A stretch of 64,000 bases of DNA from JAWCQZ01 sp038869515 [NCBI: Halobacteria archaeon] (lineage in GTDB: Archaea > Halobacteriota > Syntropharchaeia > JACQPP01): the NCBI GenBank assembly GCA_038869515.1, contig JAWCQZ010000006.1:1-64000 (forward strand), written 5' to 3'. The translations under genes were made by a program, and so were the position numbers. The notes under the pieces were generated by a model, which saw only the letters and a list, made by a program, of their open reading frames with translations, made no database searches and had not been told where the DNA came from. Shown here one piece after another: positions 1 through 64,000 of this stretch (position 1 is the stretch's first letter; each line of letters starts with the position of its first letter).

Positions 1-34
1 ACGGCCCGGCCTGGGACCTCTCCCGACCCGAGAC

Positions 35-152
35 GCCCCGGCCTTCAGGCCGGGGCATCGCAGAACTCGCGCGAGCGCAGCGAGCGCGAGTTCTGTCACG
101 GCCAGCGACCCCCCGGGGCGGAGCCCCTCCCCCCCGGCGACAGACGCCGGGG
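35..152. repeat. Cluster of three perfect GC-rich hairpins
   Basis: No gene is seen in the first 198 bases. Three perfect stems are visible: 35-43 with 48-56 (9 bp, TTCA loop), 61-72 with 84-95 (12 bp), and 132-139 with 145-152 (8 bp, 5-base loop). Such stems could be terminator-like, recombination-related or simple GC-rich intergenic structure. The third stem overlaps the 16-bp sequence shared with the tRNA-Ser 3' end. Confidence 0.6.
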
Positions 153-159
153 AGGGGAC
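144..159. other. Left copy of 16-bp direct repeat (candidate att site)
   Basis: The sequence ACGCCGGGGAGGGGAC at this place is identical and in the same orientation to 21072-21087, which covers the last T-loop bases, the T-stem 3' strand, the acceptor 3' strand and one base beyond the discriminator of tRNA-Ser(CGA). Integrases of tRNA-targeting elements duplicate exactly this kind of segment. The copy is part of a local hairpin, so chance similarity in GC-rich DNA cannot be excluded. Confidence 0.45.
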
Positions 160-198
160 GCGGAGCCGTGGTTCAAGTCCCCCCATTTTTCGAACCCT

Positions 199-1101
199 CT
201 ACGCCCCCCGGGGCGCCTTGGGCCTGAAGACCTCGATCATCTGGGGAAGGAACCCCTGGTCCCGGAGCCTCTCATCCGCATCCTTGCCGTTGGCTTTCTG
301 TAGGACCCACCCCAGGATCTCCCCGGCCTTCGCCTCACCCATGAGGGGCGCCATCAGGAGTATTTGCCAGGCCTCCCTGTGGAGGGCAGAGGTCTTCCCC
401 TTCTCCAGGAGGATGGCTTTGGCCATCTCTAGGAGGTCATCCCGGCTCTCCGGCACCTGCTGGAAGATGTGGCGGAACAGAACCAATAAATCGGCTCTCA
501 ACTCGCCATCCAGACCGGCGTTTTTGGCGGCCTCCACCATGGAGCCGTAGAGGGTTTTCATCACCCACTTTTTCGCCGCCGGATCTCTGACCATTCGGGG
601 CATGGCGTGGCGGAAGGCGTCCCAGAGCCCCCTCTCCACGTCGCCGCGCGCCGGTGTTCTGACCAAGCTGGTGAACACGGCCCGGACCTGCGGGTAGTCT
701 TCGACCTCATACTCGTAGGCCAACTCGGAGAAGGCCTTGGCCAGCCCCTTCCTCGCCTCGAAGTCGAGGCTCGGGTCGGTGGCCCTGAGGTAGGTCAGGA
801 CCAACTCTAGACTCGGTGGGGGCGCGGGACGGGTCCTCGGCCCCATGGCCGCCAGGAAATCGAGGAGGCCTCTCCCCCGCTCGCTGAGCCTCAAGATTTT
901 CCGTGGCCCTTCCCCGGGCCTCCTCTCCACGAGGCCGACCTTCTCCAGACGTTGGGACCACATGGTGACCTGGGGCGGTTTCTTGCCCATCCTACGTGCA
1001 ACATCGGTGACGGTGCCCTCTCCCTTGGCGAGTTCCAGCATCAGGCTCAGGTGGCGGGCAACAGCGGAAGTGGCCTCTTTCAGCCAATTTTCACTGCCCA
1101 T
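199..1101 (-). CDS. Winged-helix DNA-binding protein
   Basis: Predicted 300-aa DNA-binding protein. Residues about 5-80 read as a MarR/ArsR-like winged helix: helices followed by a clear recognition segment (TVTDVARRMGKKPPQVTMWS) and a wing with VERRPGEGPRKILRLSERG. The remaining 200 residues are helical and resemble no family I can name. The ATG at 1101 is preferred over longer versions because a TATA-like element lies about 29 bases upstream, as expected for a leaderless archaeal gene, and because the upstream extension reads through the next, divergent gene. It probably regulates its own element or a neighbour; the target is unknown. Confidence 0.75.
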   Translation of the reverse strand: MGSENWLKEATSAVARHLSLMLELAKGEGTVTDVARRMGKKPPQVTMWSQRLEKVGLVERRPGEGPRKILRLSERGRGLLDFLAAMGPRTRPAPPPSLELVLTYLRATDPSLDFEARKGLAKAFSELAYEYEVEDYPQVRAVFTSLVRTPARGDVERGLWDAFRHAMPRMVRDPAAKKWVMKTLYGSMVEAAKNAGLDGELRADLLVLFRHIFQQVPESRDDLLEMAKAILLEKGKTSALHREAWQILLMAPLMGEAKAGEILGWVLQKANGKDADERLRDQGFLPQMIEVFRPKAPRGA

Positions 1102-1124
1102 TGACTCTATTTTTATTTTTACTC

Positions 1125-1135
1125 TTAAAATATAA
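1125..1135 (-). promoter_or_regulatory. TATA-like promoter of the wHTH gene
   Basis: The minus strand reads TTATATTTTAA here, inside a 40-base AT-rich stretch in otherwise GC-rich DNA, centred about 29 bases before the ATG at 1101. This spacing fits transcription starting at the start codon. Confidence 0.6.
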
Positions 1136-1167
1136 GGCTTTTGGCCGTCCGGGGAGACCCCCCAACC

Positions 1168-1695
1168 ATGGAAACCTCTGAAGGGGCGCCCCGGTGGATT
1201 GCCCTCTTCGAGGAGGCCGAAGCCCGTGCGCGGCTGTACCGGCGTCGAATCACCCAGGGCAGCGTCTCGCAGATTGGGACCACTCCCCCGGAGGAAGGTC
1301 AGCCCCAAAACTCCGCTCCCGGGCCGGAACTTACCGCCGGGGAGGATGGGTCGAAAATGCAGACCCGCACGAAGGGGGGAGAGCACCCGGGTATCCCGGG
1401 CTCGCACCCCCGGAGACCCGGTCCCGGCCGGCCCCGCAGAACCGTGGACATGGAGGAGGCCCTTCGCCTGCGGCGACAGGGCCGGTCCCTGCGCGAAGTA
1501 TCCCAAGAGTTGGGTATCGGGATGGGGACCCTCCATCGGGCGCTCCAGAAAGTTCCAAAACAGCAAACGGCCCGTTCTGGAACTGGGGCCGGGACATCCA
1601 AACAGCGGGTGATTGCAGAGGAGGAAGTTCTGCCGGGTTCCCAGCGGACTCCGCGCTCGATGGAGGAGGACGAAGATGGTGGTGAGACGGCATGA
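1168..1695 (+). CDS. Resolvase/invertase-type HTH protein
   Basis: Predicted 175-aa protein with a poorly conserved, Gly/Pro-rich N-terminal half and a C-terminal helix-turn-helix of the Hin/resolvase type: a GRPRR basic arm, then MEEALRLRRQGRSLREVSQE and LGIGMGTLHRAL. It has no serine-recombinase catalytic domain, so it is probably a DNA-binding accessory or regulatory protein, as often found on archaeal plasmids and viruses. The ATG at 1168 is the first good start. Its stop overlaps the next start (ATGA at 1692), so the two are probably translationally coupled. Confidence 0.6.
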   Translation: METSEGAPRWIALFEEAEARARLYRRRITQGSVSQIGTTPPEEGQPQNSAPGPELTAGEDGSKMQTRTKGGEHPGIPGSHPRRPGPGRPRRTVDMEEALRLRRQGRSLREVSQELGIGMGTLHRALQKVPKQQTARSGTGAGTSKQRVIAEEEVLPGSQRTPRSMEEDEDGGETA

Positions 1696-2051
1696 CCGAC
1701 CCGCAGAAGCGCCGCAGGCCCCCCTCCTACCACCGCTACATGGCGGCCAACCCTACCGTTACTCTCCACCTGCCGAAGGAACTCAAGGAACGCCTCGACC
1801 AGTGGAAAGGCGGGCGATCCTACGGGGAGGTCGTCCGCGCCCTCTTGACCAACTACGAGGCCGCCGTCCAGCAGAGGGTCGCCGAGGCACGGAGGTCTTT
1901 CGAAATCACCTACCCCTGTTGCATCTGCGGCCAGCCGCTTCCACTCCGGCCCGGAAGCCAAGAGGCCCTAGCCGCCGTCGAGCATTTGAGGCAAGCGGGA
2001 TGGGGGCACGCCGCTTGTCATGAGAGACGGCAACAGTCGGGGTTCGGATGA
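1692..2051 (+). CDS. Ribbon-helix-helix protein with C-terminal zinc finger
   Basis: Predicted 119-aa protein. Residues about 18-55 look like a ribbon-helix-helix module: a beta strand PTVTLHLPKELKERLDQW followed by two helices. The C-terminal part has a CCICGQ pair and a later HAACHE group that could bind zinc. Together these suggest a small DNA-binding regulator of the kind seen on archaeal mobile elements. It is coupled by an ATGA overlap to the preceding HTH gene, so the pair may act together. Target unknown. Confidence 0.65.
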   Translation: MTDPQKRRRPPSYHRYMAANPTVTLHLPKELKERLDQWKGGRSYGEVVRALLTNYEAAVQQRVAEARRSFEITYPCCICGQPLPLRPGSQEALAAVEHLRQAGWGHAACHERRQQSGFG

Positions 2052-2516
2052 GTCGGAGCGCATCGTTCCTGGCTCGGAGAGCCCGGCCCTGGCCCTGGGG
2101 TGGAGGCGCTCCTACGCGCGCGTGCGCGCGCACGCGCCCCCCCAAACCCCCCCAAATCGAGCGAGAAATTCATGCCTCAGGACCCGCGTGAGAATCCTCC
2201 CTGAAACCCCCCGGTTCGACGCCTGTTCAGAGAACCCGTTCAGGTGCCGACCCAGATACAGACTCAGATGACTGGCTAGGTAACGGTTCAGTCCAACCGA
2301 ATTCGCGCAGATTCGGTTTCGAATTCGCCCCATTCTCGAAACTTCCGGGAGATTAGGCGCCTGAGGTAAGGCGCCAAACAGGAAATGGGAGGCGATTATA
2401 CCCAAACAACCCCATGGGCTCCAGGGGCCTACTTCGAGCACGGCCATGGGGGACGCAGACAGATCCCCCGGCAGGGCTTCCCGTAAAGATAAAGCCCTTG
2501 CAGTGATGTTCGATGA
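2052..2516. other. 465-base non-coding region with dyads
   Basis: No convincing gene. It holds an alternating purine-pyrimidine tract (2113-2137), a C-rich run just after it, a perfect 8-bp inverted repeat AACCGAAT/ATTCGGTT at 2295-2302 and 2311-2318, and a pair of GGCGCC palindromes at 2356-2361 and 2370-2375. An AAAGATAAAG motif near 2485-2495 is a plausible TATA element for the gene at 2517. The dyads could be operators or a replication/recombination site; nothing decides between these. Confidence 0.5.
2113..2137. repeat. 25-base alternating purine-pyrimidine (Z-DNA-prone) tract
   Basis: Perfect alternation of purine and pyrimidine, nearly all CG/CA/TG steps, followed directly by C-runs separated by AAA. 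A longer tract of the same kind lies at 19695-19732 with the G/C run on its other side, so the two are arranged as inverted copies in type, though not in exact sequence. Confidence 0.7.
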
Positions 2517-3236
2517 ATGCACCAATGGCTCCGTGACCTTTGGAACAGCCGCTACCGGCTCGTTGTCGTCATTGTACTTTCTGGAACATCTGTGGCCGTC
2601 TTGACGCTGTGGCTGTGGGAAGGTTTTGGCGAGAATCTCCTTGCGGAGATGATCGGTCTTGCTTTGACTGCCATTGTAATCGATTTCATCCTCCTTCGGT
2701 CAAACAGATTGAAATGGATGGGGTTGGAGAACAAGATTCGAGGGACTATATCTCACCAGATAGAGTCGACTCTCACTGATCTGGTAAATATCTTGGACCA
2801 TTCGGCGGCGGAGTTCGTTGCTGAGCCTCAGGACTCAGAAAGCGTCGGGAGAAAAATCGACGCCGCCTATCTTAAGAAATTGCACACCTTGGCGAGCATG
2901 GATACTCGTGAATTTCGCAAAAAGGTTGACCCGGGACTGTTTGAAAGCCATTACGGGGATTTGTTCGATCATCGCCAGCGCACGTTTAACAATCTGGAAC
3001 TGAAGTATCACGAGCACTTAGAGCCCCAGGAAATCTCACTCTTGATGGACCTTCAGGAGTTGCTTTGGAGTTTACATATGGATATCTTCATTCGCAATAA
3101 ACAACTTGGGGGGGTTGACCCGATCAACGTCCAACTTAGAATGATTACGGAGAATCGTATCATACAGACGATTCACGCGCTTGTAAAGCGGATTTCAGAA
3201 TCTGCCCGGGATGGTGTGTGGCGCGAGAATCGATAA
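2517..3236 (+). CDS. Membrane protein of unknown function, low G+C
   Basis: Predicted 239-aa protein with two hydrophobic segments near the N-terminus (about residues 15-34, LVVVIVLSGTSVAVLTLWLW, and 42-60, MIGLALTAIVIDFILL), followed by a charged, mostly helical cytoplasmic domain of about 175 residues. No family recognised. Base composition is clearly lower in G+C than the neighbouring genes and codon use differs (many AT-ending codons), which suggests recent transfer. The ATG at 2517 lies about 25-30 bases after an AAAGATAAAG element, consistent with a leaderless start. Confidence 0.7.
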   Translation: MHQWLRDLWNSRYRLVVVIVLSGTSVAVLTLWLWEGFGENLLAEMIGLALTAIVIDFILLRSNRLKWMGLENKIRGTISHQIESTLTDLVNILDHSAAEFVAEPQDSESVGRKIDAAYLKKLHTLASMDTREFRKKVDPGLFESHYGDLFDHRQRTFNNLELKYHEHLEPQEISLLMDLQELLWSLHMDIFIRNKQLGGVDPINVQLRMITENRIIQTIHALVKRISESARDGVWRENR

Positions 3237-3586
3237 AACAAGGGTAGAATGCGGCATTGCTCAGTGGAGGAAACGTGGGTCTAATTTACGCAGTTCAACG
3301 AAACTGCGAACCTGGGACTCTCCCGCGCACCCCAGGACGTATCAAATTCCGATGCAATAGGCAAAAGTCGGGGCCGCGGAATCTAGCCGAATTTGAGTAC
3401 TATTCCGTCGCCTACCGGCCGATTTTTATGGAGAAATCGGCACTCGTAAGTCGTTTGTAAACATGCCATCCCTTTTGCAAGGCGACTGAGTCGCCCGTTA
3501 CTTTCAAATATCTGTAACCGAGTTCATCTTGCCGCGAGCGGAGGCCGGGGCCTGCGGGCGACCGGGAGGGGACTCAGCGGCACCGC
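3237..3586. other. 350-base intergenic region with two hairpins
   Basis: Moderate G+C, no convincing gene. Perfect stems occur at 3289-3295/3302-3308 (7 bp) and 3418-3425/3434-3441 (8 bp, GCCGATTT/AAATCGGC). Either may end transcription of the upstream gene. A CAAATATCTG motif near 3503-3513 could be the TATA element for the giant gene at 3587, which would give it a short leader containing a GGGAGGGG purine run. Confidence 0.45.
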
Positions 3587-6500
3587 ATGGAGTACCAACG
3601 GGTGGGTATGGGGGGTCGGCCGCTCTGGGCATTGTTGACGTTGTGCCTCCTCGCTGGAATCCCCGCAGCCCAGGCCCAGATCACAGTCTACGACAGCGGC
3701 AATCCCTCCGTGACCTTCACGACCTCCGGCTCATTCCAGTGGTCCACGAGCCCTTGCTTCGGGGCCGCGGCCTTCACGAGCGTCACCCTCGGCGGAGACC
3801 CGTCGCTTCGCATCTTGAGTTCCTCGGCGTCCATCACCGGGCCCGGACTTGGATACACCGCCGTGGTCAGTCCGGGCGGCTACGGCGAGCAGCCGGCGGG
3901 CCAGTCCGTCGTCTACACCTACTCGCTGACCGCCAACGCCGGCGTCTGCGCGAGCAACGTCGTCTCCACCGTCTACCACACCACCACCTACGCCCAGTCC
4001 CTCTGCGATAGCGGGGACCTCGACACGGTCTGCGTGGTGAACCGGAGCCACGCGTTCCAGACCCCCCTCGACATCCTGGCCAACGTGGTCGAGTTCCAGG
4101 GCGGGGGCGACTGGGCGGCCGGAGCTCCTCTCGCGCTCACCGCCGACGAGGTCCGGGTCCGCGCGGGCGGTTCCTTGACCGCCTCCCCCGCAGACCTCTC
4201 CATCACCGCCGGCAACGTGACCCTGGACGGGACCATCACCGGCACCGGCAACGTGGGCATCAACGCCACCGGCGGCGTCACGGGCTCCGGTTCCGTTCAA
4301 CTCTCCGGGCCCTCCGTGGGCCAAAAGGGCGGCGACATCACGCTCATCGCAGGAGGCCGGGTCGCCCTCCCCCTCGTCCGCTCCACCGGGGCCAGCGGCG
4401 GCTACATCCCGCCCCTCTCCTGTCCCTACGGGTCCTCGCCCAACGGCCCTTCGCTCTGTGGGGGAGGCCTCGGCGGCGCCATCCACATCTCCGGCTCGCG
4501 GGTCACGATTCCCACCATCGAGTCGAGGGGCGGGCCCTCGGTCGGGGTCTTCTTCAGCCAGTTCTGCACATCGGGGGCGACCCACGGGGGGAGCGGTGGC
4601 CCGGTGACGGTCCGGAACCTGACGGGGCCCGCGGCCATCAACACCAACGGCCGGGACGGAGCCGCCGGCAGCTTTTCGTGCAGTTCTGGGGGCAGCGGGG
4701 GAGGCGGGGGCTCCGTCACCCTGATTGACCCCGTGGGCATCGTCTCCGTCCAGAGTGTCGGGGGCTTCGGGGGACCCGGGTCGTCCAACACCCCCGCCGG
4801 CTTCCCGGGCCGGGGCGGCAGCGTCGCCGTCTCGGGGGCCTCCCCCCAGACGGTCCTGAGCGTCGTCAACAGCGAGTCGGGCAAACCGGGGAACGCGGTC
4901 TCCGCCACCGGCACCACCTACTCCCTCTCGGCCATCACGGGGAGCGACCCGCAGGCGGTCGTGACCGTGGACGCAAGCGGGAACCTGACGCTCAACGGGA
5001 TGACCGCCGGGTTCGCCTCCATCCGGGCCACCGGGCTCGGCCTCGGGACGACGGTCACGGCGAGCGGCGGCGACGGGCGCTACTGCCACCTGCTGCCGGG
5101 CAGCGGCCTCGGCAACTGGGTCATCGGGGGGGTCGCGGCCCACCCCTCCCTGAAGCAGGAGTTCGGACTCTGCGCCAAGAACGTCTTTCCGGAACTCGTG
5201 AACCGGTCGGTCTCGGAGGTCCAGGACGTCGCGGCCCGCTCTCCCTCCCGCCTCCGCCCCCGACTCCAAGTGGAGAAGGCCTTCACCATCAACGGGAGCC
5301 CGGTCACGCAGGTCCGGGCCGGCGACCTCCTCGCGGTCGACGTCACCGTCCGGAACCCCATCTCTCCGGAACTCGACGGGCGGGCCCGCATGGCCAACAT
5401 CACCCTGCGCGAGATTCTCCCCGACGGCCTGGCGGTCGTGTCGGGCTCTCCGGGGACGACTCTCTCCTCGCTGTCGGCCAACGAGAGCGCGCGCTACGGC
5501 TACACGGTGCGGGTCTCGGGCAACCTGACCTCCCTCCCCGTCCGCACCGAGGGGACCTACGACTGGCAGGAGCTGGAGGCGGTCAATCTTTCCGGCACCT
5601 TCGGCTCAGACCCGGAGCCCTTCTCCGGGGGCTGCCTGGCCTTCGTTTCCGTCACGGGGTCCTACGACTCCGACGGGGAAATCCTCGCTTCGGGCCTCTT
5701 CGACGCGGCCGCCCGCGACCTCGTCCTCGACACGGAACTGGTCGCGGTCAACTTCACCGACCGCCTGAACGACCTCGTCCGGTTCCAGAACCGCCTCCAG
5801 GGGACGAAGTGCATCCACCACACCGAGGCGGCCGACTTCGCCTCCGGCAGCCACGTGGGGACCCGCGTGGCCCCCGTGGGGGACGGAGCGATCGAAATCC
5901 AGTCCACCGGGGGCACCGGCATCTACACCTCCCACGTCCTCCAGGACCCCAACGGGACCGTGGTCCGGTGGAGGAACATCTCCTGGACCCCGGTCCTCCC
6001 CCCCAGCACCTCGGTGGTGGTGCAGTTGCGGACCGGGGACACTCCGGCCCCGGACGCGACTTGGACCCCCTTCATCAACTACACCCAATCCGGCGGCGGG
6101 GAGATTCAGAACCCGCCCTCCCGCTACATCCAGTACCGGTTGCTCATCACCGCGCCGGGGGACAGCTCCCTGGCGGCGCTGTGGCACCTCAACGGGGACG
6201 GCGTCGACGCCTCGGGCCGCGGGAACCACCTCTCGCTCTCCGGGCCCGCCAACTACTCGGCCGACGGGCCCCGGCTGGGAACCCACTCCCTCGCCCTCGC
6301 GGCGGGTGGGGGAGGGTTCGCCCAGGCCCCCAACTCTCCTTCGCTGAGCATCTCCGGCGATCAGTTCACGGTCGAGGCGTGGATCCGCCAGACCGACCGA
6401 GGGTCGAACTGCGGCGGGTTCAACTTCGGGACCCAGGGAGTGGTCTCGAAATACGCGGGCTCCAGCGCCCCCTACGACCTGCGCGTCGAGAACGGGCGGC

Positions 6501-9500
6501 CCGCCATCTTGGCCCAGACGTCGTTCACCGGGGGCGCCATCCTCCTCTACTCCCCCGACACCATCCCGCTGGGCGAGTGGGTCCATCTGGCCGGGGTCTA
6601 CGACGGCTCCGCCCTCCGGCTCTTCGTGAACGGCACCCTGAACGCCTCCACTCCCCTCTCGGGGACCCTGGTTCAGAACTCCGCCCCCGTCAAGGTGGGC
6701 GCCACCTCCGGCGACGGCTGCGACGTCTCCTTCCGCGGGTTCATCGACGAGGTACGCATCAGCGGCATCGCCCGCTACGGCGCGGACTTCGTTCCATCCG
6801 AGGAGGAGTTCGCCGGGGCCCCGCCCGACCTCCTCGCCTCCCTGCCCGCCGTCGAGGACGTCACCATTGAGTACGGCCTCTCCCCCTGCGCCGGCGCCGA
6901 CCCCTCGGCCAATGAGACTCTCTGCCCGGTGGCGGTCAAGGTGGCCTCGGCCTCCTCCGGAATCGTCAACCTCTCCAACCTCTCCATCCGCAGCGCGACC
7001 ACGAACGCGACCCTCCAGGCCTTCTCCGGCGGCCAGCCCTCGGTCGAACTCTCCTTCCCGGCGGCGGGGAGCCAGACCGTCGAGTTCGCCATCCCTCTCG
7101 CCTCCTTCGCCCCCGTGAAGTCGGCGACCCTGGAGGTCCGGGGCGGCTCCTTCGGCATCCCTGCAGTACCCATCCCCCCCTCCACGGCGGCCCTCTGGCA
7201 CATGAACGGGAACGGTGTGGACTCCTCGGGCCACGGGAACGCCCTGAGCCTCTCCAACACCGCCGCCTACTCGACGGCCCAGGCCAAGTTCGGCACCCAC
7301 TCCCTCCAGGTTTCGGAAGGCTCCACGAACTACGCAATCGCCCAGGACTCCCCGTCCCTGAGCGTCTCCGGCAACCAGTTGACCGTCGAGGCGTGGGTCT
7401 ACCAAATCCACCCGGCCTCTCATTCCGCGGCCTGCGGATTCAGCCCCGACACCCAGGGAGTCGTCTCCAAGTACACGGGCGGGAGCGCGCCCTACGACCT
7501 CCGCGTCACGGGCGGTCGCCCCCAGATGGTGGTCCAGACGGGCTCCGGGGGAACCGCGTTCGTCACCTCCCCCGAGGTCATTCCCATCGGCACCTGGGTC
7601 CACCTCGCCGGGGTCTACGACGGGTCGGCGTTGCGGCTCTTCGTCAACGGGGTCCAGAAGGCGGGCACGAGCCTCTCCGGGAACGTGGTGGTCAACAGCG
7701 ACCCCGTGCGCATCGGCAACACCTACCAGGGTTGCCCCAACGCGGGCGAATTCGCCTTCAACGGCTTCATCGACGAGGTCCTCATCAGCAGCGCGGCCCT
7801 CCACACCTTCGATTTCACGCCCCGCGACCGCGAGGCGGGGAGCGGCAACTTCCCCCGCAGCCCCTCCCTCGACGTCGGAGGGGATGGAATCCTGGAGTGG
7901 ACCCACGGGGACCTGGAGTTGGACTCCCCGGCCGGCCTCCGGGACCACCGGGTCCTCGTCACCGGATTCACGAACGCCGGGGGGACTCCCACCGTCAACC
8001 CCCGGGTCTCGGTCAACGGAGCCCCCTTCCAGTTCACCGGGAGCCTGGGGACCGGCCAGCGGGCCCGCATCGGCTTCCAGCCTCTCGCGGGGCACAACAG
8101 CCTCGTCTTCGACGCCGCGGGGAGCGGCCGGTTCGACTTCCAGGTCCGCGCGGTCCGGGACCAACCCGTGGAGTTCCCCCAGGAGCCGGTGCGGCCCTTC
8201 CTCGTCCTCACCGGGGACTCCGTGGACGGCGTGGAGGCCCAGAACATCTCCGCCATCATCAACGGGCAGACCTTCCTGCACCCTGGGCCTCTGGGTCCTG
8301 GGCAAAAGGCCAGCATCAGCATCGCCGCCGCCCTGCAAAACGGGAACAACGACATCCGGTTCGACGTCACGGGGACCGATTCCTCGGGCCTCCGGGTGGG
8401 GCGGTTCTCCTGGGAAATCTTCGACGGCAAACGGGAGAACGTCACCGTGCCCGGCTTCCTGACCGACGCCGAGGTCGCCTTCGAGCGGACCGGGACCTTC
8501 ACGACATCCACCAACGGGACCCACGGCTGCATCCGCATCAGCGTCCAGTTCGGCTGCCAGGAGTCCGTGAGCGACCCGGGGACGCACCTCCTCTCGATTG
8601 ACGGCTCAACCTACACGACCTCGACCGTGACCCCCACGGAGATCCCGACCCCGGCTTTCCTGATAGCCCCGGACGACCACACCCACACCCTCACGGTGGA
8701 CGGGCGGACCTACGAGAGCACCCCCTCCGGGCGCCACGTCCACACCTGGCTGTGGCGGGTGGCGGCCAACAACCACGACTGCCTGAACTTCGTCCCCTTC
8801 TCCGGCACGTTCCTCAACATCCCCTGCAGCGCGGGCGCCCACAGCCACGTCTTCCGCATCGCGCCGCTCTTCGGCCCCGCAGTCCTGCTGGGCGGCCGGG
8901 AGTATGCGGACGAAATCCGGACCGGGAAGTTCGGCGAGGCCGTGGTCCCGCTCCCCGGGCCCCTCGGCGGCCGGGTGGACCTCGCCTTCTCCTCCCGGGA
9001 GCCGGGCAACGCCAAGTTCGCCCTTCGGGGCAACCTCTACGACAGCGAGCCGGTCCGCAACCTGACGCTCCAGGTCCCCGGCAATGTGCGGAACGCCACC
9101 CTCACCATCACCGGCGACTCCCTCTTCCTGCCCTTCCAGGGCCCCCGCACCGCGGACTTCCTGGGAGCCGGGGTGGCCTTCCCCGGATTCCGCCCCACCC
9201 AGGCCCGGCTCCCTCTCGCCGACCCCTCCCACCAGGGCCGGGTCTCCCGGGCCTCCCTCTCCCTGACCTTCGGCGCCGCAGGGCTCTTCGACAAGCCGGT
9301 CCAGATTTTCGTGGACGGGGCCAAGGTGTTCGACCAGACCCTCCCGCCCGGAGAGTTGCCCCAGGAGTTCCGCGACTTCACGATTCCCCTGGGCATCTCG
9401 GGTCCGAACCAGCGGGGGTACGTGGACGTGAGCGTCAACTCCCCCCAGGCGGGCTGGTACGCCTCCCTCGACTACGAGGTCGAACTGAAGACCCGGAACC

Positions 9501-12500
9501 CCGCGGTCGCGAACACCCGCCAGGTCATCACCCCGGTGTTCCCCCCGGTGAACACGACCGACGTCGTCGTTTCCGACGACTTCTCCGACGGCGAGATTAC
9601 CTCCAACCCGGCCTGGACCGAGGTCGAGGGGGGATGGACCGCATCGGGCGGCGTCCTCACCTCCACCGCTTTCAACTCCCGGGCCCGCCTGCCCCTCGGG
9701 GCGTCCTTCGACCGGCTGGCCGTCGAGTTCGACTTCGCGGGCTCGGGCGGAATCCTGACCCTGGACGGAGCCACATCCCCCCAAAACACGGGGGCGGGCT
9801 ACGCCCTGATTCTCTCCGGCGATTCCGTCCGCTTCGGCGTGATTGCGGCCTCCGGGGCCGGTTTCTCCGACCTGGCGCCGTCCGTCCCGCTGACGGCCGA
9901 CGGCCAGTTCCACCGCTACCAGTTGGTCCGGGACGGGCCCCGATTCACCCTGCGTGTGGACGGAGTCCAACTCCTCTCCGCCGAGGACGCCGCCAACACA
10001 TTCCCGACCTCCAGCGAACTGGAGGTATTCGCCGGCGGGGCCATCGGAGCGGACCGGTGGGACAACCTGCAGGTCTCCGTCGCGCCCCACGTCGAGCCCG
10101 TCGGGTTCGCCTCGACGAACCGCACCACGGTCGCCCGCGTGGCCGGGACCCTGAACGACGGCCAGGCCGTCGTCCTCCCCGCCCCCGGCTTCGGCGAGGG
10201 GCTCAACCTCCTCGGGTTCTCCACCGACCCGGTGGGCCAGCCCATCGGCCTGCCGTTCGTCAAATCTACCGCAACCTCCGGCAAGTTCCGCTGGAACCTG
10301 AAGGCAGACATCGTGGAGACCTTCAACGTCTCGCGCTCCGACACCCTCTTCGTCGAGCCCGAGGCGGCGCCGGCCAACCTGGAGGTCCCGCCGCCGGTGA
10401 ACGAGAGTCCGCTGGACACGGGGCTGGTCCTGGAGCGGCTGAGCGCCGCCGACTCGTCCGCGTTCCTCGAGAGGCTCGCGCTGCTCCTCCGCGAGTTGGC
10501 CCGGCTGCGCGACGAGTCCCTCAACGCCACCCACGACCCGCTCCTCCGGGCCCGGGTCCGGATAGTCGAGAGGGAGAACGCCACCCTGGACGAGGCGGGG
10601 CGGCTCCTCTCCTCGGACCTCTCGGGCCGCCTCTCGGTGGAGAACCTCGAATCCATCCGCGGCGTCGGGCTCTTCGACCTCCTCCTCGACAACGGAAGCC
10701 TCGGGGGCTCCACGGGGCTTCTGGAGCGCTACCGCATCCTCGGCCTGGGGCCGGGGGAGAACCCCGTCGCCGACTACACGGTCGCCGGGGAGCCGAGGCT
10801 CCGGGCCACCGAAACTGTGGAGGACCCATCCTTCGACAGTTACGTGGAGGCCCAGATTGCGCTCGGGAGGCTCGCCCCCGAGGCTGCGGTGGCGAAGGGA
10901 GGGGTGCGGCTCCTCTTCGGCTCCGAGAACATCCTGAGGCTCACCCTCTCCCTCTCCAACCCCTCCAACCTCACCCTGGAGGGCGTCACCCTCCACCGCC
11001 CGTTGCCGGCCGGGGTCTCCCTGCGAAACCTGACCGGCGGGACGTACGACGCCGCCAACGACACCATCCCCGTCGGCGACCTCGCTCCCGGCGAGAACCG
11101 GACCCTCACCGTCGAGGCCGCCCTCCCCGCGTCGGCCTTCTCCGACCCCGGCGCGGACGAGGTGGCGGTCGTCAGGAACACGAGCGTCACCTACCTGGTC
11201 AACGCCAGCCTCTCCGGAGTCCGCGTCCTCGACCTGCTGGGGAACGAGGTCGACACCATCGTCCGCGAGCCCGCAGTGGAGGAGTCCCGGGGCGAGATTT
11301 CGCTCCGCAACTCGGTCTTGGAGAGAGTGCCGCTCGTCAAGCCCCTGGGTATTCGGACCTCCCTCGACGAGAGGGTCTCCGGCGTCTTCGACACCGCCGG
11401 TGTCTTCCATGAGAGCCGCGCTTCCCGGAGCGGCGTCCTCACGGTCGAGAACCGGGAGGCCTACGACGGCCGCCTCGGGTTCGCCGTCAACCTCTCGAAC
11501 ACCGCCTTCACCTCCCTCTTCCCGGCGGAGAACTTCACAACGCTCTCCCCCGGCCCCAACACGCGCACCTACGTGGAGACCCTCGGCCCGCGGGCGCGGC
11601 TGGCGCTGTCGGCCAACACGAGCCTCGCGGCGGGATTGAGGTACAACTACAACGAGACCCTCACCCTGCGGCTCGACCTCCGCAACCCCTCGAACGAGAC
11701 CCTGGTCGCCACGGCTCGCCTCATCCTACCCGCCAACCTCAGCCTCTGCTGCGAGTTCTCGGTCCAGACCCTGACCCCGGGCCTCACCTACGGGACGGGC
11801 GACCGGAGCCTCTTCTGGAGCGGGACGCTGGGGCCCGGGTCCAACACCAGTTTGGAGGCGCGCGTCTCCCTCCGGGTCACCAACCCCGCCCTCGCCCTCC
11901 AGGGCGCGCTGGTGCTGCCGCTGGAGTGGAACGCCACGACCGAGACGGGCCGCACAGTCTCGGGCGTCTCGGTCAACCGCGTCGTCGGCAACGACCGCTT
12001 CCTGGCGCTGTTGGGCAACAAGACAGAGAGGACGGCCGAAGAACTTACGTTGGACGAAACGTTGAGAATCCCGCTCCTGTCGCGGCTGGTCCTCGCCTGG
12101 ACCACCGACCCGGCCAACCTCGACTTCGTCGGCGCGGTCGCGGCGGCCCGGCCAGACATCCAAATCACCAACGTCAGCACGAAGGCGGACTTCCTCAACG
12201 AACTGCGGACGAAGTTCCACAACGTCCTCTGGCTCGCCAACACCGACTTCGGCGAGAAGTTCACCGACGCCGAGGCGGCCGAGGTCAAGGCGCTCGTGAA
12301 GGCGGGCTCGCCGCTGGGTCGGGGGCTCATCGTGAGCGGATTCGGCCTCAAGTACGCCCCCGAACTCGACACCGTCCTCGGGGTCAAGTACCGCGGCTCC
12401 CTCCCCAACGGCGAGAGGTTCGACCTCCGCCCCGTCGAGGTGGTCCGGGAGCACAACATCACCGAGGGCTTCACGGTGGGGCAGGCCCTGCAGTCCACCT

Positions 12501-13441
12501 CCTGGTTCGTCCGCGCCGAGGTGAAGCGGGCGACCCCGTTGGCGCGGCTGGCGGAGCCTTTCATGCCCGGGAAGCGGCTCGGCGTCCCCGACTGGCAGAA
12601 GGAACTCCCTGCCCTCACCGCCTCCATTTTCGGGAACGGTTCCGGCGTCCTCTTCGCGCCGGACACCGGGACGACCTGGCAGCGCGGCCTCAGCGCGAAG
12701 GGGTGGCTCAACCTCACCATCAACGCGATTGACTGGATTCCCGGAGCTCAAGGAGCGGAAGCGCAGTTGGAGGTCGATACGAAACTGAGCCCGCCCTCCG
12801 TCAAGGCGCGGCTCAACGACCACGGCAACGACGAGAAGAACGTCCACGTCAACGTCACGCTGAAGAACCTCGGGAGTTCCGACTTGTTCGACCTGCGGGC
12901 CTCCACCGCTCTGCCCGACGGGTTCGGGCTCAGGGAGGGCGCCCCGAACGCGACATTCGTTTCCCTGCGGTCGGAGAGCGAGGCGAGTTACGACTTCTCC
13001 GTCGAGGTCCCGGCGAGGGAGGTCGCCGACTACTTCCTGAACACGACGGTCTCCGCCCTCGACGTCCAGGGCGTCTCCCACCTCTTCAGCGGCAACACGA
13101 CCCTGAGGGTCGAGATGCCGCCGGGCCAGGTCTGCGTCGACCCGCCCGAGCACCCCGGCCAGGGCCACGGCAAGGGGGCGGCGAAGGGCAAGGCCAAGAA
13201 GTGCGAGCGGTTCATCACCCCGGGCGGCGGCCCGGAGGCGGACAAGAAGTGCCCGCCCGGGTGGCTGAAGAAGAGCGGGGACGGGACGTGCGAGCACCCC
13301 GGCGGAGGGAACGGCGGCAACAACGGGAACGGCAACGGACAGGGCAACGGGAATGGCGGAGGGAATGGAAACGGCAACGGCGGAGGCAACGGGAACGGCG
13401 GCGGGAATGGGAATGGCAACGGGAATGGAGGTGGGCCGTAG
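3587..13441 (+). CDS. Giant secreted surface protein with LamG-like domains
   Basis: Predicted 3284-aa exported protein. A signal peptide ends near AAQAQ (residue about 31; a second in-frame ATG at 3608 is equally possible). Residues about 190-450 are Gly/Ser-rich and beta-helix-like. Two LamG/concanavalin-like domains span about 862-1075 and 1202-1415 (each with WHLNG or WHMNG, then GEWVHLAGVYDG or GTWVHLAGVYDG and FIDEV). A third lectin-like fold lies near 1997-2165. Later regions have DUF11-like repeats and a Rossmann-like stretch from about 2835. NxS/T sequons are abundant, so heavy N-glycosylation is likely. The tail is Gly/Asn-rich, with no membrane anchor seen. The next surface gene starts on the very next base, implying an operon. 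Likely role: adhesion or cell-surface layer; ligand unknown. Confidence 0.8.
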   Translation: MEYQRVGMGGRPLWALLTLCLLAGIPAAQAQITVYDSGNPSVTFTTSGSFQWSTSPCFGAAAFTSVTLGGDPSLRILSSSASITGPGLGYTAVVSPGGYGEQPAGQSVVYTYSLTANAGVCASNVVSTVYHTTTYAQSLCDSGDLDTVCVVNRSHAFQTPLDILANVVEFQGGGDWAAGAPLALTADEVRVRAGGSLTASPADLSITAGNVTLDGTITGTGNVGINATGGVTGSGSVQLSGPSVGQKGGDITLIAGGRVALPLVRSTGASGGYIPPLSCPYGSSPNGPSLCGGGLGGAIHISGSRVTIPTIESRGGPSVGVFFSQFCTSGATHGGSGGPVTVRNLTGPAAINTNGRDGAAGSFSCSSGGSGGGGGSVTLIDPVGIVSVQSVGGFGGPGSSNTPAGFPGRGGSVAVSGASPQTVLSVVNSESGKPGNAVSATGTTYSLSAITGSDPQAVVTVDASGNLTLNGMTAGFASIRATGLGLGTTVTASGGDGRYCHLLPGSGLGNWVIGGVAAHPSLKQEFGLCAKNVFPELVNRSVSEVQDVAARSPSRLRPRLQVEKAFTINGSPVTQVRAGDLLAVDVTVRNPISPELDGRARMANITLREILPDGLAVVSGSPGTTLSSLSANESARYGYTVRVSGNLTSLPVRTEGTYDWQELEAVNLSGTFGSDPEPFSGGCLAFVSVTGSYDSDGEILASGLFDAAARDLVLDTELVAVNFTDRLNDLVRFQNRLQGTKCIHHTEAADFASGSHVGTRVAPVGDGAIEIQSTGGTGIYTSHVLQDPNGTVVRWRNISWTPVLPPSTSVVVQLRTGDTPAPDATWTPFINYTQSGGGEIQNPPSRYIQYRLLITAPGDSSLAALWHLNGDGVDASGRGNHLSLSGPANYSADGPRLGTHSLALAAGGGGFAQAPNSPSLSISGDQFTVEAWIRQTDRGSNCGGFNFGTQGVVSKYAGSSAPYDLRVENGRPAILAQTSFTGGAILLYSPDTIPLGEWVHLAGVYDGSALRLFVNGTLNASTPLSGTLVQNSAPVKVGATSGDGCDVSFRGFIDEVRISGIARYGADFVPSEEEFAGAPPDLLASLPAVEDVTIEYGLSPCAGADPSANETLCPVAVKVASASSGIVNLSNLSIRSATTNATLQAFSGGQPSVELSFPAAGSQTVEFAIPLASFAPVKSATLEVRGGSFGIPAVPIPPSTAALWHMNGNGVDSSGHGNALSLSNTAAYSTAQAKFGTHSLQVSEGSTNYAIAQDSPSLSVSGNQLTVEAWVYQIHPASHSAACGFSPDTQGVVSKYTGGSAPYDLRVTGGRPQMVVQTGSGGTAFVTSPEVIPIGTWVHLAGVYDGSALRLFVNGVQKAGTSLSGNVVVNSDPVRIGNTYQGCPNAGEFAFNGFIDEVLISSAALHTFDFTPRDREAGSGNFPRSPSLDVGGDGILEWTHGDLELDSPAGLRDHRVLVTGFTNAGGTPTVNPRVSVNGAPFQFTGSLGTGQRARIGFQPLAGHNSLVFDAAGSGRFDFQVRAVRDQPVEFPQEPVRPFLVLTGDSVDGVEAQNISAIINGQTFLHPGPLGPGQKASISIAAALQNGNNDIRFDVTGTDSSGLRVGRFSWEIFDGKRENVTVPGFLTDAEVAFERTGTFTTSTNGTHGCIRISVQFGCQESVSDPGTHLLSIDGSTYTTSTVTPTEIPTPAFLIAPDDHTHTLTVDGRTYESTPSGRHVHTWLWRVAANNHDCLNFVPFSGTFLNIPCSAGAHSHVFRIAPLFGPAVLLGGREYADEIRTGKFGEAVVPLPGPLGGRVDLAFSSREPGNAKFALRGNLYDSEPVRNLTLQVPGNVRNATLTITGDSLFLPFQGPRTADFLGAGVAFPGFRPTQARLPLADPSHQGRVSRASLSLTFGAAGLFDKPVQIFVDGAKVFDQTLPPGELPQEFRDFTIPLGISGPNQRGYVDVSVNSPQAGWYASLDYEVELKTRNPAVANTRQVITPVFPPVNTTDVVVSDDFSDGEITSNPAWTEVEGGWTASGGVLTSTAFNSRARLPLGASFDRLAVEFDFAGSGGILTLDGATSPQNTGAGYALILSGDSVRFGVIAASGAGFSDLAPSVPLTADGQFHRYQLVRDGPRFTLRVDGVQLLSAEDAANTFPTSSELEVFAGGAIGADRWDNLQVSVAPHVEPVGFASTNRTTVARVAGTLNDGQAVVLPAPGFGEGLNLLGFSTDPVGQPIGLPFVKSTATSGKFRWNLKADIVETFNVSRSDTLFVEPEAAPANLEVPPPVNESPLDTGLVLERLSAADSSAFLERLALLLRELARLRDESLNATHDPLLRARVRIVERENATLDEAGRLLSSDLSGRLSVENLESIRGVGLFDLLLDNGSLGGSTGLLERYRILGLGPGENPVADYTVAGEPRLRATETVEDPSFDSYVEAQIALGRLAPEAAVAKGGVRLLFGSENILRLTLSLSNPSNLTLEGVTLHRPLPAGVSLRNLTGGTYDAANDTIPVGDLAPGENRTLTVEAALPASAFSDPGADEVAVVRNTSVTYLVNASLSGVRVLDLLGNEVDTIVREPAVEESRGEISLRNSVLERVPLVKPLGIRTSLDERVSGVFDTAGVFHESRASRSGVLTVENREAYDGRLGFAVNLSNTAFTSLFPAENFTTLSPGPNTRTYVETLGPRARLALSANTSLAAGLRYNYNETLTLRLDLRNPSNETLVATARLILPANLSLCCEFSVQTLTPGLTYGTGDRSLFWSGTLGPGSNTSLEARVSLRVTNPALALQGALVLPLEWNATTETGRTVSGVSVNRVVGNDRFLALLGNKTERTAEELTLDETLRIPLLSRLVLAWTTDPANLDFVGAVAAARPDIQITNVSTKADFLNELRTKFHNVLWLANTDFGEKFTDAEAAEVKALVKAGSPLGRGLIVSGFGLKYAPELDTVLGVKYRGSLPNGERFDLRPVEVVREHNITEGFTVGQALQSTSWFVRAEVKRATPLARLAEPFMPGKRLGVPDWQKELPALTASIFGNGSGVLFAPDTGTTWQRGLSAKGWLNLTINAIDWIPGAQGAEAQLEVDTKLSPPSVKARLNDHGNDEKNVHVNVTLKNLGSSDLFDLRASTALPDGFGLREGAPNATFVSLRSESEASYDFSVEVPAREVADYFLNTTVSALDVQGVSHLFSGNTTLRVEMPPGQVCVDPPEHPGQGHGKGAAKGKAKKCERFITPGGGPEADKKCPPGWLKKSGDGTCEHPGGGNGGNNGNGNGQGNGNGGGNGNGNGGGNGNGGGNGNGNGNGGGP
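13301..13438 (+). repeat. Gly/Asn-coding low-complexity repeat at the end of the giant gene
   Basis: About 46 codons made almost only of GGN and AAC/AAT triplets (GNG, GGGN units). The DNA repeats are short and near-identical, so length variation by slippage or recombination is likely. It is preceded by a Lys/Pro/Cys-rich segment, which resembles a spacer or attachment tail rather than a folded domain. Confidence 0.75.
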
Positions 13442-16400
13442 ATGGTTCAGCCGCCCCAGCCCCGGAAGCGGATGACGATGGGCATCGCGGCCAAGCGGGG
13501 CTTCTCCCTCTTCGCCATGGCGCTGATGCTGGCCGCGCTGGTCCCGCAGTCGGCCTTCGCGCAGACGCCGCAAGCCCCGCCGACCGAGGCCCCGGCGACC
13601 CTCCACGTCCGCATCGAGGAGGAGGTCGCCTCGGCCTACAACGCCACCTCGCGGCTGAGCACGACCGCCACCGGGAGAATCGTCGTCAACAACACCGAGA
13701 ACCGCACGCTGACGAACGTCGTGGTCCGCCTCAACTCCACCTCGGCCACCGACCTGCCCGTCAACAACACCCTCACCGTTCCGTCGCTTCCTCCCGGGGA
13801 GACGGTCGTCGCCACATACAACATCACCACGCAGCCGAGGCTCTCGCTGGGCCACGAATGGAAGTCCCTCACCTACCTCGAAACCGTCGAGGAGCTCTTC
13901 CAGCAGGGGAAACTCTCCCAGGTCGGCCGCCAGATTGCGCTCAACCCGCACAAACTGGCGTACGGCCGGGAGAACCTGCTGGAGTTCAACATCACCGTCT
14001 CGAACACCGGGAGCAAGAACCTGACCAACGTCACCGTCACCGACCTCCTGCCGAACCGGACCGTGAACGGCTCGCTGGTGGCGGTCTCGACCTCCTCGCA
14101 GGTGCCGGACCCCTACGGCGGCGTCCTGACCTATGAGAACGCTTCGGACTCCGTCACCATCCCGCTCCTGCGGAGCGGTTCCAGCACCACCCTCACCCTC
14201 CGCGCGACCCTCCCCGCCTCCGCCTTCGGCCCCGCGGAGCCCCGGTTCACCGACCTGAGACGCGAAATCCGCGCCTACTACACGGTCGAGCGGACCTTCA
14301 CCCAGGAACCCACGCCGGGCCGGACTGCGGAGCGGGAGGCCGAGTTCCAGTCCCGCCTCCTCACGGTCCTCGCGGGCGAGCAGGAGCAGATTGTCCGCGA
14401 CACCGACCCCTTCGAGTTGCTCGACTTCGCGAAGACCCTGGGAACCCTCCAGGAGTTGCCCGGGACCCTCCGCCAGGAGGCTTTCGCCCGCGCCGCGGCC
14501 CTCGGCATCCCGTTGGACAACCAGACCTTCGCCGCCGAACTGGAGAACCAGACCCGGGCCCGCGCCCGCGATGTCGTGAAGCCCCTCGACGACACCCTCA
14601 ACTTCAGCCGCGAGAGGTTCGGCCGGTTCATCACCAACTACGGCCGCCTCGCGGCCCTGACCTTCGAGGCGAACCGGACCCTGCAGAGCATCCTCGCCCC
14701 CCTCAACATCACCGTCAACGAGACCGACCGCCGCGAGGCGCTGCAGAACCTCTCCGAGAGCGGCTTCCCGGCCGAAATCGTGCAGGTCCTGCACAACGAG
14801 AGTTTGAACGACACCCAAATCGAGGAGTTGCGCCAGTTCCTGCTGAACAACTCCGAAACCCTCGCCAACACCAGCCTCGAACGGTCCCTCCGGAACCTCC
14901 AGAAGACCTATCTCTCCGCCGGTGGAGAGTTCCTCAACATGAGCACCCAGGTGCTCGCCAACCGGGTGATGCTGGCGGAGAGCCTGGGCCTCCGCGGCAA
15001 CCTCACCGGTGCCGAAATCCAATCCTTGCACTCGGTGCGGACCGCCCTCAACGCCTCCCTGCAGGTCCGCAACTGGACCCAAATCCGCGACCTCGGGAAA
15101 CAGCTCATGGACCTCGGTTGGAACTACACGCTCCGGACCGGCGACGTCCTCTTCGCCGGCGTCTACTGGAAGGCGGCCCGCTTCCACCAAGCGGGCATCC
15201 TGGGAGTCGCCGGAGACAACGCCTCCGCGGAGTCCCTCATCCTCAACCTCACCCCAGAGTCCCACATCTACGGCTTCCTCACCGCCACCAGCGCCACGAT
15301 TTCCGGGGGCGATCCGGTCACCATCCCCCTCCGGGTCCTCACCTCCGACCTCCCCGAGAGGAGCTCCGGACTCCTCCACCTCCGGGTCGTCGACCCCGAC
15401 GACAACGTCCTCACCGAAGACCTCATCTGCGGCGACTTCGAGGCCACCCAAGGCGGCGTGTCCGAGGCGTGCTCCATCCCCGCCACGGTCTCCAGCGCCC
15501 TCTTCTCCTCGGTGGGCAACTACCGCGCCAACGTCCGGTGGCTCTCGAACCACGAGACCGGGGCCATCGGCCAGACTTTCCTCGTGGTGGTCACGACCCC
15601 GGCTCCGCCCCCGGGAGGGGGCGGCGGCGCGCCGTCGCCCACCCCGACCCCCTTCCCGAGCCCCGCCCCCACCCCCACACCGCCCGCGGGCCCCAAGGTC
15701 ACCATCCGCGTCGTGGTGAAGGACGCGAGCGGGCAATCGGTGCCGAATGCGAAACTAACGATTCTGGACAAGGACGGGAGGTGGTCCACCTCCGGCACCT
15801 TCTTCGGGACCGTCCCCGCGGGAATCTCCGTGGACTGGCGCGAGGCCCTCTCCTTCTTCCTGTTCTGCTCGAACCGGGGGTACGACCCCTCGATGGCCAA
15901 GGTGGAGGTCGCGCAGCTCCAGCTCGCCCCCGGGACCTCTTCCCCGGTCTTCGAGTGCAAGTTGGGATCCCCCGCCTCCCCGGAGGCCGGGAAGGTTCCC
16001 GTGACCGTCCACCTGCCGGAGGTCATCACGGTCGACACCCGGTTCCTGTCGATTTCCACGGCGGCCGTCCTCGCCTCGGGCGAAGACGTCCCTCTCATCC
16101 GCACCCCCATCGCGGGCGCCGAGGTCCGAGTGTTCGACCGGCAGAACGTCCTGCAGGGGAGGACGCTCACGGACCCGAATGGCGACGCCCTGTTCAACCT
16201 GAAGCCGAACCAGCACTACTCCGCCGAGGTGTCGCAGGCCGTCATCTTCCTCGACCACGCCTGGACCAGCCTGCCCCGAGGGAGGGTGGAGTTCGACGTG
16301 CAGGCTATCGGTGTGGGCGGGGTCGCCCAGGGGCTCGTTGTGAACTGGGACCAGCCGTGGGTGGAGAATGTGAAGTTCAGGTTGCGGTCTGCAACATGTC

Positions 16401-16729
16401 CGTTAAATAATGCATTCTCTGCACTTCCCCCGGAAGTGCCTGCCGCTCTTTGGGGGGGTGCCCAGACACTCAATCGAAAATGGTCGATTCAGACTACTTT
16501 GTCTGGGTTGAAAGGCTTCGAATTAATTAAAGCGGTCAAGGAGTTACAAGCAACACTGAAGCCAATTGTAGCCGAAGCCCGTTCCAGTCTCAATTACTTG
16601 GGAATCATTAATGCGGCCCTGTTTGGGACCTGCACCGCAACGGGCGGAGAGGGGAAATTCTTTGGAGCCAGTGTTGATTTAGTACAGCGGAAAGCAGTTG
16701 TACCAATTTTAGGTGAGATACGATGGTGA
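13442..16729 (+). CDS. Second secreted surface protein, DUF11/NEW3-like repeats
   Basis: Predicted 1095-aa exported protein whose start touches the stop of the giant gene. A signal peptide ends near QSAFAQT (residue about 41). Ig-like conserved-repeat domains (for example NTGSKNLTNVTVTDLLPN) are followed by a helical Asn-rich section, a Pro-rich linker near 15598-15690 (PSPTPTPFPSPAP) and Ig-like domains. Base composition changes sharply at about 16385: the last 115 codons are AT-richer and unlike the rest. Residues about 535-613 (15043-15279) recur at 17113-17349. It probably works with the giant protein at the surface; the C-terminus looks replaced by recombination. Confidence 0.75.
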   Translation: MVQPPQPRKRMTMGIAAKRGFSLFAMALMLAALVPQSAFAQTPQAPPTEAPATLHVRIEEEVASAYNATSRLSTTATGRIVVNNTENRTLTNVVVRLNSTSATDLPVNNTLTVPSLPPGETVVATYNITTQPRLSLGHEWKSLTYLETVEELFQQGKLSQVGRQIALNPHKLAYGRENLLEFNITVSNTGSKNLTNVTVTDLLPNRTVNGSLVAVSTSSQVPDPYGGVLTYENASDSVTIPLLRSGSSTTLTLRATLPASAFGPAEPRFTDLRREIRAYYTVERTFTQEPTPGRTAEREAEFQSRLLTVLAGEQEQIVRDTDPFELLDFAKTLGTLQELPGTLRQEAFARAAALGIPLDNQTFAAELENQTRARARDVVKPLDDTLNFSRERFGRFITNYGRLAALTFEANRTLQSILAPLNITVNETDRREALQNLSESGFPAEIVQVLHNESLNDTQIEELRQFLLNNSETLANTSLERSLRNLQKTYLSAGGEFLNMSTQVLANRVMLAESLGLRGNLTGAEIQSLHSVRTALNASLQVRNWTQIRDLGKQLMDLGWNYTLRTGDVLFAGVYWKAARFHQAGILGVAGDNASAESLILNLTPESHIYGFLTATSATISGGDPVTIPLRVLTSDLPERSSGLLHLRVVDPDDNVLTEDLICGDFEATQGGVSEACSIPATVSSALFSSVGNYRANVRWLSNHETGAIGQTFLVVVTTPAPPPGGGGGAPSPTPTPFPSPAPTPTPPAGPKVTIRVVVKDASGQSVPNAKLTILDKDGRWSTSGTFFGTVPAGISVDWREALSFFLFCSNRGYDPSMAKVEVAQLQLAPGTSSPVFECKLGSPASPEAGKVPVTVHLPEVITVDTRFLSISTAAVLASGEDVPLIRTPIAGAEVRVFDRQNVLQGRTLTDPNGDALFNLKPNQHYSAEVSQAVIFLDHAWTSLPRGRVEFDVQAIGVGGVAQGLVVNWDQPWVENVKFRLRSATCPLNNAFSALPPEVPAALWGGAQTLNRKWSIQTTLSGLKGFELIKAVKELQATLKPIVAEARSSLNYLGIINAALFGTCTATGGEGKFFGASVDLVQRKAVVPILGEIRW
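15043..15279 (+). repeat. Source copy of a duplicated 237-bp segment
   Basis: This part of the second surface gene aligns without gaps to 17113-17349 (offset 2070 bases) at about 95% identity. It encodes the stretch around LGWNYTLRTGDVLFAGVYWK. Confidence 0.85.
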
Positions 16730-17091
16730 GGCGCCGTACCGGAACCATAATTCCTTTACGAATTGTAGGGCTGGCCTCAGGTTTCATCCTGCTCGGAGCG
16801 TCACATTTTACAAGTACTCCTTTATATGGAGTCGTCGGATTCGTGGCGCTGCTCCTGTTCGCATCTCCTTGGGATAGAACTATCGGACGTTTCATGAAAA
16901 AGTCATTGGCCGAATTCTTCGTTCTATTTGGGTTCGGATTAGGAATTGGCATAGCTTTACTCGCAGTAGCATACGTTGCAAGTAACATACTTCTGGGCTT
17001 GGCTGGAGGCGTCCTCGTTGTATTGTATTTCATACTACTCCCCTCTGGCCTTCGTGTCGACTCTCCAACCCAGAAGAAGATGAAGGAATGA
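16723..17091 (+). CDS. Small polytopic membrane protein, low G+C
   Basis: Predicted 122-aa protein with about four hydrophobic segments (around residues 12-27, 33-46, 64-86 and 88-106) and a charged C-terminus ending KKMKE. It overlaps the end of the preceding surface gene by 7 bases and shares its AT-rich 3' composition, so this gene and the last 340 bases of the surface gene probably arrived together as one cassette. No family recognised. It might be a membrane partner for the surface protein; that is inference from position alone. Confidence 0.6.
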   Translation: MVRRRTGTIIPLRIVGLASGFILLGASHFTSTPLYGVVGFVALLLFASPWDRTIGRFMKKSLAEFFVLFGFGLGIGIALLAVAYVASNILLGLAGGVLVVLYFILLPSGLRVDSPTQKKMKE

Positions 17092-17112
17092 GCTTTTTCG
17101 AGGAACACTAAG

Positions 17113-17362
17113 CGTCCTCAACGCCTCCCTGCAGGTCCGCAACTGGACCCAAATCCGCGACTTCGGGAAACAGCTCATGGACCTCGGTTGGAACTACACG
17201 CTCCGGACCGGTGACGTCCTCTTCGCCGGAGTTTATTGGAAGGCTGCAAGGTTCCACCAAGCGGGCATCCTGGGAGTCGCCGGAGACAACGCCTCCGCGG
17301 AGTCCCTCATCCTCAACCTCACCCCAGAGTCCCACATCTACGGGTTCCTGGAGTATTCGTGA
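17113..17362 (+). pseudogene. Remnant of a surface-protein gene
   Basis: 237 bases match 15043-15279 at about 95% identity and stay in frame, but the copy starts and stops abruptly, running to a TGA at 17360-17362 after an unrelated EYS ending. Most differences fall at synonymous sites (for example in the codons for VYWKAARF), which suggests this was once part of a functional paralog rather than a fresh copying error. It follows the AT-rich cassette directly and marks an old recombination joint. Confidence 0.8.
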
Positions 17363-17547
17363 AAGGAGGCTCTACTTTGGCGAAATTCGGGGCCTGACGG
17401 GGCTCCAGAGTTGGCGCTGATGGGTGAGCGCGCTCGCGCGCCGTTCCACTCCTCCAACCGGGGAGCCTGAGCCCCGGACTCAAGCCCACTCTCCGCTCTC
17501 GCCAAATACCGGGTTGCCGAACTCGTTTTTCTCTCAGACGCCCGTTC

Positions 17548-17866
17548 TCATCCGCCCTTCCGGACCATCTCGGCCAGCAGTTGCAGGCCCAGAGGCAGCC
17601 GGCCCCCGAGGTCCCTCTTGGCCTCCTCCAAGAGCCGTTCGACCACATGGTTCACCACACCCCTCCGGGCTTCGGGCAGCGTCGGCATGGGCGCGTCCGG
17701 CTTCTCCCGGTTCTTCCACCGCCACCACGTGAGGTAGGCGTAGGCCATCTGGGTCAGCACCGCATGGTGGTGGAAGCCGTTCCACGTCCGCCCCTCGAAG
17801 TGGGTCCAGCCCAGTTCGGACTTCATGTGCCCGTTGGAATATCCTTCCCCGCGTCCTGAGTCAGTG
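17548..17866 (-). pseudogene. C-terminal fragment of an IS701-like transposase
   Basis: About 104 residues in frame on the minus strand contain the ending typical of IS701/DDE-superfamily transposases: a YSNGHMKSELGWTHFEGRTW motif followed by NGFHHHAVLTQMAYAYLTWW. The N-terminal three quarters are missing; the fragment begins at the edge of the IS5-type element at about 17869. The reading frame happens to stay open into the IS, but that joint is not a real fusion. Confidence 0.65.
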
Positions 17867-17868
17867 AA

Positions 17869-18846
17869 CGGATAACCGCACTTTATCGGGTTCAGAGAGC
17901 CCGCAGAATCGACCGGGCCGCCCTCGGGCTCATTCCCATCCGCTTCCCGAGGAACGCGAATACGTTCATTCCGATGAACGCCACGAGGACCACCGAGGCC
18001 ACCCGCTCCGTCCCCCGCCAGCGCATCTGGCGGAGGTGGAACCAGTCGAGCAGGCGGGCGAACATCCGCTCCACCGCGGTCCGCCTCTTGTACTTCGGGC
18101 CCCGCTTGTTCTCGGGCCTCCCGGGGCCCGGGTTCCTCCGCGGGTTCTTCTGGATGACCGGCTTGATGCCGACGTTCGCGCAGGAGGCCCGATGCTCGGC
18201 GCTGTCGAAGGCCGAGTCCGCCACCACCCGCTCGATGTCCAGGCCGAGGACCTGCCCCAGGAGTTTCGGGAAGGGAACAGAGTCGTGGACGCTCGCCGGG
18301 GTGAAGTGGAAGGCCATGGGGAGCTCGGACCGGCCGGAGGCCACCGCGTGCGTTTTGTAGCCCCAGAACAGGCCCAGCCTCGTGGAGAAGCCGTGGTTGG
18401 CACCCCAGTCCGCGCGGTGGGCCTCCAGGGGGAACGAGTCGGGGACCGCCGTGCGGACCCGGAGGACACCGCGCTTCGCGAGTTGCAGCACCAGGTCGCG
18501 GAAGATGGGCTCGAACCGGGGGCCGACTCGGGCGAGGAAATCGGTGTAGCAGGAGTGGTCGGGGGCCTCGCGGAACCCCAAGTAGCGCTTCCAGTAGTCG
18601 CTTTTGGCCAGGAAGTCCTCCATGTCGCGGTAGGTGAACCCCTTCGCCAGCATGACGGCGAAGGAGAACAGCATGCCCTGTGGGGAGTGGGGCGGGCGGC
18701 CGGGGCCGCCCAGGCGCCACTTGTAGCAGGACCGGAGGAGGGGAACTATATTACCGAGGTCCAACGAATCGATAACGTGCCTGAGTCGTGCTCGGCTCAC
18801 CAAACCAGAGTCGGCTCAGGCTCCCCATCAACTACGTGGTTTTCCA
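17869..18846 (-). mobile_element. IS5-type insertion sequence
   Basis: About 980 bp holding one intact transposase gene. The ends carry imperfect inverted repeats: GGATAACCGC near 17870 on the plus strand and GGAAAACCAC read from 18846 on the minus strand. The flank on the right interrupts a gene for a secreted protein, while the left flank is an unrelated transposase fragment, so the two sides no longer belong together and a deletion or rearrangement followed insertion. A possible AAC target duplication is too short to be convincing. Confidence 0.65.
17892..18800 (-). CDS. IS5/IS4-superfamily DDE transposase
   Basis: Predicted 302-aa transposase that cuts and joins the ends of its IS. The DDE triad is visible: Asp about 121 (VPDSFPLEAHR), Asp about 195 (VADSAFDS) and Glu about 244 (RRTAVERMFARL, followed by a basic RQMRWRG motif). 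The N-terminal region has the family's DMEDFLAKSDYWKRYLGF-type segment. Length and motifs look complete, so it may be active. A GTG at 18800 is chosen; a TTG one codon earlier is also possible. Confidence 0.85.
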   Translation of the reverse strand: MSRARLRHVIDSLDLGNIVPLLRSCYKWRLGGPGRPPHSPQGMLFSFAVMLAKGFTYRDMEDFLAKSDYWKRYLGFREAPDHSCYTDFLARVGPRFEPIFRDLVLQLAKRGVLRVRTAVPDSFPLEAHRADWGANHGFSTRLGLFWGYKTHAVASGRSELPMAFHFTPASVHDSVPFPKLLGQVLGLDIERVVADSAFDSAEHRASCANVGIKPVIQKNPRRNPGPGRPENKRGPKYKRRTAVERMFARLLDWFHLRQMRWRGTERVASVVLVAFIGMNVFAFLGKRMGMSPRAARSILRAL

Positions 18847-19052
18847 ACAGGCACGTCCCTATCAATCCGCAAGACGACTTCGCTGTCTTCGGTGAGGACT
18901 GCCGCAGCATGGGCGATTGAAATCTGAGATAGCGAGATACAGAGGAGTAATAGCGCTACACGGGTAAAATTGGAAGGGCTCGCCAATCGTCTTCGGTTTT
19001 TTGGTGGCGGTGATATACGTTGAATGGGTTGGATTTCGTCGGAAGGGTGCAT
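18846..19052 (-). pseudogene. N-terminal fragment of a secreted protein cut by the IS
   Basis: From an ATG at 19052 the minus strand encodes a basic N-region (NRRRLASPSNFTR), a hydrophobic core (VALLLLCISLSQISIAHA) and a start of mature protein (VLTEDSEVVLRIDRDVPVG), after which the frame runs into the IS end and stops at 18828. This is a typical signal peptide. The mature start resembles that of the second surface protein (LHVRIEEEV), so it may be a disrupted paralog. Confidence 0.6.
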
Positions 19053-19824
19053 CGTGGCTTTGCAACTTTGGCATGGCGACTTTAAGGGATGCGAGAGCGG
19101 AGTGAAAGTATTCAGAGAAGGGTGACTCCACGCCGAGTCGAACGCCGATACAGGCCACGACCATGCCCAAACTCCAATTCGGGCAAGGTCCGGTCGCAGT
19201 AGGGCCAAACGGCGAAGGGTCCAATCAAGCGGCAAGGGAAGCAAGCGTGACAGCCTTGAGTCTCCTCAGCCGCCGCAGGACCAACCGCATCCGGGTCGAG
19301 TGGTGTCTCCGATTCTTCTTGGCGTCCCGAGCGCTGTGACCGCCGCAGTAGCAGGCCTTGGGCTTCCGGGCACGAACAACCTCAGCCGGGGGATTTGACC
19401 CCGGGGGAACCTTGGGCACAGGATTGCAAGGTAGGCTTGGTGCAAATAAACCCCACACCTCTCCACTGCCAACCCCACTGCCGGAACCCGCTACCGCCAC
19501 CGTTGATACGCCGCGGGTCCTGCCGACACTGGAGGCCGCGGCTGCAGCCAAACGCGGTCTCCCGCTGTGGTCGCCGCGCCGGCTCCCCACAGAGGCGGTC
19601 GCAGAGGCCGCCGCGACCCAGCCGCTGAGGCCGCCGCAGAGGTTGCCCCTCGACCCCACTGCGAATCGGACCGCAGTTTGTGGGGGGTAGGGGGACGCGC
19701 GCACGCGCGCGCGTACGCGTGCGCGCGCGTGCCGCCACTGGCCCGAGTGGAGGCCAGGGTGCCGCCGCCGACTTATGTGCTATTCGGAGGGGCAAGAGGG
19801 ACACGCGCGCAGGGACTATGCACG
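19053..19824. other. 770-base region without a convincing gene
   Basis: Open frames exist on both strands but are low-complexity Arg/Ala/Gly/Pro translations without recognisable domains. The right part contains short repeats of the CAGAGGCCGCCGC type and an alternating purine-pyrimidine tract at 19695-19732. No promoter or RNA gene was recognised. Confidence 0.5.
19695..19732. repeat. 38-base alternating purine-pyrimidine (Z-DNA-prone) tract
   Basis: Perfect purine-pyrimidine alternation over 38 bases, preceded by G-runs (GGGGGG, GGGGG). It mirrors the tract at 2113-2137, where C-runs follow. Confidence 0.75.
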
Positions 19825-21030
19825 TCAAACCAGCCCTTTTTTGGCCATGAACCGCGCCAGGATGTCGCGGAACCCCTCGTCCTCCAGGACAGTTTCCAAT
19901 TTCTTCAGCTTCTCCTCGTACTCCAGGGCGGTCTCCTGGGTCAGGGGCGACCCGCACCGTCCGCAGTACCGCATCCCGTCGGCGTTGATGAACCCGCACC
20001 GGCAGCGGATGGGCTTCAGTTTCCTCTCCTCACGCTGCCCCTCTTCGGTTTCCAAGCCGTGGTGCCTGAGGATGGCGCCGTCGGTGTCGCGGCCGGAGAG
20101 ATGGACGTAGACCGCGGCCATCGAGGAGTCCTGGGTCCAGCCGAAGTACTCCTTCATCTGGGCCTCGGTCATGAAGGTGGCCGCCCGGGTGGCAGCCGCG
20201 TGGCGGAAGGAGTGGGGGTTCACGCGCTTTTCGATTCCCGCCTGCCCCGCGACGGTCTGGAGCATCTTCCGGACCCCGGGGTAGTCCATGGACTCCCCGT
20301 TGCGGGTCGCCCCAATGTTGACCCAGAGGGGAGCGTCGTTCTTGAGGATGGGGTGGGCGTTGAGCCAGGCGGTCAGATAGGCGGTGGAGAACACGACCCG
20401 GGCCCTCCGGGGGCCGGTCTTACCGGTCACTGTGACAACGGCCCCCTTGTCGTCGACGGTGACGCTTTTGCGCCGCATGGTGAGGAGCTCACCGATGCGC
20501 AGACCGCTCTCTGCGAGGAGCGAGAGGAGGGCCTTGTCCCTCGGATGGCGGGCGGCCTCGACCATCTTCTTGATCTCCTCCTCGGTGAGGAGGTCCTCGG
20601 GGAGGCGGTGGTTGTTGTTCTTGACCCGGGCCTTGATCCAGTCGGCGGCCTCGGGCAACTCGCCTCCGTTGAGGACGGCGAGGAACTTCTTCAGGGCCAC
20701 CTTGTAGTCGTGTTTGGTCCACTCCGACATCTCCCCGGAGCGGCGGCTCCCGGGGACCCGGAGGGTGCTGGACTCGACCTTCATCACCAGCTGCTCAAGG
20801 TCGTGCCGGGAGGCCTTGCGGAACTCTCCCGGGAAGTTCCGGGCTAGGATGAAGACATGGCGCAGGAGTTTCTCGGTCCGCTCGACGCTGAGGCCGCCGG
20901 CCAGGCACTTGTCGTGGAAGTCAAGGAGGGCGCGCCTGTTGGCCTCCGAGATCTTCGAGGCCAGGACGGAGCGGAGCAGCCCCTCCATCTTCTGCCGCCG
21001 GTGGTGGGGGTCGTTGTCTCCGGGGCCCAT
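19825..21030 (-). CDS. Tyrosine recombinase (integrase) with C-terminal zinc ribbon
   Basis: Predicted 401-aa site-specific recombinase. Counting from the ATG at 21030, a helical core-binding domain precedes a catalytic domain with Arg178 (ESGLRIGEL), Lys204 (TGKTGPRR), His273 and Arg276 (NPHSFRHAAATR), Trp298 in the place of the third His/Trp, and nucleophile Tyr308 (AAVYVHLSG). A zinc ribbon follows with Cys343, Cys345, Cys356 and Cys359, an arrangement known in archaeal integrases. All catalytic residues are present. A longer open frame runs back through the tRNA and is not credible. The gene starts 42 bases beyond the 3' end of tRNA-Ser, the classic position for an element integrated at a tRNA gene; the element would extend to the left. 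Confidence 0.9.
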   Translation of the reverse strand: MGPGDNDPHHRRQKMEGLLRSVLASKISEANRRALLDFHDKCLAGGLSVERTEKLLRHVFILARNFPGEFRKASRHDLEQLVMKVESSTLRVPGSRRSGEMSEWTKHDYKVALKKFLAVLNGGELPEAADWIKARVKNNNHRLPEDLLTEEEIKKMVEAARHPRDKALLSLLAESGLRIGELLTMRRKSVTVDDKGAVVTVTGKTGPRRARVVFSTAYLTAWLNAHPILKNDAPLWVNIGATRNGESMDYPGVRKMLQTVAGQAGIEKRVNPHSFRHAAATRAATFMTEAQMKEYFGWTQDSSMAAVYVHLSGRDTDGAILRHHGLETEEGQREERKLKPIRCRCGFINADGMRYCGRCGSPLTQETALEYEEKLKKLETVLEDEGFRDILARFMAKKGLV

Positions 21031-21071
21031 CCCACGCGTGGAGGGCCCCTCGGACTTGAACCTATGGTTAT

Positions 21072-21087
21072 ACGCCGGGGAGGGGAC
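21072..21087. other. Right copy of 16-bp direct repeat (candidate att site)
   Basis: ACGCCGGGGAGGGGAC overlaps the 3' end of tRNA-Ser(CGA), from the end of the T-loop to one base past the discriminator, and is identical to 144-159. If this is the attachment core, recombination would excise about 20.9 kb and leave the tRNA intact. Confidence 0.45.
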
Positions 21088-21217
21088 TTGAACCCCCGCG
21101 TCCCTTACGGGACAGCTGGTTTCGGGTTCGGAAATGGGGTTTGGGGCGTGGGAACCAAAATCCCCCGATGGTTTCCGAATCTCGAGCCAGCCGCAATAGC
21201 CACTATGCGACCCCGGC
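21073..21217 (-). tRNA. tRNA-Ser(CGA) with an anticodon-loop intron
   Basis: Minus strand. Acceptor 5' strand GCCGGGG (21217-21211) pairs with CCCCGGC (21080-21074), discriminator G at 21073. Anticodon stem GCTGG (21191-21187) pairs with CCAGC (21119-21115). The loop reads CTCGAG before the intron, giving anticodon CGA. The long variable arm GTCCC-GTAA-GGGAC marks a class II tRNA, as expected for serine. The T-arm reads GGGGG-TTCAAGT-CCCCT. An intron of about 60 bases (about 21121-21180) follows position 37; its TTCGGAAA (21179-21172) and TTTCCGAA (21134-21127) segments pair, as in a bulge-helix-bulge substrate. CCA is not encoded. Confidence 0.9.
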
Positions 21218-21377
21218 TGTCGCCGGGAGGGGGGAGAGGGCGAAGCCCCCTCCCCCCTCCCGTCCACAGGCCCACTCTCCCCCCTCCCCGCTGAAAACTT
21301 TGCCCTCCATCCCCTGCGCCACGAGCCAATCCCCACCCCACCGGAAAGCCCATCTATCCCGTCTCCCGTTCCGGGGG

Positions 21378-21848
21378 ATGGTCCGGCGCACCCGGGGCTT
21401 CCGCGCCCCCTCGCGGAACATGCCCGCGCTCCCCCTCCGCGCCCCCCGGGTCGCCTCCTCCTGGCCCCTCCGCCTCCGCATCGTGGAGAGCGCGCACCGG
21501 GTCCTGCAGGCGGAGGGGGTCGGGGGCTACTTCGTCACCGTGAAGCCGGGGGTCTGGTCCACCTACACCGACTGGCGCAAGGGGCGCATCCAGTTCGGGG
21601 AGCGGATGGTTCTCTACTCGAACAACGGGCGCCCCTTCGCCCGCATGGGGGGGCTCCGGGGGCGGGAAACGCTCCTGCGGGAGCCACGGGCCAAACTCGG
21701 CGTCCTGGTTCTCCACGAGTGCGCCCACGCGGTCACCCACCTCCGGTTCCCGGCGGCCCGCCCCCACGGGGTCGAGTTCTACCGGACCGAGCGGGAGCTC
21801 CAGGACCGCCACCTGGGCGACGTGGTCTCCACCCTCTCGGAGGCGTGA
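21378..21848 (+). CDS. Small HEXXH putative metalloprotein (SprT-like)
   Basis: Predicted 156-aa protein (142 aa if the ATG at 21420 is used). A helical N-terminal part is followed by beta segments and an HECAHAVTH motif, the zinc-binding HEXXH signature of metallopeptidases; the size and the position of the motif recall SprT/WSS1-like or minimal gluzincin folds, although a clear third ligand is not evident. The sequence lies between tRNA-Ser and a dehydrogenase gene, with only 4 bases to the next start, so co-transcription is likely. Substrate unknown. Confidence 0.6.
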   Translation: MVRRTRGFRAPSRNMPALPLRAPRVASSWPLRLRIVESAHRVLQAEGVGGYFVTVKPGVWSTYTDWRKGRIQFGERMVLYSNNGRPFARMGGLRGRETLLREPRAKLGVLVLHECAHAVTHLRFPAARPHGVEFYRTERELQDRHLGDVVSTLSEA

Positions 21849-21852
21849 CGCC

Positions 21853-22869
21853 GTGCGGGTCGCGGTCCTCGGCGCCGGGGCCATGGGGAGCGCCCTCGCC
21901 CTCCACCTCCAGCGGAGGGGCCACCGGGTCCGCCTCTGGGCGACGCCGAGGGACGGGCCGGTCATGGAGGCGCTCGCGGCCGGGGAGGTCCACCCGGCCC
22001 TGGGGGTCAGGGTACCGGCCGAATTGGTCCGACCCGGGACCGCCGAGGAGGGGTTCCGGCGCTCCCAGAAGGTCATTCTCTTCGAGAACCGCGCCCTGGA
22101 GGGGGCCCTGGAGGGGGCCGACGCCGTCCTCCTGGGCCTCTCCTCGGAGGGGCTTGGCGCGGAGTGGCGCAGGCTCAAATCCCGCATCGGCGGCCGCCCC
22201 GTCCTCAACATCGCCAAGGGGCTCTACCGCGGTCCCCGCGGGCGGGTCGTCCCCTTCTCCTCCCTTGCGGGGCGGAAGGAGGCTGCCCTCGGGGGCCCCA
22301 CCATCGCCCGGGAGGTGGGTCTTGGCCGCCCCTCGGCGGCGGTCGTGGCGGGGGAGCGGGGACCCCGGGCCCTCTGGACCCGAGCCCTCGACGGGCCGGG
22401 CCTCCGCGTCGTCCCCCTCCGGGACCGGGTCGGCGTGGAGGTGTGCGGCGCCCTGAAAAACGTCTACGCCATCGGGCTCGGCGCGGTGGAGGGGCTCCGC
22501 CGGAAGCGGGGGTGGGAGACGCTTGACAACCTCCACGCCGCCCTCTTCGCCCGCTCCCTCGGGGAGATGTCGGCCCTGAGCCGGGCCGCGGGCGGGGAGG
22601 CCTCGACGGCCTACACGGTGGCGGGCGCGGGGGACCTGGAGGTCACCGCCCGGGCGGGGCGCAACTACGGCTTCGGGGTCCTCCTCGGCTCCGGCCACTC
22701 GGTGGATGGGGCTGCGGGCCGCGTCGGCTCCACCGTGGAGGGGGCCCGGACCGCCCGCCTCGCGGCCCGGATGGCCGCCCAGCGGGGGCTCGACCTGCCG
22801 CTGCTGAAGGCGGTGCGGAGCCTCCTGGGAGGCGGGGGGAGGGCGGAGGACCTGCTCGATCTCGCGTGA
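21853..22869 (+). CDS. gpsA: NAD(P)-dependent glycerol-3-phosphate dehydrogenase-like protein
   Basis: Predicted 338-aa dehydrogenase of the GpsA family (dihydroxyacetone phosphate to glycerol-3-phosphate, cytosolic). The N-terminal Rossmann motif GAGAMGSALALHL is clear. The C-terminal domain keeps the family's catalytic Lys region (GALKNVYAIGLG) and AGAGDLEVTA plus GRNYGFG. The middle of the protein is more divergent than in bacterial GpsA. The start is a GTG preceded by a GGAGG sequence 8-10 bases upstream. Archaea build lipids on glycerol-1-phosphate, so the role of a GpsA homolog here could be glycerol catabolism, an osmolyte, or a different ketose substrate. Confidence 0.75.
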   Translation: MRVAVLGAGAMGSALALHLQRRGHRVRLWATPRDGPVMEALAAGEVHPALGVRVPAELVRPGTAEEGFRRSQKVILFENRALEGALEGADAVLLGLSSEGLGAEWRRLKSRIGGRPVLNIAKGLYRGPRGRVVPFSSLAGRKEAALGGPTIAREVGLGRPSAAVVAGERGPRALWTRALDGPGLRVVPLRDRVGVEVCGALKNVYAIGLGAVEGLRRKRGWETLDNLHAALFARSLGEMSALSRAAGGEASTAYTVAGAGDLEVTARAGRNYGFGVLLGSGHSVDGAAGRVGSTVEGARTARLAARMAAQRGLDLPLLKAVRSLLGGGGRAEDLLDLA

Positions 22870-22872
22870 GGC

Positions 22873-23487
22873 CTACTTCTTGACGACGTAGGTGCAGAAG
22901 TTCTGCTTCCCGTAGGCCCGGCTCTCCAGGGCGACCGGCCGGCCGACCACGTTCCGGAAGAACCCCTCGTCGAAGCGGCAGATCAGGGGGAACTTCCGCA
23001 TCACGTCGTGGTAGGGGCAGGACATCTCCTTGACGAGGAACTCGCCGTCGGTCTCCTCCATGCTCGCCTCGACCCCCATCTCGTTGAGGATGCGGGCGAA
23101 GAGGGAGACCCGGTCCCGCAGCCCCATGCTCGCCACCTCGGGGCCGTAGCGCTGGGCGAAACGGGCCGCGATGGAGTCGGTGATCTCCTTCGCCTGCTTC
23201 CCGTTCTCCAGGAGCTCCTCGAGCAGGAGCTCCGCCACGAGGCTGTATTGCTTTGGGAAGGTCGCCTCGCCCCGGTCGGTGATGGAGTAGAGGATGCGGG
23301 GCCGCCCCATCCCCTTGCGCAGGGGCGCCTTTTTCACCAGGCCGTCCGCCTCAAGGATGGCGAGGTGCTGCCGGATGGCGGTCTTGCTCATCGAGAGGCG
23401 CTGGCTCAGGTCCTCGACGCCGAGCCCCTCGCTCCGCAGGAGCTTCAGAATCTCCAGGCGCGAGTCCTTGACGACCGGGTTGGCCAT
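22873..23487 (-). CDS. SufR-like Fe-S-sensing transcription regulator
   Basis: Predicted 204-aa regulator. Residues about 8-75 form a winged helix (DLSQRLSMSKTAIRQHLAIL, then GRPRILYSITDRGE). The C-terminal half resembles the SufR/DeoR-like family and has Cys157, Cys170 and Cys198; the spacing (12 residues, then 27) is that of the three cluster ligands of cyanobacterial SufR as I recall it. It is divergent from a cysteine desulfurase homolog, as SufR is from suf genes. The ATG at 23487 is chosen because the longer frame would run through the likely operator at 23511-23530. It probably represses the neighbour when Fe-S clusters are sufficient. Confidence 0.75.
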   Translation of the reverse strand: MANPVVKDSRLEILKLLRSEGLGVEDLSQRLSMSKTAIRQHLAILEADGLVKKAPLRKGMGRPRILYSITDRGEATFPKQYSLVAELLLEELLENGKQAKEITDSIAARFAQRYGPEVASMGLRDRVSLFARILNEMGVEASMEETDGEFLVKEMSCPYHDVMRKFPLICRFDEGFFRNVVGRPVALESRAYGKQNFCTYVVKK

Positions 23488-23510
23488 GGCTCCGTTTCGA
23501 GTGTGAAAAC

Positions 23511-23530
23511 TGATAAAACTTTGTTTATCA
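23511..23530. promoter_or_regulatory. Palindromic operator between sufR-like and cysteine desulfurase genes
   Basis: Perfect 7-bp inverted repeat TGATAAA and TTTATCA with a 6-base spacer, in an AT-rich intergenic region shared by two divergent genes. It is a good candidate binding site for the adjacent winged-helix regulator. Confidence 0.6.
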
Positions 23531-23609
23531 AAAAAGCGAGAGCGGCAAAGCAGAGCCGTCACCCTTTTAAGCGGCCCCGGGAAGTTTATGCAAGGAAAAG
23601 CGAGGAAAC

Positions 23610-24902
23610 ATGGCCGCCCCGACCGCCACCCGAATCGTCAATACCGACTACATCGCCGCCCGACCGGTCGACCCCCGGGTGGTGGAGGCGATGGTCCCCT
23701 GGTTCCGGGAGAGCCTCGCCAACCCGTCGAGCGCCCACTCGGCGGGCCACAACGCCCGCGTGGCGGTGGAGGAGGCGCGGGCCAAGCTCGCGGCGCTCGT
23801 CGGCGCGGCCAAGCCGCGGGAGGTGGTCTTCACCGGGACCGCCACCGAGTCGAACAACATCGCCATCACCGGCCTCGCCCGGCGCAACAAGGCCGCCGGG
23901 AACCACATCGTCATCTCCGCCATCGAGCACATCTCCATCCTCAACATCGCCAAGGCCCTCGAGAAGGAGGGGTTTCAGGTGACCAAGGTCCCCGTGGAGA
24001 AGGAGACGGGGCTCCTCGACCTCGCCGCCTTCCGGGAGGCGCTGAGGAAGGAGACGGTCCTCGCCTCGGTCCAGTACGCCAATCCCGAAATCGGCACGGT
24101 CCAGCCGGTCGCCGATGTCGGGAACATCTGCCGGGAGAAGGACGTCTACCTCCACGTGGACGCCACCGACGCCGCGGGCCACATCCCGGTGGACGTCCAG
24201 AAGGAGGGGGTGGACCTGCTCACCTTCTCCTCCAACGACATGTACGGCCCGATGGGGGTCGCCGCCCTCTACACCAAGGATGGGACGAAGGTCGAGCCGG
24301 TCCTCCACGGAGGGGGGCAGGAGAAGGGGCTCCGCTCGGGGACCGAGAACGTCCCCGCCATCGTGGGCTTCGGCCTCGCGGCGGAGATAGCGAAACTGGA
24401 AATGGGGGCCGAGGGGGCCCGTCTGGCGAAGTTCCGCGACCGGCTCATCGGGGAGGCCCTGAAGCGCATCCCCCGCAGCCACCTCTCGGGCCACCCGACG
24501 AAGCGGCTCCCCTACCACGCCTCCCTCTGGTTCGAGGCGGTCGAGGGGGAGGCCCTCACCCTCAACCTGAACGACCGGGGCATCCTCACCGCGACCGGAT
24601 CCTCCTGCATGTCGAAGACCCTCGCCCCCTCCCACGTCCTCCACGCCATCGGGCTCAACGAGGTCCAGGCCCACGGCTCGCTCATCTTCTCGATGGGGCG
24701 GTGGACCACTGCAGAGGAGGTGGACTACCTCCTCGAGCACCTGCCGCAGGTCCTCGAGAAGTTGCGGCGCCTCTCGCCGCTCTGGGGCAAGGACTGGGAG
24801 CCCCTCTACGCCGCCGGGATGAAGTCCGAGGAGGAGCTGAAGAAGAGGGTCCTCGACGCGGAGAGGTCCCGGGGGCCGGCCGCGACCGCCCGGGGGCCCT
24901 GA
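23610..24902 (+). CDS. Cysteine desulfurase (IscS/NifS) homolog lacking the PLP lysine
   Basis: Predicted 430-aa fold-type I protein of the IscS/NifS family, which supplies sulfur from cysteine for Fe-S clusters. Conserved parts include TGTATESNN (phosphate-binding loop), His107 (EHIS), the HVDAT segment and the active-site loop with Cys333 (ATGSSCMS). The segment that should read S-x-H-K reads SSND at residues 207-210, so Asp210 replaces the PLP lysine and Asn209 the usual His. A similar substitution has been reported for the Archaeoglobus IscS (recalled, not looked up). It may act as a scaffold or need an external amine. The C-terminus has a 30-40 residue extension. Regulation is likely by the divergent SufR-like protein. 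Confidence 0.85.
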   Translation: MAAPTATRIVNTDYIAARPVDPRVVEAMVPWFRESLANPSSAHSAGHNARVAVEEARAKLAALVGAAKPREVVFTGTATESNNIAITGLARRNKAAGNHIVISAIEHISILNIAKALEKEGFQVTKVPVEKETGLLDLAAFREALRKETVLASVQYANPEIGTVQPVADVGNICREKDVYLHVDATDAAGHIPVDVQKEGVDLLTFSSNDMYGPMGVAALYTKDGTKVEPVLHGGGQEKGLRSGTENVPAIVGFGLAAEIAKLEMGAEGARLAKFRDRLIGEALKRIPRSHLSGHPTKRLPYHASLWFEAVEGEALTLNLNDRGILTATGSSCMSKTLAPSHVLHAIGLNEVQAHGSLIFSMGRWTTAEEVDYLLEHLPQVLEKLRRLSPLWGKDWEPLYAAGMKSEEELKKRVLDAERSRGPAATARGP

Positions 24903-24909
24903 GCGGAAA

Positions 24910-26100
24910 TCAATTGGACGAGGGCGGTTTCTGGGCGAGTTTGACGGAGAATCCTTGCCGCTTGGGGGGCGGGAGCCACAACTGCCACCCTCCCGCCAGG
25001 AGGTGCGCGGCCGCGTACTCGGGGACCTCGTGGAGCCCGGGACCGAGGTGGAATCGCTCGGGGCCGAGGCGGAACCGTATTTCTCCGGCCACCTCCAGGG
25101 CGACCGGGTCCCTCCCGAGGACCACCGCCTCCCTCAGGGGGTCGAAGTCCTTGAGGCGGTCGGGAGGGAGGGGCGTGACCTGGAGGGCGGTGGTCCCGTG
25201 GAGGCTGGTGGGGGTCCGGGCCAGCCGGTGGACGTCGCCGGTGACCAGCTGGTCGGGCTTGGCGAGCATGGGGACGGTCATCCGCTCCACCAGTTTGGCC
25301 CATGGAAACCCCTTGATCTGGTCGATCTCGCCCCGCTCCAGGATCCGCGCGAGGGCCTTCGGGTCGCGGCCCTTCGCAACCAGGCTGCGGGCCTGGGCGG
25401 GGGAGAGGAAGTCGAACTCCGACCGCACCCGGGCGACCGCCTCTTTCTCCGGCAGGGGGGCCAACTCCTCCAGGAGGGAGACGACCCGGCGGGCCATCCT
25501 GCGGCCCCACCCCCCCTCCGCGCGTATGCGGCGGGCCCTCGTCCCCTCCTCCCGGTAGAGGACGGAGCCCTCCAACTCCAGCCCGGTCGCGGTGATGTAG
25601 TCCACGATCTCCCTCCGCCCCGGGCCGCCGAGGGGGATCACCTCCGGGTCACGGACGTGGAGGTGGTAACCCTTCTGCCCCGAGAAGACCGTGGCGACGC
25701 TCTTCAGGGCGAAGTCGTCGAGGAGGAAGTCGAGGAGCTTCCGGGTCTCCTCCTGGATGCGCTTCAGGAGGGCCTCGTAGGTCCGCTGCTCGGGCGGCAC
25801 GCTCATCGGGTCCAAGTCGAGGTCGAAGAAGAGGTCGGCCCCGCGCCACCCCTTCTTGCCCATCACCGGCTCCCCGGGGCGGTCGAAGTAGGCGGAGGAG
25901 TAGAAGAGGTGGGCGGGGGCCTGGGACTTCACCGTGGCCCGGAGGGCCTCCACGGTGGGGAACGCCTTGTGGCGCTCCATCATCCTGTCCGGGAACATGA
26001 AGGCCCACTCGCGGCGGACCGGGTCGGGGGGGAACTCCAACTCGCGGGCCGCGTAGTAGCGGCGGAAGCACTCCCGGACAAACTGCGCCTCGGGGGTCAT
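24910..26100 (-). CDS. priS: DNA primase catalytic small subunit
   Basis: Predicted 396-aa archaeal primase small subunit, which makes RNA primers together with PriL. The catalytic DxD pair is in DLFFDLDLD (residues about 89-97) and the SGQKGYHLHV motif (140-149) matches the conserved SGxxGxH nucleotide-binding segment. The FMFPDRMMERHKAF region near the N-terminus and the C-terminal HRLARTPTSLHG segment are also typical. Length fits the family. It ends 7 bases from the stop of the convergent cysteine desulfurase homolog. No PriL gene is in the window. Confidence 0.92.
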   Translation of the reverse strand: MTPEAQFVRECFRRYYAARELEFPPDPVRREWAFMFPDRMMERHKAFPTVEALRATVKSQAPAHLFYSSAYFDRPGEPVMGKKGWRGADLFFDLDLDPMSVPPEQRTYEALLKRIQEETRKLLDFLLDDFALKSVATVFSGQKGYHLHVRDPEVIPLGGPGRREIVDYITATGLELEGSVLYREEGTRARRIRAEGGWGRRMARRVVSLLEELAPLPEKEAVARVRSEFDFLSPAQARSLVAKGRDPKALARILERGEIDQIKGFPWAKLVERMTVPMLAKPDQLVTGDVHRLARTPTSLHGTTALQVTPLPPDRLKDFDPLREAVVLGRDPVALEVAGEIRFRLGPERFHLGPGLHEVPEYAAAHLLAGGWQLWLPPPKRQGFSVKLAQKPPSSN

Positions 26101-26389
26101 GGCGGAACAGGTGGCTCCCGACGTTTAGCCCTTGGGGAGTTGCGGAGGGGGGCCGTCCCCGTCCCCCTCCCTCGGCCGAAGGAGGGTCCCGGAGCGGCCT
26201 TCGGGGGCTCGTGCCCCCTCCCCGTCCAGCGCGAGACCGGGAGCGCGCGGGGCCCGCCGGTCCGCCCCCCCTGGACGCCGGAGGTCAAGGGGGTGCGCCG
26301 GGCGGAGGGTGAAAGTGGGTGCGACTTTCAACGCTTTTCGCTCTACAGGGCAGCCGGATGCCGATGTCCCCAGCCTTTTTCGCCCACGG

Positions 26390-27538
26390 ATGCGACGGCT
26401 CGCCATGGCCATCCCCCGGGACGCCCAGGGCCCCCTCGAGGTCCCGCCCGAGCTCTGGACGGTCCCGGGCATCCGCAGGGAGAGCAGCCTGGAGGCCGCC
26501 GCCGACCGGGAGGCGCCCCTCCACTACTTCTTCACGCCGGTGGCGAAGGCGCGCTTCCTCAAGGGGCTCCTGCCGGTCCTCTGGTTCCGCATCCCGAGCC
26601 TCGCCCTGCGGCTCTGGAGGGGGAGGCGGTCGGCCTCGGTCCGGCCCGCCGGGACGAAGTTTCCCGGGAGTCCGGCCGAACTGACCGCGGCCCTGAAGGC
26701 GGAGGCGGCGCGGCTCGGCCTCAGGGCGGGCGTCGCGAAGTATGACCCCCTCTACGTCTTCTCCGAATTCCGGGGCTACTACCGGTTCGCGACCGTGGTC
26801 CCGCTCATCCACGAGCAGCGCCACGCCGAGACCAACACGCTGCCGTCGTGGAGAGCGGAGAACGAGGCGATGGCGGCCTACGCGCGGCTGGCGCGCCGGG
26901 GGTTCAAACTCGCCCGGTGGCTCCGGAGGCGGGGCTACCGCGTCCAGTTCCACGACCCGATGCTCGGGGACGCCATCTACCAGAGGTTCGCGGTGGAGGC
27001 GGGGCTGGGACAGATGGGCGGGAACGGGCAGCTGCTCTCCCCCGACTTCGGCTCCCGCCTGCGGCTGATGCTCCTGACCACCGACGCCCCCCTCCTCCCC
27101 GACGGGCCGGTGGACTACGGCATCCCGGGCCTATGCGCGAAGTGCCAGGTCTGCATCCAGAGGTGCCCCGCGCGGGCGCTGGGACGGGAGGTCGTCGAAT
27201 ACCGCGGCGTCTGGAAATACAAGACCGCGACCGAGCGCTGCTTCCCCCTGGTCCTGAACTACAAGGGGTGCGCGGTTTGCATGAAGGTCTGCCCCGTCCA
27301 GAAGTTCGGTCTGAGGCCGGTCCTGGAGCACTACAAGAGGACGGGAGAAATCCTCGGCAAGGGGGGCGCGGACCTGGAGTTCTACGAACTTCCTGGCAAG
27401 GGCGCCTTCGGGCCCGGGGAGTTGCCCGCCTGGAGGCCGGAGGAGTTCCGCGTGAAGGGGTGGCACGGGCCGCCGACGAAGCCGGTGGCGGCGCATCGAG
27501 TGCCGAAGGGGTCGGGCAACGGTCCCGGGGGCCGGTAA
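26390..27538 (+). CDS. QueG/reductive-dehalogenase-like 4Fe-4S protein
   Basis: Predicted 382-aa protein. The C-terminal third has two ferredoxin-type clusters, CAKCQVCIQRCP and CAVCMKVCP, and the segment before them (AGLGQMGGNGQLLSPDFGSR) resembles the corrinoid-binding region shared by epoxyqueuosine reductase and reductive dehalogenases. No Tat signal peptide is seen, so it is probably cytoplasmic. B12 dependence would fit the cobalamin theme of the window. Substrate cannot be told from sequence; archaea do not make queuosine by the bacterial route, so a different reduction is likely. Start ATG 26390 or 26405; the longer open frame upstream is GC-rich noise. Confidence 0.7.
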   Translation: MRRLAMAIPRDAQGPLEVPPELWTVPGIRRESSLEAAADREAPLHYFFTPVAKARFLKGLLPVLWFRIPSLALRLWRGRRSASVRPAGTKFPGSPAELTAALKAEAARLGLRAGVAKYDPLYVFSEFRGYYRFATVVPLIHEQRHAETNTLPSWRAENEAMAAYARLARRGFKLARWLRRRGYRVQFHDPMLGDAIYQRFAVEAGLGQMGGNGQLLSPDFGSRLRLMLLTTDAPLLPDGPVDYGIPGLCAKCQVCIQRCPARALGREVVEYRGVWKYKTATERCFPLVLNYKGCAVCMKVCPVQKFGLRPVLEHYKRTGEILGKGGADLEFYELPGKGAFGPGELPAWRPEEFRVKGWHGPPTKPVAAHRVPKGSGNGPGGR

Positions 27539-27568
27539 CCTTCTTTTTGCAGACGACGGTCTCCCGGC

Positions 27569-27832
27569 GTGGCCTTCTCCGTCTCCCCGACTCCTCTCCA
27601 GCAGCAGCGGCTCGACGAGGCGCGCCGGGTCGCCCGCAAGTGGGTCGCCCCCCGGGCCGCCGGGATTGGCGGGAAGAACGAGGTGCCGAGGGGCCTCCTC
27701 CGGAGGGAGCAACGGCGGAGGCCCCTCCCCACGATCTCCCTCGGGAAGCGCTTCCCCTGCTTCGCACTCACCGAGCGGCAGGCGGGGGATGGCGCGGCGC
27801 GGGTCATGGGAGCCGCCGGGGACGATCCGTGA
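27569..27832 (+). pseudogene. Truncated acyl-CoA dehydrogenase N-terminus
   Basis: The first 45 residues (from a GTG, containing QQQRLDEARRVARKWVAPRA) look like the N-terminal helix of an acyl-CoA dehydrogenase; the remaining 40 are Arg/Gly-rich and unrelated. Its stop overlaps the GTG start of a full acyl-CoA dehydrogenase. Probably a decayed paralog or the remains of a partial duplication; a short real protein cannot be excluded. Confidence 0.45.
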
Positions 27833-29070
27833 ACACCCGTGAAGGGCAGGTAGCCGTGGACCTCGCCCTGCCACCCCACCTCGCGGAGCTGCAGGCGAAA
27901 GTGCGGGGATTCGCCGAGGGGCCGATGCGGGCCGCGGCCCCGGCGGCCGAGGCGCGGGAGGAGTATCCGCAGGAGTTCGCCCGGGAGGCGCTGAGGTTCG
28001 CCCGGGCTCTCGACATCCTCGACCTGCGGCGGATGATTGCGATGCCGGGGACCGCGGTCCCGTGGGCGGCCGACAAGCACTTCGCCACGGTTCTCGTCGT
28101 CGAAGAGCTCGCGCGCGGGGACGTCGGACTCACGATGAACCTCCCCGGCCCGCAGCTCGGGGGCTCGGCGCTGATGGTCGTCGGCACCGAGGCGCAGAAG
28201 GCGCGCTGGCTCAAACCCTTCACCGGCCCGGAGCCCGCCTGGGGGGCGATGGCGATGACCGAGCCCGGGGCGGGGAGCGACACCGCCTCCATCCGGACGA
28301 CAGCGGTGCGCGACGGGGACTCCTGGGTCCTCAGCGGCGAGAAGGTCTTCTGCACCTCCGGGGGCCTGGGGCTGGAGCGCTCGAAGGGGTGGGTCGTGGT
28401 CTGGGCGAAGGTGGTGAACAAGGGGGCATCCGGAGACGCCGTCAAGCACGCCGCCATGCGCCCCTTCCTCGTCCCCGCCGGAACGCCGGGGGTCCGGGTC
28501 ACCAAGCACGAGCGGAAGATGGGCATCCGCGCCTCCGACACGGTCGCCTTCGTGATGGAGGAGGCGCGAATCCCCGCCGACCATCTTCTCGGCGCCGAGG
28601 GGGATGATGCCGGGTTCAAGGGGGCGATGCAGACATTCAACGTCGGCCGCCTCAACGTGGCCGCCATCGGCCTCGGCATCGCCCGGGCGGCGCTCGACCT
28701 CCTGCGGGAACTGCTCGGGCCGGTCCCCGCCGTCCACTCGCTGACGGCGGCCCAGCGCGAACTCCTCCGGATGGAGGCGGAGTTGCAGGCGGCCCGCCTC
28801 CTCACCTGGCGCGCTGCGTGGCTCGCCGACCGGGGACTCCCGATGGCGGCGGAGGCTTCGATGGCGAAGGTGGTGGCGGGGCGGGCGGCGGCTTCGATTC
28901 CGCAGAGGTGCGCGGCGCTGGCGGGGCCGCTCGGGGTGCGGGCGCGGGACCGGTTCGAGCGGCTGGTGCGGGATTCGAAAATCGTGGACATCTTCGAGGG
29001 GACCGGGCAAATCAACACCCTGATTGTGGCGCGGAGGATTCTGGGGTATTCGAGGGAGCAGTTGAAATGA
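27829..29070 (+). CDS. Acyl-CoA dehydrogenase
   Basis: Predicted 413-aa FAD enzyme that oxidises acyl-CoA to enoyl-CoA, passing electrons to ETF. Family motifs are present in order: EELARGDVGL, the FAD-binding WGAMAMTEPGAGSD, SGEKVFCTSGG, the middle beta domain, FNVGRLNVAAIGLGIARA, and the C-terminal IVDIFEGTGQINTLIVARRI. Length fits the family. The start is a GTG that overlaps the stop of a short upstream frame resembling an acyl-CoA dehydrogenase N-terminus. No ETF genes are adjacent. Chain-length specificity cannot be read from the sequence. Confidence 0.88.
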   Translation: MNTREGQVAVDLALPPHLAELQAKVRGFAEGPMRAAAPAAEAREEYPQEFAREALRFARALDILDLRRMIAMPGTAVPWAADKHFATVLVVEELARGDVGLTMNLPGPQLGGSALMVVGTEAQKARWLKPFTGPEPAWGAMAMTEPGAGSDTASIRTTAVRDGDSWVLSGEKVFCTSGGLGLERSKGWVVVWAKVVNKGASGDAVKHAAMRPFLVPAGTPGVRVTKHERKMGIRASDTVAFVMEEARIPADHLLGAEGDDAGFKGAMQTFNVGRLNVAAIGLGIARAALDLLRELLGPVPAVHSLTAAQRELLRMEAELQAARLLTWRAAWLADRGLPMAAEASMAKVVAGRAAASIPQRCAALAGPLGVRARDRFERLVRDSKIVDIFEGTGQINTLIVARRILGYSREQLK

Positions 29071-29086
29071 CGAAATCCGAATCCTC

Positions 29087-30130
29087 TCAACCGCTCGTCC
29101 CCGGCATGGAGAACCGGTCGGGATGGAGAAGTTTCGCGATGCTCCGGACCGCCTCGGCGTTGCGGACCCCGGGGGTGAGCGCCGCATAGGGCAGGGCGAG
29201 GAAACAGTCGCTCTTCACCGCCGTTAAATTCCGGAAGGCCGGGTTCGTCTTCATGAAATCGCGCTTGTGCTGCCAGGTCACCTCGCCGTAGTCGACAATC
29301 ACGATGCACTCCGGATTCCGGGAGGCGACCTGCTCCCACGAAACCGTCGTCCACGTTTTCTTGAGGTCCGCAAAAATGTTCACGCCCCCGGCCCGTTCGA
29401 TGAGGTCGGTCGGAATCGAGAGCCCGGGAGCGGTGAAGGGGGCGTCCTCGGCGCTGTCGTAAACGAATACCCGGACGGGCTTCGAGCCTCGGACCCGGTC
29501 TCTCACTTCCGCAAGAATCGCCTGCTGCGAGGCGACGAGTTCCTCCGCCTTCGGTGTGACGTTGAAGATGGCCCCGATGTTGCGGATGTCGCCAAAAGTC
29601 TCCTCGATGCTCGTCGCGTTCTTCCCGGGCATCACGTGGGCGCACGACTCGGTCAGGACGTAGGTCTTCACTCCGCGCTGCGCGAGGTGGTTCGGGGTCA
29701 TGCCCGCCGCCTCCCCCAGTCCGTAGTTCCAGCCGGCGAAGAGGAAGTCGGGGTTGACACCCAGGAGCGGTTCAAGTTCGATGTATTTTTTCGAGATGAC
29801 CTTGACCTTCTCGAAGTCGCTGCGGAGTTCCGGCAGAATCTCCCGGTCCTGGAAACCGGCGATGCCCGCCATCCGGTCCGCGAGGCCCAGGGCGAGCATC
29901 ATCTCGACCATGTTGATGTCGTTCGCGACCGCCCGCTTCGGGGATGCGTTGAAGGTGAGCCCCTCACCGCAACTCGTGACGGTCACAGGGTATCCCGCCT
30001 CCGCCGCGTGCACTCTTCCATCACCGGGGTTCGAGGTGCAGGCGCTGAGCAGCAAGACAGGGATGACGAACCCGGCGAACGTCGCGAGGAGGCGAGGGGG
30101 GGCGCAGGTGGCGGCGCGTCGTCCCCTCAT
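29087..30130 (-). CDS. ABC transporter substrate-binding lipoprotein (BtuF/FepB family)
   Basis: Predicted 347-aa extracellular binding protein. A lipobox-like LLLSAC puts the lipid-anchor cysteine at residue 31. The class III fold is recognisable from NASPKRAVANDINMVEMMLA, ELEPLLGVNPDFLFAGW and the C-terminal NPECIVIVDYGE and NPAFRNLTAVK. It is the last gene of a permease-ATPase-binding protein operon with 4-base overlaps. The family binds cobalamin, heme or ferric chelates. Cobalamin is favoured here because of the divergent regulator and the B12-dependent enzymes nearby, but this is inference. Confidence 0.88.
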   Translation of the reverse strand: MRGRRAATCAPPRLLATFAGFVIPVLLLSACTSNPGDGRVHAAEAGYPVTVTSCGEGLTFNASPKRAVANDINMVEMMLALGLADRMAGIAGFQDREILPELRSDFEKVKVISKKYIELEPLLGVNPDFLFAGWNYGLGEAAGMTPNHLAQRGVKTYVLTESCAHVMPGKNATSIEETFGDIRNIGAIFNVTPKAEELVASQQAILAEVRDRVRGSKPVRVFVYDSAEDAPFTAPGLSIPTDLIERAGGVNIFADLKKTWTTVSWEQVASRNPECIVIVDYGEVTWQHKRDFMKTNPAFRNLTAVKSDCFLALPYAALTPGVRNAEAVRSIAKLLHPDRFSMPGTSG

Positions 30131-30927
30131 GGCTCCCTCCGAGGCGTGTTCCCGGACGACGGGGACGGCAGCGTGGGAACGATGTGCCGCCTGCCGTTGC
30201 CGGGGTGCGTCACCAGCGCCGCGTCGACGCCGAAGACGGAGCGGATGACTCGGGGCTCGATGGCCTCGTCGGGAGTCCCGGACGCGTAGATCTTGCCTCC
30301 GGCAAGAATGTGCGCCTGGTCGCAGTAGGCGGCGGCGAGGTTGAGGTCGTGGAGGGCGGCCAGCACCGTCACCCCCAGACCGGAGAGGAGTTCGAGGACC
30401 TCCAGCTGGTAGCGGACGTCGAGGTGGTTCGTGGGTTCGTCGAGGAGGAGATGGTCCGCCTGCTGGGCCAGGGCCCGGGCAATCAGGACGCGCTGCTTCT
30501 CGCCTCCCGAGAGAGCGAGGAAACTCCTCTCCGCGAAGCGCTCCATCCCGACTCGCTGAAGGGCTTCTGCGACCAGACGATGGTCTTCAGAGTTGTCCGG
30601 GTCGAACGCCGCCTTGTGGGGGGCGCGGCCGAGCATCACCATCTCCCAGACCGAGTAGTCGAACTCGACGGAGGCCTCCTGGGCTACGACCGCCAGGCGC
30701 CGGGCCACCTCCCGGGGCTCCATCGCGTGCACGCTCTTTCCATCGAGCGCCACCTCCCCGGAACGGGGGCGGTGCATGCGATAGATGGTCCGGAGCAGTG
30801 TCGATTTTCCGCTGCCGTTGGGCCCGAGGAGCCCGACGAATGTCCCGTCCTCGACCCGCAGGGAGACCGATTCGAGGATTCGGTGACCCCCCAGCTCCAC
30901 GGAAACGTCGCGCACTTCGATGCTCAT
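30127..30927 (-). CDS. ABC transporter ATP-binding protein (BtuD/FecE family)
   Basis: Predicted 266-aa ATPase that powers import through the neighbouring permease. Walker A GPNGSGKST is at residues 35-43, the signature LSGGEKQRV at 139-147 and Walker B LLLDEPTNHLD at 160-170, followed by the switch histidine in LAALHDLN. Start and stop overlap the flanking genes by 4 bases each, so the three subunits are translationally coupled. Confidence 0.92.
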   Translation of the reverse strand: MSIEVRDVSVELGGHRILESVSLRVEDGTFVGLLGPNGSGKSTLLRTIYRMHRPRSGEVALDGKSVHAMEPREVARRLAVVAQEASVEFDYSVWEMVMLGRAPHKAAFDPDNSEDHRLVAEALQRVGMERFAERSFLALSGGEKQRVLIARALAQQADHLLLDEPTNHLDVRYQLEVLELLSGLGVTVLAALHDLNLAAAYCDQAHILAGGKIYASGTPDEAIEPRVIRSVFGVDAALVTHPGNGRRHIVPTLPSPSSGNTPRREP

Positions 30928-32039
30928 GACCTACTCCCGAAGGAGTACACGCTCCTCCGCAGCAGCAGCAGGAAAAACGGCGCCCCCAGGAACGCGGTGA
31001 TGACCCCGATGGGCATCTCTTGGGGAGCCACGATGGTCCGGGCCAGCAGGTCCCCCCAGACCATGAACGAAGCCCCCAGGAGCGCGCCGACCGGGAGCGC
31101 CGCGCGGTGGTCCGAGCCGAAGAGCAGCCGTGTCATGTGCGGAACCACCAGGCCCACGAACCCGATGGCGCCGCTCGCGGCCACGGCGACCCCCGTCATG
31201 AGAGAGGCGGTGACGAACAGGCCCCGGCGGAGAGCCGCAACGTCGACGCCGAGGGAGAGCGCCGCCTCCTCGCCCAGGGAGAGCGCGTTCGTCGAGCGCG
31301 CCCGGGCCATGGCGTAGAGGAGGCCCAAGATGAGGACGATGGCTGGCGCCGCAAGCAGCGACCAGGAGGCACGCCCGAAACTCCCGAGGAGCCAGAAGAG
31401 GACGGCCTGGCTGGCCCGGGGGTCGGCCCAGAAGACGAGGAAGCCTGTGATGGCCTGGAATACGAAGGCCATCGCAACTCCGACGAGGACCAGGCGCAGG
31501 GGGTTGATGCGGCCGCGCTCCTGGGCGATGGCGAAGACGGCAACCATTGCCACGAGGGCCCCCAGGAACCCGCCCACGGAGATGGCGTAAATCCCGAACG
31601 CGCCCAACGCCCCGAGAAGAATGACGCCCGCCGCCCCGACCGAGGCCCCCGCCGAAAGCCCCAGAATGAATGGGTCGGCGAGCGGATTGCGCACGAGGGC
31701 CTGGATGACCGTGCCCGCCACGGTCAGGGCCGCCCCCACCACCGCAGCCAGAAACACCCGCGGCAGGCGCAACTCCCAGACGATCTGCTCGTGGCCCTGC
31801 GGCCAGTTCTGTGCCGAGCCGCCGAACAGTTTGCTCCAAACAATGGACCATACATCGGTCGGGCTGATGGGGACCGAGCCCCACGTGACCCCGCCGGTCA
31901 CAGAGACCCCGAGGAGCACGGCCAGCACCGCCACCACCAGCGTGAGGGGTGCCCCGCCGAACATGCCGCGGCGCCGGGGCCTCGACCCGGGTGCTGGGGA
32001 GGCGCCTGGAAGCGTGGCGCTCACGGCCCATTGCCTCAT
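30924..32039 (-). CDS. ABC transporter permease (BtuC/FecCD family)
   Basis: Predicted 371-aa membrane subunit with about ten transmembrane segments. Family motifs include ELRLPRVFLAAVVGAALTVA, QALVRNPLADPFILGLSAGA and, near the end, GAIGFVGLVVPHMTR, which contacts the ATPase. The start is taken at the ATG at 32039 (MRQW), which overlaps the stop of a 29-codon leader frame as ATGA; earlier in-frame ATGs exist but would place a long charged tail before the first membrane segment. Together with the next two genes it forms an importer for cobalamin or a related chelate. Confidence 0.88.
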   Translation of the reverse strand: MRQWAVSATLPGASPAPGSRPRRRGMFGGAPLTLVVAVLAVLLGVSVTGGVTWGSVPISPTDVWSIVWSKLFGGSAQNWPQGHEQIVWELRLPRVFLAAVVGAALTVAGTVIQALVRNPLADPFILGLSAGASVGAAGVILLGALGAFGIYAISVGGFLGALVAMVAVFAIAQERGRINPLRLVLVGVAMAFVFQAITGFLVFWADPRASQAVLFWLLGSFGRASWSLLAAPAIVLILGLLYAMARARSTNALSLGEEAALSLGVDVAALRRGLFVTASLMTGVAVAASGAIGFVGLVVPHMTRLLFGSDHRAALPVGALLGASFMVWGDLLARTIVAPQEMPIGVITAFLGAPFFLLLLRRSVYSFGSRS

Positions 32040-32125
32040 TCCCTCGCCAGGAGCATCGCCATGCATGGACAGCCCGCCTCGCCGTGCTGGGCGTCGCACG
32101 CCAGGTGAAACCGCTCAAGCCGCAT
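32036..32125 (-). CDS. 29-aa Cys/His-rich leader ORF of the ABC operon
   Basis: A 29-codon frame begins at an ATG placed about 28-39 bases downstream of a TATA-like element (32153-32164), so it would be the first codon of a leaderless transcript. Its TGA overlaps the permease ATG at 32039 (ATGA). The peptide contains His7, Cys10, His14, Cys19 and Cys21 (ending GCPCMAMLLARE), which could bind a metal. It may be a real microprotein or a leader whose translation controls the permease. No homolog is known to me. Confidence 0.45.
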   Translation of the reverse strand: MRLERFHLACDAQHGEAGCPCMAMLLARE

Positions 32126-32152
32126 GGTTGGTCGGGCCGGAGGCTGCGGAAT

Positions 32153-32199
32153 GGTTTAAATATAGTTTTTTAGGTATAATATGTTATCCAAATAGGTAT
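32153..32199. promoter_or_regulatory. Divergent promoter with two TAGGTAT direct repeats
   Basis: An AT-rich island in GC-rich DNA. TATA-like elements: TTTAAATATAG near 32155-32165, usable by the minus-strand ABC operon, and GTATAATATG near 32174-32183, usable by the regulator at 32202. TAGGTAT occurs at 32171-32177 and 32193-32199, 22 bp apart (two helical turns, same face), overlapping the regulator's promoter and start. A candidate binding site for the adjacent winged-helix protein. Confidence 0.55.
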
Positions 32200-32201
32200 C
32201 A

Positions 32202-32717
32202 ATGTTGCTGAAAACAGTAGCCAGCCCCACCCGGGTCAAAATCCTCAAACTTCTCCTCCAGGAGGAACTCCACATCTCCGCCCTGGCGAGAAGGTTGGGC
32301 ATCTCGGTCCCGGTGGCCGGGAAACACATCCGGAGGCTTGAAAAGGAGGGCCTGATTGAGCGCCGGCCCGTCGGCCGTTCCCACGTTCTCCGTCCTCGGT
32401 TGGACCGGCTCTACGCCGACCTCGAACTGCTCTGCGACAACAGGACCGTCGAAGTAGGTCCGGGCTCCACCCTCGTTGAGGCGCTTCAGCGGTCCGGTGT
32501 GGCCGTCGAGAAGCAGGGGGACCGGGAGTGGATGATTTCAGTGGATGGTTTGCCGGGCTACTTCGTCTACGAGGTGGACGGGAAGATGCCCGAGGTCAGC
32601 ATTGGCAGATACAGGGTCGAGCGGGATGTGACCATTGTGGTGCGCCGCATCGTCCCGGTGCCGGTCAAGCGGGTTAGAGTCCGGATTTCCAGAGAGAAAT
32701 CGTCCAAACAAGCGTGA
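32202..32717 (+). CDS. wHTH regulator with transcobalamin-like (DUF4430) domain
   Basis: Predicted 171-aa protein. Residues 5-65 are an ArsR-type winged helix (VKILKLLLQEELHISALARR, then VPVAGKHIRRLEKEGLIERR). Residues about 81-150 resemble the beta-grasp DUF4430 domain found at the C-terminus of transcobalamin-like proteins: a GSTLVEALQRSG helix, a DGLPGYFVYEVDGK strand-turn and a final strand pair ending VTIVVRRI. The C-terminal tail is basic. It is divergent from a BtuFCD-type transporter, so a ligand-sensing regulator of cobalamin uptake is a good hypothesis. The domain call rests on pattern only. Start lies about 20-30 bases after a TATA-like element. Confidence 0.7.
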   Translation: MLLKTVASPTRVKILKLLLQEELHISALARRLGISVPVAGKHIRRLEKEGLIERRPVGRSHVLRPRLDRLYADLELLCDNRTVEVGPGSTLVEALQRSGVAVEKQGDREWMISVDGLPGYFVYEVDGKMPEVSIGRYRVERDVTIVVRRIVPVPVKRVRVRISREKSSKQA

Positions 32718-32774
32718 GGCATCCCTGGGCAGCCCGTGGGTGAGGGGCTCGCGGCGGGCGATGGGGGCACTTTT

Positions 32775-34613
32775 TTATGCCGTCCCCCACAAATCCTTCG
32801 CCACCGTCCCCATCCCGAGTTGGCTCAACTTCTCCGCCTTCGGCTTCCCCGTGGCGATGTCCCAGTTCCGGAAGGCGTAGTAGTCCTGCAACTGGACCTT
32901 CAGGTCGGGCACCTTCCCCCGGGTCCCGCCGGTGGCGAGGGGCTGCATCGCAATTTCGGGCATCGTGTCGTCCTTGACCGAGAGCCCTGCCCGGATGTTG
33001 TAGGCCCGCTTGATGTTGTTGATGCGCTCGCCGACGACCTTGAGGTCCGGAATGGTGTATTCGGTCCCGCTGACCGCGTTGAGAAGGTCGGCCATCTGCT
33101 GGACCGAGGGCTTGGCGAACTGGCAGATGACCAGCGCGTTGTAAATCGCCATGAAGTCCTGGCACTTGGCGGTGAGGGTCCCCTTCCCCTCGTTCACCAT
33201 CCGGTTCGAGGGCTTCAGGTCCCACTCCGGCACGCCGGAGCCCATGTCCACCTCGAAGGGGTTGCCGTAGAGGTGGCAGGCGCCCCGGTTCGAGGTCGCG
33301 TACTCGGCGGCCATCGAGAAGAAGGCGCGGGCGTCGTGCATCGGGAGCTCCATCCCCTTGACGTGGGCCGCCCACTGGGGGCAGTTGTACTTCTGCCCCA
33401 TCGCCCGGGTCCCCTCGGCGATGACGTTCCCGATTCCCTTCCGGTGGGCGGTCGCCTCGACAAGGTAGTTCATCGCGGCGGGGTCGCCCCAGGAGAGTTC
33501 GCGGCCCGCCGCCTCCTTGGTGATGAGCCCCTTCTCGTAGAGGAAGAGGGCGAAGGCGACGCTCACCCCGGCGGAGATGGTGTCCATCCCGTGCTTGTTG
33601 CAGAGCCAGTTGGCGTGGGCGATCGCCTCGAGGTTCTCGTTCATCACCAGAGGCCCGAAGACGCTGGCGGTCTCGTACTCGGGGCCGGCGGTCTCGCCCC
33701 CGGGGATGGCGAAGGGGCCCGAGGGGACCTCGACGACCCGTGCGCACCGGATCGGGCAGGAGTGGCACGCCTCGTTCCCGGTGAGGATGGAGGCCTTCAT
33801 GGCCGAGCCGCTCACCTTCTTCGCCCCCGCCTTGAACGAGCCCTCGGTGAAGTACTTGATGGAGACGTCCCCCATCATCTCCGCCATCTCCATGTAGCCC
33901 GCGGTCCCGAGGGCCTGGAACATCTTGAAGACGGGCGACTTCTTCATGTGGGCGAAGGCGTGCTTGGTCGCCTCCTTGAACTTCTCCGGGTCCTGGATGG
34001 GGACCTTCCGGACCCGCTTCGCCACGATCGCCTTGAGCCGCTTCGCCCCCATCACCGCCCCGGGGCCGCCGCGGGCCGCGGCGCGGCCGTCCTCCGAGAC
34101 GATGGCGGCGTACTTGACGAGATTCTCGCCGGCGGCGCCGATGCAGGCGACCCGGGTGTCGTAGTCCTTCGCCCCGAGCGCCTCCTGGGTCTGGTAGGTG
34201 TCCTTCCCGACGAGGTCCCTGGCGGACTGGAACTTCACCGAGTCCCCCTCGATGGCGAGGGTCGTCCACTCCTTGGCGCGGCCGGTGACCGCGAGGCCGT
34301 CCCAGCCGGAGTAGCGGAGCCAGGAGCCCCAGTCGCCCCCGGAGTTCGCCTCCCCCCAGCACCCGGTCAGCGGAGACTTGAAGCAGACCGTGTGGCGGCC
34401 GGTGTCGGGCGCCCCGGAGCCCGTCAGGGGGCCGGGCTGGAAGAGGAGGATGTTCTCGGGCGAGAGCGGGTCCACGGAGAAGTTGGCGTGGTCGTAGAGC
34501 CACTTCGCCCCGAGGCCCGAGCCGCCGATAAACGCCTTGGCGTCGGCCGGGTCGTAGGCCTGCGGGGTCGCCTTCTCCTTCGAGAGGTCCACCACGAGGA
34601 GTTTCCGGAGCAT
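32775..34613 (-). CDS. Aldehyde ferredoxin oxidoreductase family enzyme
   Basis: Predicted 612-aa tungsten/molybdenum-pterin enzyme that oxidises aldehydes to acids with ferredoxin. The N-terminal VVDLSKEKATP and FIGGSGLGAKWLYDH, then LTGSGAPDTGRHTVCFKSPL, are family motifs. The cluster-binding CHSCPIRC lies in the middle, with the fourth ligand probably in ALVICQF. Length fits the family. The ATG at 34613 is favoured because a TTTAAAAG-type TATA element lies about 25-33 bases upstream; a GTG two codons earlier is possible. Substrate unknown. Confidence 0.9.
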   Translation of the reverse strand: MLRKLLVVDLSKEKATPQAYDPADAKAFIGGSGLGAKWLYDHANFSVDPLSPENILLFQPGPLTGSGAPDTGRHTVCFKSPLTGCWGEANSGGDWGSWLRYSGWDGLAVTGRAKEWTTLAIEGDSVKFQSARDLVGKDTYQTQEALGAKDYDTRVACIGAAGENLVKYAAIVSEDGRAAARGGPGAVMGAKRLKAIVAKRVRKVPIQDPEKFKEATKHAFAHMKKSPVFKMFQALGTAGYMEMAEMMGDVSIKYFTEGSFKAGAKKVSGSAMKASILTGNEACHSCPIRCARVVEVPSGPFAIPGGETAGPEYETASVFGPLVMNENLEAIAHANWLCNKHGMDTISAGVSVAFALFLYEKGLITKEAAGRELSWGDPAAMNYLVEATAHRKGIGNVIAEGTRAMGQKYNCPQWAAHVKGMELPMHDARAFFSMAAEYATSNRGACHLYGNPFEVDMGSGVPEWDLKPSNRMVNEGKGTLTAKCQDFMAIYNALVICQFAKPSVQQMADLLNAVSGTEYTIPDLKVVGERINNIKRAYNIRAGLSVKDDTMPEIAMQPLATGGTRGKVPDLKVQLQDYYAFRNWDIATGKPKAEKLSQLGMGTVAKDLWGTA

Positions 34614-34674
34614 GCCCACCCCCTCTCGGACCGCTATCTTTTAAACGATTCGGCCCGGGGAGGGGGGAGCGGAC

Positions 34675-35262
34675 ATGAACCTCCAGGAACTCCACTCCCT
34701 CCTGGCCGCCGAGCGCCGTTCCGAGTCCCTCCGGGGCCTCCCGGCAGACTTCGAGGGGGGGGTGGCGAAATACATCGCCGACCTGGAGGCGGCCCGGGCC
34801 GAGGAGGGGGGAAGGGAGTTCGTGGAGGACGAGTTGCGCACGGCGCGGCAACTGGTGGAGCGGCTGGTGGACGAGCGCCTCCTCAAGATGGCGAAGGCGG
34901 CGGTCTTCCGCGCCCGGGGGATGGAGGAGGGGCCCGGAGGGCTGGGGCCCAAGGAGGCGGAGGTGTTCGGGAAACTGGAGGCGCTCCTCACCGAGGGGCG
35001 GAGAGGGCTCCTCGGCTCGACGGGGAGCCCGGAGGCTCCAGCCCGCAGGAGGGGCCGGAAGGGCGAGAGGCCCGCGCCGAGAGCCGAGGCTCCGAAGAGC
35101 GAGGGGGTGGCCCTCCGGGTCCTGCAGGACATCGCCCCCTTCACCGGGGCCGACGGGAAGGTCTACCGCCTCCGGAAGGAGGAGGTCGTGCGGCTCCCCC
35201 CGGCCAACGCGGAGCCGCTGCTGAAGCGGGGCGTGGTGGAGAAAATCGAGGCCCCGACCTAG
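34675..35262 (+). CDS. GINS complex subunit (Gins51-like)
   Basis: Predicted 195-aa replication protein, part of the CMG helicase with MCM and the RecJ/Cdc45-like protein. The N-terminal A-domain is helical (LPADFEGGVAKYIADLEAAR; later ERLVDERLLKMAKAAVFRAR). A Pro/Arg/Lys-rich linker follows, and then the small beta B-domain (RVLQDIAPFTGADGKVYRLR, then EPLLKRGVVEKIE). The A-then-B order marks Gins51 rather than Gins23. It is divergent from the aldehyde oxidoreductase and converges on the MFS gene with a 4-base overlap of the stops. Confidence 0.85.
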   Translation: MNLQELHSLLAAERRSESLRGLPADFEGGVAKYIADLEAARAEEGGREFVEDELRTARQLVERLVDERLLKMAKAAVFRARGMEEGPGGLGPKEAEVFGKLEALLTEGRRGLLGSTGSPEAPARRRGRKGERPAPRAEAPKSEGVALRVLQDIAPFTGADGKVYRLRKEEVVRLPPANAEPLLKRGVVEKIEAPT

Positions 35263-36473
35263 TTCGGCATCAGGAGCGCGCGCCGCTTCAACGCGAGGGC
35301 GTGGCCCGGGAGGGCGACGAGCGCGAGCGCGTAGAAGGCGGTGGCGAAGCCGAAGCGGTCGTAGAGGAAGCCGCCGAGGGGGGCGCCCCCGATGAAGGCG
35401 AGGCTGATGGCGAAGGAGAGGAGGCCGAAGCCGCTCCCCCGGTGCTCGGGGGGCATGATGTCGGCGAGGAGCCCCCCGATCGCGGGTCCGGCGAGGGCCG
35501 CGCCGGCGCCGATGGCGGCGGCCAGGAGGGCGAGGCCGGCGAGCCCTCCGGCCCAGGGGAGGAGGAGCCACGGGACGCCGGCGAGGAGGGCCCCCGCGAG
35601 GATGTAGCGCCTCCGCCGCAGGGTGCGGTCTGTCCTCCAGACCGCGGGGAGGAAGACGAGCAGCGCGACCAGCCCGGCGGGGAGGAGGGCCCGCGCAATC
35701 TGGTCGAGGGAGAGGCCGAGGCCTTTCGGGGGCGCGTCCTGGAGGAAGGGGAGGAGGACGACGCCGACGCCGACCACCGGCATGACCACCGGCACCGCCA
35801 CCAGGAAGAGGGTCCGCATCCGCCTCTCCCGCAGAATCCCCCGCAGCGGGCTCAGGAGGCTCCCGGCAGGGGAGCTGCGGGGGACCTCGCGGAGCGCGAG
35901 GGCGAGGGCGACGGGGATGAGCCCGAGGAGCGCGACGAGGGGAACCATCCCCTCGAACCCGAAGCGCGACAGCAGGTAGCCGGCGGCGAGGAACCCCGCG
36001 CCGAACCCGGCTGCGACGGTCGCCCCCGAGGCGCTCATCGCCTCGGCCCGCTGGTGGAGCGGCGCGCTGTCGGCGATGAGGGCTGTCCCTGCGACGCCCC
36101 CGGCCCCCAGGAAGCCCGCGAGGAGCGAGCGGAGGAGGAATTCGGGCCCGGTCGAGAGGGCGAGCAGCCAGAGGGCGAGCGGCGGGCCCGCGAGCGCCCC
36201 GACGAGCAGCACCGGCTTCCGGCCCCACCGGTCGGCGGCGGCTCCCCAGAGGGGGAGGCCGAGGATGGTGGCGCCGCTGCCCAGGGCGCCCGCCACGCCG
36301 AGGGTCGTGACGTCGATGGAGATGCGCTCCCGGAACCCGGGGGAGGTGAAGGTGGTGTAGAGGGCGGCCCCCGCAGCGGTGGAGACCAGCCCCATGGCGC
36401 AGACGAGGTTCACGTTCCAGGGGAGGATGAAGGCGCGGACGGGGGCGGGGAGCCGGTCGAGGAGGGGGGCCAC
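35259..36473 (-). CDS. MFS transporter
   Basis: Predicted 404-aa membrane carrier with about 12 hydrophobic segments. The family's loop 2-3 motif is visible as GAAADRWGRKPVLLVGAL, and a second basic loop as WRTDRTLRRRRYILAGALL near the centre. A GTG at 36473 is proposed because a CTTTACAT-type AT-rich element lies about 25 bases upstream and because the longer frame adds a non-membrane leader without family features. Substrate unknown; drug or metabolite export would be typical. Confidence 0.8.
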   Translation of the reverse strand: MAPLLDRLPAPVRAFILPWNVNLVCAMGLVSTAAGAALYTTFTSPGFRERISIDVTTLGVAGALGSGATILGLPLWGAAADRWGRKPVLLVGALAGPPLALWLLALSTGPEFLLRSLLAGFLGAGGVAGTALIADSAPLHQRAEAMSASGATVAAGFGAGFLAAGYLLSRFGFEGMVPLVALLGLIPVALALALREVPRSSPAGSLLSPLRGILRERRMRTLFLVAVPVVMPVVGVGVVLLPFLQDAPPKGLGLSLDQIARALLPAGLVALLVFLPAVWRTDRTLRRRRYILAGALLAGVPWLLLPWAGGLAGLALLAAAIGAGAALAGPAIGGLLADIMPPEHRGSGFGLLSFAISLAFIGGAPLGGFLYDRFGFATAFYALALVALPGHALALKRRALLMPN

Positions 36474-36674
36474 GGACCGGGATGGGGGCGGGATGTAAAG
36501 ACCGTTTGTGGCCCGGGGTGCCGAGTCCGGCGGCCCTTGATCAGAAGGATGAAAATTAACTCCCGCCCAGATGCTGAATGACCGGCGTTCGAGCCATATG
36601 GCATCTCTCACTCTTTCTGGAGGGGCCCGGAAGTCGATGGGCTACTTTCAGGGCAGAGTCCCGGCGACGGCGTC

Positions 36675-37055
36675 TCAGCCGGAGCCTTGCCCCTTCACCG
36701 GAATCGGCCGCCCCTGCGGGTCGACCGCCACGTAGGTCACCACCGCTTCGGTGACCCGGACGGGCTTCGCGTCGAGCCCGAGGCCGCGCTGCGTCTCGAC
36801 GGCGACCTTCACGGTCACCGATGTGCGCCCGACCTTCAGCGTCTCGGTGTAGAACGACACGATGTCCCCGACGCGGACCGGCGCGATGAACTCCACCTCC
36901 TTCATCGCGCGGGTCACGAAGAGGCGGGCGCCGTGCTTCCGCGCCTCCACGGCGCCGGCGAGGTCGATGTAGCTCAGAATCACGCCTCCGAAGATGTTGC
37001 CGAGGCCGCCGGTGTCCTTCGGCAGCAGCGTCACGCGGAGGGAGGGGTCGGGCAT
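36675..37055 (-). CDS. Acyl-CoA thioesterase, hotdog fold (YciA-like)
   Basis: Predicted 126-aa hydrolase of acyl-CoA. The typical order is present: LPKDTGGLGNIFGGVILSYI (with the N/GG motif before the central helix), DLAGAVEARKHG, TRAMKEVEFIAPVRVGDIV and a final strand region VTEAVVTYVAVD. The ATG at 37055 gives the usual length; an upstream extension is rejected. Acts on cytosolic acyl-CoAs, chain length unknown. Confidence 0.85.
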   Translation of the reverse strand: MPDPSLRVTLLPKDTGGLGNIFGGVILSYIDLAGAVEARKHGARLFVTRAMKEVEFIAPVRVGDIVSFYTETLKVGRTSVTVKVAVETQRGLGLDAKPVRVTEAVVTYVAVDPQGRPIPVKGQGSG

Positions 37056-37071
37056 ATTGTCGGGTATCGGG

Positions 37072-37374
37072 TCACCTCTCGAATGGGGTGAGGACGGCAA
37101 TGAGCCTCCTCTTCCCCGCCTTGACTGTGTGGAACTTTTCAGGTGGAACATCGAGGTCGGTGATGTAGCCTCGGTTGTTGTATTCTTCGAGGGTCAGAAG
37201 TTCAAGGTGGTGAGGAGCCTTGTTGATGTAGATGGTGGCCAATAAGGCGGTCTCATCTCCCATGGTGTCCTCCAAATCTGTCGCAAAACCAAGGGTGGAA
37301 TCTTCAGCCAAGGGGGTCCCAGGAGAGACAACGACGCGCGGGATTCGAACCATGGAGTGTGTAGCCATTTTCAT
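37072..37374 (-). CDS. Hypothetical protein in the restriction-modification island
   Basis: Predicted 100-aa protein of mixed beta and charged character (LEDTMGDETALLATIYINKA, LLTLEEYNNRGYITDLDVPP). No family recognised. Its ATG directly follows the stop of the restriction endonuclease gene with no gap, and its lower G+C matches that operon rather than the thioesterase downstream. It may be an accessory subunit or a passenger gene. Confidence 0.6.
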   Translation of the reverse strand: MKMATHSMVRIPRVVVSPGTPLAEDSTLGFATDLEDTMGDETALLATIYINKAPHHLELLTLEEYNNRGYITDLDVPPEKFHTVKAGKRRLIAVLTPFER

Positions 37375-37983
37375 TCACGCAAACTTGATGATGATCCCGT
37401 CCCCCTCCCGGGTGCTCGAATAGTAGATCACATTGGCGTCAATCCGTTCGGAGAGTGCGACCATCTCTTTGTACGAAACTGGCTTGATGGACACAGGTCG
37501 CTTCCCCACATATCCATCGATGCCCTTTGACTCCTCCGCGGGTGAAGCAAGCCGATATTCACAGGAGTTCATCTGCGATACTTTTCTCAGAATCGCCTCT
37601 TGAACCCGCAGGCCAATGAAGGTCTTGACGAGGACCAAGTCTCTGACCCATCGTTCCACCAGTCGGCGGTCAATTCCGCCCATCGACGTTTTGAACTGCT
37701 CAAGCATTGCCACGATTTTGCTTGTCGCTGCCGCAATGGCTTCCGGGTGGCGTTCGAGATACCACTCCTCCCACTCCGCAAGCCGCTTGCCTGGAACCTG
37801 TTTTATGAGTTCGCTCAATTGACCGACCACCTTCGGGCGGGTTCCCTGCGAGAATCGATTGGCCCAGTTGATGAATAGCGTCGCATATTTTGGGAACTTT
37901 TTCAAGGATCCCCCGGTGATCTTCTCGACCTCTTCCTCCGTGAAGCCCATCTCGCGGTAGGTGAGACGAATCTCTTTAAGCAT
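37375..37983 (-). CDS. MjaI-family type II restriction endonuclease
   Basis: Predicted 202-aa endonuclease. The C-terminal part reads ESKGIDGYVGKRPVSIKPVS, a PD-(D/E)xK-like arrangement (Asp, then a strand ending in Lys) characteristic of the MjaI family; the N-terminal part is helical with many aromatic residues. It lies 21 bases downstream of the methyltransferase gene on the same strand. MjaI itself cuts CTAG (recalled). Composition is lower in G+C than the chromosome around it, so the whole cassette was probably acquired. Confidence 0.75.
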   Translation of the reverse strand: MLKEIRLTYREMGFTEEEVEKITGGSLKKFPKYATLFINWANRFSQGTRPKVVGQLSELIKQVPGKRLAEWEEWYLERHPEAIAAATSKIVAMLEQFKTSMGGIDRRLVERWVRDLVLVKTFIGLRVQEAILRKVSQMNSCEYRLASPAEESKGIDGYVGKRPVSIKPVSYKEMVALSERIDANVIYYSSTREGDGIIIKFA

Positions 37984-38004
37984 GCAACGGCTTCCGACGG
38001 CCTC

Positions 38005-39363
38005 TCACCCCGAGCCCCGTTCCGCAATAAACTTCCTCTTGGTTCGGTAGTTGGAAGCATCATCCACCTCCACAAGACCCGACCGAACCAGATGCAGGTT
38101 CACGAAGGTCTTGTTCTTCAGAAAAAGATAGGCAAGGAGGTCCCCTCGTGCATCATATTTTTGGTCGTCGAACTTCAGGAACACCTTCTGCCCTCTCACC
38201 AGACCCTCGACGAAGCGCAATGCCTCCTCTCTTGTCTGCGCCACCGGCTTGACGCCAAGCAAACGGACCCTCAAACCGGTATCAAGTTCTATGAGATCCG
38301 GTGCCTCGATACTCTTGACAGTGTGCAATCGCGCGTCTGGCGTCTCGGTCCCGTCGATTTTGGAGCCGAAGCTAAGCTTCCTGGGATCCACTTTCTTATC
38401 GAAGCACACCGGATCTTTGAAAACGTAGGGCAACCCGGCGATCCGCTCGTTGAAACTGGGAAGGGGGCCTTCTTGTTCTGCGACTTCAAACCGCAGAGGT
38501 GCCTCGGCTTGCAATGAGATGAGGCGGTTTTCGATGGTCGCAAGGAACTTTCGATTGATCTCATAGCCAACAGAGTTCCGCCCGAGCCTGCCTGCGGCGA
38601 CGGAGGCAGTCCCGCTTCCGAGAAATGGGTCGAGAACAGTGTCGCCTACGAAAGTAAACATCCGAATTAACCGCCGGGGCAACTCCTCGGGGAACGCCGC
38701 AAGGTGCTTATCCTGTTTTTCGCCGGGAAAATTCCAATGGCCGTAAAAATATTCATTCCATTCCTCGGTTGTCAGCTTCGATCTTTCCTTCGCTTCCTCG
38801 CCGGGTTGTGGTGGTTTTCCGAGTTTCTTGAAGAGGAGGATGAATTCGTAGTCGATCTTGACAATGCCGTTCCGGGGGTAGGGAAACGAGCCCATGACCG
38901 TGGCACCTCCGGTTGTGTTGGTGGTGGTCACCTTCTGCCAGATGATGGCCCCCATGTAGTCGAAGCCGAGGGTCTCGCAGAATTTGGTAATCTCCGTCCG
39001 GATGGGGATGACCTTGTAGCGCCCGTAATAGACCGACCGCGCGAACTGGTCCCCGATGTTGATGCAGAGGCGGCATCCCGGATGGAGGACCCGGTAGCAC
39101 TCCTTCCAGACGAGGTTGAGGTTGTTGATGTAGTCCTCATAGGTGTCGTTGAATCCGATCTGGTCCTCGTGGCCGTAGTCCTTCAACTGCCAATAGGGAG
39201 GTGAGGTCACAACGAGATGAACGCTCTCGTCCGGGACCTCCTTCATGGCCCGAGAGTCCCCGAAAATGATCCGATGATGGGTCGGTGACGGGCCTGGAAA
39301 ACCGGTCGTCGCGGGCAGTGTCCTTTCTGCACCTCCCCCCGCCTTGGTCCCGTTCGACGTCAT
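38005..39363 (-). CDS. DNA methyltransferase (N4-C/N6-A) with C-terminal SNase-like domain
   Basis: Predicted 452-aa modification enzyme. Motif IV TSPPYW is at residues 53-58 and motif I DPFLGSGT at 245-252, the order of beta-class enzymes; TSPPYW favours N4-cytosine methylation. Residues about 350-445 resemble a staphylococcal nuclease OB fold: LDTGLRVRLLGVKPV, then DARGDLLAYLFLKNKTFVNL and HLVRSGLVEV. The usual GR in this motif reads GD, and the PE after the first strand is absent, so the tail is probably not catalytic. The ATG at 39363 is preferred to an upstream GTG. Cognate partner of the MjaI-type nuclease. Confidence 0.85.
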   Translation of the reverse strand: MTSNGTKAGGGAERTLPATTGFPGPSPTHHRIIFGDSRAMKEVPDESVHLVVTSPPYWQLKDYGHEDQIGFNDTYEDYINNLNLVWKECYRVLHPGCRLCINIGDQFARSVYYGRYKVIPIRTEITKFCETLGFDYMGAIIWQKVTTTNTTGGATVMGSFPYPRNGIVKIDYEFILLFKKLGKPPQPGEEAKERSKLTTEEWNEYFYGHWNFPGEKQDKHLAAFPEELPRRLIRMFTFVGDTVLDPFLGSGTASVAAGRLGRNSVGYEINRKFLATIENRLISLQAEAPLRFEVAEQEGPLPSFNERIAGLPYVFKDPVCFDKKVDPRKLSFGSKIDGTETPDARLHTVKSIEAPDLIELDTGLRVRLLGVKPVAQTREEALRFVEGLVRGQKVFLKFDDQKYDARGDLLAYLFLKNKTFVNLHLVRSGLVEVDDASNYRTKRKFIAERGSG

Positions 39364-39475
39364 AGGATTTGGATTTTCCACGCTTTCATTTCAAACCACC
39401 CCAGAGCGCCGTGAAAGTGCTTTTCTTCCCGTCCGTTGCCGACGGGACGGGAGGGTTTCCGAGTGGACCGGCAAC

Positions 39476-42004
39476 TCACCCGCACGGCCCCTGCCACTCG
39501 CAGAGGATGGAGGAGCACTTCTGGCACCCGCCGTGGAGGGTGATGGCCGCGCCGCAGAGCGGGCACCCGCCCTTGGTGGACTTCGGCGCCGCGGTGACCA
39601 CGACCGGCTCGCCGCTCTCCTTGGCCGCCTTGCGATTCAGGTGGTACTCGAGGATGAGGGCGAGGGCGTGGTAGGGGGAGTGGACCTTCCGGATGGCGTT
39701 CCCCGCCGAGTCCACGAACCGGTTGTCGTCGGCGGGGAGCCAGTGCTCCTGCGTCTTGATGTTCCGCAGCATCTTGATGGCGACGTCGAGGCTCACCCCG
39801 GCCCGGAGGAGGCCCGAGACCAGTTTCCCGACGGCCTGGAGGGCCCCGTCCTCGTCGGTCCCCGAGTCGCCGAGGCGGCAGAAGACCTCGAAGGGCCTCC
39901 CCTGGACCTCGTTCACCGTCACGTAGAGGTTCCGGTTGGGGTAGGCCTCGATTTCGTAGGTGGTCCCGACGAGGTTCTTGGGGCGGTCGACCATCCGGAC
40001 CTTGCCGAAGTACTCGGGGGCGATGGTGAACTCCTCGCTCGAGTGCTGGACGACCCCCTGGGCCCCCGCCCCGTGGTAGAGCACTTGGACCGACTTGCAG
40101 CCGTCCCGGAAGACCGTGATGTTGCGGCAGCCGGTCTCCCAGGCGAGGCGGTAGGCGCGGTCCACGTCGGCTTCGGTGGCGGAGTTGGGCAGGTTGATGG
40201 TCTTGGAGATGGCGCTGCTCACGTAGCGGGTCCAGGCGGCGAGCATCTTCACGTGGCCCTCGATGGAGATTTCGTTGGCGGTGGAGAAGAGGCGCTTCAG
40301 CCGCTCCGGGAGCATCGACTGGACCTCGGCGGGGAGCGCGGAGAGGATGCCCGCCTTCTCCACCTCCTGGACGATGCGCGGGCCGCCCGGGAGCCCCTCC
40401 ACCGCCTTGCGGAAGTAGGGGTTCACGTGCATGAGGTTGAACTGGGGGGTCACCCGGCGGTAGGCGAGGCTGAAGAAGGGCTCGCACCCCTGCCCCTCGC
40501 ACCCCGCAATCTCGGCGGTGGTGCCGGTGGGGGCGACCGTCGTGACGTTGGAGTTCGCCAGCCCGTCCTTGGCGATTTTGCGGTCGAGGGCTGCCCAGTC
40601 CTGCCGGCCGTCGTGGAAGTGGTCGGCGAAGGTGAAGCCCCGGGCGAACACGCTCTTCTCCCACCAGGGGAAGCGCCCCCGCTCCCTGGCGAGGTCGGAA
40701 GAGGTCCAGAGGGTGTGGTAGGTGATGAACTCCTGGAGGCGCTCGGCGAGGCGGCGCGCCTCCTCCGAGTCGTAGGGGGTATGGAGGGCGACCAGGGCGT
40801 CCGCGAAGCCCATGACTCCGAGGCCGATGCGGCGGGTTCCCCGGGAGACGGCGTCGATCTGGGGGATGGGGTACTTGTTGACCTCGACCACGTCGTCGAG
40901 GAATCGAGTCAACGTCTGGACTGTGGCCTTCAGGGAGTCCCAGTCCACCGAGTGGCCGTTGCCGTTCGACTTCCCGTTCGTGACGAACTTGCCGAGGTTG
41001 ATGTGGCCGAGGTTGCACGACTCGTAGGGGAGGAGCGGCTGCTCGCCGCAGGGGTTGGTCGCCGCGATCCGGTAGGGTGTTTCGTCGTTCCCGGCGAAGG
41101 CGTTGCAGAGCGGCCGGTTCGCGCGGTCCACGAAAAAGAGGCCGGGGTCCCCGGTGCGCCAGGCGTGTTTCACCAGGAGGTCCCAGAGCCAGCGCGCCTT
41201 CACCGACTCCGCCCGCTTCCAGACCCACCCGTCGGGAATCTCCTCGAACACCGCGAAGCCGTCGGGCTTGCCGCTCCGGGGGTTGACCGCCCGCCACTCG
41301 CCGTCCCGCTCCAGCGCCTCCATGAAGGCGTCGGTCACCGCGACCGAGATGTTGAAGTTGGCGATGTTCTTGTTCTCGGCGTCCTTGCAGGTGATGAAGC
41401 GGACCACGTCGGGGTGGTCGCACCGGAGGATGGCCATGTTGGCGCCGCGCCGCTTGCCGCCCTGCTTGATCTCCTCGGTGGACTTGTCGTAGAGGGAGAG
41501 GAAGGAGACGGGCCCCGAGGCCACCCCGCCGGAGCCCTGGACGACGTCGCTCTCGGGCCGGAGGGCGCTGAAGTCGAAGCCGGTCCCTCCCCCGGAGTGG
41601 TGGATGGTCGCCATGTCCTGCAGCGTCCCGTAGATGGAGGCCTCGCCGTCGGTCAAACTGTCCCGGATGGGGAGAACGAAGCATGCGCTCAGGAGGCCGC
41701 GCCGGGTCCCCGCGTTCATCAGCGTCGGGGAGTTGGGCATCACCCGACAGGTCGCCATGAGGCTGTAGAACTCCCGGGCCCAGAAGAGCACCTTCTCCTC
41801 GTCGGCGCCCCACTTGCGCTCCGCCTGGGCCACGGCCCACGCGACGCGCCAGAAGAGTTCGCGCGGAGTCTCGATGATGTTCCGGTTCTCGTCCCGGAGG
41901 AGGTAGCGCCCCTTCAGAATCTCGAGGGCGTTGGGGCTCAGCTCGGGCTCGACAAGGTCCTGGGGGACCGCGGGAATCTGGAGGGCGAGGGCGGCGGCTT
42001 TCAT
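39476..42004 (-). CDS. nrdJ: Adenosylcobalamin-dependent (class II) ribonucleotide reductase
   Basis: Predicted 842-aa enzyme that reduces ribonucleotides, using coenzyme B12 as radical source. Recognisable parts: MPNSPTLMNAG, GLLSACFVLPI with the first redox cysteine, HHSGGGTGFDFS, the radical-site segment NPCGEQPLLPYESCNLG (Cys, Glu, second Cys) and APTGTTAEIAG. The C-terminus has a zinc ribbon (CPLCGA and CQKCSS) and a final Cys-containing tail that can re-reduce the active site. No NrdB-like radical subunit is nearby. The ATG at 42004 is chosen; the longer frame runs through the structured intergenic region. Oxygen-independent DNA precursor supply fits a B12-using organism. Confidence 0.93.
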   Translation of the reverse strand: MKAAALALQIPAVPQDLVEPELSPNALEILKGRYLLRDENRNIIETPRELFWRVAWAVAQAERKWGADEEKVLFWAREFYSLMATCRVMPNSPTLMNAGTRRGLLSACFVLPIRDSLTDGEASIYGTLQDMATIHHSGGGTGFDFSALRPESDVVQGSGGVASGPVSFLSLYDKSTEEIKQGGKRRGANMAILRCDHPDVVRFITCKDAENKNIANFNISVAVTDAFMEALERDGEWRAVNPRSGKPDGFAVFEEIPDGWVWKRAESVKARWLWDLLVKHAWRTGDPGLFFVDRANRPLCNAFAGNDETPYRIAATNPCGEQPLLPYESCNLGHINLGKFVTNGKSNGNGHSVDWDSLKATVQTLTRFLDDVVEVNKYPIPQIDAVSRGTRRIGLGVMGFADALVALHTPYDSEEARRLAERLQEFITYHTLWTSSDLARERGRFPWWEKSVFARGFTFADHFHDGRQDWAALDRKIAKDGLANSNVTTVAPTGTTAEIAGCEGQGCEPFFSLAYRRVTPQFNLMHVNPYFRKAVEGLPGGPRIVQEVEKAGILSALPAEVQSMLPERLKRLFSTANEISIEGHVKMLAAWTRYVSSAISKTINLPNSATEADVDRAYRLAWETGCRNITVFRDGCKSVQVLYHGAGAQGVVQHSSEEFTIAPEYFGKVRMVDRPKNLVGTTYEIEAYPNRNLYVTVNEVQGRPFEVFCRLGDSGTDEDGALQAVGKLVSGLLRAGVSLDVAIKMLRNIKTQEHWLPADDNRFVDSAGNAIRKVHSPYHALALILEYHLNRKAAKESGEPVVVTAAPKSTKGGCPLCGAAITLHGGCQKCSSILCEWQGPCG

Positions 42005-42123
42005 GGCGGGCTCAGGCGCGGGCCCGGCGGAGCCGGGCGAAGAGCGACGAACCCCCTGCGCGGATTGTGACCATGCGAGGAAGTGCCGTGTTAGCCGTTC
42101 GTTCCTATTTAGGTGTTTTTCCA

Positions 42124-42178
42124 AACCGACTTCAGACGAACGGGTCGGGACCTTCCCGAATACTCTCGATAGTCGGTT
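42124..42178. other. Nested inverted repeats upstream of nrdJ
   Basis: AACCGACT (42124-42131) pairs with AGTCGGTT (42171-42178), and between them TCGGGA (42145-42150) pairs with TCCCGA (42154-42159) across a 3-base loop. The region is intergenic between two divergent genes. It could be an operator, or, if transcribed on the minus strand, a structured leader of the nrdJ mRNA. A TTAAGATAAAT element at about 42177-42187 is a likely TATA box for the plus-strand gene at 42216. Confidence 0.5.
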
Positions 42179-42215
42179 AAGATAAATCTTTTCCGGCAAC
42201 GGGAAACCGATTTTC

Positions 42216-42815
42216 ATGCTCCGCCTCTCCACTCCGGCCCTCCTCCTGGCGGCCGGGGCGGGACTGGCGGGGCTCTGGCTTCTGGGGTGGGCGGTCCCCC
42301 TGCCGGAACCGCCTCTGGGGGACCTCGCGCCCTACGACGGACAGCCGGTCGCCTTCGCCGGGGTGGCCCGCGACGTGGCTCCCCTCGCCGCCGGGACCCT
42401 CGTCCTCCTCGAGTCCCCCACCGGGTCCGCCCGGCTCTTCGTCGAGGCCAACGCGACCGTCGAGCCCGGGGACCGGGTGTCGGGGCGCGGACGCGTGGAG
42501 AGATTCCGGGGCGAGTGGGAGGTGGTGGCGCCGGAGGTCCGCGTGGAGCCGGGGCCCGGTGAAAGTGTCGGGGTCGCCCAGGTGGCGGCGGAGCCGTGGC
42601 GCTTCCTCGGGAGGAGCCTCAACCTGACCGGCCGGGTGGACCGGCTCTTCGAGAGGAGCCTCCACATGGAGGATGAGTTCAGCCTCACCGTCCTGAAAGT
42701 GGAGAACCCGCCCCCCGGGCTCCGGGCCGGAGAGCGGGCGACCGTGAAGGGGGCCCTGCTCTACGACCCGGAGCGGCTGGAGTTCCGGTTCCGGACCGCC
42801 AACGCCACCCGCTGA
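42216..42815 (+). CDS. Membrane-anchored protein with two OB-like domains
   Basis: Predicted 199-aa protein with one N-terminal hydrophobic segment (residues about 7-26, PALLLAAGAGLAGLWLLGWA), probably a signal anchor, followed by two beta-rich units that look like OB folds: VAFAGVARDVAPLAAGTLVL with PGDRVSGRGRVERF, and LNLTGRVDRLFERSLHMEDE with RAGERATVKGALLY. This resembles archaeal secreted or membrane nucleic-acid-binding-like OB proteins, but the ligand is unknown. One base separates it from the next membrane gene, so they are probably co-translated partners. ATG is about 30 bases after a TATA-like element. Confidence 0.65.
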   Translation: MLRLSTPALLLAAGAGLAGLWLLGWAVPLPEPPLGDLAPYDGQPVAFAGVARDVAPLAAGTLVLLESPTGSARLFVEANATVEPGDRVSGRGRVERFRGEWEVVAPEVRVEPGPGESVGVAQVAAEPWRFLGRSLNLTGRVDRLFERSLHMEDEFSLTVLKVENPPPGLRAGERATVKGALLYDPERLEFRFRTANATR

Positions 42816-42816
42816 G

Positions 42817-44109
42817 ATGGAGGCGTTCCTCGGGGCCCTCCTCTTCGGCGGAGGGGGCGCCCTCCTCGGCCTCGCGGCGGGCCTCCTCCCCGGACTCCAC
42901 TCCAACACCACGGCCGCCCTCCTCGCCTCCCTCGCTCCCGCCGCCGCGGCGGGCCTTCCCGCCCCCCCGGAGACCGCGGCGCTCTGGCTCGCCTGCGCCA
43001 TCGTGGCGGCCGCTGTGACGGAGACCTTCGCCACGTTCATCCCGGCCACCTTCTTCGGCGCCCCCGACGAGGGGACCGCGCTGGTCACCCTGCCGGGCCA
43101 CCGGATGCTCATGGAGGGGCGGGGCTACGAGGCGGTCGCCCTCTCCGCCCTCGGCTCCCTCGGCGCTGTGGCCGTCGGCTTCGGACTCCTCATCCCCTTC
43201 CGGCTCCTGGTGGGCCCCCCGGTGGATGGATACGGAACCCTCCGGGCCGCCCTCCTCCCCCTCCTCGCGGGAATCACCGCCCTCCTCATTCTCACCGACC
43301 ACGACGTCCTGCGGCCCCGGGGGCCGCTGTGGGCGGCGGCGGTATTCCTACTCAGCGGGGCGCTGGGGATGGTCGCCCTCGACCTCCCGACCCCGGGGCT
43401 CCTCGGGCCGTGGGGCTCGCCCCTCATGCCCCTGCTCCTGGGACTCTTCGGCCTCCCCGCCCTCCTCGCCTCCTCCGACCGGCCCCCGGAGGTCCCTCCC
43501 CAGAGCCTCGGGGAGCCCAGGATCTCCCCCGGGCCCGCCGCCGCTTCGGTCGCCTCGGGGACCCTCTGGGGCGCCCTCATGGGATTTCTCCCGGGCGTCA
43601 CCTCGGCCCAGGCGACCGTCCTCGCGATGCTGGCGCGCCGCCGGAGGGAGCCCGAACAGGTCATCCTCACCCTGAGCGCGGTGAACACCGCCAACGCCCT
43701 CTTCGTCCTCGCCGCCTACTTCACCATCCTCCGCCCCCGGAGCGGCGCGGTCGTCTCCATCAGCCACTTCCTGCCCCCCGAGCCCTGGAGCGGCCTGGCG
43801 CCCCCCGCGCCACTCGCGGGCCTCCTCGCGGCGGTGGTGGTGGCGTCGGTGGTGGGCTACTTCGCCGTCCGCTGGATGGGGCGGAACCTCGCGCCGCTGA
43901 TGGCACGGGTCTCCTACCGGGCGCTGAGCCGGGGGCTGCTCGCCGCGCTCGTGCTGCTGACCCTCCTCCTCACCGGCCCCGTCGGCCTCGCCATCCTCGC
44001 CCCGGCCACCGCGGTCGGGATGCTCCCGCCGAGGGTGGGAGTCCGGAGGACCCACGCGATGGGTGTGCTCCTCCTGCCGGTGATGCTCGGGCTGGCGGGA
44101 CTGCGCTAG
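42817..44109 (+). CDS. TctA-like archaeal membrane protein
   Basis: Predicted 430-aa integral membrane protein with about ten hydrophobic segments. Two internally similar halves each carry a Gly-Pro-Gly loop: LAAGLLPGLHSNTTAALLAS and GALMGFLPGVTSAQATVLAM, the signature of the TctA/COG1784-type permeases. In bacteria TctA works with TctB and a periplasmic TctC for carboxylates; here the partner may instead be the OB-fold membrane protein encoded just upstream. The stops of this gene and the convergent kinase overlap by 4 bases. Substrate unknown. Confidence 0.7.
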   Translation: MEAFLGALLFGGGGALLGLAAGLLPGLHSNTTAALLASLAPAAAAGLPAPPETAALWLACAIVAAAVTETFATFIPATFFGAPDEGTALVTLPGHRMLMEGRGYEAVALSALGSLGAVAVGFGLLIPFRLLVGPPVDGYGTLRAALLPLLAGITALLILTDHDVLRPRGPLWAAAVFLLSGALGMVALDLPTPGLLGPWGSPLMPLLLGLFGLPALLASSDRPPEVPPQSLGEPRISPGPAAASVASGTLWGALMGFLPGVTSAQATVLAMLARRRREPEQVILTLSAVNTANALFVLAAYFTILRPRSGAVVSISHFLPPEPWSGLAPPAPLAGLLAAVVVASVVGYFAVRWMGRNLAPLMARVSYRALSRGLLAALVLLTLLLTGPVGLAILAPATAVGMLPPRVGVRRTHAMGVLLLPVMLGLAGLR

Positions 44110-45614
44110 AGGCGGAGCGCGATGGCGGCCGCAGCCCCGATCATCGTCCCGAAGAGGTTCGACTCCTCCTTCGAGAGGAACTTCAGCCGCGACGTAGCCC
44201 GGACCACGAGCCAGCCGCCGAAGCCGCCGACCATCGAGGCGGTGAAGGCGGGGAGTCCCATCCCGGAGGGGTTGAAGAGTCCGAGGAGGAGGAGCCCCGT
44301 CACCGCGCTCCCCGCGAGGGCGGCCCCCGCCCGCGTCGCGATGGAGCGGGAGGCGATGCGGCCGCTGGCGGTGTCGGCGGCGGCGGTGGCGATGGAGCCG
44401 GCGAAGAGGAGGGTGGCGAAGGCCGGCGAGGCGGGGTAGAGGACCGCGGCGAACGCCGGGACCGCCCCGTTCGCCACGATGGAGGAGGCGGAGCGCTTCA
44501 TCTCGGTCCCCCTCAGGGCGACCGCGAAGCCGAAGAAGAGGAGGAGCGCGAGGAAGAAGGAGGGGCCTGACGCCTGGTAGACCAGCGCCCCGAAGAAGAC
44601 CGCCGCCCCCGCTCCGAGGCCGTCGAGGAACCGCGTGAGGTAGGCCGCCCCCGCCGCGCCGAGGAGGATCGGCATGATGACGAACCAGAACTGGGGGCTC
44701 GGGTTGAGGAGGGGGGCGTCGGCGCCGCTCACCAGGACCATCGCGGAGATGGTCGGCAGGATGAGGTTGTCCCCGATGCGGAGCGGCAGCGACTCGAAGA
44801 GCGCCGCGCTCATCGCGACCATCAGCGCGAGGAGGGGGTGGATGCGCTCTTCCTCGGGGAAGAACAGGTTCAGGAGGAGGACCGAGTAGAAGGCGGCGAG
44901 GACGAAGGCGATCGAGCCCTCCTTGGTCTTCTGCGGGTTGTGGGACCAGTGGCGCTTCCCGATGAGCCGCCCGACCAGGGCCGCGGCGGGGTCGGCGTAG
45001 GTGAGGACCGCGATGGAGACGGCGGCGACGAGGGGCGGGACCATGAGCGCCACCACCAGCGCCGCGCTCAGGAAGAAGAGCGGCGCGAGGAGCCCCTCCG
45101 CCTCCTCCCCGCGCATGGCGGGGTTCATGATGCGCCGGAGGAATGTGGTGACCGGGTTGGGGTCGTCCAGGCGGCGGAGATATTCCGCGACCATCAGCAG
45201 GGCGATGACCACCCCGAAGGCGAGGATGAAGAGGCTGGGGCTCAACAGGAGGAGGGCGAGCCCCGCGCTGCCGGAGGTGAGGTGGACGAAAGAGCGGTAG
45301 ACCTGGTGGGGGACCCGGCCGCTGAGGAGGTAGGCCGCCACGAGCCCGCCGGCCAGGATCGCCCCCGCCACCCAGACGCCCGAGGGGACCTCGGCGAGGA
45401 GGAGGGCCCATACGCGGAAGGTCTCCGCGTTCCAGGCGAGGGCGTCCCCCCGGTAGACCAGCAGAAGCATGGCGAGGGGGGCGCCGGCGAGCCCGACCGC
45501 GAGGGAAGGGATTGCCGGGAGCCGACGTCGGGCGAGGTGGGTGAAGGCGAGGACGAGCCCGCCGAGGCCGATGTCCACCCCGAGAGTCTTCAGGACGAGG
45601 GGGTCGATGGCCAT
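44106..45614 (-). CDS. Fused polyprenol (phytol-type) kinase and DUF92 polyprenyl-phosphate kinase
   Basis: Predicted 502-aa polytopic membrane protein with two enzymatic modules. Residues about 100-295 match the SEC59/VTE5 kinase family: SFVHLTSG, YADPAAALVGRLIGKRHW, KTKEGS at 229-234 and ESLPLRIGDNLILPTISA. Residues about 310-502 match DUF92/VTE6: FFGFAVALRGTEMKRSASSI, ANGAVPAFAAVLYP and ATAAADTASGRIA. In phototrophs, VTE5 phosphorylates phytol and VTE6 adds the second phosphate. A fusion would recycle geranylgeraniol-type alcohols to diphosphates for archaeal lipids; that role is inference. A paralog lies 22 bases upstream. Confidence 0.75.
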   Translation of the reverse strand: MAIDPLVLKTLGVDIGLGGLVLAFTHLARRRLPAIPSLAVGLAGAPLAMLLLVYRGDALAWNAETFRVWALLLAEVPSGVWVAGAILAGGLVAAYLLSGRVPHQVYRSFVHLTSGSAGLALLLLSPSLFILAFGVVIALLMVAEYLRRLDDPNPVTTFLRRIMNPAMRGEEAEGLLAPLFFLSAALVVALMVPPLVAAVSIAVLTYADPAAALVGRLIGKRHWSHNPQKTKEGSIAFVLAAFYSVLLLNLFFPEEERIHPLLALMVAMSAALFESLPLRIGDNLILPTISAMVLVSGADAPLLNPSPQFWFVIMPILLGAAGAAYLTRFLDGLGAGAAVFFGALVYQASGPSFFLALLLFFGFAVALRGTEMKRSASSIVANGAVPAFAAVLYPASPAFATLLFAGSIATAAADTASGRIASRSIATRAGAALAGSAVTGLLLLGLFNPSGMGLPAFTASMVGGFGGWLVVRATSRLKFLSKEESNLFGTMIGAAAAIALRL

Positions 45615-45636
45615 GGCGCTGGTTGCTCCTCCGGCC

Positions 45637-47133
45637 TTAAAGGGCGGCGGCAGCGGCCGCCCCCGCCAGGGTCCCGAAGAGGTTGGACTCCTCCTTGGAG
45701 ATGAAGGGGAGGCGGGAGGTCACGCGGACCACGACCCAGCCGCCGAAGCCGCCCCCGAGGGTCGCGACGAGGAGGAGGCTCCCCGGGCCCGCGGAGCCCA
45801 GGACCCCGTAGAGAAGGAGCCCCATGAGGCCCGCGCCGGCGGGGGCGGCGACCCACTGCCGGCGGGGGCCGGAGACCCGGGAGGCGGCGGTGTCCGCGGC
45901 GGCCGCGCCGATGGAGCCGGCGAAGAGGAGCATCGCGAGGGCGGGGGCGGTGGGGTAGAGGACGGCGGCGAAAGCGGGGATGGCGCCGTTGGCGACGATG
46001 GAGGCGGCCGACCGCTTCACCGAGGGGCCCCGGAGAGCGACGGCAAACCCGAAGAGGAGCAGGAGGGCGAAGAAGAAGGGGCTCCCCGAGGCCTGGTAGA
46101 CGATGGCGCCGAAGAAGATGGCGGCGCCCGCCCCGAGGCCGTCGAGGAGCCGCGTCAGGTAGGCCGCCCCCCCGACGCCGAGGAGGAGGGGGAAGACAAC
46201 GAGCCAGAAGTGGGGGCTCGGGCTGAGGAGGGTCGCCTCCGCGCCGCTGACGAGGACCATCCCCGCGATGGCGGGGAGGACGAGGTTGTCCCCGATGCGG
46301 AGGGGGAGCGACTCGAAGAGCGCCGCGCTCATGGCGACGAGGAGGGCGAGGAGCGGGTGGATGCGCTGCTCCGGCGGGAAGAGGAGGCCGAGGAGCAGGA
46401 GGGCGTAGAAGGCGACCAGGACGAAGGCGATCGAGCCCTCCTTGGTCTTCTGCGGGTTGTGGGACCAGTGGCGCTTGCCGATCTTCCTCCCGACGAAGCC
46501 CGCCGCGGGGTCGGCGAAGGTGAGGACGGCGATGGAGGCGGCGGCCGGCAGGAGGGGGAGGAAGAGGGCGACGAGGAGCGAGGAGACGAGGAAGAAGAGG
46601 GAGGCGACGTAGCCCTGCGTCTCCCCCGCGCGGAGGGCGGGGTTGAGGATGCGCCGGAGGAACCTCGGAATGGGACCGGGGTCGTCGCTCCGCCGCAGGT
46701 ACTCCGAGAGGCAGAAGAGGACGATGGCGACCCCGACGGCGAAGAGGAAGAGGTTGGCGCCGAGGAGGAGGATGAAGAGGAGGAGCGTTCCTGCGGTCAT
46801 GTGCATCAGCGAGCGGTAGGTCGGCCCCGCGAGGCGGGTGCTGAGGAGGTAGGCGATGGAGAGGCCGCCCGCCAGGAGCCCGGCCGAAATCCCCACCCCG
46901 GCGGAGGCCTCGGCGAGGAGGAGGGAGGCCATGGCGCTCCCCTCTCCGGCCCACGCCGCGGGGTCCCCCCGGAAGAGTGTGAGAAGAATTGTGGCCGGGG
47001 CTGCGGCGAGCGAGACCGCCAGGGCGGGGGCGAGGGGGAGCCGTTTCCGGAGGAGGTGGAGGGTCCCCACCACGAGGGCTCCGAAGAGCAGGAGGACCGC
47101 AAGGGAGCGGAGGGTGAGAGGGTCCACCGCCAT
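45637..47133 (-). CDS. Second fused polyprenol kinase/DUF92 protein (paralog)
   Basis: Predicted 498-aa paralog of the next gene downstream, similar along the whole length and with the same two modules: SLMHMTAG, FADPAAGFVGRKIGKRHW, KTKEGS, ESLPLRIGDNLVLPAIAG, then FAVALRGPSVKRSAASIVAN and GSIGAAAADTAAS. Segments such as GKRHWSHNPQKTKEGSIAFV are identical in both. Tandem duplication after the fusion is the simplest history; keeping two copies suggests different alcohol substrates or two kinase subunits. A palindromic region lies upstream at 47152-47188 and probably controls both genes. Confidence 0.75.
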   Translation of the reverse strand: MAVDPLTLRSLAVLLLFGALVVGTLHLLRKRLPLAPALAVSLAAAPATILLTLFRGDPAAWAGEGSAMASLLLAEASAGVGISAGLLAGGLSIAYLLSTRLAGPTYRSLMHMTAGTLLLFILLLGANLFLFAVGVAIVLFCLSEYLRRSDDPGPIPRFLRRILNPALRAGETQGYVASLFFLVSSLLVALFLPLLPAAASIAVLTFADPAAGFVGRKIGKRHWSHNPQKTKEGSIAFVLVAFYALLLLGLLFPPEQRIHPLLALLVAMSAALFESLPLRIGDNLVLPAIAGMVLVSGAEATLLSPSPHFWLVVFPLLLGVGGAAYLTRLLDGLGAGAAIFFGAIVYQASGSPFFFALLLLFGFAVALRGPSVKRSAASIVANGAIPAFAAVLYPTAPALAMLLFAGSIGAAAADTAASRVSGPRRQWVAAPAGAGLMGLLLYGVLGSAGPGSLLLVATLGGGFGGWVVVRVTSRLPFISKEESNLFGTLAGAAAAAAL

Positions 47134-47151
47134 CGGTTGTCACTCGGAATT

Positions 47152-47188
47152 ACGTCATTTATCAACCTTTTTCTACGGCAAATGACGT
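47152..47188. promoter_or_regulatory. Long inverted repeat upstream of the fused kinase genes
   Basis: ACGTCATTT (47152-47160) and AAATGACGT (47180-47188) form a perfect 9-bp inverted repeat around a 19-base AT-rich spacer; a second, overlapping pair ATCAAC/GTTGAT (47161-47166, 47187-47192) is also present. The site sits just before the ATG at 47133 on the minus strand in a rare AT-rich patch, as expected for a promoter with an operator. Confidence 0.5.
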
Positions 47189-47215
47189 TGATTAAGTTGC
47201 CATTAAGACGATGAT

Positions 47216-47575
47216 TCAGGGGGCCGGGGGGCCGAAGGTTTCGGCCACCAACTCCGCCCCCCGGGAGGCGATTTCGCCCCGGACCGCGACCCTCGCTCCG
47301 AGGGCGCGGGCGGACTCCAGGGCCGCAATGTCGGTGTGGCCGGTGAATGCGAGGACCGGGGTCGGACCCATCCCCTTCCGAAGCAGGGCGAGGAGGTCGA
47401 GGGCCCCGGGGGTCGAGAGGTCGAGGATGGCGCCCAGGGGCTCCCCCTTCAGCGCCTTCCGGACCTCCGCCTCGCCCCGCACCACGGCCACCGGGTAGCC
47501 CCGGCTCTCCAGGAGGGTCCGGAGGCGGGAGGACCAGAAGAGGTCGGAGATGATGAGGAGGAGCGGTTTCGTCAC
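47216..47575 (-). CDS. CheY-like (pseudo)receiver protein
   Basis: Predicted 119-aa single-domain protein with the alternating beta/alpha pattern of response-regulator receivers: PLLLIISDLFWSSRLRTLLE, then AILDLSTPGALDLLALLRKG and PVLAFTGHTD. Asp11 and Asp52 could form the phosphorylation pocket and Thr78 fits the switch position, but the conserved Lys near residue 99 is Arg (VAVRG) and only one acidic residue follows strand 1. So it may sense or bind without canonical phosphorylation. Its GTG overlaps the mfnA stop (GTGA), implying coupled translation; no kinase is nearby. Confidence 0.65.
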   Translation of the reverse strand: MTKPLLLIISDLFWSSRLRTLLESRGYPVAVVRGEAEVRKALKGEPLGAILDLSTPGALDLLALLRKGMGPTPVLAFTGHTDIAALESARALGARVAVRGEIASRGAELVAETFGPPAP

Positions 47576-48687
47576 TCTTTCAGGACTCTGCGGTACTCCC
47601 TCAAAAACTCCCGCGCCACCCTGTCGGTCACGTGGGGCATCACCACCAGCCGGAGGCTCGGCGGCTTCGAGAGGGTGGAGACCGACCAGCCGCGCTTCCT
47701 CAAGCGGGCCACCACCCGCTTCAGCCTCGGCACCGCGGCCACCACAATCGTCAGTTCGGGCTCCACCCTCGGCGGCGTCCCCGCCTCCTCCAGCCCCTCC
47801 CGCAGAAGCCGGGTCGTCCCCAGGCATCTCCGGGCGACCCTCCGGTACCCTTCCGGGCCGAGGCGGCTCCAGAGCGCCCACGCCGCAGCGGCGGGGCCGC
47901 CGCCCCTCGTCCCCACGAGGGTCGCTTGGCTCTTCGTCGGCAGATAGTCCACCGGAGTCTCGATCCGCCTGAGGTCGGCGGGGTCCCTGAAGAGCAGCGT
48001 CCCCGCCTGGATCGGGACCATCCCGAACTTGTGGGGGTCGAGTCCGACCGAGGTGACGCCGGGGGCCCGGAAGTCGAAGGGCCTCCGGCCGTCGAGGAAG
48101 GGAAGGAGGAGCCCCCCGTAGGCGGCGTCCACGTGGAGGGGGAGGTTCCACTCCCGGGCGACCCTCCCGATTTCGGCGACCGGGTCCACCGCGCCGAACT
48201 CGGTGGTCCCCGCGACCGCCACCAGCCCGACGGTCTTGTCGCTCACCGCCGCCTCCATCGCCGCGGGGTCGGCGCGGAAGCGGGGGTCGAGCCGTGTCCG
48301 CCGCAGTTCGAGCCCCATGAGGCGCGCCGCCTTGTTGAAGGAGAGGTGGGCCGATGCGGGGAGGACTACGTTCCCGCCCCGGATTTCGGACCTCCGCGCC
48401 ATGGCGGCGACCGCCAGGAGGTTGCTCTCGGTCCCCCCGGTGGTGAAGGTCCCGGGGGCCCCCGGCTTGCCGAGGAGCCGCGCGTAAGCGGCGAGCACCT
48501 CCTGCTCCAGCCTCCGGGTCCCTGGGAAGAGGGCGTGGTCACCGAGGTTGGTCGCGAGGAAGAGGGAGTGGGCGCGGACCGCGACGGGATGGGGCGGGGT
48601 GCACATCGAGGAGAGGATGCGGCCCCAGGGGAGGTCCCGGGCCCGGGCGGCCTTCAGTTGCCGGAGCAGAGGGTCGGCCCGCGCCAT
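47572..48687 (-). CDS. mfnA: L-tyrosine/L-aspartate decarboxylase
   Basis: Predicted 371-aa PLP enzyme of the archaeal MfnA group. It decarboxylates tyrosine (for methanofuran) or, in non-methanogens, aspartate to beta-alanine for coenzyme A. Family motifs: SMCTPPHPVAVRAH, FTTGGTESNLLAVAAM, the His-stacking ASAHLSFNKAA, VDAAYGG and the PLP lysine in LDPHKFGMVP. No methanofuran genes are seen, so the CoA role is more likely here. Start ATG 48687 (an ATG at 48699 is possible). A palindromic promoter region separates it from the divergent methylase gene. Confidence 0.88.
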   Translation of the reverse strand: MARADPLLRQLKAARARDLPWGRILSSMCTPPHPVAVRAHSLFLATNLGDHALFPGTRRLEQEVLAAYARLLGKPGAPGTFTTGGTESNLLAVAAMARRSEIRGGNVVLPASAHLSFNKAARLMGLELRRTRLDPRFRADPAAMEAAVSDKTVGLVAVAGTTEFGAVDPVAEIGRVAREWNLPLHVDAAYGGLLLPFLDGRRPFDFRAPGVTSVGLDPHKFGMVPIQAGTLLFRDPADLRRIETPVDYLPTKSQATLVGTRGGGPAAAAWALWSRLGPEGYRRVARRCLGTTRLLREGLEEAGTPPRVEPELTIVVAAVPRLKRVVARLRKRGWSVSTLSKPPSLRLVVMPHVTDRVAREFLREYRRVLKE

Positions 48688-48705
48688 CGGCCCTTTCATT
48701 TCCCC

Positions 48706-48723
48706 CGGACCATAAAGGGTCCG
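48706..48723. promoter_or_regulatory. Symmetric promoter element between mfnA and a methylase
   Basis: CGGACC (48706-48711) and GGTCCG (48718-48723) form a perfect 6-bp inverted repeat around ATAAAG, ending exactly at the ATG at 48724. The central AT bases are the only TATA-like sequence between two divergent genes, about 25 bases from the mfnA start. Confidence 0.35.
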
Positions 48724-49320
48724 ATGCGCCAGCGACAACTCGAAATTCTCCTGGAGCGGGTCCGCCCCTTCCCGAGCCCGAAGGCCGAGATGGAGCAATA
48801 CTCCCTGCCCGCCCCGGCCGCCGCTGCGCTGCTCCACTTCGCCCACCTCCGCGGGGAGTTGCGGGGCGCGGTCTACGACCTCGGATGCGGGACGGGCATC
48901 CTCGCCATCGGGGCGGGACTCCTCGGGGCGCGGCGGGCGGTGGGGGTGGATCGGGACCCGGAAGCGCTGGCGGTGGCCCGCGAGAACGCCGGCGCCCTCG
49001 GGGCCGGGGTCGAGTGGGTGGAGGCGGACGTCGCCTCCCTCGACCCGGCGGCCCACCGGGCCGACACAGTCCTGATGAACCCCCCCTTCGGGGCGCAGGT
49101 GAAGGGGGCGGACCGTCCCTTCCTCCGGAAGGCGCTCGAATTGGCGCCGGTGGCCTACGGATTCGGGAACCGCGGGAGCGCGGAGTTCGTGAAAAGGTTC
49201 ATATCCCCGGCCCGTCTGACGGCCACCATGTCCCTCGACATCCCCCTGAAGCGGACCTTCTCGTGGCACCGGAAAGTGGTCCGGGCGCAGGAAATCGAAC
49301 TCTACCGGATGGAGCGCTGA
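48724..49320 (+). CDS. METTL5-like RNA N6-adenine methyltransferase
   Basis: Predicted 198-aa SAM-dependent methyltransferase of the COG2263/METTL5 group, which methylates an adenosine of small-subunit rRNA in eukaryotes. Visible: an N-terminal EQYSLPAPAAAALLHFAHL, SAM motif DLGCGTGILAIGAGLLGA, VGVDRDPEAL and catalytic NPPFGAQ. Length is typical. One base separates it from csl4, so it leads an operon for RNA processing and transcription (csl4, rpo11) and lipid synthesis. Confidence 0.88.
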   Translation: MRQRQLEILLERVRPFPSPKAEMEQYSLPAPAAAALLHFAHLRGELRGAVYDLGCGTGILAIGAGLLGARRAVGVDRDPEALAVARENAGALGAGVEWVEADVASLDPAAHRADTVLMNPPFGAQVKGADRPFLRKALELAPVAYGFGNRGSAEFVKRFISPARLTATMSLDIPLKRTFSWHRKVVRAQEIELYRMER

Positions 49321-49321
49321 G

Positions 49322-49888
49322 ATGGCGGAGTCCAAAACCGTTCTCCCCGGCGACTTCCTCGGCACCTCCGAGGAGTTCATGCCCGGGCCCGGGACGTGCG
49401 ACGAGGACGGCAAGATCTACGCGGTGGCCCGGGGGACGCTCAACGTCAACACCCAGGAGCGGGTGGTGTCGGTCCTCGCCCCGAACGCCCCCCCGGAGAT
49501 CAAGGAGGGGACGGTGGTTTACGGGCGGGTGAACGACGCGCGCGGCACCTTCGTCCTCCTCGAGGTCGCCTGCGTCCAGGGCCAGGAGACCCGGGCGGTC
49601 CCGAAACTCGAGAACGCCCTCATCCACGTCTCCAACATCCGCGACTCCTATGTGGAGTACGCCGACCGGGAGTTCGCCTACATGGACATCGTCCGGGCGA
49701 AAATCATCGACGCCAAGGCCCTGAAGCTCGGGACCGCCGGCAAGAACCTCGGGGTCGTCAAGGCCTACTGCTCCTCCTGCCGGGTCGCCATGGTGAAGAA
49801 GGGGGAGAACCGCGTGGAGTGCCCCCTCTGCCTCCGGACGGAGAGCCGGAAACTCGCGGACGACTACGGAAGGGGGCTCCCGGCATGA
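49322..49888 (+). CDS. csl4: Exosome subunit Csl4
   Basis: Predicted 188-aa cap protein of the archaeal RNA exosome, which helps to recruit RNA and DnaG to the Rrp41/Rrp42 ring. N-terminal beta domain begins VLPGDFLGTSEEFMPGPGTC. An S1 RNA-binding domain follows (GTVVYGRVNDARGTFVLLEV and LIHVSNIRDSYVEYADREF). The C-terminal zinc ribbon has CSSC and CPLC pairs. Stop overlaps the rpo11 start (ATGA). Confidence 0.94.
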   Translation: MAESKTVLPGDFLGTSEEFMPGPGTCDEDGKIYAVARGTLNVNTQERVVSVLAPNAPPEIKEGTVVYGRVNDARGTFVLLEVACVQGQETRAVPKLENALIHVSNIRDSYVEYADREFAYMDIVRAKIIDAKALKLGTAGKNLGVVKAYCSSCRVAMVKKGENRVECPLCLRTESRKLADDYGRGLPA

Positions 49889-50160
49889 GCGCCGAGGCCG
49901 TCCGGGTCGAGGTGACCGAGCAGAAGAACCAGGGCGTCCTCACCTTCGACCGGGAGGGCTACACCCTCCTCAACCTCCTGCGGACCGAAATCCTGCGGGA
50001 CGAGCGGGTCGAGGCGGCCAACTACCGGGTGGACCCCGCCACCGGGCGGAAGTCCACCTTCACCGTCGTGGCCAAGTCCAAGCCCCTGGAGGCGGTCTCC
50101 AAGGCCGCCGGGCGCATCGCGGAGCGCTGCGACGAACTGCTCGGACTGCTGAAGAAGTAG
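49885..50160 (+). CDS. rpo11: DNA-directed RNA polymerase subunit Rpo11 (RpoL)
   Basis: Predicted 91-aa assembly subunit that pairs with Rpo3. It shows the family core FDREGYTLLNLLRTEILRDE, followed by an ANYRVDP strand and a C-terminal coiled helix ending RCDELLGLLKK. Start overlaps the csl4 stop by 4 bases. The csl4-rpo11 order is common in Euryarchaeota. Confidence 0.92.
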   Translation: MSAEAVRVEVTEQKNQGVLTFDREGYTLLNLLRTEILRDERVEAANYRVDPATGRKSTFTVVAKSKPLEAVSKAAGRIAERCDELLGLLKK

Positions 50161-50161
50161 G

Positions 50162-50848
50162 ATGGCCCGCGACGGGTCGCCTCCCTGGAGGGGGTGGACC
50201 CACATCACCAAACTCGACCCCGACCGGCCCATCGCCCCCGAGGCGGTGAAGGCGGTCGCCGAGGGGGGGACGAGCGCCGTCATGGTGTCGGGGACCCAGA
50301 ACGTCACCTCGAAGAAAATCGCGCGCCTGGTGGAGTTGCTCCGGCCCTACGACCTGCCGAAGGTCCTGGAGCCGGTGGACGGCTCGATGGTGACCTACGA
50401 CCCCTTCGATTACGTCTTCGTCCCCACCGTGCTCAACAGCGGGAATCCCGCCTTCATCGTCGGCAAGCACGCGGCCTGGCTGAAGCGGGGCGAGGTCCGG
50501 TGGGAGCGGGTGGTCCCCGAGGCCTACCTGGTGCTGAACCCCGACTCCGCCGTGGGGCGTCTCACCCAGGCCAAGCCCCTCGACGCCGAGACGGCGGCGG
50601 CCTACGCGGCGGCGGCGGAGGGATACTTCAACTTCCCGGTCGTCTACATCGAGTGCTCCGGGACCTTCGGCAGCCCGGAGGTGGTGGAGGCGGTGAAGAG
50701 GCGGCTGAAGGGGGCCGCGCTCTTCTACGGCGGGGGCATCGACGGCGCGGAGAGGGCGAAGACGATGAAGCGGTGGGCCGACGCCGTCGTGGTGGGGAAC
50801 GTCCTCTACGAGAAGGGGCTCGACGCCTACCTCGAGACCGTTGTCTGA
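50162..50848 (+). CDS. Geranylgeranylglyceryl phosphate synthase
   Basis: Predicted 228-aa TIM-barrel enzyme that joins geranylgeranyl diphosphate to glycerol-1-phosphate, the first committed step of archaeal membrane lipids. Motifs: HITKLDPDRP, GGTSAVMVSGTQNVT, FVPTVLNSGNPAFIVGKHA, YIECSG and the phosphate-binding YGGGIDGAERAKTM with ADAVVVGN. One base after rpo11; followed after one base by the aspartate dehydrogenase ATG. Confirms ether lipids on G1P. Confidence 0.93.
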   Translation: MARDGSPPWRGWTHITKLDPDRPIAPEAVKAVAEGGTSAVMVSGTQNVTSKKIARLVELLRPYDLPKVLEPVDGSMVTYDPFDYVFVPTVLNSGNPAFIVGKHAAWLKRGEVRWERVVPEAYLVLNPDSAVGRLTQAKPLDAETAAAYAAAAEGYFNFPVVYIECSGTFGSPEVVEAVKRRLKGAALFYGGGIDGAERAKTMKRWADAVVVGNVLYEKGLDAYLETVV

Positions 50849-50849
50849 C

Positions 50850-51641
50850 ATGGCGGTCCGCGTCGGGCTCATCGGCTGCGGCGCCATCGGGCGCGCCCTC
50901 GCCCGCGCGGTCTCCCGCGGGGAGGTCCCTGGCGCGCGGATGGCGCTCCTCTTCGACGCGGATCCCGCACGGGCCCGCTCCCTCGCCGCGGCCCTGAGGC
51001 CGCGGCCGCGCGTCGCCCCCGCCTTCGCGGAGTTCCAGCGCGCCGCCCCCCTCGACGTGGCGGTGGAGGCCGCTTCCCAGGAGGCCGCCGCGGAGTATGC
51101 GGTCCCGCTGCTCGCCGCCGGCCGCGACCTGCTGGTGATGAGCGCGGGGGTTCTCCTCCGGCCCCGGTGGCTCGCCCGGGCGGAAGCGGCGGCGCGGAGG
51201 TCGGGGGCGCGCCTGGTGGTCCCCTCCGGTGCAGTCGCGGGGCTCGACGGGCTCCGGGCGATCCGGGACGAGATCGAATCGGTCGCCCTCACCACCCGGA
51301 AGCCCCCCGCCTCTCTGGGATTGAAAGTCTCCCGCCGGAGGCTCCTCTACGCGGGACCGGCGCGGGAGGCGGTCCGGAGGTTCCCGAGGAACGTCAACGT
51401 CGCCGCCACCCTCGCCGCAGCGACCCTCGGGGGGGAGAGGACCCGCGTCCGGCTGGTGGCGGAGCCGGGGCTGCGGAGGAACATCCACGAAATCGAGGCT
51501 CGGGGAGGGTTCGGGCGGATGGCGTTCCTCCTCGAGAACGTCCCGAGCCCGGAGAACCCCGCCACGTCGCGGCTCGCCATCCGGTCCGCCGTGGAGGCGC
51601 TGCGGGGGCTGGCGGGCGGGCCGGTGAGGGTGGGGAGTTGA
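50850..51641 (+). CDS. nadX: L-aspartate dehydrogenase
   Basis: Predicted 263-aa NAD(P)-dependent enzyme making iminoaspartate for NAD synthesis. Rossmann motif GLIGCGAIGRALARAV at the N-terminus; then the family's VVPSGAVAGLDGLRAI, FPRNVNVAATLAAATLGG and HEIEARGGFGRM with the catalytic His. ATG at 50850 lies one base after the preceding stop; an upstream TTG is less likely. nadA and nadC are not in the window. Confidence 0.88.
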   Translation: MAVRVGLIGCGAIGRALARAVSRGEVPGARMALLFDADPARARSLAAALRPRPRVAPAFAEFQRAAPLDVAVEAASQEAAAEYAVPLLAAGRDLLVMSAGVLLRPRWLARAEAAARRSGARLVVPSGAVAGLDGLRAIRDEIESVALTTRKPPASLGLKVSRRRLLYAGPAREAVRRFPRNVNVAATLAAATLGGERTRVRLVAEPGLRRNIHEIEARGGFGRMAFLLENVPSPENPATSRLAIRSAVEALRGLAGGPVRVGS

Positions 51642-51694
51642 CGGGCGCCGGGGCGACCGCCACCATTTTTTAACCCTCCGTGCGAAGAGCCGCC

Positions 51695-53635
51695 ATGGCC
51701 TCCGACGACCTGGGCGCCCTCCCCGTCGGGGAGCGCTTCTTCCCCACCGCCCGGCTGGAGGAGGCGCGGAGGCGGGCCCGGGAGGACCCCGGGGGGTTCT
51801 GGGCGCCCATCGCCCGCAACCTGGACTGGACCCGGACCTGGGACCAGGTCCTCGACTGGTCGGAGCCCCCCTTCGCGAAGTGGTTCAAGGGCGGGGTCCT
51901 GAACGCTTCCGCCAACTGCCTCGACCGCCACCTGGCGACCTGGCGGCGGAACAAGGCGGCCCTCCTCTGGGAGGGGGAGCCGGGGGACCGGCGGGCGCTC
52001 ACCTACCAGGACCTCCACCGGGAGGTGAACCGGTTCGCCTCGGGGCTCCGGAAACTCGGGGTCGGCAAGGGGGACCGGGTCACCCTCTACATGCCGATGG
52101 TCCCGGAGGCCATCGTCGGGATGCTCGCCTGCGCCCGGCTCGGCGCGACCCACTCGGTGGTCTTCTCCGGCTTCTCGGCGCAGAGCCTCGCCGACCGCAT
52201 CAATGACGCGAAGGCGAAGGTGCTCCTCACCGCGGACGGCGCCTACCGGAGGGGGAACGTCGTCCCGCTGAAGACCACGGCGGACGAGGCGGTGAAGCGC
52301 TGCCCGTCGGTGGAGAGGGTGGTTGTCCTCCAGCGCACCGGCAGCGACATCTCCTGGACGAAGGGGCGCGACCTCTGGTGGAGCGAGGTCGTGACCTCGG
52401 GCGACGCCGCCGTCGCCCCGGAGCCGGTGGGGGCGGACCACCCGCTCTACATCCTCTACACCTCGGGGACGACCGGCAGGCCCAAGGGGTGCGTCCACGC
52501 CACCGGAGGATACCTGGTGTGGCTCTGGGCGACGATGGAGTGGGTCTTCGACATCCGGGACGAGGACGTCTACTGGTGCACCGCCGACGTGGGGTGGGTC
52601 ACCGGCCACTCCTACGTCGCCTACGGACCGCTGCTGCGGGGGGCGACCCAGGTGATCTACGAGGGGGCCCCCGACACCCCCGGCCCCGACCGGTGGTGGT
52701 CCCTGGTGGACCGCTGCAAGGTGAACACCCTCTACACCACTCCGACGGCAATTCGGATGTTCATGAGACTCGGAGAGGAGTGGCCGAAAAAGCACGACCT
52801 CACCAGCCTCCGGCTCCTCGGGAGCGTGGGCGAGCCCATCAACGCCGAGGCGTGGCGCTGGTACCGCCGGAACATCGGCCGCGATCTCCTCCCCATCGTG
52901 GACACCTGGTGGCAGACCGAGACCGGGGGCATCATGATCTCCCCGGCGCCCGGCCTCGGGCTCGTCCCCCTCAAGCCCGGCTCGGCCACCCTCCCCCTCC
53001 CGGGGATCGAGGCGGAGGTGGTGGACGAGAAGGGGCAGCCATGCCCGCCGGGCGGGAAGGGGTTCATCGTCATCCGGAAGCCGTGGCCCGGAATGTTCGC
53101 GACGCTCTGGGGCGACCCGGAGCGGTTCAAGCAGGTCTACTGGTCGAGGTTCCCCGAGACCTACTACCCCGGGGACTACGCGGTCCGGGACGGCGACGGA
53201 TACTTCTGGTTCCTCGGGCGGGCCGACGAGGTCATCAAGGTGGCGGGCCACCGGCTCGGGACCCTCGAAATCGAGAGCGCGCTGGTGAGCCACCCCTCGG
53301 TGGCCGAGGCGGCCGCGGCCGGGGTCCCCGACGCGGTGAAGGGGGAGGTCATCGCCGCATTCGCGGTGCTCCGGCAGGGGAAGCAGCCGAGCGACGCGCT
53401 CAAGAAAGAGCTCCGCGACCACGTGCGGAAGGTCATCGGCCCGGTCGCCACGCCGGAGCAGATCTACTTCGCCACCAAGTTGCCGAAAACCCGCAGCGGG
53501 AAAATCATGCGGCGGGTGGTGAAGGCGGTCATGAGCGGCCAGCCGGTCGGGGACATCTCGACCCTCGAGGACGAGGCGAGCGTCGCCGAGATGAAGGCGG
53601 CGCACGACGAACTGGCGAGGGAGATGAAGGGGTAG
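51695..53635 (+). CDS. acs: Acetyl-CoA synthetase (AMP-forming)
   Basis: Predicted 646-aa enzyme that activates acetate to acetyl-CoA. The acetyl-CoA synthetase N-terminal domain is followed by [20 protein letters not shown] (P-loop), [10 protein letters not shown], the hinge and core motif [20 protein letters not shown] and the C-terminal [12 protein letters not shown] with the lysine that is often acetylated. Length is typical. The ATG at 51695 follows a TTTTTTAA element by 22-31 bases, so a leaderless start is likely; a GTG at 51680 is the alternative. Confidence 0.93.
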
Positions 53636-53673
53636 CCACCCCCCCATTTTCTTCGGGAGGTCGTTGACGCGGG

Positions 53674-54852
53674 ATGGCCCGCGACTCCGTCCTGCTCATC
53701 ACCACTCGGTCGCTCCGCGGGTTCTCGACGGGTCTCCTCGCGGTGCTCATCGGGCCCTACCTCGCAGGGCTCGGATATGGCCCTGGGGCCGTGGGGCTCC
53801 TGGTCGCCCTCCCGGTCGCGGGGGGCGCGGCGTGGACCCTCCTGGCGCTCCTCAAGGCCGACGCCTTCGGCCGACGGCGGATGCTCGCCCTCTTCTCCCT
53901 CCTCGGGGCGGCCTCAGCCCTCGGCCTTTTCCTCACCCCCGAGCCGGCGGTCCTCGTGCTCGCCCTCCTCGCGGGCGGCCTCGCCCTCTCCGGCGCAGAC
54001 GCGGCCGCCTTCATCCCGGTGGAGCAGGCGCTCCTCCCCCAGACCGTCCCCCCCGAGAGGCGGAACCGCCTCTTCGGCTCCTACGCCACGGCGGGGACCC
54101 TCTCCATCGCCCTCGGCGCCCTCGCGGCGGGGGCGGGGGAGGCGCTGCGGGCGGGGGCGGGGGAGCGGGTGCTCTTCCTCCTCCCCGCCGCCCTCAATCT
54201 CGCCGCCTTCGCCCTCTACCTCACCCTCTCCCCCCTCGTGGAGCGCGCGGGAGCGGCCCGGAGCCTGCGGACCGACCCGGAGTCGCGGGGGCGGGTCGCC
54301 CGCCTCGGCCTCCTCTTCTCCCTCGACTCCTTCGCCGGGGGGTTCGTCCTCTACTCCCTCGTGGCCTACTGGTTCCACCACCGGTTCGGGTGGGACCTGG
54401 CGGCCCTCGGGCCCCTGCTGTTCGCCGTGAACGCCCTGGTGGCGCTCTCCTTCCCGCTGGCGGCCCGCCTCGGCGACCGGTTCGGCTTGGTGAACACGAT
54501 GGTCTTCACCCACCTGCCCTCCGATTTCCTCCTCATGGCGGTCCCCTTCATGCCGACCGCGGAGGCTTCGGCCGCCCTCTGGTTGGTCCGGGCGCCCTTG
54601 AGCCAGATGGACGTCCCGACCCGGCAGGCCTACACGGTGGCCATCGTCCCCCCGGAGGAGCGGACCGCCGCCGCGGGGCTCACCCACCTCGCCCGCACCG
54701 CGGCCCAGGCCCCGGCGCCCTGGGTCTCGGGGTGGAGCCTCTCGCTGGCGGCCTCCGCCCCTTTCCTCTTCGGCGGGGGGCTGAAGGTGGCCTACGACCT
54801 GATGCTCTACCGCGCGTTCCGCAGGGTGAAGCCCCTGGAAGGGCGGGGCTAG
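53674..54852 (+). CDS. MFS transporter
   Basis: Predicted 392-aa membrane carrier with about 12 hydrophobic segments. The loop 2-3 motif is replaced by LKADAFGRRRMLALFSLLGA, and the second-half counterpart reads AARLGDRFGLVNTMVFTHLP. It lies 38 bases after acs on the same strand, so export or uptake of a related metabolite is possible but unproven. Stops overlap with the convergent methionine synthase gene by 4 bases. Confidence 0.82.
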   Translation: MARDSVLLITTRSLRGFSTGLLAVLIGPYLAGLGYGPGAVGLLVALPVAGGAAWTLLALLKADAFGRRRMLALFSLLGAASALGLFLTPEPAVLVLALLAGGLALSGADAAAFIPVEQALLPQTVPPERRNRLFGSYATAGTLSIALGALAAGAGEALRAGAGERVLFLLPAALNLAAFALYLTLSPLVERAGAARSLRTDPESRGRVARLGLLFSLDSFAGGFVLYSLVAYWFHHRFGWDLAALGPLLFAVNALVALSFPLAARLGDRFGLVNTMVFTHLPSDFLLMAVPFMPTAEASAALWLVRAPLSQMDVPTRQAYTVAIVPPEERTAAAGLTHLARTAAQAPAPWVSGWSLSLAASAPFLFGGGLKVAYDLMLYRAFRRVKPLEGRG

Positions 54853-55835
54853 GAGTATTTCGCGCGGAGCTGGCGGGCCGCCGCCGCCATGTTCCTCAAC
54901 TTGGCGTTGGCGATCTCGCGGGGGAGCAGTTTGAGGCCGCAGTCGGGGTTGACGTAGATTTTCTCCACGCCGACGATGTCGATGCCCCGCTCGAGGTTCT
55001 TCACGATCTGCTCCACCGGCTCGGCCACCCGGGTGTGGGCGTCCATGCACCCCATGCCCAGGTCCTTGGTGAGTTCGTGCTCCTCGAAGAGGTCGAGGGT
55101 CCGGAAGTCGTTGTTGAGGAATTCCAGAGCGAACTGGTCCACCGGGATATCGAGCATGTCGGGGTAGACCTTGGAGAAGTCGCCGTAGCAGGAGTGCATG
55201 CCGGTGTAGGCCTTCACGCCGCGCACGGTGGCCCGGGTCACCTCGACGAAGAGTTCCATCTCCTCCGGCCGCGAGGAGAATGCGGGCTCGTCGATCTGGA
55301 TGAAGTCGGCCCCCGCCGCCACGAGGGTCTTGCACTCCTGGTTGAGGGCTTTGGCGAGGGCCATCATCGCCTCCGCGCGGGTGTCGTAGGCCTCGATGAA
55401 GGACCAGTCGGCGATGGTGTAGGCCCCGGTGATGGGGACCTTGACCGGACGGTCGGTGACCGAGCGGAGGAACTTCAACTCCTCCACCAGCATGGGGCCC
55501 CGGTACTTGATTTCGCTGAAAATCGCCGGCCGGTCGTAGTAGTTGTTGCCCCACACCCGCACGGGGCCGTAGAAGCGGAATCCGTCGAGCCGCTTGGCGA
55601 AATACTCGGTCATCTCGTCGCGCCGCATCTCGCCGTCCCACAGGATGTCGATGCCGATCTTCTCGTGGTCCCGGACCGTCGTGACGACCGCGTCGTCGAA
55701 GGCCTCGTTCAACTGCTCGTCGGTGATGCGCCCCGCCCGGTGGGCCTGGAGGGCCAGCCGGAGCCAACGGGGCCGGGGATGGGAGCCGATGATGGTCGTC
55801 GGCAGGACGGGCAGCCCCGCGATTTTCCTGCCCAT
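54849..55835 (-). CDS. Core-MetE methionine synthase, zinc-binding catalytic protein
   Basis: Predicted 328-aa protein equal to the C-terminal catalytic half of MetE. It transfers a methyl group to homocysteine. Visible: LPTTIIGSHPRPRWLR, IQIDEPAFSSR, the zinc ligands His and Cys in TGMHSCYGD and the later Cys in VNPDCGLK. The folate-binding N-terminal half of bacterial MetE is absent, so the donor is probably a methyl-corrinoid protein rather than methyl-folate. Its ATG overlaps the stop of the upstream paralog (ATGA), so both are made together. Confidence 0.85.
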   Translation of the reverse strand: MGRKIAGLPVLPTTIIGSHPRPRWLRLALQAHRAGRITDEQLNEAFDDAVVTTVRDHEKIGIDILWDGEMRRDEMTEYFAKRLDGFRFYGPVRVWGNNYYDRPAIFSEIKYRGPMLVEELKFLRSVTDRPVKVPITGAYTIADWSFIEAYDTRAEAMMALAKALNQECKTLVAAGADFIQIDEPAFSSRPEEMELFVEVTRATVRGVKAYTGMHSCYGDFSKVYPDMLDIPVDQFALEFLNNDFRTLDLFEEHELTKDLGMGCMDAHTRVAEPVEQIVKNLERGIDIVGVEKIYVNPDCGLKLLPREIANAKLRNMAAAARQLRAKYS

Positions 55836-56785
55836 CACGACACCCCCTTCGCGACGCGGGAGAGGAGGACCAGTTTGCGCTTGGCGACGGCCCGCGGGAT
55901 GAACTCGAGGCCGCAGGAGGAGGTGATGAGGAGTTCGGCGGGCTTCGCCTTGGCGGCGATTTTCTGGACGCGGGCCCGCACGGCCGCCGGGTCCTCCATC
56001 TTGGTGTTCCGGCCGTTGACGCACCCGAGAGCCAGGACACGCCCCTCCATCTTCGGCAGGGGCACGCCGTCGGAGGTGGCGTCCACCACGACGCCGCCGG
56101 CCATCTCCAGGAGCCCGCTCAGCACTTTCTGCGTGGGTTTCCCGAAGTAGAGGGAGACGAGGGTCGTCGCCTTCCGCCCCTTGAGGACCGGGGCGAGGGC
56201 GAGGCGGGCGAGGTCGAGGTCCTTCGGGTTCGCCGCGAGCGCGGGCTCGTCGAACTGGAGGAGTTTCGCCCCGGCCCGCTCCAGCGACGCCGCCTCCTTC
56301 TTGAGCGCCTCGGCGTAGGCCCTCGCGACCCTCTCGACCGAGCCGTAGTGGTGGTCCTCGGAGTAGCGGGCGAGGGTGACCGGGCCGGGGAGGACCCCCT
56401 TGACCCGAGGGGCGGAGCGCCGGGCGGATTTCGCGTCGGCCGCGAAGGCGGGCGCCGACCAGGAGACCGCCCCGCGGATCCGCGGCCGCCGGTAGTAGAA
56501 GTTGTTGTCGGCGAACCGGATGAGCCCCCCCATCTCGATCCCCTTGAGGCGGGCGCAGAGGGAGACCGGCCCGTCGTCCCACTTGAGTTGCCCGTCGGTG
56601 ACCCAGGCGACCCCGGAGGTTTTCTGTTCCCGGACCACCTCGGCGAGGGCCCGGTCGTAGGCCTTGGAGACCTCCGGGCCGGGGCGGGCCTTGGGGTGCT
56701 TCTGGAGCCCCAGGCTCTTCTTGAGGACCTTGACCAGGGAGTCGGGGCGGGGGTAGGAGCCGAAGTTCATCGCCCGGGCGGCCAT
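55835..56785 (-). CDS. MetE-like partner lacking the HxC zinc ligands
   Basis: Predicted 316-aa paralog of the next gene with the same barrel: MNFGSYPRPDSLVKVL, VAWVTDGQLKWDDGP, LLQFDEPALAANP and a late TSSCGLEFIPR. Where the catalytic gene has MHSC, this one has SLYFGK, so two zinc ligands are missing while the late Cys remains. It may bind the methyl donor or act as the regulatory half of a heterodimer. The ATG at 56785 lies about 25-33 bases after a GTATTATC-type TATA element. Confidence 0.75.
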   Translation of the reverse strand: MAARAMNFGSYPRPDSLVKVLKKSLGLQKHPKARPGPEVSKAYDRALAEVVREQKTSGVAWVTDGQLKWDDGPVSLCARLKGIEMGGLIRFADNNFYYRRPRIRGAVSWSAPAFAADAKSARRSAPRVKGVLPGPVTLARYSEDHHYGSVERVARAYAEALKKEAASLERAGAKLLQFDEPALAANPKDLDLARLALAPVLKGRKATTLVSLYFGKPTQKVLSGLLEMAGGVVVDATSDGVPLPKMEGRVLALGCVNGRNTKMEDPAAVRARVQKIAAKAKPAELLITSSCGLEFIPRAVAKRKLVLLSRVAKGVS

Positions 56786-56934
56786 GGGGGGAGGGGAGGT
56801 AGAAGGGTGATAATACTTGCCCCCAAATGGGCCCAGGAAGAGGGGGGGCACGGGCCCGGCGGGTCGCCGCCGAGTCCCCGCCTCGCACGGGTGCGCCGGG
56901 ACAACTTATCGTTGCCCCGGCGTCCCCTGGGGAT

Positions 56935-57009
56935 GGGCGCGTGGCCAAGCCAGGACAAGGCACCAGTTTCCTAAACTGGGGATCAGGGGTTCAAATCCCC
57001 TCGCGCCCG
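56935..57009 (+). tRNA. tRNA-Arg(CCT)
   Basis: Acceptor GGGCGCG (56935-56941) pairs with CGCGCCC (57002-57008), discriminator G at 57009. Anticodon stem CCAGT/ACTGG encloses loop TTCCTAA, anticodon CCT, reading AGG codons. The T-arm AGGGG-TTCAAAT-CCCCT is perfect. No intron and no encoded CCA. Confidence 0.95.
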
Positions 57010-57138
57010 ACCCCTTGGAGGGGGCTCCGCCCCCATCTCCATTACGGTCCGATTCCTCTCCCCCACCCCCACGCTTTTCGGGGAACATTCACTCCCGTAA
57101 CGCGTAGTTCAATTGGGGTTGCATGCCCAGATCGGGAC

Positions 57139-58221
57139 ATGCCGAATCGGATCATCTTCCACGTGGACATGGACTCCTTCTACGCCTCCGTCGAACTGCT
57201 CGACCACCCGGAGTACCGGGGCAGGCCGCTGGTGGTCGGGGCGGACCCGAAAGAGGGGAGGGGGCGGGGGGTCGTCCTCACCGCCTCCTACGAGGCGCGC
57301 CCCGCCGGGGTCCGCTCCGGGATGCCGATCTCCCGGGCGTGGAAACTCCTCCCCGGCGGCCTCTACGTCCGCCCCCGGTTCGAGAGGTACGAGGAGGTCT
57401 CCCGCCAGGTGATGGGGGTCCTGAGGGGGTTCGCCGACAAGTTCGAGCCGGTCTCCATCGACGAGGCGTTTCTCGACGTCACCGCGCGGACCGGGGGGGA
57501 CTGGGGCCGGGCCGAGGCCCTGGCGGGCGAGGTGAAGGGGGCGGTCCGGGAGCGGGTCGGCCTCACCTGCACGGTGGGCATCGCTCCGAGCAAACTGGTC
57601 GCGAAAATCGCCTCCGACCGGAGGAAGCCCGACGGCCTTACGGCGGTGAAACCGGGGGAAGAGGAGGCGTTCCTCGCCCCCCTCCCGGTCCGGAGTTTGC
57701 CGGGCATCGGCCCGAAGAGCGAGGCGCGGCTGCTGGCGATGGGGATTGAGCGGCTGGAGCAGCTGGCGCGGGCAGACCCGGAGGCCCTCCGGAGGGAGTT
57801 CGGGGTGTGGGGCCCCCGGTTCACCGAGGAGGCGCGGGGGGTGGACCCCGGCCCGGTCGAGGAGTCCACCGAAATCAAATCCATCGGCCGGGAGGGGACC
57901 CTGGAGGAGGACACCGGCGACATGGAGCAGGTCCGGGCCACACTCCGGGGGCTGGCCGACGAGGTGGCCGCCGCCGCGCGGGCGCAGGGGCTGGCGTGGC
58001 GGACGGCGACCCTGAAGGTCCGCTTCTCCAGCTTCGACACCCACACGAGGAGCACCACGACCCGGCAGCCCCGGGAGGGGGCCGGACCCCTCGCCGAGGC
58101 GGTCCTCCGCCTGGCCGACATCTACCGGGAAGAGGTCGAGCGCCGCAAGGTGCGCCACCTGGGGGTGCGGGTCTCGGCCCTCTCCCCCGCGGGGCGGCAA
58201 AAAACGCTCATGGACGGCTGA
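57139..58221 (+). CDS. dinB: Y-family DNA polymerase IV
   Basis: Predicted 360-aa translesion polymerase. The palm motif FHVDMDSFYASVELLD, LTASYEARPAGVRSGMP, the catalytic SIDEAFLDVT and the thumb helix-hairpin-helix LPGIGPKSEARLLAMG are all present, followed by the little-finger domain. The C-terminus ends RQKTLMDG: it keeps the Gln and Leu of a PCNA-binding box but lacks the two aromatic residues, so clamp binding may be weak. Start ATG 57139. Confidence 0.92.
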   Translation: MPNRIIFHVDMDSFYASVELLDHPEYRGRPLVVGADPKEGRGRGVVLTASYEARPAGVRSGMPISRAWKLLPGGLYVRPRFERYEEVSRQVMGVLRGFADKFEPVSIDEAFLDVTARTGGDWGRAEALAGEVKGAVRERVGLTCTVGIAPSKLVAKIASDRRKPDGLTAVKPGEEEAFLAPLPVRSLPGIGPKSEARLLAMGIERLEQLARADPEALRREFGVWGPRFTEEARGVDPGPVEESTEIKSIGREGTLEEDTGDMEQVRATLRGLADEVAAAARAQGLAWRTATLKVRFSSFDTHTRSTTTRQPREGAGPLAEAVLRLADIYREEVERRKVRHLGVRVSALSPAGRQKTLMDG

Positions 58222-58738
58222 CCTCGCGGCGCAGGAGCCCCACCAGATGGGGCAGCTCCGGGAGGAGGATGCGCTTCAGGGCGACGCGGACGCCGTCGGG
58301 GCTCCCCGGGACGCAGAAAATCGCCGTCGACTTGACGACTCCCGCCGTCGCCCGGCTGAGGAAGGCGGCGCTCCCCAGGCGCCGGGTGCTCAGGGAGCGG
58401 AACATCTCCCCGAAGCCCGGCAACTCCTTCTCGAACAGGGGCCGGACCGCCTCCACTGTGACGTCGTCCCGGGTGACTCCCGTCCCGCCGGTCACCACCA
58501 CCACATCCACCTTCTGGACCCATCCCCGGACAGCGGCGGCGATGGCGCGCCGGTCGTCCCGCACCACGCGGTAGTCGGCGACCGTGTGGCCCGCCGCGGC
58601 CAGGAGGTCCCTCGCCGAGCGGCCCGAGGCGTCGGCGGCGGGAGTCTTGGAGGAGGAGACGGTGAGGAGGGCGACGTGGGCCCGGAGTTCCCCGTACTGG
58701 CGCTTGTGCTCCTCGTGGGGCCTCCCATTCGAAACCAT
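58208..58738 (-). CDS. moaB: Molybdenum cofactor protein MoaB
   Basis: Predicted 176-aa molybdopterin adenylyltransferase-fold protein (MogA/MoaB). Motifs: VALLTVSSSKTPAADASGRS, VVVVTGGTGVTRDDVTVEAV, FGEMFRSLS and AIFCVPGSPDGVRVAL. It would serve pterin enzymes such as the aldehyde oxidoreductase at 32.8 kb. The ATG at 58738 gives the usual length. Its 3' end overlaps the convergent dinB gene by 14 bases. Confidence 0.9.
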   Translation of the reverse strand: MVSNGRPHEEHKRQYGELRAHVALLTVSSSKTPAADASGRSARDLLAAAGHTVADYRVVRDDRRAIAAAVRGWVQKVDVVVVTGGTGVTRDDVTVEAVRPLFEKELPGFGEMFRSLSTRRLGSAAFLSRATAGVVKSTAIFCVPGSPDGVRVALKRILLPELPHLVGLLRREVSRP

Positions 58739-58774
58739 CCCGGGTCTTTTCCCTCCCCACGGAAAAGGGCCCCC

Positions 58775-59749
58775 ATGCTTCGGGTGTGGGTGGAGTTCCT
58801 CTCCGCCCGGGAGTTGGCGGCCCACCTCGACCTCCTCGCCCGCCGCCGCATCTCGCCCTGCCTCGCGGTCGAGGGGTGGTCCCCCGACCTGGGGAGCCTC
58901 CTGAAGGGGTGCGCCGCGCGCGGCCTCGAGCCCGGACTCTGGCCCCTCCTGCCGCTGGAGCAGGGCTACTTCCCCAACGAACGGAACCTGGAGCCCTTCG
59001 GCCGACTGCTCTCGGACCTGGTCCACGGGGCCGAAACCGCGGGGGCGGAGCCCGCCTGGATGGTCTTCGACCTCGAGCCGCCGCTCGACCGGGGGGTGGA
59101 GCTCCTGCGCGGCCCGCCGCTGCGGCGGTTCTCCCGGCTCGTGCGGTGGCCGCTGGAGACCCTCCGGCCGGAGCGGTTCGAGGCGGCCCGGCGGAGGCTG
59201 GAGGAGATGGTCCGCCGCCTCCGGAGGGGAGGGTGGCGCACCCTCTGCGCGGCCGCCCCCTTCCTCCTCGACCAGCCCGAGGGCACGGCGGGCCTCGAGG
59301 ACCTGCTCGAGAGCCCGGTCCTCGGGGTCGGGTTCGACCGGGTCTCCTTCATGCTCTACTCCTCCATGCTTCCCGGCCCGGGCGGCCCCGGGGGCAATCC
59401 GGCGTGGGTCCACTCCTACGCACGGGAGGCGCGGAGGAGGCTCGGGGGCGCCGCCGCGGTCTCCCTCGGGGTCACGGGCCGCGGCGTGCTGGAGGTGGAG
59501 ACGCTGATGGCGGGGCCGGAGGTCCTTGCGCGGGACGTGGGGGCCGCCCGGGCAGCCGGAATCGAGGATGTCGCCCTCTACAACCTGGAGGGCTCGCTCC
59601 GCGACCCGGAGGGGTGGCTCGGGGCTCTCCGGGCCCCGGCGCAGGAGCCGCGGGAATCGATTGCGGTAGAGGCCTCTCGGGCCGCGGTGCGAGCGGGAGC
59701 GGTGGCGGCCGAGTGGGGGCGGAAAACCGCGCGAGCCCTCGGGCGCTGA
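58775..59749 (+). CDS. Hypothetical protein, TIM-barrel-like
   Basis: Predicted 324-aa soluble protein. Alternating strands and helices (WVEFLSARELAAHLDLLARR, GLEPGLWPLLPLEQGYFP, AWMVFDLEPPL, FDRVSFMLYSSMLPGPG, EDVALYNLEG) suggest a barrel fold as in some glycosidase-like proteins; the acidic FDLEPP and YNLEG segments lie at strand ends, where catalytic residues often sit. No family recognised. Divergent from moaB with a short gap. Function unknown. Confidence 0.6.
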   Translation: MLRVWVEFLSARELAAHLDLLARRRISPCLAVEGWSPDLGSLLKGCAARGLEPGLWPLLPLEQGYFPNERNLEPFGRLLSDLVHGAETAGAEPAWMVFDLEPPLDRGVELLRGPPLRRFSRLVRWPLETLRPERFEAARRRLEEMVRRLRRGGWRTLCAAAPFLLDQPEGTAGLEDLLESPVLGVGFDRVSFMLYSSMLPGPGGPGGNPAWVHSYAREARRRLGGAAAVSLGVTGRGVLEVETLMAGPEVLARDVGAARAAGIEDVALYNLEGSLRDPEGWLGALRAPAQEPRESIAVEASRAAVRAGAVAAEWGRKTARALGR

Positions 59750-59776
59750 AGTTTCAACAAACCTCGAAGGGTCGGA

Positions 59777-60958
59777 CTAGCAAAAGGGCAGCGGCTCGCA
59801 GATGAGCTTCGCGACGTCCACCCCGGTCCACCGGAAGACGAGGTAGGGTCCCGCCAGCCACGCCCCGACCATCGTCCCGACGTTGGTGAGGGCCGCGACC
59901 ATGAGGACCCGGAAGGCGCGGTTCCTCCAGAGGCTCCCGAGCGAGGCGGCCGACATCAACTCCTTGAAATCCCCGGTCCCGGGGGGCCGCAAGGCGAACT
60001 GGGCGAGCCCTGAGAACCAGCCGGTCGCGAGGAGCGGGTGGAGCACCCCGAACCAGGCGAGACCCAAGGCCACGACGACGGCCAGGGGGTGGCCCCCGGC
60101 GAGGGCGGCGCCGCCGGCGGCGAACGCCCCGGTGACCAGCGACCAGACGAGAAAGGCCCAGAGGAAGGTCTGGACCGGGACCGAGACCGCGATGGCGGCG
60201 AAGAAGGCGAGGATGAGCCCGAAGAGCCCGATGCCCACGACCCGGCCCGCCGAGACCCGCCTCCGCCGGACCTCCATGAGGCTCCGGGGCGGCGGGAGGG
60301 TCTCCGGGTTCCCGAGGTAGCGCTCGATGCCCTCCCGGTGGCCCGCGCCCACGACCGCCACCACCCTCCGGTGGCTCGCGGAGAGGGCGGCGAGGTGCGC
60401 CGCCATCGTCGCGTCCCGCTCATCCACCAGGACCCGCGCCGCGGTCGGGGAGAACTTCCGCAACTCGCCGACGAGCCGGTCCACGGTCGCCCTCTCGGTG
60501 ATGTTCCCGAGGTCCACCTCCTCCCCGCGCCCCGCGAGGGAGCCCATGAGGGCGCGGAAGAGGCGCAACTTCTCCCGGAGCCCCATCTCGGCGAAGAGGC
60601 GCTGGAAGGTGACTCCCACGTCGCGGTCGATCAGCGCAACTGCGGCTCCCGCCCTCTTCGCCTCCTCGTAGGCCGCCTTCATCTCCGCGCCCGGCTCGAC
60701 CCCGACCTCCGCGCCCAGTTTGCGCTGCAGCGTCGCGAGGAGCCAGTGGGCGAGGAGCAGGTACAATTTCCCGGACTTCAGCACCTCCCGCAGCGGGACC
60801 TCCTTGACCTGCCCGAGGAGCGCGCTGAGCCGGGCCGGGTCCAACTCCAGGGCGACGACGTCGGGCTTCTCGCGGGCGATGGTCTCCTTCACCTCGGCGA
60901 TGGACCTGTCGAGGATGTGGGCGGTGCCGACGATGACGACGTTCTCAGGCGCGGGCAT
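59777..60958 (-). CDS. TraB/PrgY family membrane protein
   Basis: Predicted 393-aa protein. The N-terminal domain has the TraB signature residues: VVIVGTAHILDRSIAEV, VVALELDPARL, LIDRDVG, VDERDATMA and VVGAGHREGIERYL, a set resembling metal-dependent hydrolases of the EreA/ChaN/Tiki clan. The C-terminal third has about four to five transmembrane segments. Role in archaea is unknown; the fold hints at a membrane protease. The ATG at 60958 is preferred to 60982 because the latter overlaps the only AT-rich promoter-like patch. Confidence 0.82.
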   Translation of the reverse strand: MPAPENVVIVGTAHILDRSIAEVKETIAREKPDVVALELDPARLSALLGQVKEVPLREVLKSGKLYLLLAHWLLATLQRKLGAEVGVEPGAEMKAAYEEAKRAGAAVALIDRDVGVTFQRLFAEMGLREKLRLFRALMGSLAGRGEEVDLGNITERATVDRLVGELRKFSPTAARVLVDERDATMAAHLAALSASHRRVVAVVGAGHREGIERYLGNPETLPPPRSLMEVRRRRVSAGRVVGIGLFGLILAFFAAIAVSVPVQTFLWAFLVWSLVTGAFAAGGAALAGGHPLAVVVALGLAWFGVLHPLLATGWFSGLAQFALRPPGTGDFKELMSAASLGSLWRNRAFRVLMVAALTNVGTMVGAWLAGPYLVFRWTGVDVAKLICEPLPFC

Positions 60959-61027
60959 GGGGAGGGGTGGGGTAGTTCGCATAACAATCTTTCCCGCGCC
61001 GTCCTGAAGCCCGGAGTGCCACCCGTC

Positions 61028-61111
61028 TCAGCGGTAGAGCAGAATGAAACCCACCCCGAGGAAGAGGGCGAGAATCAGAAGGAAGAGCAGAGGGTTGATT
61101 TTGAACTTCAC
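61028..61111 (-). CDS. 27-aa single-pass membrane microprotein
   Basis: A GTG-initiated 27-codon frame encodes a short basic start (KFKIN), an almost purely hydrophobic stretch (PLLFLLILALFLGVGFILLY) and a final Arg. It lies 21 bases after the stop of the sulfite/nitrite reductase gene on the same strand, so it could be its operon partner. Small size and the non-ATG start make this tentative. Confidence 0.35.
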   Translation of the reverse strand: MKFKINPLLFLLILALFLGVGFILLYR

Positions 61112-61132
61112 ATCGGACGGTGCTGCGCCGGT

Positions 61133-62989
61133 TCACGACCCGCCCGGGTAGTTCGGGTTGTTGACCTTCTCCGGCCTCTTCGCCGCGGGCGCCACCGGCG
61201 CCGAGGAGTCGACGCCGGCGCATTCGCCGGCCCCGATGTCGGCGGTGCTGAAGGAGGCGAGAGCCCCGTAGTCGGTGTAGAATTCGGCGCTCTCCGCGAA
61301 CTTCGGCACGCTCTCGAACTGCTCGAGGAACTGCTTCATGGTGCCGTGGGGGTTGCCGGTGCCCTTCATGCCTTCCTGGTTGTATCTCTCGACGAATTGG
61401 TTAAAGGTTTCCCCGCTTTTCCGCTTCCGCTTGTAGAGCTCCAGCAGGCCACGAATCGCCTCGGGGACCCGCTTCGCCGGGAGGCGGATGACCACCTTCC
61501 CGTACTCGACGGGACCGTGGCCCGCGTCGCCGCCGAGGTGGAACATGTAGTGGGGGACCTCGCGGCCGTCGATGTTCCGCGACGCGCCGTAGAGGCCGAT
61601 GCTGGCGATGGTGTGCTGGCCGCAGCCGTTGAAGCAGCCGCTGATTTTCACCGAGAGGGGCCCGAGGTCGTCGAATTCCGGACTGTTGAGCATCTCGGTG
61701 ACGACGCGGCCGACGCCCTTCGAGGAGGTGATGGCGAGGTTGCAGGTGTCCGCCCCGGGGCAGACCGTGACGTCCTGCACCCGGTCCGCCCCGGCGAGGG
61801 CGAGTCCGGCCGCATAGAGGTCGCGGTAGAGCGGCTCGACGTCCCTCTCCCGGACCCAACGGAGGAGGACGTTCTGGAGGATGGTGGTGCGGGAGTAGAC
61901 GCCGTATCTGCGGAGGATGGCGGCGAGGGCGCGCGTCTGCTTCGGGGTGAGGTCGCCGAGGATGGTCCGGACGGTGACCGCGACGTACCCCTTCTGCTTC
62001 TGGGGGACGACGTTGGTCTTGCGCCACCTCCGGTAGTTCTCCGTCGGCTGGAATCCCTCCCCATCCACCGGGGGCGCGTCGAGCGGTTTCGGGTTTTCGG
62101 GGGGCGACTCCAGGTTCCGGATTCGGCGGTCGGGCAACTCCTTCAGCCGATCGTACTCCTTCTGCCAGAGTTTGCGGAACCCCTCGATGCCCAGCTTCTC
62201 CACGAGAAACTTGATGCGGGCGCGGTTCCGGTTCTTCCGGTCGAGGTGGGTGTCGAAGTGGAACTGGTAGGCGGCGACCACCGCCTCCCAGGCCGCGAGG
62301 GTGAGCTCGGCAGGGATGAAGTCGGAGAGGAGCTCCGCCTTCTTGGCGTGGGTGGAGAGCCCGCCCCCGACGTAGACCTTGAACCCCCGCTCCTCCTTCC
62401 CGTTCCGCTTCCGGACCACCGGAATCGCCCCGATGTCGTGGATGCCGGTGACTGCCCGGTCGCTCTCGCAGCAGGAGAAGGCGATTTTGAACTTCCGGGG
62501 GAGGTCCTCGTTCAGTTTCCGCCGCAGGAAGTGGAGGGTGACCGCTCGGGAGTAGGGCCAGGGGTCGAAGGGCTCGTCTTTGCAAATCCCCGCCCACGGG
62601 TCGCAGGTCACGTTCCGGACGGTGTTCCCGCACGCCTCCCGGGTGGTGAGCCCGACGGCGGCGAGCCTCCGCATCATCTCGGGGGCGCTGTCCAGCTGGA
62701 CGAAGTGCAACTGGACGTTCTGGCGGGTGGTGATGTGGACCTTCCCGTGGGCGTGCTTCTCGGCGAGGTCGGCCATCGTCTCCCACTGCTCCGGCGTGAC
62801 CGTGCCGCCCTGGGGGAGTTTGATGCGCATCATGTGGCCCGCCTCCTCCTCCTGCCCCCGCTGGCCGTAGGTCCCCTGGAGGAGCCGCCGGAACCGCAAC
62901 TCGTCGCGGGTGATCTCCCCCTTGTGGAACTTCCTGATTTCGCCCTCCACCCACTCGATCTCCTTCGCGTCGGTCAGCGCGCTCGCCAT
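61133..62989 (-). CDS. Ferredoxin-dependent sulfite/nitrite reductase
   Basis: Predicted 618-aa siroheme and 4Fe-4S enzyme. Two ferrite-reductase-like half domains (GHMMRIKLPQGGTVTPEQWE; HITTRQNVQLHFVQL) are followed by the cluster ligands VCPGADTCNLA and SGCFNGCGQH. The C-terminal 60 residues are a low-complexity tail. The Cys spacing (five, then three residues) is that of assimilatory sulfite and nitrite reductases; which substrate is used cannot be told. Divergent from a thiolase gene across 71 bases. Confidence 0.88.
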   Translation of the reverse strand: MASALTDAKEIEWVEGEIRKFHKGEITRDELRFRRLLQGTYGQRGQEEEAGHMMRIKLPQGGTVTPEQWETMADLAEKHAHGKVHITTRQNVQLHFVQLDSAPEMMRRLAAVGLTTREACGNTVRNVTCDPWAGICKDEPFDPWPYSRAVTLHFLRRKLNEDLPRKFKIAFSCCESDRAVTGIHDIGAIPVVRKRNGKEERGFKVYVGGGLSTHAKKAELLSDFIPAELTLAAWEAVVAAYQFHFDTHLDRKNRNRARIKFLVEKLGIEGFRKLWQKEYDRLKELPDRRIRNLESPPENPKPLDAPPVDGEGFQPTENYRRWRKTNVVPQKQKGYVAVTVRTILGDLTPKQTRALAAILRRYGVYSRTTILQNVLLRWVRERDVEPLYRDLYAAGLALAGADRVQDVTVCPGADTCNLAITSSKGVGRVVTEMLNSPEFDDLGPLSVKISGCFNGCGQHTIASIGLYGASRNIDGREVPHYMFHLGGDAGHGPVEYGKVVIRLPAKRVPEAIRGLLELYKRKRKSGETFNQFVERYNQEGMKGTGNPHGTMKQFLEQFESVPKFAESAEFYTDYGALASFSTADIGAGECAGVDSSAPVAPAAKRPEKVNNPNYPGGS

Positions 62990-63060
62990 CGTGGGGATGG
63001 TTCACCTTCCCACTTAAAGGTCACCAGTTTTAATAAACATGCGAACTCCCCAGGGAGGGG

Positions 63061-64000
63061 ATGGTCGGAAAGCCCCCCGCCGCCATCATCGGCGCGGGTT
63101 GCACCCGGTTCGGCGACCGCCTCGACGCGGGGCTGAAGGAGCTCTTCGTCGAGGCGTGGCGCGAGGCCGCGGCCTCCGTGGAGAGGGGGTTCGACCCGAA
63201 GCGGGTGAAGGAGGCGTTCATCGGCTCGATGGGCTCCTCGGGCCACCAGATCGGAAACCTCGCCGGCGGGCTCGTGGAGCAGGTCGGACTCCGGGGCATC
63301 CCCGCGGTCCGGGTGGAGAACGCCTGCGCCTCGGGCTCCTGGGCCTTCCGCCTCGGCCTCCGGGCCATAGCCGACGGCGCCGACCTCGTCCTCGTCGGCG
63401 GGGTGGAGAAGATGCGGGAGGTCACCGGCTGGGAGTCGCGGCGGTGGCTCGGGGTCGGGGGCGACACCGACAACGAGCGGTGGCACGGCCTCACCTTCCC
63501 CGGGGTCTTCGCCCTCATGGCCCGCCGCCACATGGAGGAGTTCGGGACGAAGCGCGAGCACTTCGCGGCGGTGGCGGTCAAGAACCACTCGAACGGGGCG
63601 GAGAACCCAAAGGCGGCGCTCCGGAACCGCGTGGCGCTGGAGGAGGCGGTCAAGGCCCCGATGGTCGCCGCGCCCCTCGGGCTCTACGACTGCTGCCCCG
63701 CCGCCGACGGAGCCGCCGCGCTCCTGCTCTGCCGCGCCGAAGACGCAAAAAAATACACCGACACCCCGGTCTACGTGGCGGGCCACGGGGCGGCCACCGA
63801 CACCCTGGGGGTCGTGGACCGGAAGTCCCTCACCACCCTCGACGCCACGGTCGCCGCCTCCCGGGAGGCCTACCGGCAGGCCGGGGTCGGGCCGAAGGAC
63901 CTCCACCTGGCCGAGGTCCACGACTGCTTCACCCCGACCGAAATCGTCGCTTGCGAGGACCTCGGCTTCTGCGAGAAAGGGAAGGGGGGCCCCTGGGTCG
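63061..64000 (+). CDS. Thiolase (archaeal acetyl-CoA acetyltransferase), cut by window end
   Basis: At least 313 residues are encoded before the edge. The nucleophile is Cys89 in VENACASGSWAF; VLVGGVEKMREV and the HDCFTPTE active-site segment follow. This archaeal thiolase subfamily forms a complex with a DUF35 protein and HMG-CoA synthase and starts the mevalonate pathway, which supplies the isoprenoids used by the lipid genes of this window. The ATG follows an AT-rich TTTTAATAAA element by about 25 bases, so it is probably leaderless. The C-terminus is missing. Confidence 0.88.
   Translation, partial: MVGKPPAAIIGAGCTRFGDRLDAGLKELFVEAWREAAASVERGFDPKRVKEAFIGSMGSSGHQIGNLAGGLVEQVGLRGIPAVRVENACASGSWAFRLGLRAIADGADLVLVGGVEKMREVTGWESRRWLGVGGDTDNERWHGLTFPGVFALMARRHMEEFGTKREHFAAVAVKNHSNGAENPKAALRNRVALEEAVKAPMVAAPLGLYDCCPAADGAAALLLCRAEDAKKYTDTPVYVAGHGAATDTLGVVDRKSLTTLDATVAASREAYRQAGVGPKDLHLAEVHDCFTPTEIVACEDLGFCEKGKGGPWV

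What the first reader, a model, noticed from the sequence alone, without database searches (positions are those of the whole stretch)
44106..47133. Tandem fused isoprenol kinase / isoprenyl-phosphate kinase paralogs
Each protein joins a SEC59/VTE5-type kinase to a DUF92/VTE6-type module, the two successive steps that convert phytol or geranylgeraniol to diphosphate in phototrophs. A fused and then duplicated version in an archaeon would be a salvage route for lipid alcohols feeding GGGP synthase, which lies 3 kb away.
Basis: partly seen in the sequence, partly recalled or inferred. Interest (0 to 1): 0.65.

Follow-up and report, generated by a model that had tools for sequence, protein, structure and literature searches.

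The report
Twin lipid-alcohol kinases, half decayed
Two neighbouring archaeal genes encode membrane enzymes made of two joined kinase-like halves, but in both copies only the first half still has its catalytic signature, so they probably add one phosphate to an isoprenoid alcohol rather than carrying out the two-step salvage first proposed.

Summary
In detail: two complete tandem genes (44106-45614, 45637-47133, minus strand; 63% identical) each join a SEC59/VTE5-like half (PF01148 class) to a half of DUF92/VTE6 origin. The two-step reading does not hold for these copies: three DUF92 motifs found in 37, 37 and 38 of 38 archaeal reference domains are absent from both C-halves, while the N-halves keep D-x2-A-x3-G-x3-G, KTxEG and E...DN. 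dN/dS is alike in both halves (0.41, 0.40), so the C-half is constrained but probably not catalytic. The closest held relative (G187) has a fusion with both halves intact, near UbiA, polyprenyl synthase and geranylgeranyl reductase genes; G005 has the two as adjacent genes. The nearby GGGP synthase is weak evidence: its block is conserved in G187 without the kinase genes. SEC59-like/DUF92 fusions and the uppS context of DUF92 are in print (Makarova et al. 2015). In 34 long DUF92 ORFs checked here the picture is the opposite: DUF92 intact, no kinase nucleotide motif in the N-terminal part. Verdict: new variant of a known kind, most likely a duplicated one-step isoprenoid-alcohol kinase of unknown substrate.

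The parts
45637..47133 (-). upstream copy (win2, P0002), 498 aa: hydrophobic leader (about 1-100), SEC59/VTE5-like half (about 101-300), DUF92-derived half (about 310-498)
   Evidence: ORF; kinase motifs DPAAGFVGRKIG, KTKEGS, ESLPLRIGDN; 0 of 3 DUF92 motifs
44106..45614 (-). downstream copy (win1, P0001), 502 aa, same architecture
   Evidence: ORF; PF01148 25.6 bits for residues 1-305; motifs DPAAALVGRLIG, KTKEGS, ESLPLRIGDN; 0 of 3 DUF92 motifs
44715..45314 (-). SEC59-like half of copy 1 (residues 101-300)
   Evidence: aligns with 29 stand-alone archaeal proteins of 161-220 aa; D208, A211, G215, G219, G233, E274, D282, N283 invariant in a 14-row alignment
44106..44681 (-). DUF92-derived half of copy 1 (from residue 312), motifs lost
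   Evidence: 15 of 38 conserved DUF92 columns kept, against 30 of 38 in G187's fusion
47152..47188 (.). perfect 9-bp inverted repeat (ACGTCATTT, 19-base spacer, AAATGACGT) in the AT-rich leader of the pair, possible operator
   Evidence: 1 match in the window, 0 of 100 shuffles with a match; whole-window shuffles understate chance in an AT-rich leader; not found in the loci then held

Best explanation
A tandemly duplicated polytopic membrane enzyme of the SEC59/VTE5 kind. The N-terminal half binds an NTP (probably CTP) through D-x2-A-x3-G-x3-G...KTxEG and transfers one phosphate to an isoprenoid alcohol (geranylgeraniol-like or longer) at the membrane. The C-terminal half descends from a DUF92/VTE6-type kinase that in the ancestor probably did the second phosphorylation; in both window copies it has lost the likely nucleotide-loop equivalent and the second aspartate and now serves as a non-catalytic, still constrained, structural or substrate-handling domain. 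A second phosphorylation, if made, would need a separate intact DUF92 enzyme, such as G187 has. Shown: architecture, duplication, motif retention and loss, orthologues, similar dN/dS of the two halves. Inferred: CTP use, alcohol substrate, loss of C-half activity, role of the C-half.
For: N-half: PF01148 above cut-off for copy 1's N-half; DxxAxxxGxxxG and KTxEG both present in both copies; grouped with the G187 and G005 kinases at 98/95 (which warns of long branches). C-half: groups with G187's and G005's DUF92 at 100/100, with a branch of 2.55 changes per column leading to the window pair against 0.04 for G187's tip; 15 and 12 of 38 conserved columns kept, against 30, 33 and 31 in the three intact relatives; 0 of 3 motifs in both copies, against 37, 37 and 38 of 38 references (patterns written after seeing the alignment). 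dN/dS 0.41 in residues 101-300, 0.40 in 301-502, 0.81 in the leader. G187's fusion shares a 7-kb stretch with UbiA, polyprenyl synthase and geranylgeranyl reductase genes. G187 also has a separate intact DUF92 beside a cis-prenyltransferase homologue.
Against: No solved structure matches the kinase profile by sequence, and the AlphaFold model from two sequences was worthless (mean pLDDT 40), so the fold is untested. PF01148 is called in only 3 of 14 aligned members and in neither full-length copy. Only 4 of 29 stand-alone relatives fit the strict KTxEG pattern, 25 of 29 a looser EG one. The first K of the recalled KKTxEG motif is Q here. Neither substrate nor nucleotide is tested. G187's second, lone kinase (L125) lacks KTxEG. 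In nothing I read are DUF92's catalytic residues shown by experiment, so 'dead' is an inference.
Confidence: 0.6

Rival explanations
1. One reading: each protein is a bifunctional enzyme that turns geranylgeraniol (or phytol) into the diphosphate in two steps, feeding GGGP synthase.
For: Architecture and ancestry fit; G187's orthologue keeps both halves and sits near prenyl-lipid genes. [quoted passage not shown]
Against: All three DUF92 motifs are lost in both window copies, the stretch of one largely deleted. The GGGPS block is conserved in G187 without these genes.
Confidence: 0.12
2. Same one-step kinase chemistry, but on the long-chain glycosyl carrier (dolichol or polyprenol), as a true dolichol kinase.
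For: The common archaeal DUF92 gene stands next to a cis-prenyltransferase homologue in 12 of 30 loci tested (Pfam Prenyltransf over cut-off in 4 of 4 such neighbours scanned), a context reported by Makarova et al.. SEC59 itself is a dolichol kinase.
Against: That context belongs to the common DUF92, not to this subfamily. The one informative neighbourhood of this subfamily (G187) has a trans-polyprenyl synthase, UbiA and geranylgeranyl reductase; G005's pair has no recognisable isoprenoid neighbour on its 4.3-kb contig.
Confidence: 0.25
3. The N-half is a cytidylyltransferase (CDP-lipid synthase) rather than a kinase.
For: PF01148 is named Cytidylyltransferase family and also covers CdsA-type enzymes (recalled).
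Against: The CdsA C-terminal signature (PGHGGxxDRxD, recalled) is not seen in either translation; the tail is E...DN..P, shared with the stand-alone archaeal family.
Confidence: 0.06
4. The C-half, or one whole copy, is a decaying remnant without function.
For: Motif loss; the dN/dS of 0.4 is not strict.
Against: dN/dS is equal in both halves, both frames are fully open, and the C-half keeps SKEESNLFGT and VANG blocks in both copies.
Confidence: 0.1

Closest known systems
arCOG02245 two-domain proteins (e.g. Mbar_A3310: SEC59-like domain plus COG1836/DUF92), Makarova et al. 2015, PMC5898192 (passages)
   Same: Order and kind of the two domains; the A2 profile aligns with long DUF92 ORFs over positions 103-478 at best (E 3.5e-22)
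   Different: In 34 long DUF92 ORFs examined here the N-terminal part has neither DxxAxxxGxxxG nor KTxEG (0 of 34 each), while the DUF92 motifs stand; in the window it is the reverse. The paper says the two presumed catalytic aspartates of the N-domain are conserved in Mbar_A3310; in my alignment of 14 such domains 13 lack D at the D208 column and one (L141) has it. Not resolved.
SEC59/DOLK/VTE5/FOLK kinases
   Same: Recalled DxxAxxxGxxxGx8KKTxEG motif (first K is Q here); PF01148 superfamily
   Different: Fused to a DUF92-derived half; no direct comparison with a eukaryotic or cyanobacterial member was made here; substrate unknown
VTE6 / DUF92 (PF01940, TIGR00297, COG1836)
   Same: C-half descends from it
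   Different: All three motifs lost, scores below both curated cut-offs
   Same: Same subfamily in both trees
   Different: One fusion with both halves intact (plus a lone kinase gene elsewhere in G187), or unfused

Membership tests
SEC59/VTE5-type kinase (PF01148 superfamily) | PF01148 match over cut-off | tested here: met
   25.6 bits against 24 for the N-half of copy 1 scanned alone; no match in the full-length scans of either copy
SEC59/VTE5-type kinase (PF01148 superfamily) | D-x2-A-x3-G-x3-G and KTxEG nucleotide motif (motif recalled) | tested here: met
   both copies; first K of KKTxEG is Q
SEC59/VTE5-type kinase (PF01148 superfamily) | NTP-dependent phosphorylation of an isoprenoid alcohol | not testable with these tools
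   needs an assay
DUF92/VTE6 kinase (PF01940) | PF01940 or TIGR00297 match over cut-off | tested here: not met
   13.1 and 18.7 bits against 27.5; 19 and 10.5 bits against 205.85
DUF92/VTE6 kinase (PF01940) | motifs DTxx[TS]E[IV]G, G[TVAS]xGxx[ST]xxG and [DN][ST]xxG[AS] | tested here: not met
   0 of 3 in both copies; 37, 37 and 38 of 38 references have them
DUF92/VTE6 kinase (PF01940) | common descent with DUF92 | tested here: met
   tree 100/100 with the G187 and G005 DUF92; 44% identity to the intact fusion
arCOG02245 SEC59-DUF92 fusion | SEC59-like N-domain plus DUF92 C-domain in one chain | tested here: met
   the window's C-domain is degenerate
CdsA-type cytidylyltransferase | PGHGGxxDRxD C-terminal signature (recalled) | tested here: not met
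   not seen on reading both translations

The most novel reading that the evidence does not exclude
SEC59-DUF92 fusions are the unassigned archaeal geranylgeraniol kinase / geranylgeranyl-phosphate kinase system, and lineages have subfunctionalised it in opposite directions: the common long form keeps the second-step half and uses a dead first half as scaffold, while the window lineage keeps the first-step half twice and uses a dead second half as scaffold, perhaps as a heterodimer.
Probability: 0.2. Interest if true: 0.6.

Novelty: new variant of a known kind. Interest (0 to 1): 0.36.

Why it matters
Two sequential isoprenoid kinase activities were reported from an archaeon in 1996 (cited in PMC9385802), and a 2022 review speaks in its title of the missing pathway for farnesol and geranylgeraniol salvage (PMC9782597). 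A family in which the two halves occur fused and intact (G187), as an adjacent pair (G005), and with one or the other half stripped of its motifs (window; common long DUF92) gives a natural set of constructs to assign each step to a half. It also warns against reading VTE5-VTE6 function from domain architecture alone.

Tried and rejected
Own-genome search: no whole genome is held for the window. Genome-contig scan with the two paralogues: 18 pattern matches, none confirmed. tblastn against plasmids: none. AlphaFold from the two window rows: mean pLDDT 40, discarded, so no fold search was run. PDB sequence searches with copy 1 and with a 14-row kinase profile: none. GGGPS proximity as functional evidence: set aside. 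Contamination of G187: 16 fetched pieces with readable sequence have GC 0.644-0.717 and its GGGPS block is collinear with the window's, so I treat it as one high-GC relative; it also holds two further GGGPS-like matches, so mixture is not excluded. Alignment A3 had out-of-frame rows (my coordinates) and was discarded; redone.

Surveys with A2 (at most 3 candidates a genome scored in the first): 392 genomes of the phylum of G187, 44 with a match at 1e-13, only G187 with a close full fusion and G005 with the pair; 145 of the phylum of G010, 56 with a match at 1e-6, none covering both halves (the longest reach past the kinase half, G424 positions 121-368, runs through a stop); 29 of the phylum of G004, 11 with a match, none over both halves. 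With A1 at 1e-3, overlapping sets of the first phylum: 45 of 148, 33 of 100 and 27 of 58 genomes. Thermoplasmatota, Thermoproteota, Asgard archaea and bacteria were not searched by design and no handle for them was known, so rarity is claimed only for what was searched. Dropped rows: one 334-aa kinase relative (L090, with a PAP2 domain) left out of the 29 stand-alone proteins; 12 of 34 long DUF92 ORFs with short N-parts left out of the profile comparison; duplicates removed from the 38 references.

Literature: the paper identifying VTE6 is not held. Searches for DUF92 with isoprenoid and for a phytol/phytyl-phosphate kinase fusion gave 0 papers, though one search then found Makarova et al. under COG1836, so such zeros are weak. 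I saw no description of a fusion with the DUF92 half degenerate in the listings; most subscription papers are not in that library.

Full report
What is there. Two complete ORFs lie in tandem on the minus strand, 45637-47133 (498 aa, upstream) and 44106-45614 (502 aa), 22 bases apart. They are 63% identical over 491 aligned residues. Downstream lies a convergent TctA gene (42817-44109, PF01970). Upstream are an unassigned ORF, a pyridoxal-dependent decarboxylase (mfnA-like), a methyltransferase, an ORF with ECR1_N (Csl4-like), an RpoL-like ORF and GGGP synthase at 50162-50848 (the names mfnA, Csl4 and RpoL are from reading translations and no call).

N-terminal half. Scanned full-length, neither copy gives a kinase family. 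Residues 1-305 of copy 1 alone match PF01148 at 25.6 bits (cut-off 24); 3 of 14 aligned members of the family match it, best E 5e-7. D-x2-A-x3-G-x3-G, KTxEG and E...DN are present in both copies; the motif is recalled from dolichol-kinase work. A profile of five N-halves finds 29 stand-alone archaeal proteins of 161-220 aa, besides a 334-aa one with a PAP2 domain that I left out. Of the 29, 25 have DxxAxxxGxxxG and 23 E...DN, but only 4 fit the strict KTxEG pattern and 25 a looser EG one. Of seven relatives scanned against NCBIfam, none matched a kinase model.

C-terminal half. DUF92 scores are under the cut-off (13.1 and 18.7 bits). The G187 orthologue (L124:7480-9105, 541 aa, 44% identical to copy 1) matches DUF92 at 133.8 bits, and the separate G005 protein at 153.8. 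In a tree of 43 DUF92 domains the window pair, G187's fusion and G005's protein form one group (100/100), away from 39 others including G187's second DUF92 (several branches are long and win2's composition is flagged). Of 38 columns conserved in at least 90% of 38 references, copy 1 keeps 15, copy 2 keeps 12, the G187 fusion 30, G005 33 and G187's second DUF92 31. Three motifs, present in 37, 37 and 38 of 38 references and in all three intact relatives, are absent from both window copies; I wrote the patterns after seeing the alignment. The stretch carrying the second motif is largely deleted. Makarova et al. relate DUF92 to PF01148 by HHpred and say the two metal-binding aspartates are conserved in DUF92 (PMC5898192, passages). 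The window C-halves keep the ADT aspartate and lose the DSxxGA one; that these two are the aspartates meant is my inference.

Is the C-half just decay? Nei-Gojobori dN/dS between the copies is 0.81 for residues 1-100, 0.41 for 101-300 and 0.40 for 301-502. With GC3 of 96% dS may be underestimated, so only the comparison between halves is used: the C-half is held as firmly as the kinase half.

Relatives and history. In 392 genomes of the phylum holding G187, only G187 has a close full-length fusion (E 7.7e-234) and G005 the adjacent pair. G187 also has a lone kinase gene of the same group (L125). G187 and G005 fall in one class of 58 held genomes. That class holds G075, whose contig length equals that of the Methanophagales record of L045, so it is probably the ANME-1-bearing class; this is inference, and the window's own taxon is not known. 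DUF92 itself is nearly universal there: 145 of 148 genomes of the phylum sample, mostly in long open frames. A profile of the N-halves hits the N-terminal part of some of 34 long DUF92 ORFs: 10 of 34 at E below 1e-6, 6 below 1e-8, best 4e-13, the rest weak or none. Profile comparison of 22 of the 34 N-parts gives 97% probability (E 1e-10) with the stand-alone kinases and 94% with the window family; seven DUF92 domains as a comparison gave under 1% with either. In the 34 ORFs neither nucleotide motif is found in the N-part (0 of 34 each; E...DN in 9 of 34). The kinase-like N-parts form a group of their own (14 rows, 100/100, long branch). So such fusions are old or repeated, and loss has gone opposite ways.

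Context. G187's fusion shares about 7 kb with genes for a threonine synthase-like and a MoaD-like protein (names from reading), UbiA prenyltransferase, polyprenyl synthase and a geranylgeranyl reductase-like protein (Pfam), all on the same strand, with a zinc-ribbon-like ORF on the other strand between them. The common DUF92 stands beside a cis-prenyltransferase homologue in 12 of 30 loci (flanks of about 1.5 kb), as Makarova et al. reported for uppS. I saw no such gene next to the window pair. The GGGPS block of the window is collinear with G187 contig C86, in whose 13,953 bases the kinase profile finds nothing.

Mechanism and verdict. The best reading is a duplicated one-step isoprenoid-alcohol kinase with a scaffold-like C-half. 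CTP as donor, the alcohol substrate and the loss of C-half activity are inferred, not shown. The literature reached covers the architecture, the Sulfolobus kinases (cited in PMC9385802, passages), VTE5/VTE6/FOLK (PMC9782597 and PMC10849223, passages), dolichol kinase (PMC11542857, passages) and few dolichol-kinase homologues in prokaryotes (PMC5088576, passages). Novelty: new variant of a known kind.

Noticed in passing
window 47152-47188: Perfect 9-bp inverted repeat with a 19-base spacer in the AT-rich leader just before the start codon of the gene pair; unique in the window and not found in the loci then held.
   Followed up: partly
L090:1483-2487 (-): A 334-aa ORF joins a PAP2 phosphatase domain (PF01569, 40.6 bits) to a SEC59-like kinase half (kinase profile E 4e-21): phosphatase and kinase in one membrane protein.
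   Followed up: no
window 38005-39381 (-): An N6/N4 DNA methylase (PF01555) joined to a staphylococcal-nuclease-like domain (PF00565, 24.3 bits, cut-off 21) in one 458-aa ORF.
   Followed up: no
L099:134-688 (-), L190:5774-6631 (-), L150:221-880 (-), L133:97-744 (-): Cis-prenyltransferase homologues divergent from DUF92 genes match mainly the C-terminal half of Pfam Prenyltransf; the L099 translation seems to lack the usual N-terminal substrate motif (recalled) and ends near RxG, so they may be non-catalytic partner subunits of a heteromeric enzyme. M. mazei has a heteromeric one (PMC8131916, passages).
   Followed up: partly
L125:3063-3914 (+): G187's second kinase paralogue has no DUF92 half, and its KTxEG reads KTYLGT, so it may itself be degenerate or of other specificity.
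   Followed up: no
window 3587-16729 (+): Two very long adjacent ORFs (3284 and 1095 aa). The second matches DUF11, and a carboxypeptidase-regulatory-like domain just under its cut-off; the first was not scanned and long ORFs on the other strand overlap it. Possibly giant surface proteins.
   Followed up: no
window 42817-44109 (+): A TctA-family transporter subunit (PF01970, 172 bits) next to the pair.
   Followed up: no
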